Below are positions 1 to 64,000 of a stretch of 64,000 bases of DNA, one piece after another. Source of the stretch: Psychromonas sp. 14N.309.X.WAT.B.A12 (GTDB lineage Bacteria > Pseudomonadota > Gammaproteobacteria > Enterobacterales > Psychromonadaceae); the NCBI RefSeq assembly GCF_030397575.1, contig NZ_JAPNXS010000001.1, positions 620,001 to 684,000 of the forward strand. Reading direction: 5' to 3'. Both the position numbers and the translations under genes were made by a program. The notes beneath the pieces were generated by a model. It saw only the letters and a program-made list of their open reading frames with translations, ran no database searches and had not been told where the DNA came from. How positions within the stretch are numbered: the stretch's first letter is position 1; each line of letters begins with the position of its first letter.

Positions 1-675
1 GAGGCTTTAATTCGTTGGAACCACGCTACTAAAGGTCTAGTTCCTCCTTATCAATTTATTCCTTTAGCTGAACAATTTGGTTTGATACAAAAACTTCAAA
101 ATATTGTATTACATGATATCTGCTTACTATTAAATCAATTATCAAAAGACTCAAGTCTCCCACCGGGTTATCGAATAGCCATCAACATGGCACAAAATCA
201 ATTTAACTCCCCAACTTTAAAAACAGAGTTGATTTCTATTTTAAATCAATATGATATTCATCCTAATCAAATTAAATTAGAAATAACAGAAAGTATGTTA
301 TCGAATGATCTACCTTATACTGTACAACAAATGCATGAGCTTAAAGATCAAGGGTTTACATTTTCAATTGATGATTTTGGAACTGGTTATTCATGCTTAT
401 CAACATTACATGCTTACCCTGTTGACGAATTGAAAATAGACAAAAGCTTCATTGATAACATTGAAAATGTTCAAACTGGATTACCTATTGTTGAAACAAT
501 TATCAATTTAGCGAAAAATCTAAATATCTCGGTAATGGCCGAAGGCGTTGAAATAATAGAGCAATTCAACATATTGAAAGACAAAAAAACGGATGGTATC
601 CAGGGGTATTTAATCGCAAAACCTATGCCTGCTGAACACTATATCAATTGGCATCAAGCAGCGACTAATTCATAA
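1..675 (+). CDS. EAL-domain c-di-GMP phosphodiesterase, 3' part
   Basis: The reading frame is open from base 1, and the first three codons read E-A-L, so the window cuts the gene exactly at the signature motif. EAL domains hydrolyse cyclic di-GMP to pGpG. The catalytic set is complete: the EAL glutamate (codon 1), Asn62 (INMAQ), Glu94 (KLEITES), the Asp124-Asp125 pair (IDDFGTG), Lys145 (ELKIDKS) and Glu181 (AEGVE), ending in the usual QGYLIAKPMP. An active phosphodiesterase is therefore expected. Whatever sensor or GGDEF domain precedes it is outside the window. An internal TTG at 82 is not a real start because conserved sequence lies before it. The gene converges on yqfB, overlapping it by 22 bases. 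Confidence 0.93.
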   Translation, partial: EALIRWNHATKGLVPPYQFIPLAEQFGLIQKLQNIVLHDICLLLNQLSKDSSLPPGYRIAINMAQNQFNSPTLKTELISILNQYDIHPNQIKLEITESMLSNDLPYTVQQMHELKDQGFTFSIDDFGTGYSCLSTLHAYPVDELKIDKSFIDNIENVQTGLPIVETIINLAKNLNISVMAEGVEIIEQFNILKDKKTDGIQGYLIAKPMPAEHYINWHQAATNS

Positions 676-989
676 TAAATAACATATAGTTGGGTAATAC
701 CTGGGTAAATTTCTTGTATTACTGACTTTAAAGTTGCCAAGGTCATATTTTCTTGTTGTGCATGCTCTATAGACAGATTATTAAATAATATTGGCTCTAC
801 GGCTAATATGTTTAACCGGCAAAACCATCGATCATCTTCAAAAGTATACACATCGACATGTGTATTGGGTAAATAGTGTTTCTCTTCCTCATTTCTTATC
901 GTTAATGTTTTCTTACCGGATAAAATATCGGCTTCAAATCGTTCAAAAAAGGTTATCTTTGACGGAGATTGTTGAGAGGATGAGCTCAT
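654..989 (-). CDS. yqfB: YqfB-type ASCH-domain N4-acetylcytidine amidohydrolase
   Basis: This small ASCH-fold protein (111 aa from the chosen start) resembles E. coli YqfB over its whole length: ITFFERFEADILSGKKTLTIR near the N-terminus, FEDDRWFC in the middle, and HAQQENMTLATLKSVIQEIYPG near the end. YqfB hydrolyses N4-acetylcytidine to cytidine and acetate in the cytoplasm. The conserved Lys in GKKT and the Glu in QEN are in the regions that form the active site of the family. The frame stays open to a GTG at 1037, but that start lies inside an inverted repeat and the extra residues are not conserved, so the ATG at 989 is preferred. It lies downstream of a chemoreceptor gene on the same strand, with a 100-base gap. 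Confidence 0.85.
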   Translation of the reverse strand: MSSSSQQSPSKITFFERFEADILSGKKTLTIRNEEEKHYLPNTHVDVYTFEDDRWFCRLNILAVEPILFNNLSIEHAQQENMTLATLKSVIQEIYPGITQLYVIYYELVAA

Positions 990-1020
990 TGAATTTCGCT
1001 TCTTATAAAAGTGGCTAAGG

Positions 1021-1050
1021 ATATTATTGCAGTTCACACTGCAATAATAT
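1021..1050. repeat. Perfect 12-bp inverted repeat with 6-base loop
   Basis: Bases 1021-1032 (atattattgcag) and 1039-1050 are exact reverse complements separated by ttcaca. The repeat lies between the chemoreceptor gene and yqfB. No T-run follows it on either strand, so an operator or processing site is as likely as a terminator. Confidence 0.6.
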
Positions 1051-1097
1051 TAATCCCTTTTAAGCCAAGATCAGGTAATTGGTGTCATTACTACAGA

Positions 1098-2537
1098 TTA
1101 AGTTCTATAGTGCGCTAATATTTTACCTAGTTTCTCTGCACCTTCAGATAAGTTCTTCGTCCCCAATGAAGATTTATGGGCATAGTCACGAATAGATGTT
1201 GATTGATCGCGAATACCAGTCAATTCAGATGCAATATCATTAACTACCGAGCTTTGTTCTTCAGATGATGTCGCAATATGAAATGTCATCTCTATCACAG
1301 CTTGTGATGATTCAGCGATTGAATTGATATCAGTACCAATCTCTTTAATCAAACTTGTACTCGTTTGTGCCTGATTTACTGTGTTGTTGGTAATAGTTGA
1401 TATGTTGTTCGTTTCAGATTGAAGGTTACTGATCATCGATTGAATCTCTACCGTCGCAGACTGTGTTCTACTCGCCAATGTTCTAACTTCATCAGCAACC
1501 ACGGCAAAACCTCGTCCCATTTCTCCTGCACGTGCAGCTTCTATAGCAGCATTTAATGCCAATAAGTTAGTTTGATCCGAGATTGAATTAATGGTAGTGA
1601 TCACTTCATCTATTTGTGTCGCATTCTCTTTTAATGTCGCCACCGAATATGAAGTTTCTTCAATATAATTAGATAGCTGTTGTATCTCACTTATCACTAA
1701 TTGAACGCGTTGGTCACTTTGTTTGACATGTTCAGAATTCAACTCAACCTGCTTAGAAGCATTTTGAGATATTTCTGTCACTTCAAGTGATGAAGCGGTC
1801 ATCTCTTCCATTGCCGTAGCAACAGAATCAAGCGATGTATATTGTTGATTAATTTGTATTTCACTTTGCTTACTATGCTCAGCAATATCCGATGAAGTAT
1901 GGTGTAACATTGATGCATTTTCTTTCACGGTATCAACAAGTTCAGATAAGGTATCCATAGCTTTATCTAAAGATGCACCAATGGTCCCGAACTCATCTCG
2001 ACCTTCAATAAAGCCTAAGCGAGAAGTTAAATCGCCTTTAACGATTTTTAAGGTTGTATCCCACAATACCCATAATGCACCACGTAAAAAGGTTGCAGTC
2101 CAATAAAGTACTAACGCGAATGGGAATAACCACAAAAAAGTAAGTAATAAACTATTAAATGCACTTTGTTTAGCTGTTTTTTCAATTGCTAATACAGATT
2201 CTGACAATGAAGCAAATTGTTGTGATTTAGTTTTAACCACGGCGGTAACATGGTCATTGTTACGCACAGTTTGATAAATAGAGGCCGGATATGTCACCCC
2301 TAAAAGGCTAATTTTATCTAGTTGATTAGTGGATTCAAGTGCTGTGACCATACCTGATAAACGTTGTTCTAAAGCTTTAGCTGATTGAGATTCAATACTG
2401 TCTATTGTATCGAGGTAACGACTAACAGAAACAAAACTAAGTATAATTATAAACAGGGCTAAGATGACCCAAAACTTGTCAAAAAGTGACATCTTAATAA
2501 ATAACTTATCAATGTTTCTAAATTGAACTTGTTTCAT
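1098..2537 (-). CDS. Methyl-accepting chemotaxis protein with small periplasmic domain
   Basis: The protein has 479 aa from the ATG at 2537, which is preceded by a GGAAAT ribosome site; an upstream GTG at 2567 adds ten unconserved residues. A first membrane segment lies near residues 17-38, then about 100 periplasmic residues, a second segment near 133-155, a HAMP-like stretch ([19 protein letters not shown]) and a long cytoplasmic coiled-coil signalling domain. The tip carries the receptor hairpin core ([20 protein letters not shown], then [15 protein letters not shown]) that contacts CheA and CheW. The periplasmic part is too short for a double Cache domain, and I do not recognise its ligand class. 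There is no C-terminal NWETF-type pentapeptide for CheR docking. Confidence 0.93.
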
Positions 2538-2916
2538 ATTATTTCCATATAAAGTGAGGTAGATCACGTGTAAAAAGTTATCTATTATTTATAACTTTAT
2601 GTTTGATAACGTTGACTATAAAACAGCCAACAAAGGTTATTGTGTTGATTAACAAGAAAAATTAAATCATTAAACTTTCTAAAAATAAGATTCTAAGATC
2701 CAATATACCTCTAAAGTGTGACCTAGATCTACCAATGACGTTTATTTAGTATATTCATCTTATTACTAACAAAATATGTGGTTAATACGTGTTTATTTTA
2801 CGCCTGTTAACCAACAAACAGTTTGTTCCCAGTGTAAATTCTCTGATGATTTTAACGAGACGGCATTATTTATGTGGTAATGGTTCTCCTTAAAAACCTA
2901 CGAAGTCCATTACCTA

Positions 2917-3039
2917 ATGAATAGTTATTGCTATTTTTGGCAACTATTTTTTATGGTCACCATACTTTCAATGGGTTTACCTGCGGTTACAGCAAAGGCT
3001 CTCCCCCACTTACCTAGGAGTTTTCCTCTATTAAATTAA
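2917..3039 (+). CDS. Possible small exported peptide, very tentative
   Basis: This 40-codon frame encodes a typical Sec signal: a short polar start, a hydrophobic core (WQLFFMVTILSMGLPAV) and a signal peptidase site (TAKA). Only a 12-residue Pro/Leu-rich tail would remain (LPHLPRSFPLLN). No convincing Shine-Dalgarno sequence precedes the ATG, and I know no family it belongs to. It may be the 5' end of a gene that decayed, or chance. Confidence 0.15.
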   Translation: MNSYCYFWQLFFMVTILSMGLPAVTAKALPHLPRSFPLLN

Positions 3040-3350
3040 TTTACGTAGTATCTTTAACCACAATAGACACGGTTTGTACTGTTTCATCGGCAACAAAATT
3101 ATAAGTAGATTTGATAATTTTCAGGTAATCAGTGGAGCCAATTATCTGTGTAATAATGATGGAACTAAAATTGAGGTTTTAGCTAAATTAATATCTGCCA
3201 TAAATATGTAAATCACTTGTTTACATATAACCAATATATAACAGTGGATTTTAACCACTAATAATGATTTTAAATAATTAAATAAGTGAAATTATAGGGG
3301 ACAGACTGTTTATACTAGCCTGCCATGCGAATGGTTAGTGTCAGGAAAAG

Positions 3351-3381
3351 TCGCTAAGCGCATCAAGTATTCACTTAGCGA
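3351..3381 (-). terminator. Terminator of the upstream YHYH gene
   Basis: tcgctaag (3351-3358) pairs with cttagcga (3374-3381), just past the stop of the minus-strand YHYH gene. On that strand the stem is followed by cttttcc, a short T-run. Confidence 0.55.
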
Positions 3382-3394
3382 TATCGTTCAAGTT

Positions 3395-4552
3395 TTAATG
3401 TTCTGGTGGAGTTGGTAAAGCTTCTTTGAGTTGTGTTTCTGTCACCCCTAATTCTTTTGCTGCAGCCGTGACATCTAAGTTTCTTCCGCCGTTATTCATA
3501 ATAACCTGCATTAACTGTTTTTCTGTCACACCTAGTGTTTTCGCTGCTTTATCGAAACCAGGAGGAGTACCATGCCCTGGACCACCACCTTGTCCAGGCC
3601 CTCCTTCAGCACCTATTCCTTGTTTCGCTGTTGTTGAAAAGTTATCTTTAGCAACTACGCCATGTAAACACGTTGGTAAATTAGGAAAAGTAGTAGAAGC
3701 ATGATAATGGTATATGCCTTTAGGGTATTCATTTGTAGGGCCAAAATGACCGCCACAAATATCTAGATTTTCTGGTATTTTTCCGCTTAACTCTAAACTA
3801 CCGTAAATTGGGAAGCCGTCAAAGGCATAAGCAAAAATAGCACTGGCTTTTTGCTCAATATGACATTCAATATCTAAGTGCTCTTCTTTATATACAGAAT
3901 CAATATCGGTAGCTGTTGAATGCCAATGGTACCAACCACCTGGGTCGACATGTCCACCACATTTATCTAACGCTGGCATATGTCCTGTTTCTAATACAGA
4001 AGGTGCATCAGCAAAAATAGGCACACCATCTAACGCTAAGCCAACCTTTGCTACTGTACCTAAACCATTTACTTTTTCAGCTTTAACCGGATTGATTGGT
4101 ATTAATACTGTCATTTCAACAGTCTTATCAACGGAAGCTTGTAAACAAGAATTGTTATTTTTAGGCTGAGTAGTACGCACATCTGTAATGTTTACTTTTC
4201 CATCTTCATCATAGAAGTGGTAACCTTGGCTATCCAACATTGATAAAAAGCCTTTATCTATTTGGTATAAACCAGCCATTTCCCCGTCCCAATCCCAAAT
4301 ACCACCTTTTTGATCAATACTTTCTGGACAAAATGGGCCTGTTTTCAGATTATCTGGCTGATATTTAACAACAAATTTTGCACAATTAGCCGCGTCACCA
4401 TTTTCCAATGAGCACTCAACGATGACAGGATCTTTGACCAGGGCATCTTTATTAATGCTGTGAACATCAATACCAGCCCAAGCGCTATTAATAAGTAAAG
4501 TCATAACAACACTACTCGCTAATACATATTGTTTGAATTTTGGTAATTTCAT
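3395..4552 (-). CDS. Secreted YHYH-domain protein
   Basis: This 385-aa protein starts with a Sec signal peptide (hydrophobic core about 10-22, cleavage near SAWA). The body is a YHYH domain (Pfam PF14240), a family of unknown biochemical role. The diagnostic His/Tyr clusters are GGWYHWHST and KGIYHYHAST, with several CGGH motifs (DKCGGHVDPG, DICGGHFGP) that could bind metal. After a Gly/Pro-rich linker (about 315-332), two copies of a short helical motif follow (KTLGVTEKQLMQ and KELGVTETQLKE). It is probably periplasmic or released. A second YHYH protein lies 0.5 kb away, with only DUF3297 in between. A metal-related role is inference from the His clusters. Confidence 0.82.
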   Translation of the reverse strand: MKLPKFKQYVLASSVVMTLLINSAWAGIDVHSINKDALVKDPVIVECSLENGDAANCAKFVVKYQPDNLKTGPFCPESIDQKGGIWDWDGEMAGLYQIDKGFLSMLDSQGYHFYDEDGKVNITDVRTTQPKNNNSCLQASVDKTVEMTVLIPINPVKAEKVNGLGTVAKVGLALDGVPIFADAPSVLETGHMPALDKCGGHVDPGGWYHWHSTATDIDSVYKEEHLDIECHIEQKASAIFAYAFDGFPIYGSLELSGKIPENLDICGGHFGPTNEYPKGIYHYHASTTFPNLPTCLHGVVAKDNFSTTAKQGIGAEGGPGQGGGPGHGTPPGFDKAAKTLGVTEKQLMQVIMNNGGRNLDVTAAAKELGVTETQLKEALPTPPEH

Positions 4553-4747
4553 TAAACTTCCTTAAATAATATTTATTATTTTTTTATAATCTAATCTTTA
4601 TAAATTTATCTTTAGCGGATTTGATATCAGACTTATAGAACTAGCCAATTACGGCGCTATTTGCTTCAAAATTTATAACTACATCGCTTGAGCAGCTTTA
4701 ACATATTGCTTACAATGCACTACTTTCACTTTTATAGGTTTATATTT

Positions 4748-4996
4748 ATGAACGACACTCAGTCGCTACCAACACTCCCGGACCGTCTATCTGTTAACCC
4801 TCGTAGTCCATATCATGTTGCAGAGATATTTGAACACGATATTGGCATTAGACTTAATGGCAAAGAACGTTTTGATGTAGAAGAATATTGTATCAGCGAA
4901 GGTTGGGCATTAGTTTCAGCACATAAAGCTCTAGACCGTCGCGGCCAACCTCTTATGAGAACAGTTAAAGGTACCGTTGAGGCTTACTACCGATAG
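4748..4996 (+). CDS. DUF3297 family protein
   Basis: This small soluble protein (82 aa) matches the DUF3297 family from end to end: LPDRLSVNPRSPYH, then GIRLNGKERFDVEEYCISEGW, then DRRGQPLMRTVKGTVEAYY. No function is established for the family. The frame is open to 4688, but family members begin with M-N/S-D-T-Q, so the ATG at 4748 is the start. It is transcribed alone, divergent from one YHYH gene and convergent with the other, and has its own terminator. Confidence 0.85.
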   Translation: MNDTQSLPTLPDRLSVNPRSPYHVAEIFEHDIGIRLNGKERFDVEEYCISEGWALVSAHKALDRRGQPLMRTVKGTVEAYYR

Positions 4997-5008
4997 ATAT
5001 TAATGAGT

Positions 5009-5036
5009 AAAGGTGCTTCAAACGCACCTTTTTTAT
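5009..5036 (+). terminator. Rho-independent terminator after the DUF3297 gene
   Basis: aaaggtgc and gcacctttt form a 7-8 bp stem around ttcaaac, followed at once by a T-run. It starts 13 bases after the stop codon. Confidence 0.85.
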
Positions 5037-5071
5037 ACATAACCTAATCAATTGTTTTACGTTAATTGCTA

Positions 5072-6397
5072 TTACCTAGCTGGAAAGCCACCTACCACTG
5101 TATCTGTACTGGTATCACAAGTTGCAAATGAGTTATCTGGTAATTCACCTTTAAACCTAGGGCCCATTTGATATGGGAAAGAAGGAGAGAGTGTCCCATC
5201 ATCATCTTCAGTCAAGGTAATATGGTAGTGATAACCTTTGCCATCACCAGTATCGTGACCATTATGCTCATCTAACACTGCACCAGTGACTTCCTCATCT
5301 GCATAATAATAATCTTCATAATAATATCCATTATCAGCAGCAATTACATTATCTGATAATGTAGTAACATCTTCACCGATATCAGGGCCATTTTCTTCGA
5401 CTTCAGTGACACCAGCGTCAAGGTCATATTCATCTACAAGCACACAAGTTCTCTGACCTTCAGTATCGCAGCCACCTTCTGCTTCAGAAGCACCATAGTC
5501 ACGTACTTTCCAACCACTTACGGCTAATTCACCAGCACTTTCGTATGGGCCATATAATGGATAACCGTCTGCAGCAAAACCATATATAGGTGAATGCTGA
5601 TCACCTTCATCTCCAACTAACTCAGCTAAACAACTAGTATATTGATGGTGGTGATAAAGACCATTTGCCGCATGTCCAGCACAAATATCAACATCATATT
5701 GTTCAGCTTCAGGCGCTAAGTTATACCATTGGTTGGTACTATAAGTCATGCCATCACCCCAGTTAAAAATAGCAACTCCATTGACCATTAAACCAATGCT
5801 ATTCAACCCCGTTTCACACACTTCACTATCATCTAAGTCTGTTGGTGTATCGATAAAATAAGCCTCTACAGACTGTTGATATGGACAACCAGGTCCAGGT
5901 GGCCAATAACCTGCGCCACCGGTATCATCGCAATTTTCGCTACTACTGTTATAACCGATATCTTGGCCGAACAAGACAAGATCACCTGCAGCAACGGTAG
6001 TATATCCATCGACAAAATCAGTTTCTGCTTTAGGGCGGTCATCTAAATTCTCGACCATTTTATCTGTCATAGTCATATCATATTTAGGGATACCGTTGGT
6101 CAGTACATAGGTATATTCAATGCCCCCATCTGTCACTGTTTCTGCTGATTGCACGTCCTCAACGACACCGTCACCATTATCATCTAAAATGTAAGTTGAT
6201 GTATTGATGTTATTAATTATCCAATTAGAATCTTGGTCTTCTTCTGTATCTTCATCGGTAGTTTCTTCTACGTCATCAACTTCCGAGACTTCGTCACTGA
6301 TCAAATCAGATGTTTCAGAAGATGAATCACCACAACCACCAATAACGAGTAGTAAAAAACCACTAAATAATAGATTTAAACATTCCTTGTTTTTCAC
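5072..6397 (-). CDS. YHYH-domain lipoprotein
   Basis: This 441-aa protein has a lipoprotein signal peptide ending in VIGGC, so Cys22 would carry the lipid. A Ser/Asp/Glu-rich acidic linker (about 24-58) follows. The YHYH domain shows NGLYHHHQYTS and KGYHYHITLT, CAGHAANG, and paired Cys-containing segments (CDDTGG, GCPYQQ). The same family as the 3395-4552 protein is clear from the shared CGGH/CAGH, FDGFPIYG versus AADGYPLYG, and YHYH motifs, but sequence around them differs strongly, so this is an old duplication or separate acquisition. The low pI and the acidic linker suit a surface protein of a marine bacterium. Function is unknown. Confidence 0.82.
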   Translation of the reverse strand: MKNKECLNLLFSGFLLLVIGGCGDSSSETSDLISDEVSEVDDVEETTDEDTEEDQDSNWIINNINTSTYILDDNGDGVVEDVQSAETVTDGGIEYTYVLTNGIPKYDMTMTDKMVENLDDRPKAETDFVDGYTTVAAGDLVLFGQDIGYNSSSENCDDTGGAGYWPPGPGCPYQQSVEAYFIDTPTDLDDSEVCETGLNSIGLMVNGVAIFNWGDGMTYSTNQWYNLAPEAEQYDVDICAGHAANGLYHHHQYTSCLAELVGDEGDQHSPIYGFAADGYPLYGPYESAGELAVSGWKVRDYGASEAEGGCDTEGQRTCVLVDEYDLDAGVTEVEENGPDIGEDVTTLSDNVIAADNGYYYEDYYYADEEVTGAVLDEHNGHDTGDGKGYHYHITLTEDDDGTLSPSFPYQMGPRFKGELPDNSFATCDTSTDTVVGGFPAR

Positions 6398-6505
6398 TTT
6401 ATTCCTCCGATATCAATATAATGTTAATTTAACGGAACAATGTGCAATAAATGTGCAATATCTAAAAAATAACATGTATATTTATATCAAAGATGAGTTG
6501 TGTAT

Positions 6506-7006
6506 TTATAGGATAGGGAAGCTTTCAAATCGATAGGTGATAAAGGGAGAACTATTTGTATCTATGTAAAGCGTTGCTAAGATTTTTTTATTCTCAGCCA
6601 CCCAATACATGTGACCATGGTTATTCAAAGTGACTGAAACGGTATTTATACCATTCTTAAAATAATGCAGTGGAATATGGATAGTTTTTCCATAAATTCG
6701 TCGAATTTTAGTGCCATTAATATACAAATGAGCATGCCCTTCTACAACATTTGATCTTGGGTCAATACTAACTTTCATTAACTCAGCCATAGTAGCTTTT
6801 TTAGGTGGTGGGATTAGGGAGTAATGTTTAGTATTTAAAGTCAAATTATAGCCATCAATAGTATCTTTACTAAGTTTTAGGCTTAACCTTGGAGATGGAA
6901 TGTCAACTGGCACAGTAATGGGAAGGTGTGAATGCTCGATTATCTCTTGTGCTAATGATTGAGTAATCCCTGACAAAAATAAAGCCAAAATAGTGATGAA
7001 TTTCAT
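6506..7006 (-). CDS. Exported His-rich protein of unknown function
   Basis: This 166-aa protein has a clear signal peptide (hydrophobic core about 4-17, cleavage after LAQ near residue 20). The mature part is beta-rich. It has a conserved-looking motif, VVEGHAHLYINGTKIRRIYG, around residues 98-117, followed by HIPLHYF and NNHGHMYWV. Eight or more histidines are clustered, which suggests metal binding, but no known site is recognisable. It lies 108 bases upstream of the YHYH lipoprotein gene on the same strand, so the two may share a transcript and partner outside the inner membrane. I do not recognise the family by name. Confidence 0.7.
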   Translation of the reverse strand: MKFITILALFLSGITQSLAQEIIEHSHLPITVPVDIPSPRLSLKLSKDTIDGYNLTLNTKHYSLIPPPKKATMAELMKVSIDPRSNVVEGHAHLYINGTKIRRIYGKTIHIPLHYFKNGINTVSVTLNNHGHMYWVAENKKILATLYIDTNSSPFITYRFESFPIL

Positions 7007-7426
7007 AATATCCTCTCATGAAATTGAGTTAATTTTCTAATGTATTTATATTTTTAAGTATTTAAAATGGATGCTATTAACACGCTATTTTGTTCGGTCG
7101 CTAATATTTTCCTTTTTTACAAATACACGTAATTTCATCAATAAGAAATAACTCATCTAACTAAAATAAAAAAATCAAAATATAGATAAATAATAAAACC
7201 TGATAGAGAATACCCGTTTCAGTATTGTTTATTACCCCGTAAATTTAAAATATAAACATTTAAAAACATAAACTTAAGAATTTATTGTTAGATATAAAAA
7301 ATGCTGAAATGAAATATTTATTACTAAAATTAAATAATAATATCTCAAATCAGCACATCAATAAAAAACATAAATTTAATAAATAAATGACAAAACGATT
7401 TACTTAGACATTTATTAATTCTTTAC
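7007..7426. other. AT-rich intergenic region
   Basis: Between the His-rich protein gene and the end of the fibronectin gene the DNA is very AT-rich, with long A and T runs. It must hold the promoter for the genes at 6506 and perhaps 5072. No terminator, operator or coding frame stood out. Confidence 0.5.
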
Positions 7427-8863
7427 TTAATAGTCTAATGTTACCCCTGCAAACATTAACGAACTATAGCCAGCAAAAGTATCAATAGGACGAATCTCAA
7501 GGTTCAATTCACCTTCAAATTCAATGTCAACTTTGTAGTTTTTCCAAGAAAAACCAGAACTCAAAGTAATTATTTCACTTTCTCCATTAATAATTAATTC
7601 TATTGAAGCTGATTCATGGCTCCATGCCCCAGCGGTAAGATAGATTGATGCCATATTGACTTGTTGCTCACCACTATTTAAAGTTAAGGCTATGCCATTA
7701 TCAGGATTCCAACTCATTGATTGATAACCTTTATAGGTCTTGTCGTTTTGATCGGTAAATGTGTAACGATTAGTACGTGATTTAGTCGTTCCTATGTAGG
7801 ATAAAGACGACAGTGTCGCATTTGATAAAGTACTATTCACCACTTCAAGTTGGTGGTTGAAAAATGTGTTATCTGATACATCAATATTAGTACCGTTATC
7901 AGTCTGAATATCGACTAATGCAGCATATTGAATAACTTCTTCTACGACTCTAGTAGTAGTTTCTATCTCATCAAAAACAATACCAGCAACCATCACTGAA
8001 CTGTAACCACCGTGATCGCTATCTGTGGTGATCGTTACTGGTACTGTTCCTTCAAAACTAATATCGACTGCCATATACTGCCAAGAATACCCTTTTGTTA
8101 AGGTAATTGTTTCGGTTTGATCGCCAGCAATAATTTTCACAGAGGCTGAAGAGCTACTCCATGCGCCTGCTTGAAGGTAAATACGTGCAATTTGTGAAGT
8201 GCCATTACTGTACATATCAAAAGTAATACTATTACCTGTATTGAATGCCATGCTCACATAACCACTACTTAAAACAGTATCATCATCACTAAATGCAAAG
8301 TAATCAGTAGCTCTACTTCGGCTATTACCACTAGTCACATCAAACACTACAGATGACACAGTGGCATCACTATTGTCAGAGTTATAATGACTCTCATCAT
8401 AAAATGAATATAAACCATGCTCTGTAACATCTATCTCAATTGGCTTACTGATAAACTCATGTGATAAAGCCACACTGTATGAATCATCAACATATTCAAT
8501 CGTCTCTTCTACTTCTGTTATGTCATTATCACTGTCATAACCGTTATCGTCAGCTTCTGCCACTTCCATACAGGACTCATCTGAATAGCTTGATCCTGCT
8601 GAGTTAAAAGCAATAACTCGATAACAATAACTTTCATCCACTAACACATCATTATCTGTGTAACTGGTGGTGTTTGCCGAAAGCGTTGAAATGATAGCGG
8701 AATCATTTTCATTTAAACCACGTTTCTCAACATAAAACCCATCTTCATTAGACGAGCTGTCAGCCCAAGTAATATGTAGACTAGCAGCGTAAACTGAACT
8801 CAAGGGTAAATAAAACCCTAAAAATAGATATAAAATAACGTATTTGTTATAGATATAAACCAT
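7427..8863 (-). CDS. Exported fibronectin-III protein with two C-terminal repeats
   Basis: This 478-aa protein has a signal peptide (cleavage near VYAA, residue 26-27) followed by one fibronectin type III domain (about 28-101; SYTDNDVLVDESYCYRV, FNSAGSS). After an acidic linker come two related modules of about 150 residues each. They share IYLQAGAWSSSSASVK / IYLTAGAWSHESASIE, then a G-x-SW motif and GGYSSVMVAGIVFD / AGYSSLMFAGVTLD. The repeats look like beta-sandwich carbohydrate-binding modules, though I cannot assign a family. No enzyme domain or sorting tail is present, so it is probably secreted and binds a polysaccharide. The ATG at 8863 has a good GGAG ribosome site, which an upstream sequence could mask. 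Confidence 0.78.
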   Translation of the reverse strand: MVYIYNKYVILYLFLGFYLPLSSVYAASLHITWADSSSNEDGFYVEKRGLNENDSAIISTLSANTTSYTDNDVLVDESYCYRVIAFNSAGSSYSDESCMEVAEADDNGYDSDNDITEVEETIEYVDDSYSVALSHEFISKPIEIDVTEHGLYSFYDESHYNSDNSDATVSSVVFDVTSGNSRSRATDYFAFSDDDTVLSSGYVSMAFNTGNSITFDMYSNGTSQIARIYLQAGAWSSSSASVKIIAGDQTETITLTKGYSWQYMAVDISFEGTVPVTITTDSDHGGYSSVMVAGIVFDEIETTTRVVEEVIQYAALVDIQTDNGTNIDVSDNTFFNHQLEVVNSTLSNATLSSLSYIGTTKSRTNRYTFTDQNDKTYKGYQSMSWNPDNGIALTLNSGEQQVNMASIYLTAGAWSHESASIELIINGESEIITLSSGFSWKNYKVDIEFEGELNLEIRPIDTFAGYSSLMFAGVTLDY

Positions 8864-8870
8864 GTTGCTT

Positions 8871-8953
8871 CTCCGATCTTTTAGGCAACTCTATTTCAAT
8901 CTGGGTTGAATTCGGAGCGTTTCGCCTGTTTTGCATTGTTTTTAAGCGCCTAA
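8871..8953 (-). promoter_or_regulatory. Structured 5' leader that may mask the ribosome binding site
   Basis: On the minus strand, ttaggc (plus 8948-8953) can pair with gcctaa (plus 8881-8886). Inside that stem, ctccga (plus 8912-8917) is the exact complement of tcggag (plus 8871-8876), which contains the Shine-Dalgarno sequence of the fibronectin gene. The two pairings cross, giving a pseudoknot typical of small riboswitches. A gcg-aaa-cgc mini-hairpin and a caac/gttg pairing lie within. It does not match the conserved core of the c-di-GMP-I, TPP, glycine or cobalamin classes as I know them. Confidence 0.4.
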
Positions 8954-9284
8954 TAAAGGACAACTTCCATTAGGTATTAATCATGTTGCGACAATCAATT
9001 TTGATAACATCCGTTCAACAAACTAAAAATACTACTTTAAGGGTAGTTAATTACTTTATTTATGCAAAATTAAACAAATCAAAATATGCATATTTCTAGC
9101 CTAAATACCGCTAAACGACTAATTTTAAGATGAATAATTTTTAAAATTATTTTTGAAAATCTATTTATATAATTCCATGGTTAATCGATAACTTAATGTT
9201 ACAATACTACTCATATAGGGTTAATTATTTTTAATAACAATACCCTACAAACATTTAAATACTTATAAAAAAATAAAGGGACTT
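8954..9284. other. Intergenic region with divergent promoters
   Basis: This AT-rich stretch separates the fibronectin gene from the divergent chemoreceptor gene at 9285 and must hold both promoters. I saw no strong operator and no sigma-28 consensus. An aaaggg ribosome site lies just before 9285. Confidence 0.4.
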
Positions 9285-11186
9285 ATGCGCTCACTTTCTA
9301 TAAAAAACCGAATCATTCTATCTATATTACTGGTTGTTGTTGTATCAACGAGTGTGATTGCACTTGTCGCTCAATTAAAATCACGTGAACTGTTATTAAA
9401 TCGCCTACAAAATTCGGAATTACCAAATTTAGTACAACGTGTTTCTCAAACAGTGGATGCAGAAATTTCTGAGATGAAGGCAATTACGAAATCAATTGCT
9501 AATAATCCATTTATTTATCGATTAATAGATAACAATGACAGACCAGAGATAGATAAACGTTTAACTGAATATTTATCAGGTATTGCTAATAGCAATAACT
9601 TGAGTAATGCCTCATATATTGAGCGCAACTCTGCACAGTATTGGAATCAAAAAGGCTTTCTTCGAGTGCTGCAGAATAATCAACACGACAGTTGGTATTT
9701 CAAATTCAAAAACAGTGGCAAGGAAACTTCTGCCAGTACTTACACTGAATCTGACGGTACAATTAATGTATTTGTAAACTATCAACAACTTAATGGAAGA
9801 GGTTCATCCGGTGTATCAAGAACATTTTCTGATATCGCCACCCTGTTACAACAATTTAAAATTGAGCAAACAGGATTTGTTTATTTAGTAGACCAAAAAG
9901 GTCTGATTAAAGTTCATAAAAACCGTAATTTTGCAGAAACTAAGAATGTTAATGATATTTTTCCTGAATTAGACAAAGGTACCCTTTTTGCTAAACAATC
10001 TTTCGCTTTCCAAGAAGTGGGTGATTACATGATTTCAACCAGCTATATTGAGAGTTTACAGTGGTATATCATTGCACAAGTTCCAAAAAGTGAGCTATAT
10101 GAACCGATTACGGAAGCACGTAACTACATGTTAATCCTATTTTTGATTATCGTTTCCGTGTTCGTTGGTTTAAGTATTATTGTTTCCAATAAATTAGTTT
10201 TACCTTTACAAAAAATGGCTGAAAAATTCCAAATATTAGGTGATGGCGAAGGTGATTTAACCAGTAAAGTTGATGAAAATGGCGCTTATGAAATTGCACA
10301 ACTAGCAAAAGGCTTTAACTCATTTGTAGCCAATATTCGTACCGTAGTCCATGATGTAAAATCCACTTCAACAGACATTAGAAGTGCTTCTGAAACTGTT
10401 TATAAAGATGCCAATGCGTCTAAATTATCACTTGATAAACAAAGAGATGAAGCACACCAAGTATCGGTAGCTATTAATGAAATGGGCAGTACAATTGCTG
10501 AAATTGCGAATAATGCAGCCGTAGCAGCAGATACAACAAACAAAGCAACGGACATGACATCACAGGCGCAAATAGTCGTTAATGAATCGACACAAACAAT
10601 CAGCCACATGGCCGAAGATATGGAAGTTGTTTCTACTAACATTGAAACGCTAGCTCAACGTAGTGATTCGATTAGTAGTGTGCTTGATGTCATTAGAGGT
10701 ATCTCTGAACAGACTAACTTATTAGCGCTTAATGCTGCTATTGAAGCCGCTCGTGCAGGTGAATATGGACGTGGTTTTGCAGTAGTTGCAGATGAAGTGA
10801 GAAACTTAGCTAAGAAGACCCACGAATCAACAGATGAAATTCATAGAATGATCACTGAATTGCAAGACGGCTCTAAATTAGCAGTAGACTCTGTGCATAA
10901 AAGTCGTGAACAAGCAATTTTAGGATTAAGTGCAGCACAAAAAACTAACTCTGTTTTAAATGAAATTGTTAACAATGTTCAACATATCTCAGACTTAAAT
11001 ACGCAAATTGCAACAGCGACTGAAGAGCAATCTGCAGTAATCAATGAAATTAATGTACATGTAGTCAATATCAGTGACAGTACCGAAGAAAGTGCACATG
11101 CATCGCAGAATATTGAATCTTCAACAGACTTATTGAAGTCGATGGCTGCAAGTTTAGATAAATTGGTAAATCGTTTTAAATCATAA
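9285..11186 (+). CDS. Methyl-accepting chemotaxis protein with double Cache sensor
   Basis: This 633-aa receptor has a first membrane segment at about 10-30 and a large periplasmic domain of about 250 residues of the double Cache type (WYFKFKNSG, TINVFVNYQQL, GFVYLVDQKGLIKVHKN). A second segment follows at about 280-300, then a HAMP domain (LVLPLQKMAEKFQILGDGEGDLTSKV) and the signalling domain with its hairpin tip ([38 protein letters not shown]). Double Cache sensors usually bind amino acids, organic acids or other small ligands; the ligand here cannot be read. The ATG follows aaaggga with good spacing. It stands as a single gene between terminator-like structures. Confidence 0.95.
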   Translation: MRSLSIKNRIILSILLVVVVSTSVIALVAQLKSRELLLNRLQNSELPNLVQRVSQTVDAEISEMKAITKSIANNPFIYRLIDNNDRPEIDKRLTEYLSGIANSNNLSNASYIERNSAQYWNQKGFLRVLQNNQHDSWYFKFKNSGKETSASTYTESDGTINVFVNYQQLNGRGSSGVSRTFSDIATLLQQFKIEQTGFVYLVDQKGLIKVHKNRNFAETKNVNDIFPELDKGTLFAKQSFAFQEVGDYMISTSYIESLQWYIIAQVPKSELYEPITEARNYMLILFLIIVSVFVGLSIIVSNKLVLPLQKMAEKFQILGDGEGDLTSKVDENGAYEIAQLAKGFNSFVANIRTVVHDVKSTSTDIRSASETVYKDANASKLSLDKQRDEAHQVSVAINEMGSTIAEIANNAAVAADTTNKATDMTSQAQIVVNESTQTISHMAEDMEVVSTNIETLAQRSDSISSVLDVIRGISEQTNLLALNAAIEAARAGEYGRGFAVVADEVRNLAKKTHESTDEIHRMITELQDGSKLAVDSVHKSREQAILGLSAAQKTNSVLNEIVNNVQHISDLNTQIATATEEQSAVINEINVHVVNISDSTEESAHASQNIESSTDLLKSMAASLDKLVNRFKS

Positions 11187-11200
11187 CCATCCAAAATATT

Positions 11201-11233
11201 AAGTGGCTTACTTAAATGTTTAATAAGCCACTT
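11201..11233. terminator. Shared terminator between convergent genes
   Basis: aagtggctta (11201-11210) and taagccactt (11224-11233) form a perfect 10-bp stem between the ends of the chemoreceptor gene and the convergent membrane-protein gene. AT-rich flanks on both sides suggest it serves both directions. Confidence 0.7.
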
Positions 11234-11240
11234 GTATATT

Positions 11241-11753
11241 CTATTTCTTTTCTACTTTTTTAGACTGGTCATCTTGCCCTTCATTGTTACCGCCTACTGT
11301 ACTTTTTTCTGTTAATCGTAAAAATACACCTAATGAAATAAGCAAGAATGCAGTGCTGATGATGATCGCGACGGGATAATATAAATTACCCGCTAAATCC
11401 AATTGACTATATTTAATCACCATAATTAACCCTTCTAAGGATAATGCTACACATACAGTACCAATAAAACGCGGTAATGTTCCTCTAAGCGTTTTAATGG
11501 CATCTTTATGATGATGATCATCTGGCTCTGAATACTCTTTATTAATAATCAATGCTAATTCAAACACTGCGAGTGCTATCACCCCAATATTAATGCTTTT
11601 TAATAACACTTCAGTAAAATCAGATTGATTAATAAAGCCATCGACAACATGTTGGAATAATGAAAAGGTAATTGCAGCAGCTAACGCTAAAAAGATGATG
11701 GTCAATGCTTTTGAGAATATATTTCTCATAAATAAAGTAATTGATTCGTTCAT
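11241..11753 (-). CDS. Four-helix inner-membrane protein, uncharacterised
   Basis: This 170-aa protein has four predicted membrane helices (about 12-30, 46-66, 86-108, 122-144). A cytosolic or periplasmic loop rich in His and Asp (PDDHHHKDAIKTLRG) lies between helices two and three, and the charged C-terminus is Lys/Gln-rich. It resembles general small membrane proteins of the PsiE/YhhN kind only in topology, and I cannot name the family. The agaggg ribosome site supports the ATG at 11753. It reads away from the MYG1 gene on the same strand, with a stem-loop between them. Confidence 0.65.
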   Translation of the reverse strand: MNESITLFMRNIFSKALTIIFLALAAAITFSLFQHVVDGFINQSDFTEVLLKSINIGVIALAVFELALIINKEYSEPDDHHHKDAIKTLRGTLPRFIGTVCVALSLEGLIMVIKYSQLDLAGNLYYPVAIIISTAFLLISLGVFLRLTEKSTVGGNNEGQDDQSKKVEKK

Positions 11754-11875
11754 TGTGCCCTCTTAAATAGTCAAAAAATTCATATCAATACCGAATAAAA
11801 TTGGGTGTTAATATCAATATTTTGACGAGCACAGTAGCAATTAGTTCAATATGCAATGATGAGAGAAACATAACA

Positions 11876-11897
11876 GCCAATACACTAGCGTATTGGC
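11876..11897 (-). terminator. Possible terminator downstream of the MYG1 gene
   Basis: gccaatac (11876-11883) pairs with gtattggc (11890-11897) around a 6-base loop. It lies past the MYG1 stop. The T-run on the minus strand is weak (tgttatgttt), so the assignment is uncertain. Confidence 0.4.
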
Positions 11898-11967
11898 TTT
11901 GGTTATTCTGGAAAGGTAGCGCTTTTTTTTACATTAAAGATGACCGAGCATCTTAAATAATAAGGAA

Positions 11968-12837
11968 TTAAGCTTTTAATGCCATTTCAGCCATTTTCAT
12001 GGTGCTTTCAAAAGATTCAGAGCCCGCAATAAATAAACCGTTATGACAGAACATAGCGTCTGCAAGTCCAGTTTCTTCTTGTAATGCTTTATCTGATAAA
12101 CCCGCCCAGTTTGCAGGTAATGATTTTCTATCTTCGAAAGATCCTGGCTCAACCGGCACGGTTTGAATACGCCATTGTCCCGTTGAAGAAGGATAAACCA
12201 TGTATAGCGCTTCCTGTGACATTGCATGTACAGTTCGCTTCCAAGGAATATACTTTTCTAACACAATGACTCTTGGATCAGGTGCATGTTGAATCGCTTT
12301 AGCAACAATCGCTTTTGCATTTAAGCCACCACTCGCTGAAGCAATGAATCGTGCCAACACTTTCTCAGCAAAAGCAACAGCTTGATCGAAGCATTCATCA
12401 AAATGCGCATCTTCTTGCCATGTTGGGTTAAACATAGAGATCGTTTGGCTAAGGCTAATACCCTGTGCAACCCCCTCTACATGCCCACAATCAATAGCAT
12501 CTATGGTTGAGACTAACCCTGCATCGATAGACGTAGCAACATCTTCATCACCCGCACAAATTTGTACTCCATATTTTTGCCAAATTAAGCCAAATGAAGA
12601 GTAAGGTATACCATTTTCACGTGCCCCCGCACCACCTCGTTGGTGATGATCAAAGCGCCCTGTTTCTGAGTCATAAATACCCCCTACATCGATAACTAAG
12701 TCCGCTTGACGGATCACCTCTAGGTCTCTGGTTCTCACCAATTTAAATGAAGGAAAGATAGATTTTAGAGCTGCAATGCTGAAAACATCATCTGCATGAA
12801 AGTTACCGTTATGTGTCGCGATTGTAATTTGTGTCAT
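11968..12837 (-). CDS. MYG1 family metal-dependent hydrolase
   Basis: This 289-aa protein belongs to the MYG1/UPF0160 family, related to DHH phosphoesterases; the eukaryotic member is a 3'-5' RNA exonuclease. The metal-binding motifs are in order: THNGNFHADDV near the N-terminus, VIDVGG (about 49-54), FDHHQRGG (about 63-70), and DAIDCGHVEG further on, followed by the family C-terminal half (WRIQTVP, GLSDKALQEETG, MFCHNGLFIAG). Full length compares well with bacterial members. Its bacterial substrate is not established. The ATG at 12837 starts the conserved motif TQITIATHNG, although its Shine-Dalgarno is weak. Confidence 0.9.
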   Translation of the reverse strand: MTQITIATHNGNFHADDVFSIAALKSIFPSFKLVRTRDLEVIRQADLVIDVGGIYDSETGRFDHHQRGGAGARENGIPYSSFGLIWQKYGVQICAGDEDVATSIDAGLVSTIDAIDCGHVEGVAQGISLSQTISMFNPTWQEDAHFDECFDQAVAFAEKVLARFIASASGGLNAKAIVAKAIQHAPDPRVIVLEKYIPWKRTVHAMSQEALYMVYPSSTGQWRIQTVPVEPGSFEDRKSLPANWAGLSDKALQEETGLADAMFCHNGLFIAGSESFESTMKMAEMALKA

Positions 12838-13105
12838 ATTTTTCGATTCATTTTATTTGAGATAAGAAATAGTTTGCGTGTTTTTACACTACCATCATAT
12901 AAAAACCACTTCACCGGTGAATTCTATACTATGACAGCTCACAAACATAGGACAGCTAATACACACCAGCTTGGCATATCACTCACAATTTGTGTAAAAC
13001 TGTTAGTTGATGCAACTATTTCAAATAAGTTAAGCTCATTTGTACTACAAATAAAAGCTAAATTTAGTTAATATAACTGATACTAAAAATATCAAGGAGT
13101 TACAA

Positions 13106-13690
13106 ATGAGTATGTTGGATGAGGTAATGAAAGTATTAACCTATTACCACGGTGAAAATAACTTCAATATGAACCCACTTGTACCTAAAGATGTGGAGCA
13201 TTATGCCCGGGCTGTATTAGATATACCCGATGATGAATATATTCTTGCTGCGATGCGAACGTCATTTACTCAATTTCATCGAGGCATAGTGATCGGAAGA
13301 GATGCTATTTATTGGCGCAATGATCATAAAGTTATAACCAGTGTTAATAAATTAACATGGAATGAATTAAGTCAGCAAAAAGAACAATTTCGTGCCCGTC
13401 GACGCACTGTAGAGTTAGGTAATGGAGCTATTTTCGATAATATTGGTTCCCTCAATAAAACCAGTATTATCATTAACTTGTTAGATTTATTAATCGATCG
13501 ATATCAATCTCAAAACAGTCCGGCTGAAGGATTTATCTTTGATGAAAAAGAGATGGTAGAATTAGTAAGATCTATTCCAAATAATAAAGAAGAACTTAAA
13601 AAACAGTGTGCTGAAAGTGCCGCTGATGCAGAAACTGTGAGTTTTCTATCAATTTTAGGATCCATCTTTAAAAAAATTATCGGGCGCTAA
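13106..13690 (+). CDS. Uncharacterised protein, possible PH-like fold
   Basis: This 194-aa cytosolic protein has no signal peptide or membrane segment. The segment YILAAMRTSFTQFHRGIVIG, then DAIYWRNDHK and SVNKLTWNEL, has the pattern of bacterial PH-like domains that carry an exposed tryptophan and a strand-rich core. The C-terminal third is helical and ends in a short hydrophobic-basic tail (FLSILGSIFKKIIGR) that might touch the membrane. I do not recognise the family. The aaggag ribosome site is strong and supports the ATG at 13106. It stands alone. Confidence 0.65.
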   Translation: MSMLDEVMKVLTYYHGENNFNMNPLVPKDVEHYARAVLDIPDDEYILAAMRTSFTQFHRGIVIGRDAIYWRNDHKVITSVNKLTWNELSQQKEQFRARRRTVELGNGAIFDNIGSLNKTSIIINLLDLLIDRYQSQNSPAEGFIFDEKEMVELVRSIPNNKEELKKQCAESAADAETVSFLSILGSIFKKIIGR

Positions 13691-14050
13691 CATCCCCCTC
13701 TTTGTCCCTCTCCGCTAGTGTTTACTTCTCGTGTTTATGGTTTATCTATAAACACTTGATTTTTAATAGATATCACAGTCATAAAAGTGACATATTTTAT
13801 TTGTAGCCTAGGCACATGGATGCACTTTAATTTCTATTTTTTACGTAATACCCGTCAAGCTGCTTAACTTAACGACTTTGTTCTTTTAAAAACTGAGTAA
13901 ATATGTAAATTACGACACTTGAATAGTTGTTATTTATTTTAATATTTACCCTATCTATTTAGGACAGTTGGCATAACGACATAAAGTAAATTTATTGCCC
14001 TTTATTAAAGTGATTATTATGAATAATGTTTAACTAATGACAGTGAAATT
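13691..14050. other. Intergenic region before the EAL-CBS-GGDEF gene
   Basis: Apart from a likely terminator at 13731-13755 I saw no gene or strong regulatory motif here. The DNA before 14051 is AT-rich and should hold the promoter of the next gene. Confidence 0.4.
13731..13755 (+). terminator. Possible terminator after the PH-like protein gene
   Basis: gtgtttat (13731-13738) pairs with ataaacac (13748-13755), and ttgattttt follows. The stem is AT-rich, so it is only moderately convincing. Confidence 0.45.
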
Positions 14051-15823
14051 ATGCCCAATTTAAAGACGTTAACGATTCAATCAATTATTCACGATAGAAA
14101 CTTATCTATCGTATTCCAACCTATCATTGAGAATGGCCAACAAGCTATTTTTGGTTACGAAGCGCTAACACGAGGTCCCGTAGGTACAGATTTCCATTCA
14201 CCGATTGCTTTATTTGAAGCAGCCAAACAACAAGGTTGTTTGGTTGCATTAGAATTGTTATGCCGTGAGTTATCGATATCAGCCTTTAAACAAAGTAAAT
14301 TACCCGGGAAACTGTTTCTTAATGCCAGCCCTGAAACCTTATTTGAGCCAAATTTTAAATCAGGTGAAACTCTAAAACTATTACAAAATAGTGGTTTATC
14401 ACCCTCTCAGGTGGTCATAGAGTTAACCGAGCACAGCCCTTTAGAGAATTACGAGCTAGTTAGAGATGCACTTAAGCATTATAAAGAGATGGGCTTTGAA
14501 ATTGCCATGGACGATTTAGGCTCTGGCTACTCTGGTTTAAGAATGTGGTATGAACTGCGTCCAGATTTTGTAAAAATAGACCGCCATTTTATATGCGACA
14601 TTGATACCGATAAGGTCAAGCAGCAATTCGTTCGTTCCATTAAAAACATTGCAGAAGAACTTAATTGTAAAGTGATAGCCGAAGGAATTGAAACAGCTGA
14701 TGAATTTCAATTTATTGAAAAAATTGGTGCCCCTTTTTGCCAAGGTTATTATTTTAGCCGTCCTGAAGAGTCGCCCATTGTTAAATTATCATCACACTTT
14801 TTTCAGGATAGGAATTTAATCAATGCAACTAGTAACAGAATTTTATCTAGCGCGACGATTGGTGATCTTTTATTACCCTTTCAGGCGATAGACATTTCAT
14901 CCAATGTACAAACCTGTACCGACCTATTTAATCAATACCCAGATTTAGATTGCATTCCTATTGTTAAAGATAACCAACCTGTGGGTGTAGTACGGAGAAG
15001 TGGATTAACCAATCTATTATTTTCTAAATATGGGCACGATCTATCGAATAAGTTTGAATTATCCAGGTTAATTGATCAAGACGTATTGCTCTTAGAGGAG
15101 GACTTAGCCATAGAGCAAGCTAGTTTAATGATTAGTGAAAAAATCAATAATAAGAAGGTGTTAGAGTTTATCATTGTTAAACAAGGTCAATATAAAGGCA
15201 TTGGCTTGATCATTGACTTGTTAAAAGAGATAACAAGCTTACAAATTAATAACGCACGTTATGCGAACCCACTTACTTTGTTACCCGGTAATGTCCCTAT
15301 TAGTAAAAAGCTCGATTATATTCTATCAACATCAACCCCTTTCACTGTGTGTTATATAGATTTAGATAATTTTAAACCCTATAACGATTATTATGGTTAT
15401 GAAAAAGGTGATCAAATTATTTTGGGTTTGGCAGATATTCTTAGAGCAAAAGTGAATGGAACTGATGATTTCATTGGCCATATTGGTGGAGATGACTTTA
15501 TTCTTATCTCATCATCTATCGATTGGAAGCAACAGTGCGAACGTATTTTAAATAAATTTTCAGATTGGGTAGGTTATCGGTACCGACCAGAAGATCTAGC
15601 TAATGGCGGTATTTCAGGTGAAGATAGAATGGGTGAAAAACAGTTCTATCCCTTATTAAGCATATCAATTGGTTGTGTTTGTCTTCCTCCTCCTTATTGT
15701 AAGAGTCACCATGATGTTGCCGTATTAACCACACACGCTAAATCCATGGCTAAAAAAATCAAAGGTAACTCGATTTACATTTACAATGAAAGTAAACATC
15801 AAATAGAAAAACTTAACGCTTAA
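14051..15823 (+). CDS. EAL-CBS-GGDEF c-di-GMP phosphodiesterase
   Basis: This 590-aa cytosolic protein has an N-terminal EAL domain, two CBS motifs in the middle (about 270-395) and a C-terminal GGDEF domain. The EAL active site is complete: Glu37 (YEALTRG), LFLNASPE, ELTEHSP, the Asp pair in AMDDLGSGY, Lys in DFVKIDRHF and IAEGIET. The cyclase signature is GGDDF (479-483) instead of GGDEF/GGEEF. The protein therefore probably hydrolyses c-di-GMP, with the CBS pair and the altered GGDEF domain sensing nucleotides. That allosteric role is inference. There are no membrane segments. The start is the first ATG before the conserved region; its ribosome site is weak. Confidence 0.92.
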   Translation: MPNLKTLTIQSIIHDRNLSIVFQPIIENGQQAIFGYEALTRGPVGTDFHSPIALFEAAKQQGCLVALELLCRELSISAFKQSKLPGKLFLNASPETLFEPNFKSGETLKLLQNSGLSPSQVVIELTEHSPLENYELVRDALKHYKEMGFEIAMDDLGSGYSGLRMWYELRPDFVKIDRHFICDIDTDKVKQQFVRSIKNIAEELNCKVIAEGIETADEFQFIEKIGAPFCQGYYFSRPEESPIVKLSSHFFQDRNLINATSNRILSSATIGDLLLPFQAIDISSNVQTCTDLFNQYPDLDCIPIVKDNQPVGVVRRSGLTNLLFSKYGHDLSNKFELSRLIDQDVLLLEEDLAIEQASLMISEKINNKKVLEFIIVKQGQYKGIGLIIDLLKEITSLQINNARYANPLTLLPGNVPISKKLDYILSTSTPFTVCYIDLDNFKPYNDYYGYEKGDQIILGLADILRAKVNGTDDFIGHIGGDDFILISSSIDWKQQCERILNKFSDWVGYRYRPEDLANGGISGEDRMGEKQFYPLLSISIGCVCLPPPYCKSHHDVAVLTTHAKSMAKKIKGNSIYIYNESKHQIEKLNA

Positions 15824-15838
15824 CCTAGTAAATAAAAA

Positions 15839-15867
15839 AGGTTGGCAGAGTATAATCCCTGCCACCT
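15839..15867 (-). terminator. Terminator of the Bcr/CflA exporter gene
   Basis: agg-t-tggcag (15839-15848) pairs with ctgcca-cct (15859-15867) with one bulge. On the minus strand it is followed by a strong T-run (ccttttttattt). It lies 37 bases past the exporter stop. Confidence 0.7.
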
Positions 15868-15903
15868 CAATATTATGCTTATTAATAGGCCAGTTTATCC
15901 GAC

Positions 15904-17100
15904 TTATATTTCAGATTTTTTTGCATCAACGTCTATTGATGATAATGGTTGTTTAATCGCTCCACCTAAATACGCAATCACTGTTGCTACCGTCATAACG
16001 CAAACAATAGGCCACAATGAGTCATAACTTAAAAGCGCAGCTAATGCACTAATAGCAGCACCTAACATATACTGAGTAGCACCTAATGTTGCAGCTGCAA
16101 CCCCTGCATTTTTTCCGAAATAATTCATAAAACATGCACTGGAGTTTGGAATAACTCCTCCCATTGTTGCTGTAATAGCCACAAAACCTAATACTGTTAA
16201 CCATAAAGATTCAGGGAAGAAAGCTGTGGCCACAATCAAAATAACCGCACCAGTTAATTGCACTATTAAAAATGACTTCAATAATTGATTCGGCTCGTAC
16301 TTATGTAAAAGATAAGTATTAACACGATTAACAATTGAAACCCCTGCTACATTAAGTATAAGCAACACAGAGAAAAAGGTTTCACTCACACCAAAATGTG
16401 CAATATAAGCAAATGGAGCGTTTGTCAAAAATGTCATTAACACTGAAAAAGAAAAGCCCTGCGCCAATAAGAACCCTAACGCTCTCTTTTCTTTGAATAC
16501 ACTTAAATAACCACCACTTTTGTTCGCTTGTTTAACTTTTATTTCAGTAGGCATTACTAATAATGTTGCTACCGCCACAATCGCACCAACAATAGCTAAT
16601 GAAGTGAATATCCATCCCCAGTTCGATAACTTTAATATAAGCGTACCAACAGATGGCGCAATTGAGGGGGCTAGCATGGTGATTAACATGATTAATGAAA
16701 ATAGACGTGCAGCATCTTTACCTTGTGCATTATCTCGAATAATTGCAGGTACGCCTACCACGGCAATACCGCCACCCAAGGCTTGTATCATTCTCACTGT
16801 CCATAACATTTCTAAAGAATGTGCATACGGAATAGCGAAACTACCTAAAGTAAATATAATGAGACCAACAACAATAATAGATTTACGGCCGAATTTATCG
16901 GATAACGGTCCTCCTACCAATTGTCCAATAGCCAAACCAAAAATATAAAGACTAACGGTAACAGCAACCATGGAAATATCCGTATTAAGATCTTTTGCCA
17001 TGATTGGAATTGCTGATAAATAGCCGTCAGTGGCGAATGGTGTTAATGCAGAGATGCCTGCAAGTAACAATAATAGTGATGTAGATATGTGTTTGCTCAT
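15904..17100 (-). CDS. Bcr/CflA-type multidrug MFS exporter
   Basis: This 398-aa protein has about 12 membrane helices and belongs to the drug:H+ antiporter-1 group, Bcr/CflA subfamily. Diagnostic segments are the N-terminal TPFATDGYLSAIPIMAKDL, the motif-A loop GGPLSDKFGRKSIIVVG (about 63-79), VRMIQALGGG, and the motif-C-like MLAPSIAPSVGTLIL. It likely exports small drugs or metabolites by proton exchange. The ATG at 17100 follows gaggg. It is divergent from a marR gene, and the shared 94-base gap carries two copies of an 18-base element, so it is probably the target of that regulator. Confidence 0.93.
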   Translation of the reverse strand: MSKHISTSLLLLLAGISALTPFATDGYLSAIPIMAKDLNTDISMVAVTVSLYIFGLAIGQLVGGPLSDKFGRKSIIVVGLIIFTLGSFAIPYAHSLEMLWTVRMIQALGGGIAVVGVPAIIRDNAQGKDAARLFSLIMLITMLAPSIAPSVGTLILKLSNWGWIFTSLAIVGAIVAVATLLVMPTEIKVKQANKSGGYLSVFKEKRALGFLLAQGFSFSVLMTFLTNAPFAYIAHFGVSETFFSVLLILNVAGVSIVNRVNTYLLHKYEPNQLLKSFLIVQLTGAVILIVATAFFPESLWLTVLGFVAITATMGGVIPNSSACFMNYFGKNAGVAAATLGATQYMLGAAISALAALLSYDSLWPIVCVMTVATVIAYLGGAIKQPLSSIDVDAKKSEI

Positions 17101-17112
17101 AAAACCCTCGTT

Positions 17113-17160
17113 ATTTAGCTTTCTAGAAAGATAATAATTGCAATTTAGCTTTCTAGCAAG
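17113..17160. promoter_or_regulatory. Twin operator for the MarR regulator
   Basis: Two copies of atttagctttctag-a/c-aag lie at 17113-17130 and 17143-17160. They differ at one base and are spaced 30 bp start to start, three helical turns. Each contains a palindromic core (ctttctagaaag in the first). They sit between the divergent exporter and marR starts, where a MarR dimer would control both. Confidence 0.65.
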
Positions 17161-17194
17161 GTATATTTACATTATATTAATTGAAGGAAGTAAT

Positions 17195-17695
17195 ATGAGT
17201 AAACAAAGCTCCATTGCTAATGTACTAGCGAAAACAAAAGCAAACTGGCCAGAATCAAATAACCAAATATCACCTGAAATATTGCGTATTCATCGTGTTA
17301 GTGCTTATTGCCAACAGAATTTATCATTGGTACTTGAACCTTATGGGTTACAAGTTGCTGAATTTTCGGTATTAGAAACCTTAAGAAAAGAAAAGCCTCC
17401 CTATTGCCTTACTCCAACTGAATTATCCAGTGCTATGTTATTTAGCTCTGGTGGCTTAACCAAAGTACTTAATAGAATGCATACTGCTGGATTAATTCAA
17501 CGGATGGATAACCCTAATGATAAACGCGGGAAATTAGTTCAGCTAAGTGAATCAGGCCAATCATTGATCGGTGAAGTCATTGTAAAATTACATAATACTG
17601 AGCAACAAAAATTTAATGTATTAAACACAGAGGAAAAGGCACAATTGAATCACTTATTAAATAGAATACTGCAAGTGTGGGAAGAAGATGCTTAA
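17195..17695 (+). CDS. MarR family transcriptional regulator
   Basis: This 166-aa winged-helix protein has the MarR layout: an N-terminal helix for dimer contact, then FSVLETLRKE, LTPTELSSAMLFSSGGLTKVLNRM (recognition helix) and the wing motif MDNPNDKRGKLVQLSESG. The frame opens at 17138, but the ATG at 17195 has a good gaaggaag ribosome site and the conserved sequence begins after it; the longer form would also overlap the second operator copy. MarR proteins usually repress a divergent exporter and respond to small phenolic or drug ligands. That fits the layout here, with the Bcr/CflA gene opposite and the DUF1499 gene 33 bases downstream. Confidence 0.92.
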   Translation: MSKQSSIANVLAKTKANWPESNNQISPEILRIHRVSAYCQQNLSLVLEPYGLQVAEFSVLETLRKEKPPYCLTPTELSSAMLFSSGGLTKVLNRMHTAGLIQRMDNPNDKRGKLVQLSESGQSLIGEVIVKLHNTEQQKFNVLNTEEKAQLNHLLNRILQVWEEDA

Positions 17696-17728
17696 CTTAA
17701 TAATTACCTAATTAAAAATGAGGTCATC

Positions 17729-18460
17729 ATGTCAAAAATTAATACCCTTTGCTTAACCCTATCAATTGTTTGTATAAGTATTGCAGTGATAATGGTATTC
17801 GGCGCTTCACTTAATTTATGGGAACCTATCGTCGGGTTTTCTGCAAGTCGACAATATAACGATACCCTTGGCTATACCGCATTAACAGTGGCAGTAATAA
17901 CTTTTATAATTAACGGCTATAACAAGCAAAAAGTATTCAATGTAAAACCAATCACCGCATTCATTCTTGGGATCGCGATATTAACACCAAGTATCATTAG
18001 CTTGGTGCGCGAGCCAGTTCGCTATCCTCCTATTCACGATATTTCAACAGATACAACTAACCCACCTAAATTTGTTTTCTTAGGTGATGATAGACCTGGG
18101 GCGAAAAACACGTTGCAATATAGTGGACAACAAATAGCAGAACAACAAGAGCAAGCTTACCCGAATGTTAAACCGCTTCTGACAAGCCTTTCTACAAAAA
18201 ATGCCTACCAGAAATCTCTTCTTTTGGCAGACAAAATGGGCTGGGAAATAGTCTATGAAGATCCGGAAAAGGGGTTTCTTGAAGCAACAGCTTATACTGC
18301 CTTTTTCCATTTTGCTGACGATGTGATCATACGAGTCAGTGAACAAGAAAATGGTAGTAAAATAGATATTCGAAGTGTCTCACGTATTGGTCGCAGCGAT
18401 CGTGGTGTTAACGCTCAACGAATAAGCACTTTTATAGGTGATTTTAAAACAATAAAATAA
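17729..18460 (+). CDS. DUF1499 membrane protein
   Basis: This 243-aa protein has three N-terminal membrane helices (about 8-28, 47-65, 74-92) and a soluble C-terminal DUF1499 domain (RYPPIHDISTDTTNPPKF, GWEIVYEDPEKGFLEATAYT, FADDVIIRV, DIRSVSRIGRSDRGVNAQRI). The family is common in proteobacteria and plastids, and its role is unknown. It starts 33 bases after marR, with a gaggtc ribosome site, so the two probably share a transcript and this gene may belong to the same stress response. Confidence 0.88.
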   Translation: MSKINTLCLTLSIVCISIAVIMVFGASLNLWEPIVGFSASRQYNDTLGYTALTVAVITFIINGYNKQKVFNVKPITAFILGIAILTPSIISLVREPVRYPPIHDISTDTTNPPKFVFLGDDRPGAKNTLQYSGQQIAEQQEQAYPNVKPLLTSLSTKNAYQKSLLLADKMGWEIVYEDPEKGFLEATAYTAFFHFADDVIIRVSEQENGSKIDIRSVSRIGRSDRGVNAQRISTFIGDFKTIK

Positions 18461-18526
18461 ATCTTATAGCAGATCTATTTAAGCATAAATCAGCAAATAA
18501 TGATTAGAATTGTTATCAACATTAAG

Positions 18527-18566
18527 ACGGAGATTGCTGGCTATAATCTAGTAATCCCCGTTTTAA
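18527..18566 (+). terminator. Probable terminator of the marR-DUF1499 operon
   Basis: acgg-a-gatt (18527-18535) pairs with aatc-c-ccgt (18553-18561) with internal mismatches, followed by a short T-run. It lies 66 bases after the stop. Confidence 0.45.
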
Positions 18567-18699
18567 TCCCCCACGCATGATCTATTCACCTCTAGTTTAT
18601 TGACCTAAAATTTAAACTCTAAATATTATCGCTTTAGTATGAGATAGATACCAATCTGATATAATCCATTAAATCTAAAATAACTTACAGGATCAATCC

Positions 18700-19497
18700 A
18701 TGTTTAAAAAACTCACCTTTGTCGCAGCAGTTAGCGTATTAACAGCCTGTACCACTCTACAAGAAAGTATTAAAGACTATGTGCAGCAACCCGAAGTTAA
18801 TTACAAATCAATTTCAGTGGGTGAAGTTTCAATGGATCGCATCGAGTTAAACCCAACCTTTAATATTGCCAATAATAACGCTTTCTCACTGCCAATTAAT
18901 AATGTGAGCTACGAGTTATCTTTAAACGACAGTAAAATGTTAGAGGGTGAAACAGATTCTATTGGTACACTCGCAGCCAATAGTAATAAAGATGTGGCAT
19001 TATCATTAGCACTAACTCAAGAAACTCTAACCTCTTTACAACAGCTTTTATTTAAAGAAAACAAACTAGATTATCAAGTAAAAGGAAGTGTTAGCGCACT
19101 TGGCTTATCTATCCCATTTGAAAAATCAGCAACCTTATATGTACCGACGGTTTCTATCGCTGATTTAGAGGTGGTGAATGCAAGCTTTAGTCAGTTAGAT
19201 ATTATTCTTAGTTTAGAAGTTGATAACCAAAATGAGTTTAGTTTACCGCTAGATGATGTTAATTACTCAGTTTCTTCGAAAGGTAGCGAACTATTCACTG
19301 GTGCAGTAAACAATCAAAAAATCAGTGAAGGAAGCAATAGTATTCAACTGCCGTTAAGCATTAAACCAAGTGATATGTTCAGTAATGTTTTTTCACTATT
19401 AACCAGCCCTGAATTACCTTTACACTTTGAAATTACTTCTCCATTATTCACAAAGTCGTATGATCAAACGATTAATTTAACTTCATTTTTTAAATAA
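18700..19497 (+). CDS. LEA14-like (WHy domain) lipoprotein
   Basis: This 265-aa lipoprotein has signal sequence LTAC with the lipidated Cys at residue 17. Two LEA_2/WHy-type beta-sandwich domains follow, about 30-140 and 150-262. Each contains the family pattern of a hydrophobic strand, then N-x-N/NNNAFSLPINNVSYEL and NQNEFSLPLDDVNYSV. WHy domains occur in plant LEA14 and in bacterial envelope proteins linked to desiccation and cold tolerance; that role is not proven here. Residues 2-3 after the Cys are Thr-Thr, not Asp, which favours transport to the outer membrane. It is a single gene with its own terminator. Confidence 0.85.
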   Translation: MFKKLTFVAAVSVLTACTTLQESIKDYVQQPEVNYKSISVGEVSMDRIELNPTFNIANNNAFSLPINNVSYELSLNDSKMLEGETDSIGTLAANSNKDVALSLALTQETLTSLQQLLFKENKLDYQVKGSVSALGLSIPFEKSATLYVPTVSIADLEVVNASFSQLDIILSLEVDNQNEFSLPLDDVNYSVSSKGSELFTGAVNNQKISEGSNSIQLPLSIKPSDMFSNVFSLLTSPELPLHFEITSPLFTKSYDQTINLTSFFK

Positions 19498-19529
19498 AAA
19501 ATTAAAAAATAGGTAATAAACATAAAACT

Positions 19530-19566
19530 AACCACGCTGCTTTATTGAAAGGAGCGTGGTTTTTAT
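19530..19566 (+). terminator. Rho-independent terminator after the LEA14-like gene
   Basis: accacgct (19531-19538) pairs with agcgtggt (19553-19560), followed directly by ttttta. It starts 33 bases after the stop. Confidence 0.88.
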
Positions 19567-19605
19567 TCTTATATAAGGTGTTTTCGAGCAACTGAATTTA
19601 AGAGA

Positions 19606-21981
19606 TCAGATTTGGTAATCTGTCTTTTCGAAAGAAGGAGGATTAAGTAACCAAGGCGTTAACTCTGAAGCAGGTTTTGGCCTACTAATAAAATAACCTT
19701 GTACATAATTACAAGCATAATCAGATAACCAAGATAAAGAATATTCGTCTTCTATCCCTTCCGCGACCACTTTTAAGCCCATGTTATGCGCTAAATCTAT
19801 AGTAGATCGCACAATAATTTGATCATCAACATCTTTTTCAAGTCGTTGAATAAAGGATTTATCTATTTTAAGCTCATGTACAGGTAATTGTTTCAGCTGT
19901 GCTAGCGATGAATAACCAGTACCATAATCATCAATCGAGATTTTTAAACCATAGTCTTTGAATTTACTTAACAGTTGTATTGCTGCGGCCGTGTCCCCTA
20001 CGACAGAACTTTCAGTCACTTCTAAAGTAACTTGACTATGACTGATATTTTGCTCATGCATGGTATAACAAACAAAATCATAGAAATCAGGTTCTTTTAA
20101 ATTCTCAGCTGAAATATTAATAGCCATGTTGATCTCTAACCCTAGCTCATTCCACTTTTTGCATTGTATTAAAGCCGCAGTAAAAACCCACCGAGTTAGT
20201 GCTTCTATCTGACCAGTTTTTTCTGCAATGGAGATGAAGTTATCTGGTGGGATCATTCCTAAGGTAGGATGCTTCCAACGTACTAAAGCTTCAACGTGTT
20301 TAACTTTCCTAGACGTCATACACAGTTTAGGTTGAAAATATAACTCAAATTGGTTCGCTGGAATAGCTTTCACTAAGTCATTGATTAAACTTAACCTTTC
20401 TACTGTATTTACATCTAATTCAGGCTGATACATTTGTACTAAGCTACCTGTGTTACGAGTGTGGTGTAAAGCAGTATCCGCCATTTGCACAAGCTTAGTA
20501 ACATCAGTGGTATGTTCAGGATATAAGGCGATACCCATTCGTACTTGCAGCTGCAAACTAATACCTTGGAAACTAAATATCTCTTCTAGTTCTTTATTGA
20601 CTTGAGCGCTTACCTCGCTGACTTCCATGGTATCGACAATTAAAATGAATTCATCTGCCCCTAGGTGCACTAAAAACTGAACATGTTGCTGTTCTGAGAT
20701 CTTTTGTAATCGACTCGCAAGTGCTTGAATAACTAAATCCCCTACGTCATAACCTAATGTCGCATTCACATCTTTCAGCCGACTTAAATTCAAATGCAAC
20801 ATCATAAAGTGATCGTCTTTTAAACCGACTAAAAACTCATTAAGGCGATGCCTATTTGGTAAATCAGTGAGCAGATCATGGTTAGCTAAACGCGTTATTG
20901 CTTCTTCTCGTTGTAACAAAGCAACCTGCATATGATTGAATTCATTAGCTAACTGGCCTATTTCATTTTTTTCTTTAAAGGTAATATTTTGTTGAAAGTG
21001 TCCACTTGCAATGACCTTTGCATGCTTAACAAGCCGGTTGATTGGTCGACTTATTGAAGCAGCAATAAAATAGGCACTGGTTAAAGAAGCAATAAGCGTT
21101 AAGATAGCCAACATCAACAGTGGCCACCACTGCTCTTCAATCATAGAAATAATATTTTCTTTTAGGCTATACATGTAAACAACAAGTTCACGGTCTTCGA
21201 AACGTGTCAATACCGCCGAAGTCCCAATAAAATCATCAGGTAGGCGTTGTTCATCAATTGCACTTGTCAAGTTTAGCTTTTTTTGTAGGCTAAAATTTTG
21301 GATATGTTGTTCAGAAGAAGCTGTTAAGAATGATTGCTGGCCTTCTTTTAATACAAACTCGGTTTGTAAACCTGTGACGGACTTAAATTCATTAGCTAAG
21401 CGTTGGTTTATTTCAAAGCCAAACACAAGCCAGCCAATTTTTTTTCCTCTATAAACGACGGGGGAAATACTCGCTTGGTAATACAAACCATCAATAACAT
21501 AGATATGTGATGTTTGCGTCGATTCAAACCAGTTCGGATAACGAAATTGCTCGCCAACCTCTACCCCACGGTTAATCTTATTATAAAAATTACTATCTTC
21601 GATTGAGTTATCAATATTACTAACTAACTCTCGTTGTAATTGCCCTGTAATCAAACCATCAGAAGTAATAGACATCGCTAAATCTGTATCAATCTCTTGT
21701 CTTTGATTATTTAAAGCAATTAATAAATGATGGATACTTCCATCTACAAACACTTTTATAATATTATTTTCTTTTGCTGTAATAGCTGTAAATGCAGATA
21801 AATATTCAATACGGCGTTTAAATAATTCTGTAAAAATGGTTTTAGCGGAAGTGAGTCGACTATTTACTTCAGTTGCTTCTTGGCTTTTATTCGTGGTGTA
21901 AAGTGCATAAAAAGTAATCCCTTGTACTATCAGCAGTATCGAAACAAATAATAAAAATATTTTATATTTGAGGCTCTTCAT
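19606..21981 (-). CDS. Membrane GGDEF-EAL protein, likely phosphodiesterase
   Basis: This 791-aa protein has a membrane segment at about 7-26, a periplasmic sensor of about 260 residues (Cache-like: WFESTQTSHIYVIDGLYYQ), a second segment at about 285-308, HAMP (about 310-360), GGDEF and EAL domains. The cyclase motif is GADEF (441-445) in place of GGDEF, so cyclase activity is doubtful. The EAL site is intact: Glu564 (VEALVRW), MAINISAENL, EVTESS, the Asp pair in SIDDYGTGY, ELKIDKSF, VVAEGIED. Net action is probably c-di-GMP breakdown in response to a periplasmic signal. The final residues PSFEKTDYQI extend slightly beyond the domain. Confidence 0.93.
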   Translation of the reverse strand: MKSLKYKIFLLFVSILLIVQGITFYALYTTNKSQEATEVNSRLTSAKTIFTELFKRRIEYLSAFTAITAKENNIIKVFVDGSIHHLLIALNNQRQEIDTDLAMSITSDGLITGQLQRELVSNIDNSIEDSNFYNKINRGVEVGEQFRYPNWFESTQTSHIYVIDGLYYQASISPVVYRGKKIGWLVFGFEINQRLANEFKSVTGLQTEFVLKEGQQSFLTASSEQHIQNFSLQKKLNLTSAIDEQRLPDDFIGTSAVLTRFEDRELVVYMYSLKENIISMIEEQWWPLLMLAILTLIASLTSAYFIAASISRPINRLVKHAKVIASGHFQQNITFKEKNEIGQLANEFNHMQVALLQREEAITRLANHDLLTDLPNRHRLNEFLVGLKDDHFMMLHLNLSRLKDVNATLGYDVGDLVIQALASRLQKISEQQHVQFLVHLGADEFILIVDTMEVSEVSAQVNKELEEIFSFQGISLQLQVRMGIALYPEHTTDVTKLVQMADTALHHTRNTGSLVQMYQPELDVNTVERLSLINDLVKAIPANQFELYFQPKLCMTSRKVKHVEALVRWKHPTLGMIPPDNFISIAEKTGQIEALTRWVFTAALIQCKKWNELGLEINMAINISAENLKEPDFYDFVCYTMHEQNISHSQVTLEVTESSVVGDTAAAIQLLSKFKDYGLKISIDDYGTGYSSLAQLKQLPVHELKIDKSFIQRLEKDVDDQIIVRSTIDLAHNMGLKVVAEGIEDEYSLSWLSDYACNYVQGYFISRPKPASELTPWLLNPPSFEKTDYQI

Positions 21982-22522
21982 TTCATAATTTCCATTTTTT
22001 AGAGCATTTCTTTATGGTTAAGTCATCTTTGTGACTTTTAATCCATGTTCTTCATGGCTTAGCGCTAACTTAGCGTTATGCATATGCATATGCATGATTA
22101 ATTGGATTGTTTGTATTGTTAAATAACTAAATAACATCAATGTTTGTTCGCTTATCTAACATGCAAAAAGTAATAAATATGCAAAAAAGCTTACTCAATA
22201 ATTTTCAGCGAATAAATACCAATTAATATAAGATAGTAATACGAATTAGTTATTAAATTCAGTCTATACTAAATGAATAACAATCAATAGAGGCCAAAAG
22301 TCAAATTTAGCTATGCCAAATAAACTAATTAACTAAACATTATAAAGTACTGATATTAATTATTTTTTAGTCTTTTTTTTAAGCATATAGGTTGATTAAT
22401 TTAGAAAAATTGAGAATAAAATATCAATTGGTGGCTGCTCCCGATTAATATCGAAATAATAATCGTTATAAACAATCACCAATAATGAGGTTTAATATGA
22501 ATTGAATAGAAATTAATTTAGT
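21982..22522. other. AT-rich intergenic region between two minus-strand genes
   Basis: This 541-base gap lies upstream of the GGDEF-EAL gene and downstream of the MATE gene. It contains the 18-bp palindrome atgcatatgcatatgcat at 22078-22095, next to an imperfect repeat (cgctaacttagcg). No coding frame or clear terminator was seen. Confidence 0.5.
22078..22095. repeat. 18-bp perfect palindrome upstream of the GGDEF-EAL gene
   Basis: The sequence atgcatatgcatatgcat reads the same on both strands and consists of overlapping atgcat units. It starts 97 bases before the ATG of the GGDEF-EAL gene, a usual position for an operator. Confidence 0.5.
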
Positions 22523-24010
22523 TCATTTACTTTTAAGCTGACTGTTATCAAGGCTATTAGCCGATTCATTATCAACATCATCCTGTTCGGAGTATATATA
22601 ACCTCGATTAGAACTAAATGGAGGTAAAGGTAAACTTGGCGTTAAATTGACCTCACCTTGATCTTGGTGCATTAATTCTACAGCGTCATGTTTACCGAGG
22701 CGATTGAGAATATATTGTGACCAATACCAAGCAATAATACCAAACAAAATAGCGCCTACAGCTTGCCCAGCAACAACCCCAAATGCACCAAACCACATAC
22801 CGCCAAAATACACAAATGGTACGGTTCCGATCGTAGCTTTACCTATATTCATAATGGTAGAGGTACTTGGATACCCTAAGTTATTAAAAGTACCATTTGC
22901 TATAAAAATAACACCATTAAAAATAAAAGTGACAGATAACCAAGTACAATAGAATGCAACCATGTCAGCAGCTTCACTATGCGCACTAAACAATAAAATA
23001 ACTTGATTTTGCAAACAGTAAATAATTAACGATACAACAAGCACATAACCCACAGTAAATTGTAAGGCTCTTTTACTGGTTAAGCGAACTCTATCATACA
23101 ATAAAGCACCGAAGTTTTGGCCAATGATAGGCCCTACAGCTCCAGACATAGCAAAGATCATACTGAAAGAAACAGGCATTAATCGAGCAACAATAGCCCA
23201 ACCAGCAACATAAGCATCGCCAAAAGAAGCAATCATTAAAGTGACATAAGCATTACCTAATGGGGTTGCAATATTAGTACTAATAGCAGGTATCGCAACC
23301 TTAAGGATATCTCGTTGATCCGCCAACCATGACTTGTAATCAAAACGTCCCATTAATTGATGGATGCGAGTCACTCCATATAAAGCCAACCAGGCTACTG
23401 CAAAGCGAGAAATAACTGATGCCAATGCTGCACCGTGTAAACCCATATCAAAGACAAAGATAAAAATAGGATCTAAAATGGCATTAACTGCCCCACCAGC
23501 TAATGTAGAGTACATCGCTAATTTCGCATCACCAACAGAGCGTAATGAAGCACCTGCACTCATCGCTATACACAAGATAGGTAACGAAGGTAACAGAATT
23601 CTTAGATATTCCACTGCAAGATCGTGTGTTTCATCGCGCGCACCAATGAGTGTCACTAATTCGGGCGTAAAATACCAAATAATGGCGGCGATAATAGAAC
23701 TGATAATGAAGCCTGACACCAGTATATTAATGACATATCGACGAGCTTTATCTCGATCCTGTTGACCAATAGACCTTGACACCAACGCCGTCATTGCTAT
23801 TGATAAACCAATGCTGATGGAGGTAGTAAAAAATGCGATAGTCCCGGCATAACCAACCGCTGCAGCGAGCTCAGTTTGTCCTAATAAACTAATAAAAAAT
23901 AAATCTGCTAAGTCAACTAAAAACAATGCAGTTAAACCAATAGCATTGGTGGAAGACATTACAATAATATGGTTAAAAATATTACCGCTAACAAACTTTC
24001 CTTTGCTCAT
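22523..24010 (-). CDS. MATE family efflux transporter
   Basis: This 495-aa protein has 12 membrane helices in two homologous halves, as in MATE exporters that swap Na+ or H+ for drugs or metabolites. The two-fold repeat shows in the N-half (FLVDLADLFFISLLGQTELAAAV, ALVSRSIGQQDRDKA) and the C-half (AMSGAVGPIIGQNFGALLYDRV, NGVIFIANGTFNNLGYPS). A hydrophilic C-terminal tail of about 50 residues is longer than usual and rich in Pro, Ser, Asp and Asn. It is not in an obvious operon. The substrate cannot be predicted. Confidence 0.9.
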   Translation of the reverse strand: MSKGKFVSGNIFNHIIVMSSTNAIGLTALFLVDLADLFFISLLGQTELAAAVGYAGTIAFFTTSISIGLSIAMTALVSRSIGQQDRDKARRYVINILVSGFIISSIIAAIIWYFTPELVTLIGARDETHDLAVEYLRILLPSLPILCIAMSAGASLRSVGDAKLAMYSTLAGGAVNAILDPIFIFVFDMGLHGAALASVISRFAVAWLALYGVTRIHQLMGRFDYKSWLADQRDILKVAIPAISTNIATPLGNAYVTLMIASFGDAYVAGWAIVARLMPVSFSMIFAMSGAVGPIIGQNFGALLYDRVRLTSKRALQFTVGYVLVVSLIIYCLQNQVILLFSAHSEAADMVAFYCTWLSVTFIFNGVIFIANGTFNNLGYPSTSTIMNIGKATIGTVPFVYFGGMWFGAFGVVAGQAVGAILFGIIAWYWSQYILNRLGKHDAVELMHQDQGEVNLTPSLPLPPFSSNRGYIYSEQDDVDNESANSLDNSQLKSK

Positions 24011-24203
24011 AAATTGATTCCATCGTTAATTTGTACTGAGGCTAAAAAGCATGCTGCTTTGATAAAGACATAGGAACTATATGACAAAAAGTCTAATCTA
24101 ATATTACAAAACAGAATAAAACCGAAGATAAACAAATAGATTTGTTTATTAATCATTTCATTATAGATGAGTTGAAAACAACTAACGAGTGGCAGAAACT
24201 AAA

Positions 24204-24224
24204 AAGCCAGCAAAAGCTGGCTTT
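24204..24224 (-). terminator. Terminator of the alginate lyase gene
   Basis: agccagc (24205-24211) and gctggct (24216-24222) form a tight hairpin with loop aaaa. On the minus strand it is followed by tttttag. It lies 25 bases past the lyase stop. Confidence 0.85.
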
Positions 24225-24248
24225 AATGACGTTTAAATAATGTTTATA

Positions 24249-25820
24249 TTATTTATTGTATTGATCGTGTGATGTTTTGATTTTGTAGAAAGTTGCTTGT
24301 ACATAATCCTCGGCATCACCAGTGTTATTTTGGTTATACGCACCCACTTTAAAGTACATGTAACGACCGCCTTGGTCATAACCACTCTTACTCATATCAA
24401 CCACTTGCACAGCATCATCTTTACCGTCACGTTTTAATGTAACCGTCATTGTGTTACCTTCAACTTTGATTTGGTATGAGAATACTTCACCAAGTGCAAT
24501 ACCATCTTCAACTTCACCACTTAAATCACCTACTAAACTAAAGTAGTTGTCTGAACCTTCCAGTGTGTTTTCATGTGCAAAGTAAACTGAACCTGTGTCT
24601 CTGTTTGGTAATTTACGGTAGTAAAGACGAATCGGCTCATCATCTTGATCATGAATTTGACCAATAATGAAACGACCTACTTGGCCTAATTCACCCGTTG
24701 TTGTAGTGTGGTCAACTTTCATTGTTACATCCATTACACCATCTACACCACCAGCAGCTTTCAAATCAGCTTCAGGAGCACTACCGAATACCCAGTTATT
24801 TTTGTTAACGCCTTTCGTTGGAATTGATTTATCACCACGACGTAACATTTCACGCATTTCTGTACGTGTATATTTAGTATTTTTAGAAGTACGTGTACCT
24901 TTGATGAAGGTTTTAATAACTAGACCACCGTCGTCACCAGTATAGAAAAGCTCTGGTTGCTCATAGCCTTGATTTAAATACCATTCGTTAACATCATCAG
25001 GCTTACCATTTTTATCATGGTCAAAAGGTTGTGATAGGTACCAAGTTGTTAAGTCAAAGTTTTCACCTGGCTTATTACCTGCTTTTGGTACTGCAGGAAT
25101 TACTGGCGATTTAAGTGGCACATCCCACCATGTTTTCTTAGTACAATCAGAGACTGCTGAATCACATTTCAATGGAACGTAAGTACCGAAGTCACCTTTA
25201 CGTAATGCAGCCATTCTTGCTTTTTCTTCAGCTTGTTTAGCTTTAGCAGCTTTGTTAGCTGCTTCATTAGCGGCAATAACATCACTAGTTACAAACTCAT
25301 TAGCAAGACAAGTATTAATAGCACAATTCACTGCGTAAAATTCAGTTAAACTGTTCCACATATTTTTAGTGTTACCATGTCCAACATATTTAATATAACG
25401 CGCTTTTACCGCAGTAAATGGAAAGCGTTCTATCGACGTGATCTTGCCAGATGACTTTTCACCTTCAAGTACAGCTGTCCAAGTATTTCCGTCTTCACTC
25501 ACTAAGATATCAAATGTACTAGCGCGCTCATTGCCTTTAGAAAAGGCGATACGTACTGCATCAAATTCAGCAACTTGACCATAATCTAACACTGCATAAG
25601 AGTTATCACCACTTGCAGACCAACGCGTTGACGTATCACCATCAATTAGACGATCAGGGCCATTACCATCATGCGTACTTGATATTGCTTCAACCACTAC
25701 TAGCGGTGCTGAAGTACCTGCTAAGTTAATTGGACCAACAGGCTCATCTGTTGTTGCACAACCAGATAAAGCGATAGCAACTGAAGTGCTTAGTAATAAA
25801 TTTAATTTTCCGTGTTTCAT
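24249..25820 (-). CDS. Alginate lyase lipoprotein, CBM32 plus PL7
   Basis: This 523-aa lipoprotein (ALSGC, lipidated Cys21) has an N-terminal discoidin/F5-8C module of CBM32 type (about 40-165; DGNGPDRLIDGDTSTRWSA, YIKYVGHG). A helical Ala/Lys linker follows (about 180-205), then a PL7 alginate lyase domain (about 240-520). The three PL7 signatures are present: Arg319 in RTEMREML, Gln388-Ile-His390 in QIHDQ, and Tyr489/Tyr495 in YFKVGAYNQ. These supply the catalytic His and Tyr and the substrate Arg and Gln. QIH rather than QVH is usually linked to poly-G or mixed alginate. It cleaves by beta-elimination at the cell surface. No transporter or second lyase lies nearby. Confidence 0.93.
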   Translation of the reverse strand: MKHGKLNLLLSTSVAIALSGCATTDEPVGPINLAGTSAPLVVVEAISSTHDGNGPDRLIDGDTSTRWSASGDNSYAVLDYGQVAEFDAVRIAFSKGNERASTFDILVSEDGNTWTAVLEGEKSSGKITSIERFPFTAVKARYIKYVGHGNTKNMWNSLTEFYAVNCAINTCLANEFVTSDVIAANEAANKAAKAKQAEEKARMAALRKGDFGTYVPLKCDSAVSDCTKKTWWDVPLKSPVIPAVPKAGNKPGENFDLTTWYLSQPFDHDKNGKPDDVNEWYLNQGYEQPELFYTGDDGGLVIKTFIKGTRTSKNTKYTRTEMREMLRRGDKSIPTKGVNKNNWVFGSAPEADLKAAGGVDGVMDVTMKVDHTTTTGELGQVGRFIIGQIHDQDDEPIRLYYRKLPNRDTGSVYFAHENTLEGSDNYFSLVGDLSGEVEDGIALGEVFSYQIKVEGNTMTVTLKRDGKDDAVQVVDMSKSGYDQGGRYMYFKVGAYNQNNTGDAEDYVQATFYKIKTSHDQYNK

Positions 25821-26340
25821 TGGAACCCTTATTTATAATATTTAATAATATGACAAATGCAAAATAGTCTGCGTGTAAAAAGTAACTATTTATTCACGCT
25901 TACCCTGTGCATACAGTTCTTTTTTTGTTGCTAATAAGCCTACCTCAAGTTTTAAATAGACGTATTCAAGATTGTTAGAAAGTCTTAACTAGATCTCAGT
26001 TTCAGCATAAAATCGCTAAGAAGTTAGATCTGTAAACAGATTAATAAAAAAAACATAAGCCCTATATACACTGGCACAAACGTCTTAATTTTCTTTTATT
26101 AACTTAAGATAGGAAAATTTGGTGAGTTTTAAACAGGTAGAAAGAAGTACATGAAATGGTTATTTTCACTAAAATAATAAAAGAAATTTTACTCGAATAT
26201 TTTAAAAAAACGATGCTATAAAATTTTATTTCAAAAGCTATTTAAAACTAAATATACAGAGCACTAAAGACTAACTTTTTTAAATAAACCTCGACATATT
26301 GTATTATTAAATTGCAAAGGTTATACAATTGTAGCGTCAA

Positions 26341-26373
26341 TTAATTGATCTGTTTTACTAACAGATCAATTAA
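26341..26373. repeat. Perfect 14-bp inverted repeat with 5-base loop
   Basis: ttaattgatctgtt (26341-26354) and aacagatcaattaa (26360-26373) are exact reverse complements around ttact. No T-run follows. It lies about 520 bases upstream of the lyase start and 240 bases past the chemoreceptor stop. Confidence 0.65.
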
Positions 26374-26510
26374 TTTAGATTATTTAGACCAGAGAAGGCC
26401 AACTTCCTTATTCAGGAATTTAAGTAGTTAGTTATGGAGAGCCACTACTCTTCTCTAGTCGCAGTATGATTATTGTCATCAACGATATAATTAAAGTCCA
26501 AAATTAAACA

Positions 26511-26548
26511 ATAAAAAAGGCTACGACAAATTCTTTGTACGTAGCCTT
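26511..26548 (-). terminator. Terminator of the third chemoreceptor gene
   Basis: aaggctacg (26517-26525) pairs with cgtagcctt (26540-26548), and on the minus strand a T-run (ttttttatt) follows. It is 65 bases past the chemoreceptor stop. Confidence 0.88.
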
Positions 26549-26612
26549 AATGTCTTTAAATAACCATTGATATAAACAATCGGCATATTGCTTATATCGT
26601 TTTTATTATCTG

Positions 26613-28283
26613 CTAAACAGTAAACTTATTAGTCATCTCAGCGATTAATTTAGATTGTAGTTCTAAACTTGCAAACTGTGACCTTGCTTCTGTCGAGCTA
26701 TTACCAATATCTTCAGCCAATGAAGCAATGCCGTTAATTCGTTCCGCTATCTCAGAGGACACTGTTGATTGTTCACTAGCTGCTGTTGCTACTTGTACAT
26801 TCATCTCTGATAATTGTTGAATACCTTGATTACTGCTGTGAATAAACTCTCTTATTTTTGCCATGGCATCGGTCACAACTTGTCTTTGTTCATCTGAACG
26901 CGCCATATCTTGTACTGTTTTCTCTGCACTATCTTGTAACTTATCTAGAATCCCTTTGATTTCAACTGTACTATCCTGGCTTCGTTTAGCAAGATTCCTC
27001 ACTTCATCAGCAACTACCGCAAACCCTCTCCCCTGTTCACCTGCTCGTGCAGCTTCAATAGCTGCATTTAATGCTAACAAGTTAGTTTGTTCTGAAATAC
27101 CTTGAATAACGCTTAATACAGAATGGATCAATGTCACGTTATCACCCAACTCGTTGATTGAACCTTCTACTCCTTTCATTAAACTATTTAAATCTTCAAG
27201 CTGCTCATTGGACACTTCTACTTGTTGTAGTACACCTCTTATTTCTGTTTCCACAGCAGTAGCTGAAGCACGTGTTTGTTCTGCTGTATTTGCTATTTCA
27301 TTTGATGTTGAAGACATTTGGTCAATAGCTGCAGCCACTTGTACCGTTTCTTCTTTCTGTTGATTTGATAATGCCTCTAAACGAGCTTGCTGCTGACTTG
27401 ACTGACTAGCAATATTGTTAAGCTCTTCACTGGTGCCTTTTAAATTCTTAATATCTAATCCCATCGCAGCCAAAAATTTATTGAAATCTGCTGCTAATTT
27501 ATCGAGTAGAGATATATAACTAGCTGGTAAGGTAGCCGTTAAGTCTCCTTCTCCTGCGGCTAATCCATTCACTGAGACACTTAAGTTATTAAGTGGCAAG
27601 TATAATTTATTAATAGCAATAAAGACGGCAACTGCCACTATTATAAAAGCGATCAAGAACAGAAAAATTGCATCATTGATTGCCTCTGTAGCAACTTCAA
27701 CAATCGCTGCATCGACTTCTTTTTGTGCTTTCTCTACATCGTCGATGTAAAAGCCCGTTGAAATGACTATGTTCCATTTTGGTACTAATAAAGAGTATGA
27801 ATATTTTGGAGAAGGTTCCGTTGCACCAGGCTTAACAAAGTAATAAGTGCTATAACCCGTTCCATCTTTTGCAGCGCTAATAACATTCTGAGTAATATAA
27901 TTACCTTTTTTATCTTGGTTATTATAAAAGTTTTTACCAATACCCTTACCAGAACCACTTTGTAAACGAACACCTTTTAAGTCATAAGTAAAAATATATC
28001 CCGTACCATTGTCATAACGTAGCTTATCGATAACAGATAACGCTTCTTTTAAACCACTATCACCGGGTAATTGAATGTAATCCTGTATCATAGAATAAGC
28101 TGAGTCCACGACAGTTTTTAAACGTTTTTTCTCTATTGCTAAAGTGTTGTTTAAGGTCATCTCTGACACTTTATCTTCAATGACAGTCGTACTACGAATT
28201 TCACTGTACAAACCAAGACCGGCCATTATCACAAAGGGAATAAAGACCAGTAGGTATATTTGCACTTTAAGCGAACGTAACAT
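26613..28283 (-). CDS. Methyl-accepting chemotaxis protein with single Cache sensor
   Basis: This 556-aa receptor has membrane segments at about 8-27 and 202-223. They flank a Cache_2-type periplasmic domain ([54 protein letters not shown]), the form that often binds carboxylates or similar small ligands. A HAMP segment ([24 protein letters not shown]) and a signalling domain follow, with hairpin [20 protein letters not shown] and [18 protein letters not shown]. The ligand is unknown. It is one of three chemoreceptors in the window, none next to a che operon. Confidence 0.95.
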
Positions 28284-28853
28284 ATTTTAAACTCCATCTT
28301 ATTTTATAAAATTAAATTATTGGTTATCCGTACCCATTTTCTGGTAATCATCGATCTGGATTATTAGTTGCTTAGTACATCCTTCATTCCATTTGAATTG
28401 CTTATGCACTCAATAAATATATTACTAAAGTAATACAAAAGATACTTAATAGGACAGTTTGTGACTATTGTGTGGGCTAGATTGCACCGATTAAATAGAG
28501 AGCAATTGAACATTTCTATACGTCTTCTATTTAATTCCAAAGATTGATCTAAAGACTATATCGACCAAATTACGATTTACCTGAATAATAATTAAATATT
28601 TTTTCATGCACCCTTGTGGTTCATATAAATAGAAGCTAACCACTAATATTTAGTTAGTTATAAGCATTATCAATACATTTAACCTCGCACCAAAATGTAC
28701 CTATCACCTCTTTTTTGCACCTTTATTGTGAAGCTAAATAAACGCACTCTTTTAGCAAAAAAACACTATTGAACGATCGTATATTTAAGGGTAATCTAAA
28801 AATGCTAAATGAATAAAAACGATAAAAAAGAGTGCATTTATAAGGAGAAGGAT
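28284..28853. other. Intergenic region upstream of the ABC operon
   Basis: The divergent chemoreceptor gene and the ABC operon share this 570-base AT-rich region, which must hold both promoters. A frame open from an ATG at 28809 joins the operon's first gene, but it lacks a ribosome site. No operator was recognisable. Confidence 0.4.
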
Positions 28854-30875
28854 TTGAATTATTCACCGTTTGTAGACCGTATAAAAAGCCAAGGTGGCGA
28901 TGTTTGGAATATCCATTTTGAAGCCTTAAATGCGCAACGAAAAGGTGAAGATACAATCATATTGAGTGTCGGTGATCCTGATTTTAATACACCAGATGTT
29001 ATTTGTGATAGTGCAATTAGAGCGATCAAAGAAGGCGATACTCATTATACCGATACCTGCGGTCATATGGCTTTACGTGAGAAAATAGCAGAGGTGCATA
29101 ATCAAACAGCTAAACATGCTGTTGGTGTAGAAAATGTGGTTGTACTGCCGGGCACACAAAATGGCTTGTACTGTGCTGCAACTTGTTTATTAACCGCGGG
29201 TGATGAAGTACTCGTTATCGACCCTTCTTATGTCACCTATGAAGCAACACTCAAATCAACTGGTGCAACCATAGTGCCAGTACCCACATTAAAAGAAGAG
29301 CATTTCCGACTCAGTCACACAGCATTGCGGAAACTAGTAACAGAAAAAACTAAAGCAATATTTTTCGCCAACCCTAATAACCCAACTGGCCGAGTGATGG
29401 ATCGCGATGAACTGGAAGAGATAGCAGCAGTCGCTAAAGAGTTTGACCTTTGGGTCGTTTCTGATGAAGTTTATCAATCACTAAGTTTCAGCAAAGAAGT
29501 TATTTCGATTCGTGAATTAGAAGGTATGCAAGAACGTACTATTACCCTATCTAGCCTTTCTAAATCTCATGCCATGACGGGTTGGCGTTCAGGTTGGATG
29601 ATAGCCAATCCAACCATGATCGGACATATTGAAAATCTCACTTTAAACATGTTTTATGGGCTGCCAGGTTTTGTACAACAAGCTGCTATTACTGCTTTAG
29701 AGCATTACCAATCTATTAGTAGTTCAATGCTTGAAGTGTATAAACATCGCCGTTATCTAGTAATGGACATGCTGAAAGATTGCCCTGCAGTTAAATTGAT
29801 CACACCAGATGCAGGTATGTTTGTACTAGTCGACATTCGTCAATTAAATATATCCGCAAAGGAGTTTACTTGGAGTTTATATAGGCACACAGGCGTAGCA
29901 ACTTTAGATGCAGAAGCTTTTGGTAGCTGTACGAAAGGATTTGTTCGCTTATCTTTCTCTGTCAGTGAGTCCGAATTAACAGAAGCTTGCTCTCGTATCA
30001 AAAAGTTTGTCACCGAACTAGTTGAAGGCACTATTACCATAGCAAGCCAACAAGCTGAACAAACTTCAACAATAGAAAGTGCAGTTGAACCCAAAATTAT
30101 TCTGCCTAAAAAAGTCATAGAAGTAGTTAACTTACATAAAAGCTTTGGAGATCACGAAGTATTAAAAGGTGTTTCTTTATGTGCTCGTGAAGGTGAAGTT
30201 ATCTCATTAATTGGCGGTTCAGGGTCAGGTAAAAGTACCCTATTACGCTGTATTAATATGTTAGAGGTACCTAATAAAGGCCTTATCTACGTCAACGGTG
30301 AAGGTATCAATACCGATATTGACCATAAAGGTCGTCCATTTGTTACCAACCAAAAACAACTGTTAGATATTCGTTCTCGTCTCGGGATGGTATTCCAAAA
30401 CTTTAACCTTTGGCCACACCGCACTGTGTTAGAAAATTTAATCGAAGCACCTATTCACGTATTTGGTGAATCTAAAGCTGTAGCGACTGAACGAGCCGAA
30501 GCTTTATTGGAACGTGTTGGAATGGCACATAAGCGAGATCAATATCCAGGGTTTTTATCCGGTGGCCAACAACAACGTGTCGCTATTGCAAGAGCTCTCG
30601 CTGTTGAGCCAAAAGCCATGTTATTTGATGAGCCGACCTCCGCTTTAGATCCAGAACTGGTAGGAGAAGTATTGAAAGTCATCCGCTCTTTAGCTGATGA
30701 AGGTCGCACTATGATCTTAGTGACACATGAAATGGCATTCGCGCGTGACGTTTCTTCTCATATAGCTTTCTTACATCAAGGTGTTATTGAAGAGCAAGGT
30801 AAACCAAGTGACATATTTACCAACCCACAAAGTGAGCGGTTCTGTCAATTTATCAATGCTCAACATAATCGCTAA
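28854..30875 (+). CDS. Aminotransferase-ABC ATPase fusion protein
   Basis: One frame (673 aa) joins two enzymes. Residues about 1-395 are a class I PLP aminotransferase of the aspartate aminotransferase fold: SVGDPDFNTPD, FANPNNPTGR, VSDEVYQ, the PLP lysine Lys237 in SLSKSHAMTGWRSGW, and FVRLSFS. After a linker (about 395-425) comes an amino-acid ABC ATPase: Walker A GGSGSGKST (454-462), Q-loop VFQNFNLWPH, signature LSGGQQQR, Walker B AMLFDEP, H-loop VTHE. Both halves look intact. The TTG at 28854 is chosen because AAGGAG lies six bases before it; an in-frame ATG at 28809 has no ribosome site. Two permeases, a DMT exporter and a binding protein follow at once, so the fusion likely powers uptake and transaminates the same amino acid. 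Confidence 0.92.
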   Translation: MNYSPFVDRIKSQGGDVWNIHFEALNAQRKGEDTIILSVGDPDFNTPDVICDSAIRAIKEGDTHYTDTCGHMALREKIAEVHNQTAKHAVGVENVVVLPGTQNGLYCAATCLLTAGDEVLVIDPSYVTYEATLKSTGATIVPVPTLKEEHFRLSHTALRKLVTEKTKAIFFANPNNPTGRVMDRDELEEIAAVAKEFDLWVVSDEVYQSLSFSKEVISIRELEGMQERTITLSSLSKSHAMTGWRSGWMIANPTMIGHIENLTLNMFYGLPGFVQQAAITALEHYQSISSSMLEVYKHRRYLVMDMLKDCPAVKLITPDAGMFVLVDIRQLNISAKEFTWSLYRHTGVATLDAEAFGSCTKGFVRLSFSVSESELTEACSRIKKFVTELVEGTITIASQQAEQTSTIESAVEPKIILPKKVIEVVNLHKSFGDHEVLKGVSLCAREGEVISLIGGSGSGKSTLLRCINMLEVPNKGLIYVNGEGINTDIDHKGRPFVTNQKQLLDIRSRLGMVFQNFNLWPHRTVLENLIEAPIHVFGESKAVATERAEALLERVGMAHKRDQYPGFLSGGQQQRVAIARALAVEPKAMLFDEPTSALDPELVGEVLKVIRSLADEGRTMILVTHEMAFARDVSSHIAFLHQGVIEEQGKPSDIFTNPQSERFCQFINAQHNR

Positions 30876-30889
30876 TAGGGGAAGTTTTT

Positions 30890-31600
30890 ATGAATGAAGC
30901 AATGCAACTACTCGGATTCGGTGAAGGAGGATGGGGACCAGCATTATTAAGTGGTACCTGGGTAACCCTACAAATATCTATTGGCGCGTTCATTGTCGGT
31001 ATTTTGATCGGGTTATTAACGGCATTAGCTAAGCTATATGGCAACCCTTTTTGCCAATCCTTTGCCCGTGGTTATACCACTATATGTCGCGCTGTACCTG
31101 AATTATTACTAATACTGCTATTTTTTTATGGAGGCAGTAGCTTACTCAACATGCTATTAGATTATTTAGGATATGGCTACGTTGAAATTGCTGGTTTACC
31201 CGTTGCCATTATCGTATTGGGATTAGTACAAGGCGCTTACGCATCTGAAATATTTCGAGGATCTATTTTAGCAGTTCACTCAGGTCAAGCTGAAGCAGGT
31301 TCAGCTTATGGTATGAACCAACGTAAAGTGTTTTTTAGAATTACCTTACCAATTATGGCGCCACATGCATTAGCTGGATTATCTAACTTATGGGTTAATT
31401 TAATTAAAGACAGTGCCTTAATCAGTGTAATTGGTACTAACGAGCTGTTATACACAGCTAAACAAGCTGGTGGTTCTACTCGTGAATATCTGCTGTTCTT
31501 TGTTTCAGTTGCAGTTATCTATTATTTAATCACCCTTATTTCTAGTTATCTTTTACGCAAACTTGAAATTCATTTACGCCGCTGGCAACCAAAACACTAG
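30890..31600 (+). CDS. Amino-acid ABC permease, HisQ/ArtQ type
   Basis: This 236-aa protein has five or so membrane helices and the polar amino acid permease signature: SGTWVTLQISIGAFIVG at the N-terminus, ICRAVPELLLILLFFYGG, and the ATPase-docking loop EAGSAYGMNQRKVFFRITLPIMAPHALAG (EAA motif). It follows the fusion gene by 14 bases. With the next gene it should form the heterodimeric channel for the binding protein encoded at 33227. HisQ-like transporters carry basic or polar amino acids; the substrate is not readable. Confidence 0.92.
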   Translation: MNEAMQLLGFGEGGWGPALLSGTWVTLQISIGAFIVGILIGLLTALAKLYGNPFCQSFARGYTTICRAVPELLLILLFFYGGSSLLNMLLDYLGYGYVEIAGLPVAIIVLGLVQGAYASEIFRGSILAVHSGQAEAGSAYGMNQRKVFFRITLPIMAPHALAGLSNLWVNLIKDSALISVIGTNELLYTAKQAGGSTREYLLFFVSVAVIYYLITLISSYLLRKLEIHLRRWQPKH

Positions 31601-31608
31601 GAGTAAAC

Positions 31609-32292
31609 ATGGACGTCTTAATTGACTATTCGAATCTTATTTATGAAGGGTTACAAGTTACCTTAGCGTTATTAATCATTGGTTTAATTTTTGGTTTTAT
31701 CTTTGCTATTGGTGTTGCACTGGCACGATTATCAAAATACAGGGTGATTGCTTACCCTGCTTTTCTCTTTACTAGTGTGATAAGAGGTACTCCATTACTG
31801 GTACAAATTTATATCTATTATTATGGGCTTGGCACCCTATTTTCCCATGTACCATGGATTCGAGGACACTTTTTATGGCCCTATCTACGTGATGGCTTTT
31901 GGTACGTTGCTTTTGCCCTAATTATATCGACAGCCGCTTATTTAAGTGAAGTTATTCGTGGCGGTTTATTAGCTGTACCTAAAGGAGAGGTAGAAGCCGC
32001 AAGAGCCTATGGAATGACTGAAACTAAGGCCTTATTACGAGTTCGATTACCAAGAGCATTGTATCAATTAGCACCGACTTTAGCCGGTGAAACCGTTCTG
32101 TTATTAAAATCTACTGCATTAGCATCAACCATTGCAGTCGTTGATCTATTAGGCGCCGCTAATCAGATCCGCTCTATTACCTTTGAAGTGTATAAACCGC
32201 TGTTATTAGTGGCTGCAATTTACATTATTGCAACCTATCTAATTGAATTCATATTTGCACAATTCGAAAAACGCATCCCAATGAAACAATAA
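31609..32292 (+). CDS. Amino-acid ABC permease, HisM/ArtM type
   Basis: This 227-aa membrane protein is the second half of the channel. It shows EGLQVTLALLIIGLIFG, SVIRGTPLLVQIYIYYYGLG and the EAA loop EVEAARAYGMTETKALLRVRLPRALYQLAPTLAGE. It starts eight bases after the previous stop, behind aggag, so translation is probably coupled. Confidence 0.92.
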   Translation: MDVLIDYSNLIYEGLQVTLALLIIGLIFGFIFAIGVALARLSKYRVIAYPAFLFTSVIRGTPLLVQIYIYYYGLGTLFSHVPWIRGHFLWPYLRDGFWYVAFALIISTAAYLSEVIRGGLLAVPKGEVEAARAYGMTETKALLRVRLPRALYQLAPTLAGETVLLLKSTALASTIAVVDLLGAANQIRSITFEVYKPLLLVAAIYIIATYLIEFIFAQFEKRIPMKQ

Positions 32293-32303
32293 GGAATAGA
32301 TTG

Positions 32304-33197
32304 ATGTTAATAAACAATAAATCAGTTAACAAAGGTATTTTACTTTGCTTTGCTGCATACGCTATTTTTTCTATTCAAGATGCAGTCATGAAATGGATGG
32401 TTGCCGACTTTGGTGTCGCAGAATTATTATTCTGGCGGAGTCTTGCAGCGCTCTTCATCTGCTTAGTCATTGGTCGTTCGACAATTATTAAACAAACAAT
32501 ACAATCCCCTGTTATCAAACCATTAATGTGGCGTAGTTTAATCGCCGCTTTAGCTTGGGTATTTTATTACTTATCAGCAAAAGAACTAAGTTTAGCGCAG
32601 ATGACAACCATCTATTACTCTGCACCAATAATTGTAGTGGTATTAGCAGTACTATTACTCAATGAAAAACCCACCAAACTGCAATGGACAAGTGTTTTTA
32701 TTGGATTTATTGGCGTATTAATCGCTTCACGCCCTGGATTCACTAGCCAAGCTTTATCAGTATTTTACGCACTCTTTTCAGCGCTGTTATGGGCTTATAC
32801 CTACATCTTATTAAGAAGGTTATCAGGTAAAGCAAGTATCCTTGTACAGATGGTGGCAGCTAACTTTATGTTTATCGTGATCACAGGTGTCAGTTTACCT
32901 TGGACATTTACCTCATTGGATAGCACAGCTATTTTAGTAATGATGATCACTGGAGTGATCGGCGCAGCAGGACAATACTTCTTGTTTGCCAGTTTTGAGC
33001 ATGTTGAAGCCACTGTACTCGCGCCCATTGAATACACTGGTCTTATTTGGGCATTTATTTTCTCTTATCTAATTTGGGGAAGTGAACCCAACAACTATTT
33101 AATCATCGGAGCGTTCATGATTGCAGTTAGTGGTTTTGTCTCAGTACTAGCCAATAATAATAAAAATAAAACACTTAAATTACACGCAGAAACTTAA
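32304..33197 (+). CDS. EamA/DMT family transporter
   Basis: This 297-aa protein has ten membrane helices in two EamA repeats (about 8-140 and 150-290), e.g. AIFSIQDAVMKWMVADFGVAELLFWRS and LLWAYTYILLRRLSG. DMT proteins of this kind mostly export amino acids or other metabolites. The ATG at 32304 follows aaggaat; the adjoining TTG at 32301 is less likely. It lies inside the ABC operon between the permease and the binding protein, an unusual place for an exporter. It may release the transamination product or excess amino acid, which is inference. Confidence 0.88.
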   Translation: MLINNKSVNKGILLCFAAYAIFSIQDAVMKWMVADFGVAELLFWRSLAALFICLVIGRSTIIKQTIQSPVIKPLMWRSLIAALAWVFYYLSAKELSLAQMTTIYYSAPIIVVVLAVLLLNEKPTKLQWTSVFIGFIGVLIASRPGFTSQALSVFYALFSALLWAYTYILLRRLSGKASILVQMVAANFMFIVITGVSLPWTFTSLDSTAILVMMITGVIGAAGQYFLFASFEHVEATVLAPIEYTGLIWAFIFSYLIWGSEPNNYLIIGAFMIAVSGFVSVLANNNKNKTLKLHAET

Positions 33198-33226
33198 TTT
33201 TATTACTCACAACAAGGAAGAAGAAA

Positions 33227-33982
33227 ATGAAAAAAGCATTATTAGCACTCTCTATGGCATTTACTGCTATTTCAGCACAAGCTGCAGATACAATTAAATT
33301 TGGTGTAGCAGCAGAACCTTACCCGCCCTTTGCAACAAAGTCATCGGATGGCACTTGGCAAGGCTTTGAAATAGATTTAATAGCAGATATATGTAAAGAA
33401 GCAGCATTAGATTGTGAGGTCAAAGAAGTTGCATGGGATGGTATTATTCCATCCTTAGAAAGTAAAAAAATAGACGTTATCTTTGCGTCAATGACAGTCA
33501 CAGATGAACGCGCAAAAAAGGTACGTTTCACTGCACCATATTACAACACACTTCCAGCGATTGTTGGTCTTGATGGGCAGGAATTTGCACTTGATAAAGA
33601 CACGCTAAAAAGAAAAATAATCGGTGTTCAAACCTCTACAATTGCCGCTTTTTACATTAAAGAAAAAGCAGGAAAGTTTACCAGTATACGTTATTACGAT
33701 ACGCAAGATGCAGTTAACTCAGACCTTTTAGCAGGACGTATTGACTTCATGATAGCCGATGATATTCCAGCCACTGACTTTTTTAATAAAAATAAAGATG
33801 GTCTAAAATATTATGGTGCAGTGGAATACGAAGAGATGCTAGGTAAAGGGGTTGCAGCAGGCGTCCGTTTAGAAGATAGTGAACTTGAAAGTAAATTAAG
33901 TACTGCAATTAAAAAAGTTGTTAGTAGAGATCATTACAATGAGCTCTCAATCAAATACTTTGGTACTAATATCGCTCCTTAG
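33227..33982 (+). CDS. Periplasmic amino-acid binding protein, family 3
   Basis: This 251-aa protein has a signal peptide (cleavage after AQA near residue 19) and the SBP_bac_3 fold: IKFGVAAEPYPPFATKSSDG, WQGFEIDLIADICKEA, VAWDGIIPSLESKKIDVIFASM, TDERAKKVRFTAPYY, and the basic/polar-binding DLLAGRIDFMIAD. The Arg in TDERAKKVRF and the Asp in DFMIAD normally hold the ligand alpha-carboxylate and amino groups. Similarity to ArgT/HisJ/AotJ-type proteins points to a basic or polar amino acid. It is the last gene of the operon, before a strong terminator. Confidence 0.93.
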   Translation: MKKALLALSMAFTAISAQAADTIKFGVAAEPYPPFATKSSDGTWQGFEIDLIADICKEAALDCEVKEVAWDGIIPSLESKKIDVIFASMTVTDERAKKVRFTAPYYNTLPAIVGLDGQEFALDKDTLKRKIIGVQTSTIAAFYIKEKAGKFTSIRYYDTQDAVNSDLLAGRIDFMIADDIPATDFFNKNKDGLKYYGAVEYEEMLGKGVAAGVRLEDSELESKLSTAIKKVVSRDHYNELSIKYFGTNIAP

Positions 33983-34009
33983 TGAATACTATTAATATTA
34001 ATTGGTTTA

Positions 34010-34044
34010 AGCAGAAAGTAGTTATTCAACACTTTCTGCTTTTT
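34010..34044 (+). terminator. Terminator of the ABC operon
   Basis: agcagaaagt (34010-34019) pairs with actttctgct (34031-34040), followed by tttt. It lies 28 bases past the binding-protein stop, between convergent genes. Confidence 0.88.
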
Positions 34045-34063
34045 ATTAAGAACAGGCTGCAAA

Positions 34064-34681
34064 TTAATTATATAAACCTGCTTTAAACCCTATAGTCCAG
34101 TTTCTACATACACTTAATGAATCTTGCAGTGAAATATGTTGAGGCGCTAAACATTGTCTAACCCAAAGACCATCTAACAATGCCATTAATCCCTGAGTAG
34201 CTAGTGACACATTGGTACCCTGTAAATTTTCATCTTGTTTTATTTCATTTAGCAATGCTTTTAAAATAACTTCTATCCGTCCATTTGCTGTTTCATAAGC
34301 GTCAGCCATTCCTTCCGAGTCTCTGATTAAACTCCAAAAGACTAACCAGGGCTTTAATAGGCTTTGGTCAAAAGATTCAACATCAAAATGAATACGAAAA
34401 AATGCATCTAACTGTGCTGAAGCATCGCCTTCACAAGCTTCAAGCATGCTTTCTATATTAACCATAAATTCATCAGAAACAGATTGATAAGCATAAATAA
34501 TTAAAGCATTCATTGAACCAAAATGGTGGTTAACTAACCCTTGTGAAACATTCGCTTCTTTAGTTATTTTACGTACCGATAAACCAGCATAACCATCAGC
34601 GATTAAACTTCTTATAACGCCTTGTACCATCAGAGATTTACGTTCATCGGGTTCTATTCGGTCAAACTTTTTAACTCGCAT
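34064..34681 (-). CDS. TetR/BetI-like transcriptional regulator
   Basis: This 205-aa regulator has a TetR helix-turn-helix at the N-terminus (IADGYAGLSVRKITKEANVSQGLVNHHFGSMNALI, about 30-65) and an all-helical ligand domain resembling BetI (LLKPWLVFWSLIRDSEGMADAYE, LMALLDGLWVRQCL). BetI-like members often control transport or use of amines, amino acids and choline. It converges on the ABC operon, with ends 81 bases apart, which makes it the obvious candidate regulator. The start at 34681 is supported by the conserved N-terminus. Confidence 0.9.
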   Translation of the reverse strand: MRVKKFDRIEPDERKSLMVQGVIRSLIADGYAGLSVRKITKEANVSQGLVNHHFGSMNALIIYAYQSVSDEFMVNIESMLEACEGDASAQLDAFFRIHFDVESFDQSLLKPWLVFWSLIRDSEGMADAYETANGRIEVILKALLNEIKQDENLQGTNVSLATQGLMALLDGLWVRQCLAPQHISLQDSLSVCRNWTIGFKAGLYN

Positions 34682-34897
34682 AATAACTAATTCGCCTGTG
34701 TATTTGAGGATAAGGTAGAAAATAAATTAACAGTACTTAAGGCCTTTATAATACATGAAAATAAAGGTGTTCAGTTTCATATAAATCAATTAGTAAGGTA
34801 ATCTAACTCATATAATAGTGATCAACCTCAATGCTGGTTAAGAAAACGAGTTAATACCCCGGTTTATACGGATTTCTGTTTAACTATCTGATTTTAT

Positions 34898-36673
34898 CTA
34901 ATGTTTCGTTTCCATATTAATTGGGGTAACACTGATAACCACAGATCCTGTTAAACTGATATCCCCATCTGTTACAGAATAAGTAAAACCCTCAGAACCA
35001 GTTGTCTCTTCACCGTTGTGTTGGTAAATAATTAAGCCCGCAGTAATATCTGCTTGGGTAAAGGTATCACCAACACTGAGTGTGACACCGTCCAATGAAA
35101 ATACACCTTCGTCGTTATCTAATGTCTCTATTGTAAATACAATTTGTGACGCTGAATTATCAGCATCATTATATAAAAGCTCAGTATCACTAAAGGTTAG
35201 ACTTTCACCTTCACCTATTGAGACTTCAACCACAACAGCCCCATCTTCATCAGGATCTAAACTACTGTCTGCTTCAAGTGGGTCATTGTAAGCGGTTATA
35301 GTGATGTCAAATACTTGATTGTTTAATGTATTACCCGTTCTATCTACAACTTCATAAGTAAAATTATCAGCAGTCACTTCGCTGCCATCGTTAACATAAC
35401 TCAATAAACCGTTGTCGATCTCATCCTGAGTGAAGGTATCACCAAGATATAATACGGTACCATCAAGATTTAACTGTCCAGCGCTTGGCTCTGAAAGCAG
35501 GGTATAAACAATCTCACTTGCTTCTGACTCAGGGTCCGTTGTATTTAATTCAGTGTTTGTAATGATTTGTTGTGTGGGATTATTAAGATTACTTTCTTCA
35601 TCAAAGGTTGCACTACTGTCAGTGATCTCAGCAGTATCATCTGTGCCAGTTACGGTTATGGTTAAAGTAGCCGTTTCAGTTGTATTATCACTAACATCTG
35701 TCAATGTGTAAGTAATAGAAGTTGTTTGTGGTTCACCGTCTGCTAAGTAATCAAAATCAGTGCCAGGTTCAAAACTATAATTACCATCGCCGTCTACTGT
35801 AAAAATACCACCGTCGGAGCCTTCAACATCGGTATTAAGAGCATCTCCACCATTCACCGCCGTGACTACTTTATCACCCGTAGCGGTGTCGTTATCTAAA
35901 ACATTTCCACTCAGGCTAGTGTTCTCTTCTGTGCTAGCAGAGTCATCATTCGCTCCTGCGCTCAGTAATAAATCGTGAGCAGAGGCATCTGTTTTGAGTA
36001 AAGTAATAGATTCAGCTTCTATATCACCCACTGTGTATTCTAAATCCCAGTCTCCTCCCAATGCATCAGAACCAGTATCATCAACAGAAGCCGCTACATC
36101 CAGTCCTGTTAATAAAGCGAATTCTTGTACAAATTCTTGACCTGTTTCAGTTTCAGCAACATTACAACCAAACAATAATAAGTCTGCCCCCTCTTCCGTG
36201 GCATCCTGCCAGGTTGCAATCAAATCATTGTAGTCTGCTAAGGTATCAGAGTTTAGGTTGGTACTACCAAGAAGTAATTCGCCATCATCACCGTGGCTGA
36301 CTATTTGAATTGAGCTTAAAGAGTCATATTGAGAAAGGGTTTCTGTAATTTGATCGATGCCATTTTCATTAGCATCTAAAATAATGACTAGCGTATTTTC
36401 ATCTGCATCTACAGTATAACCGCTATCAGTAACTCGGCTATCAATAAACACAATCTGGTCTATGTTGTCAGCAGATGAATTAAGGGATACTAGGCTCGCA
36501 GAAAGTGATTCAATCTCAGCTAATTTTGCCTCTGACTTTTCTTCGTTATCAACTTGTTTTTTTGCTGCAACATCTGCTGAGTCTGATTGGCTATCATTGA
36601 CTTCACTAGCCGTTACTAAGGCAGCAGCGTCCAGTAAAATCCTAGGTTCTAGCTCGTAATACCCCTTGCTCAT
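34898..36673 (-). CDS. DUF4347 protein, short form of a giant adhesin
   Basis: This 591-aa protein begins with LEPRILLDAA (residues 8-17), a motif that opens many very large RTX-type surface proteins. A DUF4347 domain follows (about 70-225; VSHGDDGELLLGS, LLFGCNVAETETGQEFV), then an Ig/VCBS-like repeat (ANDDSASTEENTSLSGNVLDNDTATG) and two copies of a cadherin-like repeat (TFTQDEIDNGLLSYVND / TFTQADITAGLIIYQHN). It stops abruptly five residues after VTPIN, where such repeats normally continue. The calcium-binding RTX nonapeptides and the type I secretion tail are missing. It is therefore probably a truncated remnant, although the strong aaggag site suggests it is still translated. Confidence 0.82.
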   Translation of the reverse strand: MSKGYYELEPRILLDAAALVTASEVNDSQSDSADVAAKKQVDNEEKSEAKLAEIESLSASLVSLNSSADNIDQIVFIDSRVTDSGYTVDADENTLVIILDANENGIDQITETLSQYDSLSSIQIVSHGDDGELLLGSTNLNSDTLADYNDLIATWQDATEEGADLLLFGCNVAETETGQEFVQEFALLTGLDVAASVDDTGSDALGGDWDLEYTVGDIEAESITLLKTDASAHDLLLSAGANDDSASTEENTSLSGNVLDNDTATGDKVVTAVNGGDALNTDVEGSDGGIFTVDGDGNYSFEPGTDFDYLADGEPQTTSITYTLTDVSDNTTETATLTITVTGTDDTAEITDSSATFDEESNLNNPTQQIITNTELNTTDPESEASEIVYTLLSEPSAGQLNLDGTVLYLGDTFTQDEIDNGLLSYVNDGSEVTADNFTYEVVDRTGNTLNNQVFDITITAYNDPLEADSSLDPDEDGAVVVEVSIGEGESLTFSDTELLYNDADNSASQIVFTIETLDNDEGVFSLDGVTLSVGDTFTQADITAGLIIYQHNGEETTGSEGFTYSVTDGDISLTGSVVISVTPINMETKH

Positions 36674-37009
36674 GTAAATCTCCTTTTAACAACATAGTCC
36701 ATTAAATATCACCTTAGTAGTATATAGTAAAAAAACAAAAAAATATCAAGTGGACATTACGAAATAACTAATGATTTCATATAAATAGCATTCAAATGGG
36801 AAATAAATCACTTAACGTAAATAAATATATTTCAAAGTGATCTTAATTAAATATGGATGCTTTATAATTAATAATTATAAGCAAAAAGAAGATTATTTAT
36901 GCTTTGATAGAGGAAATTTAACTCAGATTACAAATCAGTAGAAGAAGCAAAGTGAATCGAACAACCTCATTACATACAAATTTCGTAGGTAATGAGGTTT
37001 TATTTGTTA
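36674..37009. other. Intergenic region between the NRPS and DUF4347 genes
   Basis: This 336-base AT-rich gap holds the promoter of the DUF4347 gene on the minus strand and the NRPS terminator at its right end. Nothing else was recognised. Confidence 0.45.
36963..36999 (-). terminator. Probable terminator of the NRPS gene
   Basis: aacctcattac (36963-36973) and gtaatgaggtt (36989-36999) form a perfect 11-bp stem, ending 11 bases past the NRPS stop. The T-run is better on the plus strand than on the minus strand, so it may work in both directions. Confidence 0.6.
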
Positions 37010-40000
37010 CTAATTTAAACTTGATTTTACTAATCTAGATAGCCTAGTTCCAATGCTCAGTAACGCTTCGCTTGATAAAATATCATCATGCGAAAATGGC
37101 AGCCTATATTTTGTCAAGTCATTAACAAAAGGTGCCCAGGACTTAACTTCATCCCAACCTTCAGGTAAGGTTTTTTCAGCGACAAATAGATGTACTTTTC
37201 CTGAGTAACTTTGCGTAGTTGCTTTGGACAATAAGCGCACCGTATCATCATAGTTAGCCACAATATCATTAAACATTTTGTCTTGTTCTGCGAGTCCTGC
37301 TTTGTCTGAAATATCATTTTCGGCAGCAGCAAAGAATTGACGTTTTTCACGTTCCACTTCCTCTCTTGCTTCTGCTTCAGTAGGACGTTTCCATTCTTGT
37401 CCTTCCGGTGGATAGGTATCTAATAATCCAACAAAAGAGACCTGCTCACCCAACCTCTCAAGTTTAGCCGCTAAGGCAATCGCGACAGTTCCACCAAACG
37501 AATACCCTAAGAAATGATAAGGTCCTTGTGGCTGTACACCCTTCAATGCCCTAAAATAATGCTCAACGGCAGCTTCCATATCCTCACTGACAGCAACAGC
37601 ACCATTAGGTCGAGGTGACTGTAAACCAACTATTGGGTAATTCCCTTCAAGGTATTTTGGAAGTCCAGTGTACTGCCATGAAAAGCCTGAGCCCGGATTG
37701 ATACAGATAAGCGGTGTACCTTGCCCTTGTCGAATAGGTAAGATATGTCCAAAACCTGCTTTTTCAGGATCATTACGTAATGTTTCATCAACTAACACTG
37801 AAGCCAACTCTTCAATAGTAGGTGAAACCATTATCTGTCCAACTGACACAGGCAATCCTAAACTCGCTCTTAATTCAACGGCTAACTTCATGGCCATTAA
37901 CGAATGACCACCTAAATTAAAGAAGCTATCTTGTGCTGAAATATCATTTACATTTAATAACTTCTTAAAGGCTTGAGCAATAGTTTGTTCAACACCTGCT
38001 GTTGGTTTCCTGCCTGTGCTAGATTGACTTTGTTCTGGGTCAGGTAATGCCTTTTTATTTAACTTACCATTTGCACTCAGTGGAAACTCGTTTACTTCAA
38101 TTAAAGCAATGGGAATCATGTGCGTAGGTAAGCTCTCAGAGAGTCTACTTAACATTTGCGAAGCGTTTAAATGCAGCCCTTGGTTCACCTGATTGTTAGC
38201 AATATAATAGGCCACCAGCTGACGATTATCTTGAAGTGGTTGTGTTGGTATTGAGCGTTGTAAAGCTCGTGCATCAACCGTCACTTTTTTAATCTCATCA
38301 AAACTTAGTAACGCTTGCTCTATCTCTCCTATCTCTACACGTAAGCCACGAATTTTTAATTGGTCATCAGTGCGCCCCAAATAAATCACATTGCCATCAT
38401 TTGACCATTTAGCAATATCGCCGGTGCGATACATGCGTTGACCGTCCGCTTGAGGATCTGCAACAAACCTATCTGCAGTAATATCGGGCCTATTTAAATA
38501 TCCATTGGCGAGTTGTTGTCCTGTTAAGTACAGTTCTCCAATACAATCAACACCAACAGGGCGAAGTTGATGATCTAAAATTCGTAGCTGAGTATTCCAA
38601 ACAGGCAAACCAATTGGCACTTCAGTTAGTTGATTTTTAGTTGCTTCATTAGCCGGAAAATAAGTAACATCAACAGCAGCTTCGGTTGGCCCATAAAGAT
38701 TATGTAATGGCTTATCACTGATTGCTTCAAACTGTTCAACCAAACCAATTGGTAGCGCTTCACCACTACAAAATACTCGCTTTAATCTACTATTTAATGC
38801 AGATAGTTGGTTAGTTCCTGATGCATGCTCAACAAAGGTCGCTAACATCGAAGGAACAAAATGCAAGGTTGTAATGTTTTCTGAAATAATAGTATCTAAT
38901 ATGGCTTGAGGGTCTCGGTGTGCCTCAGGCTCAGCCATAAATAAGCATGCGCCCTCAATTAATGGCCAGAAAAACTCCCACACTGATACATCAAAACTTG
39001 AAGGTGTTTTTTGTAAAATAACATCCTCGCTAGTGAGTTGATACGCAGCTTGCATCCATAACAGTCGATTAACAATAGCTTGATGCGAGACCACCACACC
39101 TTTTGGTTTACCCGTAGAGCCAGACGTATAAATAACATAAGCAGGATCGTCAGCTTTAATTGTTTTTACAGCATGCTCAGAAAATGAATTATCCGTTTTT
39201 TGCTGTATTAATAAGCGATCGATTAAAATAATGTTAAGTGATAGACCACTAAAAGCAGGCTTAGCAAACCTTGGCAGTTGCTCTTTGGTTGTGACTAAAG
39301 TGGTGACTTTTGCATCTGATAACATAAAAGCTAATCGTTCATCAGGATAACTGCTGTCCAGGGGTAGGTATGCAGCCCCTATCTCAATAACTGCTTGCAG
39401 AGCAATACTTAATTCACAACTCCTAGGGACTGCAATGGCAATGAAGTCTGTACCGGAATTATCGCTATTATTTTCCTGTAACAAACCTGTTGCTACGTTT
39501 TCTACTTGATGACGCATTTGTTGGTAGGTAAATGATTGTTGCGCATCTTTTAATGCGATTTTAGTCGGCGTTAGATGTGCTTGCTGCTGTAGTAAATTAC
39601 GCAAAGAATGTTCTTTTACAACAACATCAGTCTGGTTCGCTTTGCATATCACTTCCTGATCTTGCTCAGTTTGAAATATTAATTCGGGTACTGAAATTTC
39701 TGAGTTATTAACTAGTTGCGTTAATATTTGGATAAAGCGTTGTACTAACTGTTCAGGTGCTTTAACCACATCTCTGTATTCAAACAAAATACGTATATTA
39801 TCACCAGGTAGTACTAATATAGTCAGTGGATAATGTGTATATCCTCTATTTTCAACTTGTTTAACTTCTAGTCCACGGTATGACTGGCTTAGGAAGTCCT
39901 GATCAGCTGGATAGTTCTCCACCACCAATAAAGTATCAAATAGATTATCGAGATTAGCAATCCGCTGGATTTCACCTAATCCTAAGTTATCATGAGACAT

Positions 40001-43000
40001 TAAAGTGATTTGCTGTTTCTGTAACGCCAATAACTGAGTTAACACCGTTTGGTAGCTATTAAAGTCAATAGCGACTGGTAAGGTATTACTGAATAAACCA
40101 ATTTGCTGATCAATACCAACTACATCACTGAATCGACCAGAAACTGGGCTACCGAATACCACTTTATCTCGTCCACACATAGCACCTAGCTGTAGGCCCC
40201 AAACTCCTTGTATTAAGGTATTTAGCGTCACTCCATGGTGTTGACAATATTGGTGTATTTGGGCACTTAACCGTGTATCTAAACTGGTTTTTAATTCTTG
40301 TACATCTGAAGTCGATTGTGCATAAAGCAGTGTCGGTGTTACGTCATTTAATGCTGTTCTCCAAGCTTGTTTTGCCGTTTCAGTTGAACTACTCGCCATC
40401 TCTATTACGACATCTTGATAACGCGCATTTAAAGTATCCACCTGCGCAGAGTCATCAACATAGCTACCAACATAATGCACAAATAGGTCCCTCAATAAAA
40501 TTGGGGTAGACCAACCATCAATAATGAGATGATGTGCCGTAATTAACAGTTCATATTGTTTATCGGCCAGTTTAATTAGATTAAAAAACAGTAATGATGG
40601 CAATATTTCACCTTGGCCATTATTGTTATCAAGTTCAAACACTCTGTAGGCTTCATCCATTTCTAAAGAATATAAAGCGCTTTGTTTATCTGATTCATTT
40701 AAAGTGCTGAAATCCAATGTATGCAGAGGTGCGTATTGTTTTGCACTAGATAATGAAATTTCCGGGATAATTTGCAAGGCTTTGCCTGTTAATTGCACAT
40801 CGAATTGTGCCGCTAATTGAGGGTGTTGTACGATCAATTTAGCGATCGCCTGTTGCAACTGTTCAGTATCAACTTCTCCAGCGATACTTAGTTTGGTGGT
40901 AAAACTATATTGACTATCTTCTCCTGCTATTTGCGCATGAAATAATAATCCGGCTTGCAAAGGCAGAGTAGGTAGAATATCCGCTTGTTCACCATAATGC
41001 TGACGTAGTAATTGATACTCTTGTTGATTAAATAGAGTATTTAACACTTTAGTTCTAGCGCGACTTTTATCCAGCTGATCATCAACTATTTGCTGTGTGG
41101 TTTTCGAGGTGGCTTGAATTTCTTTCATCGTGCCCAGCATTTTTTCTGCGGTTCTCGCTTGGAAAATGCTCTGTGGCCTTAACTCATAACCTTGTTTATG
41201 TAATGCAATACTTAACCGCATAGCACTGATACTGTCTCCAGCCATTTTGAAAAAGTCATCATCTAACGCCACGCTATCAATATCCAATACAGAAGCCATT
41301 TGCTGACATAACAACACTTCTTTCACCGTCTTAGGTATTAAGGCCCCCTGACTTAACATAATCGGTTTAGGTAATGCTTTTTTATTAATTTTACCACTCA
41401 CGGTTAATGGCATTTCATTTAAAATCGAGACTACAGAAGGCACCATATAACTTGGTAATACCGCATTCAGTTGTTTTAAAATACGAGCAACAACTTCTGA
41501 CTCATCGCCTAGTTGATGCTTATTCAAAGTACAGTAAGCCAATAAACGTTGACTATTATCATTTTGTTCAACAATAACAGCTACTTCTTTGGTTACCGTT
41601 AAACATGACAGTGCAGCTTCTACATCTCCTAACTCAATACGATAGCCACGAATTTTTACCTGATTATCACAGCGCCCAACAAATATTAATTGTCCCTGTG
41701 CTGACCAACGTACAATATCCCCCGTCATGTACATGACATCCCCATCCATAAATGGATTGGCTACAAATCGACTGGCTGTAATATCAGGTCTATTCAAATA
41801 CCCAGAAGACATATTATCACCAGCGAGATACAACTCACCATTAACGCCAATGGGAACAGGTTTTAGCTGTTCATCGAGTATATACACTGAAGTATTGGCA
41901 AAGGGTTTACCAATTTCAACATCAGGCGTTTTATCAGTTATCTGCTCACTAGTTGCATAAACGGTAAATTCCGTTGGCCCATAGATGTTATGTGAAGCAA
42001 TAGTGCTATTACGCAAGGTTTGCCAAAGCGAAGGTGGTACTGGCTCACCACAAATATCCATTAATTGAGGTTGATGTCTGCCCTCTTCACATAAACCGGC
42101 TTGCACTAGTTGTGTCGCCAAAGAAGGAGCAACGGCTAAAGTATCTATTTTATCTGATTCAATCGAGGCTAATAACGAGAAAACATCTTGTTTTACATTA
42201 TCAGAATAAAGGTGAAGTTTATGGCCTAAAGCCATTAAAATAATAGGATCCCAAGAGGTATCAAAGGACAAGGATCCAGTTAATGCAACACTTAATTGTT
42301 GCTTATTACAGTCAACACTTGGATAAACTTTCGCCTGTAAAGCACTAATAAGGTTGATTAATGCACCATGCGAGACAATTACCCCTTTCGGTCTTCCAGT
42401 AGAACCAGAAGTATAAAACACATAGGCAAGCTGCTGTTTTCTAACATCCGTTTTATCTTCCGATAAAGGCGTATCATAACAAGCTTCAAGTACGGTTAAC
42501 GTTGGCTTATCATCTAAACAAAGGGTTAATACTGTGTCAGGTAACAGGTGTTTATTGTCGATGGTGCTTAATGCAAGACTGGGGATTTTATCTTCACACA
42601 TCATGGCTAAACGATCTGCTGGATGTCCTAGATCTAGCGGCAGGTACACCGCACCTATATTCATGATGGCAAAAATAGAAATAATAGAATCAATACTGCG
42701 TGGCACAGCAACCGCAACCAAATCACCTGCTTTCACATCGTGAGAGAGTAACAAGCGGCTTAATTGATTAACACGTTTGTATAAATCTTCAAAACTTAAT
42801 GAATCCCCTTCATGAACCAGCGCAGTTTTATGCCCTGCTGTATTAGCTTGTTTTACCAACAACGAAACGATAGTTTCACCATAAGGGCTTGTATCAACTT
42901 TGGGGCCATTTGACCACTCAACTAATTGTAGTTTCTCTTCAGAAGTGACCATTGAATAACTATCTAAAGCAGGATGTAAATTAAACGCTACATTATGTGC

Positions 43001-44308
43001 ATACTGGGCTAATAAATTTAATAAACGATGGCCATGTAACTGTAATTCAGCTTGGTTGTAGCGTGTTGCATTGGCAGATAATTCTATTGATAATTTACCT
43101 TGAAGTAGATAAATACCAAACTCGATATCTTCAATCGGCCCGGTAGCCATTTGATGTGTTTTACCTTTTACACCTGCTAAATCTAGCTGGTAATCAAATA
43201 ATTTACAGTTTAACGTAGCACTATAAAGTCTTTCTTTGTTGCCAGCCGCCCCTAAGTCTCGTTGTATTTGCTCTGCTTCGTATTGCTGATGGCGTCTAAT
43301 TTTTTTAATTTGTTGCATCAAAGCTTTAATGCAATCTTCAAAGGTAAATTCAGGTTTTAATGTCATGATTAACGGGAGTACATTAACTGAAGTACCCAAT
43401 GTTGTTAAAGCCTGAGAGCCCATCCGTCTCATTAATGGGTAACCTACGCATTGAGTCTGTTGGCCTGTGAGATTAGCCAAATAAATAAACACAGCAGTGC
43501 TAGCAATATCTGATAAAGAATAATCAACATGACGCCCTAGTGATTCGGCAATCTCACCCGACAGTACAAACTGCTCTCTGATCACATCTATATTAAGTCC
43601 ATCAGTACTCGCTGACTGACGATAAGACAATGAGCTAGGCGCAATATCCTGCTCACAATAATCTTGCCAAAACTGTTTATCTCTATTTTTTTTATCACTT
43701 TTATCATAAGCAATATATTCTTTAACAACTGCGTCATAGGGGGTAAATGGTGAACCTCCTATCTCTTCTCCAGACAGCAGAGCTGAATAAATATTACTGA
43801 TGCGTTGTGTCAATGCAGTAAAACTAAATCCATCTAACATTAAATGATGGTATCGCTGATACCAAAGCCATTTCGGTTTACCTTTTTCAGTCGGTAACTT
43901 AAACACAATATGTCGAAAGCGATTATCTTCTGCATTCGCTCTTGGAGCCTGTGCAATATCATCTCGCATGATGCTAATAGCATCATCAACTGCACAATTA
44001 TTGGCATTTGTTAAGTCAACAAAATCAGCAACAAGCCGCGCTTTACCGTCAGCTGATTGTAGTATTTGCACACTCTCATCCGCATGCTCTTGATATAGAG
44101 TATGTACTGTATCCGCTTCTATCAGCCCAAGTTTGATAGCTTCATTAAGTCGCTCAACATTGATATCTCCTAATAACTCAACATATTGAGCAACAGCAAA
44201 AGTATTATCCTTAGCGGCTAATTGATCTGCTACCCAAATTCCTAATTGAGGGCCTACAATTGGCAAGGAATGAGCAATAGAAATTTCAGTTGAAGTAGTA
44301 TTTGGCAA
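37010..44308 (-). CDS. Two-module siderophore NRPS: C-A-PCP-C-A-PCP-TE
   Basis: This 2432-aa synthetase extends an aryl starter with two amino acids. Module 1 has a condensation domain (HHLMLDG, His151-152), an adenylation domain (YTSGSTGRPKG near 632) and a carrier (Ser1026, GDSIS). Module 2 has a condensation domain (HHLIIDG, His1259-1260), an adenylation domain (near 1728) and a carrier (Ser2136, GGHSL). The thioesterase has Ser2270 in GYSFGG. The second pocket (FDVSVWEFF, HFVPSM, VFCSGEA, NLYGPTEAAVDV) reads as the EntF serine code. The first (FDTSWD, LAVAPS, MDICGE, NIYGPTEFTVY) gives D,T,D,A,D,C,I,V,Y. That pocket is rich in acids, suggesting Lys, Arg or Orn, but the call is inference. 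No epimerase domain was found. The start is TTG behind aaaggat. With entE/entB it should make a DHB-X-Ser siderophore. Confidence 0.93.
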   Translation of the reverse strand: MPNTTSTEISIAHSLPIVGPQLGIWVADQLAAKDNTFAVAQYVELLGDINVERLNEAIKLGLIEADTVHTLYQEHADESVQILQSADGKARLVADFVDLTNANNCAVDDAISIMRDDIAQAPRANAEDNRFRHIVFKLPTEKGKPKWLWYQRYHHLMLDGFSFTALTQRISNIYSALLSGEEIGGSPFTPYDAVVKEYIAYDKSDKKNRDKQFWQDYCEQDIAPSSLSYRQSASTDGLNIDVIREQFVLSGEIAESLGRHVDYSLSDIASTAVFIYLANLTGQQTQCVGYPLMRRMGSQALTTLGTSVNVLPLIMTLKPEFTFEDCIKALMQQIKKIRRHQQYEAEQIQRDLGAAGNKERLYSATLNCKLFDYQLDLAGVKGKTHQMATGPIEDIEFGIYLLQGKLSIELSANATRYNQAELQLHGHRLLNLLAQYAHNVAFNLHPALDSYSMVTSEEKLQLVEWSNGPKVDTSPYGETIVSLLVKQANTAGHKTALVHEGDSLSFEDLYKRVNQLSRLLLSHDVKAGDLVAVAVPRSIDSIISIFAIMNIGAVYLPLDLGHPADRLAMMCEDKIPSLALSTIDNKHLLPDTVLTLCLDDKPTLTVLEACYDTPLSEDKTDVRKQQLAYVFYTSGSTGRPKGVIVSHGALINLISALQAKVYPSVDCNKQQLSVALTGSLSFDTSWDPIILMALGHKLHLYSDNVKQDVFSLLASIESDKIDTLAVAPSLATQLVQAGLCEEGRHQPQLMDICGEPVPPSLWQTLRNSTIASHNIYGPTEFTVYATSEQITDKTPDVEIGKPFANTSVYILDEQLKPVPIGVNGELYLAGDNMSSGYLNRPDITASRFVANPFMDGDVMYMTGDIVRWSAQGQLIFVGRCDNQVKIRGYRIELGDVEAALSCLTVTKEVAVIVEQNDNSQRLLAYCTLNKHQLGDESEVVARILKQLNAVLPSYMVPSVVSILNEMPLTVSGKINKKALPKPIMLSQGALIPKTVKEVLLCQQMASVLDIDSVALDDDFFKMAGDSISAMRLSIALHKQGYELRPQSIFQARTAEKMLGTMKEIQATSKTTQQIVDDQLDKSRARTKVLNTLFNQQEYQLLRQHYGEQADILPTLPLQAGLLFHAQIAGEDSQYSFTTKLSIAGEVDTEQLQQAIAKLIVQHPQLAAQFDVQLTGKALQIIPEISLSSAKQYAPLHTLDFSTLNESDKQSALYSLEMDEAYRVFELDNNNGQGEILPSLLFFNLIKLADKQYELLITAHHLIIDGWSTPILLRDLFVHYVGSYVDDSAQVDTLNARYQDVVIEMASSSTETAKQAWRTALNDVTPTLLYAQSTSDVQELKTSLDTRLSAQIHQYCQHHGVTLNTLIQGVWGLQLGAMCGRDKVVFGSPVSGRFSDVVGIDQQIGLFSNTLPVAIDFNSYQTVLTQLLALQKQQITLMSHDNLGLGEIQRIANLDNLFDTLLVVENYPADQDFLSQSYRGLEVKQVENRGYTHYPLTILVLPGDNIRILFEYRDVVKAPEQLVQRFIQILTQLVNNSEISVPELIFQTEQDQEVICKANQTDVVVKEHSLRNLLQQQAHLTPTKIALKDAQQSFTYQQMRHQVENVATGLLQENNSDNSGTDFIAIAVPRSCELSIALQAVIEIGAAYLPLDSSYPDERLAFMLSDAKVTTLVTTKEQLPRFAKPAFSGLSLNIILIDRLLIQQKTDNSFSEHAVKTIKADDPAYVIYTSGSTGKPKGVVVSHQAIVNRLLWMQAAYQLTSEDVILQKTPSSFDVSVWEFFWPLIEGACLFMAEPEAHRDPQAILDTIISENITTLHFVPSMLATFVEHASGTNQLSALNSRLKRVFCSGEALPIGLVEQFEAISDKPLHNLYGPTEAAVDVTYFPANEATKNQLTEVPIGLPVWNTQLRILDHQLRPVGVDCIGELYLTGQQLANGYLNRPDITADRFVADPQADGQRMYRTGDIAKWSNDGNVIYLGRTDDQLKIRGLRVEIGEIEQALLSFDEIKKVTVDARALQRSIPTQPLQDNRQLVAYYIANNQVNQGLHLNASQMLSRLSESLPTHMIPIALIEVNEFPLSANGKLNKKALPDPEQSQSSTGRKPTAGVEQTIAQAFKKLLNVNDISAQDSFFNLGGHSLMAMKLAVELRASLGLPVSVGQIMVSPTIEELASVLVDETLRNDPEKAGFGHILPIRQGQGTPLICINPGSGFSWQYTGLPKYLEGNYPIVGLQSPRPNGAVAVSEDMEAAVEHYFRALKGVQPQGPYHFLGYSFGGTVAIALAAKLERLGEQVSFVGLLDTYPPEGQEWKRPTEAEAREEVEREKRQFFAAAENDISDKAGLAEQDKMFNDIVANYDDTVRLLSKATTQSYSGKVHLFVAEKTLPEGWDEVKSWAPFVNDLTKYRLPFSHDDILSSEALLSIGTRLSRLVKSSLN

Positions 44309-44419
44309 AATGACATCCTTTTATTTAGTGATGTTAAAAATGATGATAAGCAAGGCACACTCGTTTATCAGGCCTATTTTTCATAGTGATTGTTTAACGC
44401 TATTTTCAAAAACGACCTA

Positions 44420-44602
44420 TTAAGACGACGCCGATAATAGAAATGCCATACACTTCTCTCGCTGCTCAGGCCCAAACAATACGTGCCAGCCCTTTGGCAC
44501 ATCAGTGAAGGTTGGCCATAGACTCTGTTGTTGTTTATCATTAATTAATACAAAGAATTGATGGTCAGTATTATCAAATGGATTGATATATTCATTTTGC
44601 AT
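44420..44602 (-). CDS. mbtH: MbtH-like protein
   Basis: This 60-aa protein is a complete MbtH homologue: NPFDNTDHQFFVLINDKQQ, then SLWPTFTDVPKGWHVLFGP and the C-terminal ECM-like REKCMAFL. The conserved tryptophans of the family are present (SLWP and GWHV). MbtH proteins bind NRPS adenylation domains and help them fold or work. It lies 111 bases upstream of the NRPS gene on the same strand and has a candidate Fur box about 92 bases before its ATG, so the two are probably one iron-repressed transcript. The aaggat site fixes the start. Confidence 0.93.
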   Translation of the reverse strand: MQNEYINPFDNTDHQFFVLINDKQQQSLWPTFTDVPKGWHVLFGPEQREKCMAFLLSASS

Positions 44603-44693
44603 TTTTTATCCTTAAAACCTTAACAGGCTGAGTTGTTAAACCATTAACATCAATCATTAATGGTTATGGTTAAATGTCACAAACACCAAAAAA

Positions 44694-44712
44694 CTTAATG
44701 ATTATCACTATC
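44694..44712. promoter_or_regulatory. Candidate Fur box upstream of mbtH-NRPS
   Basis: The 19 bases from 44694 match the Fur consensus gataatgataatcattatc at 15 of 19 positions by hand alignment, with the core aatgattatcactatc. It lies between the MFS stop and the mbtH start. Confidence 0.6.
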
Positions 44713-44797
44713 AACTGATATTTAAATACAATTATCCCTATATCGGCATAAGCATTTATCAATATTAGTGAGGTATTAGATCGACATTGTGTTGATT

Positions 44798-44824
44798 GAT
44801 AAGAGAAAAAATTTTCCTCTTATC
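44798..44824 (-). terminator. Stem-loop after the MFS gene
   Basis: gataagag (44798-44805) pairs with ctcttatc (44817-44824), with an A/T-rich inner part. It lies just past the MFS stop. There is no T-run on the minus strand, so terminator function is uncertain. Confidence 0.35.
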
Positions 44825-44832
44825 ATATATAA

Positions 44833-46083
44833 TTAATTTTTAGCTAGCGGTGTGGCTTGATGATGAGAATCGGTTACTAGAGAGTCATGATTTACCCATC
44901 GCCACAAAATAATTGGCGCAGCAATAGTTAATAGAATACTAATCATAGCAACCCAATCCATACCGACAATTTTATTATCTACAGTAGTAGTCAATAACGC
45001 TGCAGATAAAAACCCTGCAGCCCCAGAAGCAACATTGCTAACACTATTATTAATGGACATAAAAGCGGCACGTTGTGGTGGTGCAGGTAGATGGCTGATG
45101 ATACTTGTTGTAGCACTCATTCTCACTGTACTAACCGTCATCATTAATGCAAAAAGCACAAACAATTCATTCACTTGTGGTGTTGCGATAAAAATAAGGT
45201 ACAGAGATAACGCAACCATTAATGCACTAACGATATGTAACTGGTGACGAATGCCTTTATCAAATAATTTGCCAGTGAACTGCAAAATAATAAAACTAGC
45301 AATACCACCTCCAAAATATAATGCAGACATATCCTCTCGAGGAAATGCAAGATTAAACTGAAAATAAGCAGAGAAATTACTGATGATCAAGAAGTGAGCA
45401 AGTATCTGAATTGCAACAACTAATAGCGCTATTTTAACTTTTGATTGTGACAATAATAGCGAAACAGCTTTCTGTTTTGCGGTATTCCCTGATTGAATAT
45501 GCGCAGTCATTGAAGGAAAAACTATTACACACAACAAAGCCAGTAATATACCTAACCCACCAAATATCCAAAAGTTAATTTGCCATGAAAAATACAAAGA
45601 AACTAGCAAGGATAATGGCACCATTAAGATCGCAGCGATAGAAAAAGCACTACCGATAAAGGCCATCACTCGTCCGCGGTTTGGCGGTGGTGTCACATCA
45701 ATCACAGCAGCCATTAGTACCGATGAAGCAGGTCCAGTAAAACTACCCGATAAAGTAAACAAAATAATCAATGCTAAGGGAGAGGAGGCAAATCCACAGG
45801 CGATTAAACACAGGCCTCTTAATAATAAAAATAGTACCAATATTGATTTTCGATCATATTTATCAAGCTGATCAGCCAATAACCAAGTTAATAACGCAGA
45901 TCCAAACATCGCTCCACCGATTAAGTAACCAATATGCGCAGGATTCAGATCAATACTCTTCACTAAATCAGGCCCTAAAGGCACCACCATCATAAAACCG
46001 CCAAGCGATATTATATTTATCAAAAAAGCTAACCTTACGACCCAATTACTGGTTGGCTTTGCTGCACTATTTTCTAAAGTCAT
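44833..46083 (-). CDS. MFS transporter, candidate siderophore exporter
   Basis: This 416-aa protein has about 12 membrane helices and a motif-A loop (ADQLDKYDRKSILV, about 65-78). Position within the siderophore locus and size match EntS-type exporters that pump catecholates to the periplasm, although similarity to EntS itself looks low. The frame opens at 46185, but the ATG at 46083 is preferred because it follows aggatgag and starts a normal cytosolic N-terminus (TLENSAAKPTSNWVVR). It is divergent from entC. The shared interval carries a Fur box. Confidence 0.85.
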   Translation of the reverse strand: MTLENSAAKPTSNWVVRLAFLINIISLGGFMMVVPLGPDLVKSIDLNPAHIGYLIGGAMFGSALLTWLLADQLDKYDRKSILVLFLLLRGLCLIACGFASSPLALIILFTLSGSFTGPASSVLMAAVIDVTPPPNRGRVMAFIGSAFSIAAILMVPLSLLVSLYFSWQINFWIFGGLGILLALLCVIVFPSMTAHIQSGNTAKQKAVSLLLSQSKVKIALLVVAIQILAHFLIISNFSAYFQFNLAFPREDMSALYFGGGIASFIILQFTGKLFDKGIRHQLHIVSALMVALSLYLIFIATPQVNELFVLFALMMTVSTVRMSATTSIISHLPAPPQRAAFMSINNSVSNVASGAAGFLSAALLTTTVDNKIVGMDWVAMISILLTIAAPIILWRWVNHDSLVTDSHHQATPLAKN

Positions 46084-46181
46084 AGACTCATCCTGAGATA
46101 AAAAATCAAATAAATATGCGAAATATATTTTTAACCATTCGCAAAAAAGAAGTGGATTGTACACACAAAACAATTTCGATC

Positions 46182-46200
46182 GCAAATGATAATAATTATT
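46182..46200. promoter_or_regulatory. Candidate Fur box between MFS gene and entC
   Basis: The 19 bases gcaaatgataataattatt match the Fur consensus at 15 of 19 positions. They lie 99 bases before the MFS start and 190 bases before entC, where one site could repress both. A second palindrome, aatgctagcatt, lies at 46227-46238. Confidence 0.65.
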
Positions 46201-46390
46201 AATTCGATTGATCTATTGTTAAAAATAATGCTAGCATTTTAATGCACTCATCATTTTTAAAATTAAAGTAAATATTGAAACTTAGTAATACAGTAAATAA
46301 CTAAGTTCAATTTTATTTATATTAATTAATAACTTATGAGCTTTCATTGATTTTAAAAAATAAGCATTCAGTTTAAAGGGGAACCTACTA

Positions 46391-47593
46391 ATGAATACTG
46401 AAAACCTTGATCAAAAAAATGTTACGCAGCAAAGCAACCAGTCTGAAGTACAGTTCATTTTCACTTCTCAACATAAAATATTAACTGCTACAGGTATCAA
46501 AAAAACACTTTCAAATGAAGGATTAAACACTTCTGAATTCATAACATCTGTTAAAAGTCATTTAAAAGAATTAAAAAAAATGGGTCATGACAACCCTATC
46601 GCTATCGGTTCAATCCCATTTGATATTACTCAGAAAACAGAATTTTTTATCCCAAATAACAGTGTATATTCTGACAATTTTGACTCGAGTTCAGAGAACT
46701 CAGAAAGTAATGCAACAAAACTAATTTCATTATCGCAAGTAACCGGAGAACAACATTTTAAAGGTGCCGTGAATAAAGCCCTATCTCTATCTGAAAATAC
46801 ACAATTGGATAAAGTAGTTTTATCTAGAGCCATTGATGTACAAACTTCAGAAACTTTAAATGCGCAAAGCATGGCGCGAGTTTTATATCAGCAAAACCCT
46901 TCTGCCTATGTTTTTTCAATTCCACAATCTAATGGCAGTATCTTAGTCGGTGCGAGTCCAGAACTATTAGTTAAAAAACAAGGTAATCAAGTCAGTAGCA
47001 ACCCATTAGCAGGTTCCAGAAAACGCACAGCCATAACAAAACAAAATGAGCAGCTTTCTGAAGAACTATGGTCATGTACAAAAGATCGTTTTGAGCATAA
47101 ATTAGTCGCTGAGGCGGTATATCAAAACCTTAAACCATTTTGCGATCAACTAAATAACCCCAAAGCCCCTTCAATCATCGAAACATCGGCAATGATTCAC
47201 TTGTCGACGAAAATTGATGGCACCCTAACATCAGAAAATACTTCAGCGCTTGATCTTGCCTATGCACTTCATCCTACGCCTGCTATTTGCGGGACACCTG
47301 CTCATCTAGCTAAAGCCACTATTCAACACTTAGAAGGCTATGAACGAGCACAATTTTGTGGTGCTGTTGGCTGGATGGATGCCGATGGTAATGGAGAGTG
47401 GGTAGTGACTATTCGTTGTGGTGTGATTCAACAAAACTCAATTCGACTTTACGCTGGAGCAGGCATAGTACAAGGCTCAGACCCCGCTGCTGAATTTAAT
47501 GAAACAGAAGCAAAATTAAATACCATGCTGACCGCCCTTGGTTTTAATGCAGCTAATGAACCTCAACAATCTACACAGGCGATGGCACTCTAA
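46391..47593 (+). CDS. entC: Isochorismate synthase
   Basis: This 400-aa enzyme converts chorismate to isochorismate, the first step to 2,3-dihydroxybenzoate. The MST-family C-terminal half is well conserved: LDKVVLSRAIDV, PSAYVFSIP, GASPELLV, NPLAGSRKR, the Glu/His segment SIIETSAMIHLSTKIDG, PTPAICGTPAHLA, the Mg-binding GYERAQFCGAVGW, and IRLYAGAGIVQGSDPAAEFNETEAKL at the end. It starts behind aaagggg and heads a tightly packed operon entC-E-B-A-D. Its stop overlaps the entE start by one base. Confidence 0.95.
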   Translation: MNTENLDQKNVTQQSNQSEVQFIFTSQHKILTATGIKKTLSNEGLNTSEFITSVKSHLKELKKMGHDNPIAIGSIPFDITQKTEFFIPNNSVYSDNFDSSSENSESNATKLISLSQVTGEQHFKGAVNKALSLSENTQLDKVVLSRAIDVQTSETLNAQSMARVLYQQNPSAYVFSIPQSNGSILVGASPELLVKKQGNQVSSNPLAGSRKRTAITKQNEQLSEELWSCTKDRFEHKLVAEAVYQNLKPFCDQLNNPKAPSIIETSAMIHLSTKIDGTLTSENTSALDLAYALHPTPAICGTPAHLAKATIQHLEGYERAQFCGAVGWMDADGNGEWVVTIRCGVIQQNSIRLYAGAGIVQGSDPAAEFNETEAKLNTMLTALGFNAANEPQQSTQAMAL

Positions 47594-49266
47594 TGACAAT
47601 TCAATTTACTGCATGGCCTGAAAAATTTGCCAATGACTATGTTAAGAAAGGTTATTGGAATCACCAACCATTAACCCATATCATCGAGGGAAATCTGACA
47701 GATAATGGGCATAAAACAGCGATTATTTGTAACAATAGATCCTTCACTTACCACCAAGTTGAAGCATTAAGTAATCAACTCGCAGCAGAAATAGCCTTAA
47801 GAGGTATCCCAGCAGGATCAACGGCATTGGTTCAATTGCCAAACAGTGCTGAATTTTATATTGTGTATTTTGCGCTATTAAAATGCGGCATCGCAGCAGT
47901 TAATGCATTGTTCAATCATAGCTCCCATGAATTAATGGCATTTGCTCAACAACTTAATCCAGCTTTATATATCTTATCAACAGAGCATCCTTTATTAGAG
48001 AGCCAAGATCAACAAACCACATTACTCGCTAAATTAGCGCAATACGGAACAGAAAACTGTGAAGCTTTATTAGTTTCACCCGTAATAGCGGCGAGTTCAA
48101 ATAACAGTGTAACTGCTGATATGCGCTGGCTTGATGAACAACCTGCATTATTATTGAACGGAAAACACGCAGATAAAATTAATCAGCATACTGCAGCCGA
48201 TCAAGTGGCTTTCTTTCAATTGTCAGGCGGGAGTACCGGCACCCCGAAATTGATCCCTCGCACACACAATGATTATTATTACAGCATCAGACAAAGTGCA
48301 GTAGTCTGCCAACTTTCATCTGATTGTATCTATTTATGCGCACTACCTGCACCACATAACTTTACACTGAGTTCACCAGGAGCGCTGGGGGTATTTTTTG
48401 CTGGCGGTACGGTTGTCACGGCACCAGATCCAAGTCCAACGACTTGTTTTGCTTTAATCAAACAGCATCAAGTAAACATGACTTCATTGGTACCACCAGC
48501 GTTACATCTTTGGATAAATGCAGTGACCGATACTCACAGCAGCCAAGCACTGGCTTCCCTAAATTTGATTCAAGTTGGTGGTTCAAAACTAAGCGTCACC
48601 ATTGCAGAAAAAGTCAGTGTTGTTTTGGGATGTAAATTACAACAAGTGTTTGGCATGGCTGAAGGATTAGTCAATTACACCCACTTTACTGACAACCAAT
48701 GGCATATCACTCATACACAAGGTAAACCTATGTCCCCTTGTGACGAAATTAAAATACTCGATGAATCAGGAAACCCAGTCAAACAAGGTGAAGTCGGCGC
48801 GTTATGGACACGTGGCCCTTATACCTTCAGAGGTTATTACAACGCCCCTATCGCGAATAGCCGAGCTTTTGATGAGCACGGTTTTTATTGCAGCGGAGAC
48901 TTAGTTCAACAAACTGAAACCGGCTATTTAATTGTAATGGGTCGTAATAAAGATCAAATAAACCGTGGCGGCGAAAAAATTGATGCGCAAGAAGTAGAGG
49001 AACTGATGTTACAGCTTCCAGCTATTTCAGATGTTGCATTAGTCGCCATGGAAGATCCCGTATTAGGTGAACGCAGTTGCGCTTACATCATTAACAAATC
49101 AGCAATAAAAGCCAGAGATGTTCGCCGCTTCTTAAGAGAGCAAGGTGTTGCATCTTACAAAATTCCAGATCGTATTACCTTTGTTGATAATTTACCCAAA
49201 ACCGCCGTAGGTAAAATCGACAAACGTGCTTTACGCGAACTAACTTCTCTACAACTCACTGAATAA
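47593..49266 (+). CDS. entE: 2,3-dihydroxybenzoate-AMP ligase
   Basis: This 557-aa member of the adenylate-forming family activates 2,3-dihydroxybenzoate with ATP and transfers it to the carrier domain of EntB. Visible motifs: P-loop-like LSGGSTGTPKLIPRT, the aryl-acid pocket region APHNFTLSSPGALG, LQQVFGMAEGLVNYT, YCSGDLV, GRNKDQINRGGEKIDAQEVE and the catalytic lysine in PKTAVGKIDKRAL. Length is that of EntE/DhbE. Asn in the APHNF motif is typical of DHB- and salicylate-specific ligases. ATG overlaps the entC stop (taatg). Confidence 0.96.
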   Translation: MTIQFTAWPEKFANDYVKKGYWNHQPLTHIIEGNLTDNGHKTAIICNNRSFTYHQVEALSNQLAAEIALRGIPAGSTALVQLPNSAEFYIVYFALLKCGIAAVNALFNHSSHELMAFAQQLNPALYILSTEHPLLESQDQQTTLLAKLAQYGTENCEALLVSPVIAASSNNSVTADMRWLDEQPALLLNGKHADKINQHTAADQVAFFQLSGGSTGTPKLIPRTHNDYYYSIRQSAVVCQLSSDCIYLCALPAPHNFTLSSPGALGVFFAGGTVVTAPDPSPTTCFALIKQHQVNMTSLVPPALHLWINAVTDTHSSQALASLNLIQVGGSKLSVTIAEKVSVVLGCKLQQVFGMAEGLVNYTHFTDNQWHITHTQGKPMSPCDEIKILDESGNPVKQGEVGALWTRGPYTFRGYYNAPIANSRAFDEHGFYCSGDLVQQTETGYLIVMGRNKDQINRGGEKIDAQEVEELMLQLPAISDVALVAMEDPVLGERSCAYIINKSAIKARDVRRFLREQGVASYKIPDRITFVDNLPKTAVGKIDKRALRELTSLQLTE

Positions 49267-49276
49267 CAGGATAATT

Positions 49277-50167
49277 ATGTCTATTAAATCACTTGCCGCT
49301 TATACATTACCAACGTCAGAAGAGATCCCAAGCAATAAAGTATCTTGGCCTTTTGAACCACACAAATCAGCCTTGTTAATTCATGATATGCAACAATATT
49401 TTGTTGAGTTTTATGGCCAAGACAATGCCTTAATCGACCAAGTCGTAAAGCATATTGCCGAGCTGAAGCAATACTGTAAGGCTAACAATATCCCAGTATA
49501 TTACACCGCACAACCACAACAACAACCAGAAGGGGATCGTGCTTTACTCAATGATATGTGGGGAAAAGGTTTACCAGAGCATCCAGAAAAACAACCTATT
49601 ATTGATGCTTTATATCCAGACCAAGACGATATTGTATTAACCAAGTGGCGTTACAGTGCATTTTATCGTTCTCCGCTCAAAGAGATGATGGATAACTCAT
49701 CGCGCGATCAACTGCTTATCTGTGGTATTTATGGTCATATCGGGGTAATGCAAACAGGTGTTGATGCCTTTATGAATGATATAAAACCATTTTTAGTCGC
49801 TGATGGTATTGCCGATTTCAGTCGAGAAGACCACTTATTAGCGCTCAACTATATTGCTAGAAATGCCGGAAGAGTGGTCAGTAAAGATCACCTTATCAAT
49901 ACGCCTGTGAATACAGAACCTAATATTGCATTCACTAAATCAAGTTTGCGCGCTCAGATAGCGCCCTTTATTGAAGATGCTGATGAGCTACAAGATGACG
50001 ATAATCTGATGGATTTTGGATTAGATTCTGTTGCAGTAATGACGTTAATTTCTAAATGGCAGCAACAAGGTATCAATGCCAACTTTGTAGACCTAGCTAA
50101 AACACCTAGTGTTGATGGTTTCTGGCAAGTTATATCCCAATCATCAGGTCAAGAAGGACAAGCTTAA
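49277..50167 (+). CDS. entB: Isochorismatase with aryl carrier domain
   Basis: This 296-aa bifunctional protein has an isochorismatase domain (about 1-205) that splits isochorismate to pyruvate and 2,3-dihydro-2,3-dihydroxybenzoate: ALLIHDMQQYFV with the catalytic Asp, LTKWRYSAFYRSPL, and ICGIYGHIGVMQTGVDAFMND. The C-terminal aryl carrier domain (about 220-290) has Ser251 in FGLDSVAVM for the phosphopantetheine arm. It starts ten bases after entE with a caggat site and ends one base before entA. Confidence 0.96.
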   Translation: MSIKSLAAYTLPTSEEIPSNKVSWPFEPHKSALLIHDMQQYFVEFYGQDNALIDQVVKHIAELKQYCKANNIPVYYTAQPQQQPEGDRALLNDMWGKGLPEHPEKQPIIDALYPDQDDIVLTKWRYSAFYRSPLKEMMDNSSRDQLLICGIYGHIGVMQTGVDAFMNDIKPFLVADGIADFSREDHLLALNYIARNAGRVVSKDHLINTPVNTEPNIAFTKSSLRAQIAPFIEDADELQDDDNLMDFGLDSVAVMTLISKWQQQGINANFVDLAKTPSVDGFWQVISQSSGQEGQA

Positions 50168-50938
50168 ATGGCAGAACAATTGGCTAATTCTCAACAATGG
50201 CACAATAAAAAAGTATGGGTGACAGGTGCGAATCAAGGTATTGGTGCTGCAACAGCTGAAATGTTTCTGGAATTGGGTGCTGATGTAGTTGCTTTTGATC
50301 AACATTTCGATCAAACACACAATAAAATAACGCAAATCACCCTAGATATTAGTAATGAGCAAGCAGTGAAAGAAGCTTGCCAATCGCTATTAACACCAGA
50401 AAACAAAATTGATGCATTAGTGAATGTTGCTGGTATCTTACAAATGGGACAAATAACTGAGTTAAGCAGTAAACAATGGCAACGTACTTTTGATGTTAAC
50501 GTGTCTGGTGCATTTTATATAATGCAACAAGTGATTCCAGTGATGAAGGCTGCTAATGCCGGCGCAATTGTCAGTGTCTCGTCAAATGCAAATCACATGC
50601 CTCGTATGGCAATGGCCGCTTACAGCGCCTCTAAGTCAGCATTAACCAATTTAACTATGGTGGCGGGTATTGAACTTGCTGAATATGGAATTCGATGTAA
50701 CGTTGTATCTCCAGGCTCGACACAAACCCCGATGCAATGGTCATTATGGCAAGATAAAACCGGTGAAGCGAATACCATTAATGGATTTCCTGAACAGTTT
50801 AAACCAGGTATTCCACTCGGTAAGTTAGCGACGCCAGACGATATTGCCGAGACAATTGTATTTCTATGCTCCTCACAAGCCAACCATATAACATTACAAG
50901 ATATTGTTATTGATGGCGGTGCAACCTTAGGAAAATAA
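50168..50938 (+). CDS. entA: 2,3-dihydro-2,3-dihydroxybenzoate dehydrogenase
   Basis: This 256-aa short-chain dehydrogenase oxidises the dihydrodiol to 2,3-dihydroxybenzoate using NAD+. It has the Rossmann motif VTGANQGIGAATA (about 18-30), NVAGI (about 85), a catalytic Ser in SVSSNANHMPRMA, and the Tyr152-x3-Lys156 pair (AYSASKSAL), with LADE-type C-terminus ending in ITLQDIVIDGGATLG. It directly abuts entB, so translation is coupled. Confidence 0.95.
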   Translation: MAEQLANSQQWHNKKVWVTGANQGIGAATAEMFLELGADVVAFDQHFDQTHNKITQITLDISNEQAVKEACQSLLTPENKIDALVNVAGILQMGQITELSSKQWQRTFDVNVSGAFYIMQQVIPVMKAANAGAIVSVSSNANHMPRMAMAAYSASKSALTNLTMVAGIELAEYGIRCNVVSPGSTQTPMQWSLWQDKTGEANTINGFPEQFKPGIPLGKLATPDDIAETIVFLCSSQANHITLQDIVIDGGATLGK

Positions 50939-50946
50939 GGTTTTCA

Positions 50947-51678
50947 GTGTTAAATATAAAATGTCCCAATAACATTTTGATAGATAACCCAACTTGTATC
51001 GATACAGACTCTGTATCGATACAAGATGTTGGCCATATCGTCATCGCAAGTTGTACTTTTTCATCAAACCGATTTAATAATGACCAATTCAACACCCTAG
51101 AGATTCCGCTACCCTGCTCATTAGACAATGCCGTCGCTAAGCGTAAAAGCGAATTTTTGGCAGGTCGTTACTTAGCTAAAATAGCCATGAAACATCTAGG
51201 AGTTGAAGGCTTAAATATTCCTATTGATGAGCACAAAGCACCTGCATGGCCCGCGGGTTTACTGGGTTCCATTTCTCACTCAAAAAATACAGCGCTATGT
51301 GTTATCACTAAGTCGCAAAACCATAATTTTATTGGTATAGATATTGAACATTGGTTATCTACAAGCGATGCTAATAGCTTAGTGAATAACATTGTTGTTG
51401 ATCAGAGCGAATACCAAATCATGCTCCCTCATATTAGCTTTGAACAGGCAATTACCTTGATTTTTTCAGCAAAAGAGAGTTTATATAAAGCGATATTTAA
51501 AGCGTTTAGTCACTATGTTGATTTCGATGTTGCTATGGTGACAGAGTTAGATTTCACAACAAAACAACTGACCTTAACGTTATGCCAAAACCTATCGGAA
51601 GCGATGCATATAGGTCGTCAATTTATTTGCCAGTTTAAACTGTCCGAACAATTAGTTACCACCTTAATAAGTGATTAG
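50947..51678 (+). CDS. entD: 4'-phosphopantetheinyl transferase
   Basis: This 243-aa Sfp/EntD-type enzyme attaches the phosphopantetheine arm of coenzyme A to the carrier domains of EntB and the NRPS. Motifs: RKSEFLAGRYLAK, WPAGLLGSISHSKNTALCVI, the metal-binding IGIDIEHW and FSAKESLYKAIF. The start is GTG at 50947, behind aaggtttt; an ATG slightly downstream is in another frame. It is the last gene of the biosynthetic operon, eight bases after entA. Confidence 0.92.
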   Translation: MLNIKCPNNILIDNPTCIDTDSVSIQDVGHIVIASCTFSSNRFNNDQFNTLEIPLPCSLDNAVAKRKSEFLAGRYLAKIAMKHLGVEGLNIPIDEHKAPAWPAGLLGSISHSKNTALCVITKSQNHNFIGIDIEHWLSTSDANSLVNNIVVDQSEYQIMLPHISFEQAITLIFSAKESLYKAIFKAFSHYVDFDVAMVTELDFTTKQLTLTLCQNLSEAMHIGRQFICQFKLSEQLVTTLISD

Positions 51679-51692
51679 GTAAATTCATTAAT

Positions 51693-51711
51693 ATTAATGA
51701 TTCTCATTAGT
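51693..51711 (+). promoter_or_regulatory. Candidate Fur box upstream of fepB
   Basis: The 19 bases attaatgattctcattagt match the Fur consensus at 13 of 19 positions, with a symmetric aatga/tcatt core. It lies 55 bases before the fepB start, suggesting a separate iron-repressed promoter for the uptake genes. Confidence 0.5.
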
Positions 51712-51765
51712 ATAAAAGAGAAGAATTAATCTATATAATCATTTTATTTTTTCAAGGTGTTACAC

Positions 51766-52779
51766 ATGATTCGATTGCTTGTCCGCCCTTTTTTAATAGT
51801 GTTTACAGGACTTGTATTAGCAAGTTGCGGTGATCCACAGGAAACCAGTTCAACATTAGCAATCGATCAAATAGAAAAAGATCCTTCTGGGTGGCCAAGA
51901 AGTATCATGACATCACAGGGGCTAATCACGCTGGCTAAACCACCGCAACGTATTGTCTCTACCAGTGTCACCCTATCAGGTACTTTGCTCGCAATAGATG
52001 CGCCTTTAGTTGCTTCTGGTGCAACTATGCCTAACACCAACGTCGCTTCAGAAAAAGGATTTATGCGTCAATGGGACACGATTGCTGAGCAACGTGGTGT
52101 AAAAGCTTTATATCAAAGTGAGCCCAATGCCGAAGCCATCATTAAAGCGCAACCCGATGTTATTATAATTTCTGCTACTGGTGCTGATTCTGCGATGCGT
52201 TTATATGATCAACTTAAAGATATCGCGCCAACATTAGTCATTCGTTACGACGATAAAAGCTGGATCCAACTGGCACAAACCTTCGGAAACCTCTTTGGAT
52301 TAGAAACTCAGGCCGAGTCAGTGATCAATTCATTTCAACAACAAGTAGAACAAACGAAACAAAATATTACACTGCCTGAACAACCCACTACTGCCATGGT
52401 GTATACCCTAGATGACAGTGGCGCGAGTATTTGGACAAGCCAATCAGCGCAAGGCCGTTTACTTGAAACCTTAGGATTTACCCTTGCCACTGTCCCTGAA
52501 TCAATCAAAGGAGACATTAGTATGGGTGTTCGCAATGATATTATTATTGCCAAAGGAGAGCGATTCCCAGATGCCGTAACAGGAAAATCCATTCTGTTAT
52601 TTGCAGCGGAAAAAGCAATAGAACAACAAGTATTAGACAATCCTTTTCTACAATCTAATCAAGCAGTTGAAAATAAACAGGTATACGCAGTGGGTAGCGA
52701 TACTTTTAGACTGGACTATTACAGTGCAAGCAATTTATTAACTCGCCTACAATCGCTATTTGGTAGCAACAATGACTAA
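51766..52779 (+). CDS. fepB: Ferric-siderophore binding lipoprotein, FepB-like
   Basis: This 337-aa lipoprotein has the lipobox LASC with the lipidated Cys at residue 21. It is a cluster-A-8/TroA-type binding protein: RIVSTSVTLSGTLLAID, AIIKAQPDVIIISATGADS, DIAPTLVIRYDDKSW, and a long backbone helix between lobes. It carries the ferric catecholate from the receptor to the FepDG channel. The preceding GTG at 51757 is part of the Shine-Dalgarno region, so the ATG at 51766 is used. It overlaps fepD by eight bases. Confidence 0.93.
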   Translation: MIRLLVRPFLIVFTGLVLASCGDPQETSSTLAIDQIEKDPSGWPRSIMTSQGLITLAKPPQRIVSTSVTLSGTLLAIDAPLVASGATMPNTNVASEKGFMRQWDTIAEQRGVKALYQSEPNAEAIIKAQPDVIIISATGADSAMRLYDQLKDIAPTLVIRYDDKSWIQLAQTFGNLFGLETQAESVINSFQQQVEQTKQNITLPEQPTTAMVYTLDDSGASIWTSQSAQGRLLETLGFTLATVPESIKGDISMGVRNDIIIAKGERFPDAVTGKSILLFAAEKAIEQQVLDNPFLQSNQAVENKQVYAVGSDTFRLDYYSASNLLTRLQSLFGSNND

Positions 52780-53788
52780 TTGCCAAATCAAAAAAAGTAC
52801 GGCAAGTCGTTACCAATGGTTAATCTTTTGCATCATGCTATTAGGCCTGATCATGATTGCGAGTCTGTGTATTGGCGCTAAGCCCATATCCGTTAGTGAA
52901 ATTTATCATGTACTATTTTCCAATCAATCAGGATTAACCAGCACGATTATCTTTGAAGGCCGTTTACCCAGAACCTTGAACGGATTATTTGTAGGAATGG
53001 CCTTGGGTACTTCAGGCGCATTGATACAAGCAATTACACGAAACCCATTGGCTGACCCAGGCATTCTCGGCATTAGCCTAGGCGCGAGTTTAGCAGTCGC
53101 TATCGCCGTCGTCTTTTTAGGGGCGACACAATTTAGCGAGTTTTTCATTTATGCTGCACTGGGGTCGTTAATAGCGAGTTTATTAATATTTGCTATTGGA
53201 AGCCTCAGCGCCGGTAAAGTTGACCCACTAAAATTAACCTTAGCGGGTATCGCCTTAGGCGCGGTATTTGCCGGACTTAGCTCTGCTTTAACCTTATTTA
53301 ATCCACTAGCTTTCGATCAAATACGATTTTGGAGTGTAGGAAGTCTAGATATCCGCACCCTATCTGTGCCTTTATATATTGCTCCGGTTGTTATCGTCGG
53401 ATGTTTATTAGCCTTAACTATTACACCTGCATTAAACGCATTTGGTTTAGGTGACGCTTTAGCTGCTACTCTTGGAAGCAACCCTATTCGAGTACAAATT
53501 GTTGGATTAATTACCATTACTTTATTATGCGGTGCAGCCACCGCTGCAGCTGGCCCAATAGGATTTGTGAGTTTAATGATGCCTCATATTGCGCGTTGGA
53601 TGGTTGGCCCAGATCAACGCTGGATTATCCCATTTAGCTTTATCCTAACGCCTTGTTTATTACTTATTGCAGATATTATCGGTCGTTTACTGGTAGTTGG
53701 TGAGCTTAGAGTATCTATTGTCACCGCTTTTATCGGTGCACCTATTCTTATTTATTTAGTTCGTCGAAAAGGAGCGAGTAGTTTATGA
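52772..53788 (+). CDS. fepD: Ferric-siderophore ABC permease, FepD-like
   Basis: This 338-aa FecCD-family protein has about ten membrane helices. Conserved segments are GRLPRTLNGLFVGMALGTSGALIQAITRNPLADPGILG near the N-terminus, GDALAATLGSNPIRVQ and GPIGFVSLMMPHIARWMVGPDQRW near the end, where it contacts the ATPase. The ATG at 52772 overlaps the fepB stop (atgactaa), indicating coupled translation; an upstream TTG at 52760 has no ribosome site. Confidence 0.94.
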   Translation: MTNCQIKKSTASRYQWLIFCIMLLGLIMIASLCIGAKPISVSEIYHVLFSNQSGLTSTIIFEGRLPRTLNGLFVGMALGTSGALIQAITRNPLADPGILGISLGASLAVAIAVVFLGATQFSEFFIYAALGSLIASLLIFAIGSLSAGKVDPLKLTLAGIALGAVFAGLSSALTLFNPLAFDQIRFWSVGSLDIRTLSVPLYIAPVVIVGCLLALTITPALNAFGLGDALAATLGSNPIRVQIVGLITITLLCGAATAAAGPIGFVSLMMPHIARWMVGPDQRWIIPFSFILTPCLLLIADIIGRLLVVGELRVSIVTAFIGAPILIYLVRRKGASSL

Positions 53789-54771
53789 CCTCCAATGTAG
53801 GCAACTTTTTAACTAAGATTTTAGGACTCGTTGTTGTGCTAATCTTAGTCTATTTTACGCTGTTTATCGGTGATGATATCGCTCATAACCTGCAAGGTAT
53901 TTGGCAGTTAATCAGCGGTGAAGCAGATAAATATCAATCGATTGTGGTGTGGCAATGGCGCGCTTCAAGATTATTCTCAGCGATGATCATTGGTGCAGCA
54001 CTTGGCATTAGTGGTGCCGTATTCCAATCATTAGTTAGAAATCCACTCGGTAGTCCAGATATTACAGGCTTTAATGTGGGGGCCTTTACAGGTGTGCTTA
54101 TCTCTATCGCCCTATTCGGAAACCTTTACTGGTATAGTGTGATTGGTGCAATAATTGGTGGCTTAGGTGCCGCGATTTTAGTATATCTATTTGCATATCG
54201 AGATGGGCATTCAGGTTTTAGACTGATTATCGTAGGTATTGCCATCAGTGCAACCTTGACCGCTTTTAATCAATGGCTATCGCTAACCGTGTCATTAGAA
54301 ACAGCAATGACGGCAGCACTTTGGAGTGCGGGATCACTTAATGGCATGACTTGGTTACGCATCATGCCGGCAACGCTATTAATTGTCGCTTTAGTGGGCT
54401 TAGCCTTATTACTTAATACCCGAATGAAATTGTTAGAGATGGGCGATGATACAGCCGCTGCACTGGGTATTTCAGTGAATAAAACTCGATTAATCATTAT
54501 GTTAATCGGTGTCTCTTTAACAGCAGTTGCCACAGCGATTACAGGCCCAATCTCTTTTATTTCACTCGCAGCTCCACAAATAGCACGTCGATTACATCCT
54601 CAACGACATATCACCCTAGTTGGCTCTGCTTTAGTCGGTGCTTTATTACTCATGAGTGCAGACTTTATTGCTCAACATGGTTTGCAAAACGCGACACTGC
54701 CTGTCGGCCTTGTCACCATCAGTTTAGGTGGCCTATACCTGGTTTATTTGATTATTCGAGAAGGTAAATAA
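53785..54771 (+). CDS. fepG: Ferric-siderophore ABC permease, FepG-like
   Basis: This 328-aa FecCD-family protein is the partner channel subunit. Conserved segments are WRASRLFSAMIIGAALGISGAVFQSLVRNPLGSPDITG, GDDTAAALGISVNKTR and GPISFISLAAPQIARRLHPQRH. The start overlaps the fepD stop (atga), and the stop overlaps the fepC start by one base. Confidence 0.94.
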   Translation: MTSNVGNFLTKILGLVVVLILVYFTLFIGDDIAHNLQGIWQLISGEADKYQSIVVWQWRASRLFSAMIIGAALGISGAVFQSLVRNPLGSPDITGFNVGAFTGVLISIALFGNLYWYSVIGAIIGGLGAAILVYLFAYRDGHSGFRLIIVGIAISATLTAFNQWLSLTVSLETAMTAALWSAGSLNGMTWLRIMPATLLIVALVGLALLLNTRMKLLEMGDDTAAALGISVNKTRLIIMLIGVSLTAVATAITGPISFISLAAPQIARRLHPQRHITLVGSALVGALLLMSADFIAQHGLQNATLPVGLVTISLGGLYLVYLIIREGK

Positions 54772-55619
54772 TGACACAACAATCCTCTCAGCTAAGCGCT
54801 GTAAACACAGCAGAGACACATACTGCAAAAGCTGCGCTATCTACAAAATCAGTCACGCTAGCCTATGAAGATAATGTGATAGCCAAAGACCTCACCGTTG
54901 ATATTCCACAGGGTAAATTTACCGTTATTGTTGGCCCCAATGGATGTGGTAAATCGACTCTATTACGATCATTAAGTCGTTTATTAGTGCCGCAATCTGG
55001 TGAAATTTTATTGAATGGAGAGAACATTCACCACCAATCAACGAGAGAAGTGGCTAAAAAGTTAGGCTTATTACCTCAATCAGCCATTGCCCCCGATGGA
55101 ATTAAAGTTATTGACTTAGTCTCCCGTGGTCGATTCCCTCATCAAAAGTGGTTTCAACCATGGTCTGAAGCAGATCAACAAGCCGTTGAACTAGCAATGC
55201 AAGCAACCGGAGTCATCGATTTTGCAGAATTCAATGTAGATCAATTGTCCGGTGGCCAACGACAACGGGTATGGGTAGCAATGGCATTGGCACAAGAAAC
55301 ATCACTATTGCTGTTGGACGAGCCCACCACCTATTTAGATATTGCTCACCAAATCGAGTTAATGGATCTATTTCAAGATCTTAATCAGATTCAAGGACAT
55401 ACTCTAGTCGCAGTCTTACACGACCTTAATCATGCTTGTCGCTATGCTGATCATTTAATCATGATAAAAGCTGGTGAAATCATTGCGACAGGTTCGCCCA
55501 ATGAAATAGTCACAGAAGCACTAATTGAACAAGTCTTTGGGTTATCCTGTTTAATCTTATCTGATCCTATTTCTAATACGCCGTTAATTATTCCTCGAGG
55601 GAGGAAAACGGCGAATTAA
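54771..55619 (+). CDS. fepC: Ferric-siderophore ABC ATPase, FepC-like
   Basis: This 282-aa ATPase has Walker A GPNGCGKST (about 54-62), Q-loop LLPQSA, signature LSGGQRQR, Walker B LLLLDEPTTYLD and H-loop LHDLNHACRYAD, as in iron-siderophore importers. An N-terminal extension of about 25 residues before the ABC fold (MTQQSSQLSAVN) is longer than in E. coli FepC. It ends 16 bases from the convergent fes gene; I saw no strong terminator in that short gap. Confidence 0.95.
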   Translation: MTQQSSQLSAVNTAETHTAKAALSTKSVTLAYEDNVIAKDLTVDIPQGKFTVIVGPNGCGKSTLLRSLSRLLVPQSGEILLNGENIHHQSTREVAKKLGLLPQSAIAPDGIKVIDLVSRGRFPHQKWFQPWSEADQQAVELAMQATGVIDFAEFNVDQLSGGQRQRVWVAMALAQETSLLLLDEPTTYLDIAHQIELMDLFQDLNQIQGHTLVAVLHDLNHACRYADHLIMIKAGEIIATGSPNEIVTEALIEQVFGLSCLILSDPISNTPLIIPRGRKTAN

Positions 55620-55635
55620 CCTTCAATCAAGTAAA

Positions 55636-56952
55636 TTAAGTTTGTGCGGGTAACAAGGTTATTAAACCATTCATCAAAGATGATCGCCATGATAACCAAT
55701 CATGGCCACCCTCCACTTTTTGATAGATTATATTCGCGCCCTTTTCCTCAAACACGGCATAATGCATATCGTTATAAACGCATAATTGCTTTTCAGCATT
55801 GCCTACCGTTTGGTAAATATCTAAACCAGAGACAGTTATCTCATTATTTGATACCCGGTCAGCTAAACTGTTTTTAGGTAATCTTGTATCCCATTTTTCA
55901 TTGTTTAATTTAAATGCATCGGGATCTTGCATCCTCTCAATTTCTGGCCACCAAAACGAGCCTGATAATGAAATAACTTTGCTAAAATAGTCCCGAAAAT
56001 AGGCACCTGCGAACACAGCAGATAACCCACCTAAACTCTGGCCGGCCACAAGATATTCAGTGATTGATTGTTCAGATTCTAATAACTGCTTTTCAACTTG
56101 AGGTAACAAATGTTCAGTGACCGACTGCCAAAAAGGTTGATAACAACTTAACTCCCTCCAGCGTGTTTTATTGTTCAGCGATGGAATTAATAAATAATGA
56201 GCAGCCCTGAGTTTATTAATATTAGTTAAATATTGCAGCACAGATAAGGTGCCAGTATCCGCTCCCCATTTCTCTCCATCCAACAAGATAACCAAAGGAG
56301 CACTGCTCGTTGCTGTTGAGAAAATGGTGCATTGTCGTTTATTCTTGAGCTTTTCAGCAGACCATGTAACGGTAATATTTTCAGCAATAGGTAAGTTGTT
56401 AAGTTTACCTTGATCCCATTCATGCCAGCCTAATTCTGATGGTGCATTCGGTAAATGTAATGGCGAATTCAATCCCCAACCGGAGGCAATTGACGGACCT
56501 GAATTTAATGGATCCACCCGCTGCTGTTTAACTACCTCTAACCACCAGCGACGTTGTGCTTCTCGGCTCCCATCACTCTGTTGTTGAACAAGCTGAGGAG
56601 ATTGATTATCGTGAATTGGAATAAAAGAATAACTACCGCGCCATTGATCATTAATAGTCAAACAAGCAAACCAGAGATTAGTCTCCGGGTGTCTTTCTAA
56701 GCAGCTAGGTTGCCAGGTATTATGATTAGTTAGCCCATTAACATTTAAGATAACTGAAGTTGTAGATGATAAATGCTGATCGCCTTCAGGATCTTGCCAT
56801 ATAAACAGCACCTTACAAAAACCATCTTGTTGTACTTTGATAAAAGGAGCTTCACTTTTAGCAAGATTTTTCCACCACCGTGAAGAGCCGATGGCATTAC
56901 TTGAGAGATTAAAATATGTTAATAAACTGTCTAATGATAATACGTTGTTCAT
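55636..56952 (-). CDS. fes: Ferric catecholate esterase, Fes-like
   Basis: This 438-aa cytoplasmic esterase has an N-terminal Fes domain (about 1-180; SRWWKNLAKSEAPF, FIWQDPEGD, SYSFIPI) and a C-terminal alpha/beta-hydrolase domain. The nucleophile is Ser306 in VAGQSLGGLSAVFAG, and His417 in GGHDW completes the triad. It hydrolyses the ester linkages of a trilactone so that iron can be released. Presence of Fes supports a cyclic or linear ester-linked oligomer as the siderophore. It lies 66 bases downstream of the AraC gene on the same strand. Confidence 0.93.
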   Translation of the reverse strand: MNNVLSLDSLLTYFNLSSNAIGSSRWWKNLAKSEAPFIKVQQDGFCKVLFIWQDPEGDQHLSSTTSVILNVNGLTNHNTWQPSCLERHPETNLWFACLTINDQWRGSYSFIPIHDNQSPQLVQQQSDGSREAQRRWWLEVVKQQRVDPLNSGPSIASGWGLNSPLHLPNAPSELGWHEWDQGKLNNLPIAENITVTWSAEKLKNKRQCTIFSTATSSAPLVILLDGEKWGADTGTLSVLQYLTNINKLRAAHYLLIPSLNNKTRWRELSCYQPFWQSVTEHLLPQVEKQLLESEQSITEYLVAGQSLGGLSAVFAGAYFRDYFSKVISLSGSFWWPEIERMQDPDAFKLNNEKWDTRLPKNSLADRVSNNEITVSGLDIYQTVGNAEKQLCVYNDMHYAVFEEKGANIIYQKVEGGHDWLSWRSSLMNGLITLLPAQT

Positions 56953-57018
56953 TAATAACCTTTTTTGATTTTTAACAGAAATGTTAATTAAGAGTATGAA
57001 AACTGGCTATTGAGATAA

Positions 57019-58083
57019 CTAAACCTGATCTGTTTTAAGCATGAGATCCTGCGGCGGTATGCCAAATACCTTTTTAAATGCGCTGGTAAAATTAGATGGA
57101 TGACGATACCCAGCGTTGTAAGCAGCTTCAGAAATCGTCATTAAACCTGACTCCAACTGCTGTTTGGCAATATTTAAACGACGACGACGAATATAACTTA
57201 ACACACTAATACCTAATGAATTTTTAAATTTATGTTGCAAACTAGAAATACTCATTGCTGAAAACTTAGCTAAGTGACTAACCGACATATCCTGATCTAA
57301 ATTTGCTTCTATATATGACACTAATTTATCTAAGACAGGATCATAGCCCAATGATTCATTTGCAAAATTGTTACTCGCAAACTGTTTTATATCACTAGTG
57401 GCATCATTAAGTTGCATAAGCACTTGAATCAATAATTGTTGTGTTAAGGATTCAAGGTTCATCTGTTCAATGATCGACGTTGGCTCACTGGATTTTATTA
57501 TGTTGCTTGTCAAAGAGACTATTTCTTCATCAACATTAAGTTCAAAATGCGCTAAGTGTTGGTTAACTAATTCGCTAAAGTTGTCATTTGATACAATACG
57601 TTGCGCGATCCATTCATGTGGCAAAATAAGATTGAGCTTAGTGACTTGATTATTTTTATAGAGAGTACGACGAAAGCTCACCGATCTCGTCAGACTAACA
57701 ATCACAGCACGCGGCTGCTCTATCGCATCATATAAGAAGTTTAAATCATCATAACCAAAATCTAATTTCCCCTCTAACAAAATGGTAATGCAAAGTGACT
57801 TTTTGGCTGTAGCAAGAACTTGAAAATCCACTAATTCTTTGGTTTTTCCACCATGCAGAATAAAGCTATTGTCTGCTTGATATGAAATAAGGTCACCTTC
57901 TATTAGCGCTAAACTTTGCTTGTTACTGGCCGTATTACTCGCGTTAGAATGACTGTCTGAAAAGATAGTTTTTTGCTTTAAATCCCCAATGGTGCGGATA
58001 AAAGTGCCTTTAGGTAAAGCTTGTTTTAACTTTCCTTGAAACTTCATATTATTTTTTTCCATAACCAAATAGCCATTTTGCAT
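57019..58083 (-). CDS. AraC family regulator of the siderophore locus
   Basis: This protein (up to 354 aa) has an N-terminal effector domain and a C-terminal AraC DNA-binding domain with two helix-turn-helices (MSVSHLAKFSAMSISSLQHKFKNSLG, then MTISEAAYNAGYRHPSNFTSAFKKVFGIPP). This layout is that of PchR/DesR-type regulators, which bind the siderophore complex and switch on its receptor. It is divergent from the TonB receptor gene, as such regulators usually are. The start is uncertain: ATGs at 58083, 58062 and 58047 are all in frame, with no clear ribosome site for the first. Confidence 0.88.
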   Translation of the reverse strand: MQNGYLVMEKNNMKFQGKLKQALPKGTFIRTIGDLKQKTIFSDSHSNASNTASNKQSLALIEGDLISYQADNSFILHGGKTKELVDFQVLATAKKSLCITILLEGKLDFGYDDLNFLYDAIEQPRAVIVSLTRSVSFRRTLYKNNQVTKLNLILPHEWIAQRIVSNDNFSELVNQHLAHFELNVDEEIVSLTSNIIKSSEPTSIIEQMNLESLTQQLLIQVLMQLNDATSDIKQFASNNFANESLGYDPVLDKLVSYIEANLDQDMSVSHLAKFSAMSISSLQHKFKNSLGISVLSYIRRRRLNIAKQQLESGLMTISEAAYNAGYRHPSNFTSAFKKVFGIPPQDLMLKTDQV

Positions 58084-58128
58084 AACCTATTATGCTGTGA
58101 ACTTGAGAATATTTACCTTATCATTAAT

Positions 58129-58147
58129 ACGAATAAATATCATTACC
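58129..58147. promoter_or_regulatory. Weak Fur-like site before the receptor gene
   Basis: The 19 bases acgaataaatatcattacc match the Fur consensus at 12 of 19 positions by hand alignment. It lies 40 bases before the receptor start and between it and the AraC gene. It is weak alone, but iron control is expected here. Confidence 0.35.
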
Positions 58148-58186
58148 AATAAATATTATAACAACACAATAATGGAATTAGGAAAT

Positions 58187-60214
58187 ATGAAGCATTGCAA
58201 AGTATATGCAGGCATTATGCTCGCGTTAAGCGGTCAAGTCATGGCAGAAGAACCTTCACACACAGAAGTTATGATTGTGACAGGTGAAAAAATGGATCGA
58301 GATATTAAAGATACCACGACAGCAGTAACAGTAATACACGGTGAAGATATCGACAAAACCGGTGCAAAAACAGTAAATGACGTCGTTATCAAAGCACCCA
58401 ATGTCGTTACTTCTGGCTTTGGTAGTGTCAATATCCGTGGTGTTAACGGTAGTGGCGCAGCAACCGGATTCTATGCAATTCGAAGTGGTGCTCGTCAACG
58501 TGTCGATACTAATGTTGATGGCGTTTCTGATGCATTTACAGGCTATAACTTCAGTGGTTCTGGTGTATGGGATGTGCAGCAGGTAGAAGTTTTACGTGGT
58601 CCGCAATCAACCACACAGGGTGAGAACTCTATCGGTGGCGCTGTAACCGTTAAAACTAACGATCCTACTTTTGCACCTGAATATGCAATTCGTGGTGGTG
58701 CAGAAATTTATGAAAACGGTAATGTAATGAAAAACGTTGCATTAATGGCGTCAGGCCCAATCAATGACGAGTTAGCTTACCGCTTTGCCTTTGATGGTAC
58801 CGATGGTCAAAGTTATATTACTTATGATGGGGATAGTATCCCTGTTGATCCTGAAGACTCACAAAATTTAAACTTCCGCGGTAAATTATTGTGGGAGCCA
58901 GCATTCAATGAAGACCTTTCAATCAAACTAACAACCAACTACCGCAAAGCCGATGGTAATTATTTAAACTGGGCAAACTGGGATGGTGGAACAGGTTATG
59001 AAGACGAAACACTAACACTAGGTACTAATTACAACGAATACCTTGGTCGTGATTACAGTTACAATACCCGTATTCAAGACTCTGATGTATATAATGTTTC
59101 TTCTGAAATCAACTACAAAATTAACAGTCAAGTAAGCAGTAAAACCCTAATATCATACAACAGCCAAAGAAATATTTTTGATCAATACCCAACTGAACAA
59201 ACTTATAACTTCAAAGACAAAACAGCTAAAATTGAAAGCCAATTAACCTTCACACCAACTGATTCAAAAATCGATGGTTTCGTCGGCATCATGGCGGCAG
59301 ACCGCGAAAATACAGTTGCCAGTGAAAGTTATTCTACACAAGGTAAAACCGATGAAACACGTGTAGGTGTATTTGGTGAAATGAACTATTACATTGATGA
59401 GCAATTCACTGTTACTGCTGGCGCACGTGTTCAACGTGAAAAGCAGCATAGAGAATTCTCTGCCACGTATGTGACTAATGAAGTAGATAATGACATACAA
59501 GACACTTACCTTTTACCTAAATTAGCCTTTACCTACAGTCCAGTTGAAGACACGACCTTTGGTATTTCTGTCCGTCAAGGTTATAACTCAGGGGGTCTTG
59601 GTTACTATAACTACGGTGGCGCTTCTGAAGTTTATACTTATGAGAGTGAATCAGTAACAGCCTATGAGTTAAGTGCTAAAACAGCCTTTAATAACAGCAC
59701 CACAATCAACACGGCAGTTTTCTACAATGACTACAGGGATTACCAAGGCATTTCAGACTACAAAATTACTAACGTAGATGAATCTCACACTATGGGTTTA
59801 GAAGTTGAATTAGCACATTGGTTAACGGATAGCTTAGAAGTTCGTCCAGCAATTGGTTTATTAAAAACCAAAGTTGATAACGACGATAGCTTTGGTGGCA
59901 ATGAATTATCAAATGCACCAGACTTCAATGCGTCACTTGCATTAACGCAATATGTCGGTGAAAACCTAACATTAGGTGCAGATGTGACTTACGTAAGTGA
60001 ATACTACTCTGACCTTGATAATACTGATGATTATAAAGCGGGTGAATATGCAATCGTAGGAGCCAATGTTGATTATACTATCGGCGATCTATTAATCAGT
60101 GGTTACATCACTAACTTAACCGATGAAGACGTAGTCTACTTAATTAACGGTGGTTACCGTGCTTCAGTTGGCCAAAGCCGTACTGTAGGTTTAAATTTAA
60201 CTTACCGTATGTAA
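58187..60214 (+). CDS. TonB-dependent ferric-siderophore receptor
   Basis: This 675-aa outer-membrane receptor has a signal peptide (cleavage near VMA, residue 19) and a short N-terminus. A TonB-box-like EVMIVTG follows, then the plug domain (about 40-155; NIRGVNGSG, VEVLRGPQSTTQGENSIGGAVTVKT) and a 22-strand barrel ending in VGLNLTYRM with the C-terminal aromatic-hydrophobic pattern. It should import the locus's own ferric siderophore. The frame is open from 58097, but the ATG at 58187 has an aggaaat site and begins a normal signal peptide. It has a good terminator. Confidence 0.93.
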   Translation: MKHCKVYAGIMLALSGQVMAEEPSHTEVMIVTGEKMDRDIKDTTTAVTVIHGEDIDKTGAKTVNDVVIKAPNVVTSGFGSVNIRGVNGSGAATGFYAIRSGARQRVDTNVDGVSDAFTGYNFSGSGVWDVQQVEVLRGPQSTTQGENSIGGAVTVKTNDPTFAPEYAIRGGAEIYENGNVMKNVALMASGPINDELAYRFAFDGTDGQSYITYDGDSIPVDPEDSQNLNFRGKLLWEPAFNEDLSIKLTTNYRKADGNYLNWANWDGGTGYEDETLTLGTNYNEYLGRDYSYNTRIQDSDVYNVSSEINYKINSQVSSKTLISYNSQRNIFDQYPTEQTYNFKDKTAKIESQLTFTPTDSKIDGFVGIMAADRENTVASESYSTQGKTDETRVGVFGEMNYYIDEQFTVTAGARVQREKQHREFSATYVTNEVDNDIQDTYLLPKLAFTYSPVEDTTFGISVRQGYNSGGLGYYNYGGASEVYTYESESVTAYELSAKTAFNNSTTINTAVFYNDYRDYQGISDYKITNVDESHTMGLEVELAHWLTDSLEVRPAIGLLKTKVDNDDSFGGNELSNAPDFNASLALTQYVGENLTLGADVTYVSEYYSDLDNTDDYKAGEYAIVGANVDYTIGDLLISGYITNLTDEDVVYLINGGYRASVGQSRTVGLNLTYRM

Positions 60215-60248
60215 GTGACCTTCCTTATACAATATAATTAAATAACCA

Positions 60249-60279
60249 AAGGTGGGTCAGTAATGAGCCACCTTTATTC
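60249..60279 (+). terminator. Terminator of the TonB receptor gene
   Basis: aaggtgg (60249-60255) pairs with ccacctt (60268-60274), followed by a short T/A tail. It is 35 bases past the receptor stop. Confidence 0.7.
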
Positions 60280-60574
60280 GTTTAGGCATCCAATAAACCA
60301 AACTTTCTTTATGACTCTAAGTTAATCACTCCCCTATTCTCAACGACCACCTTGTAAGTTAACTTCATCATTTATAGCCAGTATTCTATTAATTCCCTTT
60401 ATATAAACAGCATAATTAGCTAAAATCTGCGCGCGAACAATATGAACAGACTTGAAATAAAATAACTGATAATGCAGCAGCAATATTCAACCTTTGAATG
60501 GGGTTAAAAGGCATTAATGACTATCATTCAACAGCTTAGACAGTATTTAAGAGGTCAACTCCCTTAATTTCCAG

Positions 60575-60599
60575 ATATCCGACTAAAATAGTCAAGTAA
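60575..60599 (+). promoter_or_regulatory. IscR type-1 binding site, upstream copy
   Basis: The 25 bases beginning atatccgacta match the type-1 IscR consensus at about 23 of 25 positions, including the gac and agtc half-site cores. It lies 71 bases before the iscR ATG, directly next to the second copy. [2Fe-2S]-IscR binding here would repress the operon. Confidence 0.8.
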
Positions 60600-60624
60600 A
60601 TACTTGATTAAAACAGTAGGTTTT
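60600..60624 (+). promoter_or_regulatory. IscR type-1 binding site, downstream copy
   Basis: The 25 bases beginning atacttgatta match the type-1 consensus at about 21 of 25 positions. It abuts the upstream copy with no gap and ends 45 bases before the iscR start, which should overlap the promoter. Confidence 0.75.
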
Positions 60625-60669
60625 ATGTATCATTACTACTCAAGAATAATTGACTGAATTGGATAGCTT

Positions 60670-61146
60670 ATGCGTTTAACAACAAAAGGCCGTTATGCGG
60701 TGACTGCAATGCTTGATCTTGCATTACACCCAGAACAAGGTCCTGTGTCATTATCAGATATTTCAGAACGACAAGGTATCTCATTATCTTATCTTGAGCA
60801 GTTATTTTCTAAACTTCGCCGAGTCTCTTTAGTAAAAAGTGTTAGAGGTCCTGGTGGAGGCTATCAATTGGGTCGTTCAATTGACGATATTTTTGTAGCA
60901 CAAATTATGGATGCAGTTAATGAAGTCATTGATGCAACCGGATGTAAAAAAAGCGCAGATTGTAAAAATGGCGTCACTTGCTTAACACACTATTTATGGT
61001 GTGACTTAAGTGACCAAATACACGGCTTTTTAAGTAAAATTAGCTTAGGTGATTTGATGCGCCAACATGATGCTCAAAACAACGTGGCTGAACAAAGAAT
61101 TGATAGTCAATTATTTACTATTCAAACTAGCGAAATGATTGGTTAG
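60670..61146 (+). CDS. iscR: Fe-S cluster regulator IscR
   Basis: This 158-aa Rrf2-family regulator has the winged-helix motif [33 protein letters not shown] and the three cluster cysteines Cys92, Cys98 and Cys104, at the E. coli positions; the His ligand lies at residue 107 (LTHYLWC). Apo- and holo-IscR bind different sites, and [2Fe-2S]-IscR represses type-1 promoters like the two sites upstream. Here iscR precedes sufBCD instead of iscSUA, so the Suf system is the likely main target. The start follows tggatag. Confidence 0.96.
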
Positions 61147-61205
61147 TTGGCAAAAAAGATAAAACGATTATTACCATCCTCCCCCCGACAAAGAGTGAGT
61201 TTTAT

Positions 61206-62648
61206 ATGACAGTGCAAGTAGAAATAGATGAAGCACTAGGAAGAGAATATGAAGCTGGTTTTATTTCTGATATCGAGTCAGAAACCTTTGAACCAGGTTT
61301 AGATGAAAGTGTTATTACGCGAATTTCTAAAATGAAAAATGAACCAGAGTGGATGCTAGAATGGCGACTAGGTGCATTTAGAGAATGGCTGAAGATGGAA
61401 GAGCCTGATTGGGCCTTAGTCGATTATCCTAAAATAGATTTTCAAGCTATCTCTTACTACTCTGCACCTAAAAGTATGAAAGATAAACCAAAGTCATTGG
61501 ATGAGGTTGACCCTGAATTACTGCGTACTTATGAAAAACTAGGTATTCCTCTAATCGAGCAACAAATGCTCGCAGGTATCGCTGTTGATGCGGTTTTTGA
61601 TTCAGTATCAGTTGTGACAACATTCAGAGAAAAACTACAGGAAGCAGGCGTTATTTTCTGCCCTATCTCTGAAGCGATTGTTGAATACCCTGAACTGGTT
61701 AAAAAATACCTTGGCAGTGTTGTTGGCCGTAAAGATAACTACTACTCAGCATTAAACTGTGCAGTATTTACTGATGGTTCATTTGTATACATTCCAAAAG
61801 GCACACGTTGCCCAATGGAGTTATCAACTTACTTCCGTATTAACGAACAAAATACAGGTCAGTTTGAGCGTACGCTTATCATTGCCGATGAAGGCAGTCA
61901 CGTTAGCTACCTTGAAGGTTGTACTGCTCCACAGCGTGATGAAAATCAATTACACGCAGCGGTCGTTGAATTAATCGCGCTAGACAATGCAGAAATCAAA
62001 TACTCAACAGTACAAAACTGGTACCCAGGCGATGAAAATGGCAAAGGTGGTATTTACAACTTCGTTACTAAACGTGGTATTTGCCATACCAAAGCTAAAA
62101 TCTCTTGGACACAAGTTGAAACAGGGTCAGCGGTTACTTGGAAATACCCAAGCTGTATCCTAAAAGGCGATGACAGTGTTGGCGAATTCTACTCAGTTGC
62201 ATTAACACGTGGTAGACAACAAGCAGATACAGGTACAAAAATGATCCACCTTGGTAAAAATACCAAGTCAACCATCATTACCAAAGGTATCTCAGCAGGT
62301 CGCAGTAATAACAGTTACCGTGGTCTAGTAAAAATGGCAGCGACTGCCGATGGCGCACGTAACTTTACCGAGTGTGATTCACTGTTAATCGGTGATAAAT
62401 GTGGTGCACATACTTTCCCTTACATTGAAAGCCGTAACCCTTCTGCCATCGTTGAGCACGAAGCGACAACGTCAAAAGTAAGTGACGAGCAAATGTTCCT
62501 ATGTCGCCAACGTGGTCTTGATCCTGAAAAAGCAGTATCGATGATCGTTAATGGTTTCTGTAAAGAAGTATTCAAAGAGCTGCCAATGGAATTTGCCGTT
62601 GAAGCAAGTAAATTATTAGAGATTAGCCTTGAAGGCTCTGTAGGTTAA
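61206..62648 (+). CDS. sufB: Fe-S scaffold protein SufB
   Basis: This 480-aa protein is the core scaffold of the SufBC2D complex that builds Fe-S clusters. Conserved segments: [39 protein letters not shown], and the beta-helix core ending in [41 protein letters not shown]. The sulfur-accepting cysteine of SufB (Cys405 in E. coli) is matched by the Cys in [11 protein letters not shown]. It starts 60 bases after iscR and ends 11 bases before sufC. Confidence 0.96.
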
Positions 62649-62659
62649 GGATTATTAAG

Positions 62660-63445
62660 ATGTCAGACAACAAAAGTTTATTAACAATTAAAGACGTATA
62701 CGCAAGCATTGAAGAAAAGCAAATCATCAAAGGTTTTAATCTAGATATTAAACCAGGTGAAGTACACGCGATCATGGGACCAAATGGTGCTGGTAAAAGT
62801 ACTATGGGCTATGTTTTATCAGGCCGTGAAGGTTACGAAGTAAATAGCGGTACGATCACTTTCAATGGTAAAGACCTACTAGAGATGGAAATTGAAGAGC
62901 GTGCTGCGGCAGGCCTATTCTTAGCATTCCAATACCCTGTTGAAATCCCAGGTGTAAGCAACTTAGAATTTTTAAAAGCCTCTGTTGATGCAATTCGTGA
63001 AGCAAATGGTGAAGAGCCAATCACTTCATCTGAACTATTAAAGCAAGCAAAAGAAGCTTGTAAACAAGTTGACTTACCGCTTGCATTCTTAAAGCGTGGC
63101 GTTAACGAAGGTTTCTCTGGTGGTGAAAAGAAACGTAACGAATTAATGCAAATGTTACTGCTTAAACCAAAACTATGTATTTTAGATGAAACAGACTCTG
63201 GTTTAGATATCGATGCATTACAAATGGTCGCAGCTGGTGTTAACAGCCAACGTTCTCCTGAGCGTAGCTTCATTGTTGTAACGCATTACCAACGTCTACT
63301 TGATTACATCAAACCTGATTTTGTTCATGTATTAGCTGACGGTAAAATCGTGAAAAGTGGTGACGCTTCGCTAGCACTAGAATTAGAATCTCAAGGTTAC
63401 GCTTGGTTAGAAACTCACAAAGACGAAGACAACATTGAGGGTTAA
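62660..63445 (+). CDS. sufC: Suf ATPase SufC
   Basis: This 261-aa ABC-type ATPase powers the SufBCD scaffold. It has Walker A GPNGAGKST (about 39-47), Q-loop LAFQYPVEIPGV, signature FSGGEKKRNEL, Walker B LCILDETDSGLD and H-loop VVTHYQR. The unusual FSGGEKKRNE signature is typical of SufC. It is followed after three bases by sufD. Confidence 0.97.
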   Translation: MSDNKSLLTIKDVYASIEEKQIIKGFNLDIKPGEVHAIMGPNGAGKSTMGYVLSGREGYEVNSGTITFNGKDLLEMEIEERAAAGLFLAFQYPVEIPGVSNLEFLKASVDAIREANGEEPITSSELLKQAKEACKQVDLPLAFLKRGVNEGFSGGEKKRNELMQMLLLKPKLCILDETDSGLDIDALQMVAAGVNSQRSPERSFIVVTHYQRLLDYIKPDFVHVLADGKIVKSGDASLALELESQGYAWLETHKDEDNIEG

Positions 63446-63448
63446 TAG

Positions 63449-64000
63449 ATGAGCGAATGGTTAGAAAATGCCATCTCACGAGGGCAAAAAATAGACGATT
63501 GGTTAAACCCAAAACGTAGCCGTGCACTTGAACTTTTATCAACAACTAAATGGCCTACTCGTAAAACAGAAGCATGGCGTTACACACCACTGCGTGCAAT
63601 TCAAAGCACTAAAGCAACACAGCTTGAAGTAGTAAGTGAATTAACGCCATTAGCAATTGCCGACCTATCTGCTATTGAATTAGTATTTAAAAATGGCAAG
63701 TTAGATAAAAGCGCATTAAGCGACACACTTCCAACAGGATTAACTGTCTCTTTAGGTAGTGAGTTAGCAGCTCAACAACAATTGCAAGCAATTGCTGACT
63801 TCTCTGAAGTAAAACCTGACCGTCATTTATTTGGTTTGGTGAATGATGCATTAGCACAAGATGTCGTGATCGTGAATGTTGAAGCAGGTGTTAAAGTTGA
63901 ACAACCTTTACGTATTAGTTCACTATTAAGCCAAGGTGCTGAATCTCATACTCGTGTACAAGTGTCACTAGGCGAAGGTGCTGAACTAGCAGTGATTGAA
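63449..64000 (+). CDS. sufD: Suf scaffold protein SufD, 5' part
   Basis: The ATG at 63449 starts a frame that is open to the window end (184 codons). It reads as the N-terminal part of SufD: KWPTRKTEAWRYTPLRAI near residues 32-49, PDRHLFGLVNDALAQD, and the start of the beta-helix (VKVEQPLRISSLLS, RVQVSLGEGAELAVIE). SufD pairs with SufB in the scaffold. The start lies three bases after the sufC stop, so the genes are translationally coupled. The missing remainder should continue beyond base 64000, likely followed by sufS or another Suf gene. Confidence 0.96.
   Translation, partial: MSEWLENAISRGQKIDDWLNPKRSRALELLSTTKWPTRKTEAWRYTPLRAIQSTKATQLEVVSELTPLAIADLSAIELVFKNGKLDKSALSDTLPTGLTVSLGSELAAQQQLQAIADFSEVKPDRHLFGLVNDALAQDVVIVNVEAGVKVEQPLRISSLLSQGAESHTRVQVSLGEGAELAVIE

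Follow-up and report, generated by a model that had tools for sequence, protein, structure and literature searches.

A class I aminotransferase fused to the ATPase of a polar amino-acid importer in Psychromonas and distantly related bacteria

In Psychromonas sp. 14N.309.X.WAT.B.A12, a single gene encodes both a class I aminotransferase and a HisP-type ATP-binding cassette (ABC) ATPase, domains that are normally found in separate proteins, and it heads an amino-acid import operon. Because this joined gene recurs together with its partners in distantly related bacteria, we conclude that the fusion is real and shared. Judged from the sequences, the operon probably serves TetR-controlled uptake and first-step catabolism, by transamination, of an arginine-like (cationic) α-amino acid, with the ATPase carrying an AruH-like transaminase. 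All coordinates refer to the window, which is the whole stretch of 64,000 nt that was analysed.

The fusion gene lies within an ORF (28809–30875, plus strand) of 688 codons when read from its ATG. A TTG at 28854, which gives 673 codons, is preferred as the start because a GGAG-type Shine-Dalgarno sequence precedes it both in the window and in a sister Psychromonas, whose frame is interrupted by a stop a few codons before the start. Codons 1 to about 388 specify the aminotransferase, about 389–421 a flexible linker and about 422–673 the ATPase. In the 688-residue numbering, Pfam Aminotran_1_2 covers residues 48–397 (E = 6e-69; 233.4 bits against a cut-off of 19.7, which places it among the class I/II aminotransferases) and ABC_tran covers residues 452–611 (E = 1.3e-34). 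When three fusions were aligned (673-residue numbering), Lys237, Asp204, Tyr207, Asn175 and Arg365 of the aminotransferase proved invariant, as did residues 454 and 456–462 of Walker A, Q515, LSGGQ 568–572, Glu593 and His625 of the ATPase; the Agrobacterium rubi protein deviates at Walker A residue 455. We take these to be the PLP-site Lys, Asp, Asn and Tyr, the carboxylate-binding Arg, and the Walker A and B, signature, Q-loop and H-loop elements. The preliminary description had placed both domains (Lys237; Walker A 454–462) in one frame, followed at short gaps by genes for two permeases, an EamA protein and a binding protein; ORF, Pfam and residue alignment confirm the former, and the gene coordinates (Table 1) the latter. 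An AlphaFold model of the fusion, from a four-row alignment, had a mean pLDDT of 47, too low for structural interpretation.

Table 1. Features of the fusion operon and its surroundings, in window coordinates
Feature	Position	Strand	Remarks
Operator-like palindrome TTGAACGATCGTATA	28769–28783	+	Right half degenerate
Promoter-like site TTGAAC-N17-TAATCT	28769–28797	+	Overlaps the TetR operator-like palindrome
Fusion gene	28854–30875	+	TTG start; class I aminotransferase, linker and HisP-type ABC ATPase; from ORF, Pfam and alignment
HisQ-type permease subunit	30890–31600	+	HEQRo_perm_3TM above cut-off
HisM-type permease subunit	31609–32292	+	HEQRo_perm_3TM above cut-off
EamA/DMT transporter, accessory	32301–33197	+	TTG start; Pfam EamA
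Periplasmic binding protein (SBP), family 3	33227–33982	+	SBP_bac_3; relative of Lys/Arg/Orn- and His-binding proteins; AAEPYPPF signature
TetR with BetI-type C-terminal domain, convergent	34064–34681	−	Pfam; presumed repressor of the operon

Proteins with the same two domains are encoded by the sister Psychromonas (91% identity), by a plasmid of Agrobacterium rubi (58%) and, in the Pseudomonas-like genus g324, by 21 of 25 genomes (60–63%). The genomes sampled comprised 369 of the class, 398 of the phylum, 385 of the class of genome G430 and 198 of the family of genome G474. A contig profile scan with weak patterns (107 stretches) returned the sister strain, two remote aminotransferases and nothing else. 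In all 24 aligned copies (the window's and 23 others, collected as strong full-length matches) the fused frame is open across the linker, which varies in length and sequence and is poorly conserved, whereas both flanking domains are conserved. Between the two Psychromonas copies, dN/dS is 0.044 for the aminotransferase, 0.18 for the linker and 0.028 for the ATPase; by this sequence measure the aminotransferase domain is under strong purifying selection. In each of the two domain trees, built with 10 of the 24 fused rows, a single branch sets all of these apart from the rest (support 89/85 and 93/92), so that one fusion event suffices. An initial tree that included every one of the 24 fused rows placed one remote, long-branch row inside the fused group, and this was one of two remote aminotransferase rows left out of the second tree on account of their very long branches.

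That the two domains are normally separate might suggest a sequencing error, or two proteins produced from one frame by internal initiation, but either has a negligible probability. The fusion turns up in independent genomes from Psychromonas, Agrobacterium and g324, hence in at least three genera; this disposes of a sequencing error, which the preliminary description had already thought unlikely while looking to other genomes for the decisive comparison. A separate ATPase made by internal initiation was also rejected, given that the window has no in-frame ATG, GTG or TTG between codons 370 and 436, a CTG at 417 being the sole near match. In the sister copy, in-frame GTG and TTG codons stand at 424 and 427, both inside the start of the ATPase. 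In public databases the A. rubi homologue is annotated for its aminotransferase half, with the ATPase half omitted, so the architecture is easily overlooked. Among the open-licence PMC papers retrieved, no title or opening of an abstract describes it, and it may be in print elsewhere.

The genes that accompany the fusion point to a polar amino-acid importer of the HisQM/ArtQM type. Both permeases exceed the cut-off of TIGR01726 (61.1 and 62.6 bits against 42.2), the ATPase half has the Walker A and B, signature, Q-loop and H-loop motifs, and the binding protein belongs to family 3. Neighbouring genes at the relatives' loci were identified by frame-free tblastn. At 18 of 18 loci that could be read far enough, SBP, two permeases and a convergent TetR lie beside the fusion and the module genes include no separate ATPase, and the proposed partnership of fusion and importer is thus conserved. 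The order fusion–SBP–permease–permease with convergent TetR holds for 15 of the 16 g324 loci read, the last of which ends at a contig edge, and A. rubi has this order with a DMT gene added. Like HisJQMP, ArgT and ArtPQMJI, the system combines an ATPase, two permeases and a family-3 binding protein; it differs from them in that the ATPase bears an entire N-terminal aminotransferase. Among solved structures, the ATPase half is closest to HisP (1b0u), and the SBP to binding proteins for cationic amino acids, histidine and Lys/Arg/Orn. Scores of both ATPase and SBP fall below the NCBIfam HisP, ArtP and LAO cut-offs (for the ATPase half, 355.7 bits against the HisP NF007908 equivalog cut-off of 466).

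The convergent regulator is BetI-type in its C-terminus only, scoring 87.7 bits against the BetI choline repressor model TIGR03384, below the cut-off of 201.3. Its suggested role in regulating the operon, which we presume to be repression, is in keeping with its retention at all 18 loci read far enough and with the predicted operator-like site at the promoter. The exact palindrome TTGAACNNNCGTTCA is present upstream of the fusion at 21 of 21 g324 loci and in A. rubi, and fused and unfused modules share a promoter palindrome, TTGAAC-N3-CGTTCA or a near form. The window's palindrome has two mismatches and is not significant alone, since 18 such sites were found against 26 expected by chance.

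The EamA/DMT transporter (102.4 bits against a Pfam cut-off of 28.2, with two repeats in two stretches) is not a random neighbour, because the product of the DMT gene in the A. rubi operon is its orthologue, with 48% identity over 280 aa. At fusion loci the gene occurs in Psychromonas and A. rubi only; no homologue was found within about 5–9 kb at 15 g324 loci read past TetR, or in 13 kb around the unfused locus of genome G213. The exporter that had been described as part of the operon is therefore shared with A. rubi but lies outside the core module, in which, by gene content, EamA is optional.

One complete unfused module was found, in G213, comprising aminotransferase, TetR, ATPase, SBP and permeases. 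Compared with the fusion module, identities are 50% for the aminotransferase, 33% for TetR, 41% for the SBP, 48% and 47% for the permeases and 60% for the ATPase. In SBP and permeases the eight HisJQMP-type paralogue operons are more distant than this module, matching the window at 32–36% (SBP), 34–40% (permease 1) and 30–38% (permease 2). By identity the fused ATPase, on the other hand, is closer to most HisP-type paralogues (63–67% for seven of eight, 60% for the other) than to the ATPase of G213, which weighs against the kinship of the two modules. The G213 transporter genes are divergent from the aminotransferase gene, around one operator-like site, and the aminotransferase is followed by a gene for 5-guanidino-2-oxopentanoate (2-ketoarginine) decarboxylase, scoring above the cut-off. 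Shinella pShin-08, which has separate aminotransferase and ATPase genes, was rejected as an unfused counterpart because its set is a different one (aminotransferase 27%, ATPase 49%, SBP 30%). Standalone aminotransferases 46–50% identical to that of the fusion have the decarboxylase gene directly beside them at four of 16 loci (G213, G474, G323 and G418) and about 7 kb away at one more; the decarboxylase test covered 13 of the 16, all but L021, L086 and L087.

In this adjacency to an AruI-type decarboxylase gene, the standalone relatives resemble AruH–AruI of Pseudomonas aeruginosa and AspC–IlvB1 of Sinorhizobium meliloti, a likeness drawn via those relatives. The window's transaminase differs in being part of a transporter subunit and in having no adjoining AruI gene, no decarboxylase above the cut-off being found in the four Psychromonas genomes tested, the window's included. 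One study reports that S. meliloti AspC, an AruH relative whose gene neighbours that of an AruI homologue, uses pyruvate in transaminating both arginine and ornithine, and that AruH relatives are promiscuous (PMC7268258). The window's SBP keeps equivalents of Arg77 and Asp161, the two α-amino-acid anchors of the Lys/Arg/Orn-binding protein, and has Glu at the position of Asp30. These anchors, together with the decarboxylase genes beside standalone relatives, make the match of importer and transaminase substrates anticipated in the preliminary description plausible.

A substrate other than arginine, perhaps another polar α-amino acid or an N-acylated or guanidino derivative handled by an enzyme of AruH-like ancestry and altered specificity, is a lesser but serious possibility. 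The decarboxylase is present in 25 of 25 g324 genomes, with or without the fusion, and in G474 a decarboxylase gene adjoins that of a separate aminotransferase; therefore the fusion may have another, related substrate. An AspA/AstE/DoeB-like deacylase gene, which adjoins TetR at 15 of 15 readable g324 loci, could point to an N-acylated one. The want of an AruI above the cut-off in Psychromonas argues in the same direction, as do an SBP score of 184.7 bits against the cut-off of 256.35 for the Lys/Arg/Orn model TIGR01096 and changes at several side-chain pocket positions of the Lys/Arg/Orn-binding protein (11 Ala, 69 Ala, 121 Ile, 122 Ala). The kept anchors and the Glu at the Asp30 position speak for a cationic amino acid instead, as does the 2-ketoarginine decarboxylase gene adjoining the unfused counterpart.

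Since an importer of the HisQM/ArtQM kind contains two copies of its ATPase and a class I aminotransferase is a homodimer, every transporter would bear a single complete dimer of the transaminase. In the predicted assembly, of 2:2 geometry, the SBP and two permeases would work with the C-terminal half of the fusion as sole ATPase. The transaminase dimer would sit on flexible linkers at the inner membrane face, where this AruH-type-related enzyme would convert the incoming amino acid locally to its 2-keto acid; in Psychromonas, where the decarboxylase was not found above the cut-off, EamA may export a transamination product. Physical hand-over of substrate from importer to transaminase is conceivable but rather unlikely. 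Slightly less likely again is the full arrangement, in which the importer's two ATPase subunits also form a PLP-enzyme dimer, the imported cationic amino acid undergoes transamination where it leaves the channel, and versions with EamA return a product directly to the outside.

There is, by comparison, not far from an even chance that the fusion serves co-expression only, fixing a 1:1 ratio under shared regulation while the transaminase acts as a free cytosolic enzyme without hand-over or local advantage. Class I aminotransferases usually occur as soluble enzymes, the linker is long, varies between copies and shows little conservation, and in the unfused module the genes for aminotransferase and transporter are arranged around one operator-like site. 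Yet an operon already provides co-expression and the fused frame is intact in 24 aligned copies, an argument that is partly circular because those copies were gathered as strong full-length matches. It is improbable that the aminotransferase half is mainly a sensor that turns the ATPase off or on when it binds the amino acid inside the cell. MetN and MalK provide a precedent for regulatory domains on such ATPases, and the fusion does put a ligand-binding domain directly on the ATPase. The MetN and MalK domains are C-terminal, however, whereas the extra domain here is N-terminal, and the strong purifying selection and the retention of the catalytic lysine and all PLP- and carboxylate-binding residues speak against a sensor.

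MetN and MalK are importer ATPases with extra domains and PCAT are peptidase-bearing ABC exporters. The fusion is like these in having an additional domain on a transporter subunit, but theirs are regulatory or protease domains, whereas here a PLP enzyme of amino-acid metabolism is attached to an importer ATPase. As a rule, an importer and the enzymes that process newly imported nutrients are separate proteins. If conversion at the channel exit is true, the complex would be a one-particle import-and-convert device with a companion exporter. With the naturally conserved ATPase–transaminase fusion and its unfused relative, it could be tested directly whether uptake gains, or an intermediate is protected, when an enzyme is tethered to an ABC importer.

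The fused gene in the window is open over 688 codons, and Pfam recognizes in it a full class I aminotransferase followed by a full ABC ATPase, in agreement with the preliminary description of a single frame with two complete domains. Translation likely starts at the TTG at 28854 (673 aa), because a Shine-Dalgarno sequence precedes this codon both in the window and in the sister species, where a stop codon also interrupts the frame shortly before it. Among solved structures, HisP (1b0u) is the best match for the ATPase half, and those matching the aminotransferase half are named aromatic or aspartate aminotransferases (1dju, 1gd9, 1o4s). Two permeases, an EamA protein and a family-3 periplasmic binding protein (SBP) follow on the same strand at gaps of 8–29 bases, as had been described. 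The TetR gene, which converges on them and has a BetI-type C-terminus, was also pointed out earlier; a convergent TetR gene recurs in Agrobacterium rubi and in 15 loci of the Pseudomonas-like genus g324.

The same two-domain architecture, for which a search had been recommended, was found in A. rubi and in g324 together with importer and TetR genes. The fusion is present in the sister genome (91%), in only 2 of 24 genomes of the window's own genus, on an A. rubi plasmid (58% across the whole length), and as a single copy in 21 of 25 g324 genomes (60–63%). Of 198 genomes from the family of genome G474, 35 have it, spread over 3 of 19 genera. The plasmid search matched 1081 records at E 1e-60, of which two were covered to 80% or more at a single site; one is the A. 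rubi plasmid, and the other was rejected, as it carries two separate genes. Sweeps of the class (369 genomes) and phylum (398 genomes) returned the window's own fusion and, for the phylum, three more, all in g324; standalone relatives occurred in five genomes of the class sweep, and four further genomes of the phylum sweep had nothing but standalone relatives. The class of genome G430 (385 genomes) yielded no fusion and five genomes with standalone relatives. Thresholds were 1e-108 to 1e-150, which remote cases would escape. The gene is neither an error nor a one-off, and the earlier judgement that a sequencing error is unlikely is borne out by the sister, A. rubi and g324 copies.

The junction is open in all 24 copies aligned (the window and 23 others, gathered as strong matches). 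The domains on either side of it align cleanly, but the linker between them differs greatly from copy to copy, both in length and in sequence. Between the two Psychromonas copies, dN/dS is 0.044 for the aminotransferase, 0.18 for the linker and 0.028 for the ATPase, rough values given Ks of about 1–1.3. By these measures the fusion is maintained. When 10 of the 24 fused copies were entered in the domain trees, they formed one side of a branch, both among 16 standalone aminotransferases (support 89/85, not starred) and among 17 other ATPases (93/92, not starred), which is consistent with a single origin. A first aminotransferase tree, which included all 24 fused and two remote rows, had placed one remote row on a very long branch within the fused group; both were left out of the later tree.

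In A. rubi the fusion is accompanied by an SBP, two permeases, a DMT (EamA-type) transporter and the convergent TetR. Sixteen of the 21 g324 loci were read, up to 20 kb; 15 have the order fusion–SBP–permease–permease with convergent TetR, and the sixteenth read stops after the SBP. No ATPase gene was seen among the module genes of these loci, so the importer presumably relies on the fused ATPase. No EamA homologue was found there either; the window and A. rubi proteins are 48% identical over 280 aa, and EamA/DMT is an accessory part common to two lineages. Beyond TetR, all 15 readable g324 loci carry a deacylase-like gene, a possible sign that the substrate or a by-product is N-acylated; the one copy scanned is an AspA/AstE family member that matches DoeB weakly. 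In the one g324 locus annotated, the fusion operon has the arn operon (lipid A aminoarabinose) on one side and prfC on the other.

An unfused counterpart is found in genome G213, where consecutive genes for TetR, ATPase, SBP and two permeases run divergently from that for a standalone aminotransferase (50%), which is followed by a 5-guanidino-2-oxopentanoate decarboxylase gene scoring over the cut-off. Its SBP (41%) and permeases (48% and 47%) are closer to those of the window than are those of eight full-set HisJQMP-like paralogue operons (32–36%, 34–40% and 30–38%); the Shinella plasmid set, with separate aminotransferase and ATPase genes, gives 30%, 37 and 38%. The ATPase is the exception, at 60% versus 63–67% in seven paralogue operons and 60% in the eighth. 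G323 shares the G213 layout up to its contig end; G418 has aminotransferase, TetR and decarboxylase, with no transporter genes within the 13 kb read. Of the 16 standalone loci, four (G474, G213, G323 and G418) have the decarboxylase gene directly adjoining that for the aminotransferase, and in G686 the two are about 7 kb apart; the test covered all 16 but L021, L086 and L087.

A single exact copy of the palindrome TTGAAC-N3-CGTTCA, which TetR is predicted to bind, stands upstream of the fusion in 21 of 21 g324 search loci and in A. rubi; G418 has one ahead of its unfused aminotransferase. Exact sites were present in 41 of 129 loci searched, every one a module locus. G213 and G323 have the form TTGAACGATTGTTCA. 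The sister site has one mismatch and the window site two; in the window alone, two-mismatch sites are not significant (18 found, 26 expected). The window site overlaps a promoter-like TTGAAC-N17-TAATCT.

Compared with the Lys/Arg/Orn-binding protein, the window SBP retains the counterparts of Arg77 and Asp161, the alpha-amino-acid anchors, with Trp at the Phe52 position and Glu at Asp30, but it has Ala, Ala, Ile and Ala at positions 11, 69, 121 and 122. All 10 fusion-linked SBPs in an alignment, and the one from G213, share an AAEPYPPF signature that is found in none of the six paralogue SBPs aligned with them. In a related S. meliloti pair, AspC–IlvB1, AspC is reported to transaminate arginine, agmatine, ornithine and putrescine with pyruvate, and IlvB1 to have a sevenfold preference for 5-amino-oxopentanoate; both are called promiscuous (PMC7268258). 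We infer a cationic amino acid as substrate, arginine first. A simple copy of the AruH–AruI (arginine transaminase/2-ketoarginine decarboxylase) pathway is disfavoured, because no decarboxylase exceeded the cut-off in four Psychromonas genomes tested, and one is present in 25 of 25 g324 genomes, including the four without the fusion.

Several neighbouring frames were noted, the first three of them by eye. An NRPS-like frame beside the operon, with adenylation-type and thioesterase-like stretches, is possibly siderophore-related. A lipoprotein-like frame resembles alginate lyases, and two adjacent frames of equal length occupy the corresponding place in the sister strain. A repetitive frame with a LEPRILLDAAA stretch near its start resembles large secreted repeat proteins; in the sister locus a 1269-aa frame lies close by. 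Chemotaxis receptors lie near the fusion operon in Psychromonas (sCache_2/dCache_2 sensor domains) and A. rubi (MCP-like PDC), and this difference makes a functional link doubtful.

Coordinates of the fusion and of neighbouring features
Feature	Locus	Position	Strand	Remark
Fusion ORF	Window	28809-30875	+	
Lipoprotein-like frame	Window	24249-25820	-	523 aa
Chemotaxis receptor	Window	26613-28283	-	
Repetitive frame	Window	34898-36673	-	591 aa
NRPS-like frame	Window	37010-44308	-	2432 aa
Paired frames	L022 (sister strain)	2723-4294, 4426-5997		
Chemotaxis receptor	L018 (A. rubi)	18694-20967	-	
arn operon	L057 (g324)	1661-8707	-	annotation
Deacylase-like gene	L057 (g324)	14393-15412	+	beside TetR; likewise in 14 further g324 loci
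prfC	L057 (g324)	15749-17422	-	annotation

The fused frame, with its conserved motifs and partners, is observed directly and is conserved, and the strongest rival reading of it is that fusion serves co-expression only, with no conversion on entry. The aminotransferase half may also sense the internal pool. No description of such an enzyme–importer fusion was found in the open-licence PMC papers searched. ABC importers of this kind have two ATPase copies and class I transaminases two subunits, and a 2:2 particle, an importer carrying one transaminase dimer, would fit both. Judged from sequence comparison, this is a conserved enzyme–importer fusion, in which the transaminase may convert the substrate on entry.
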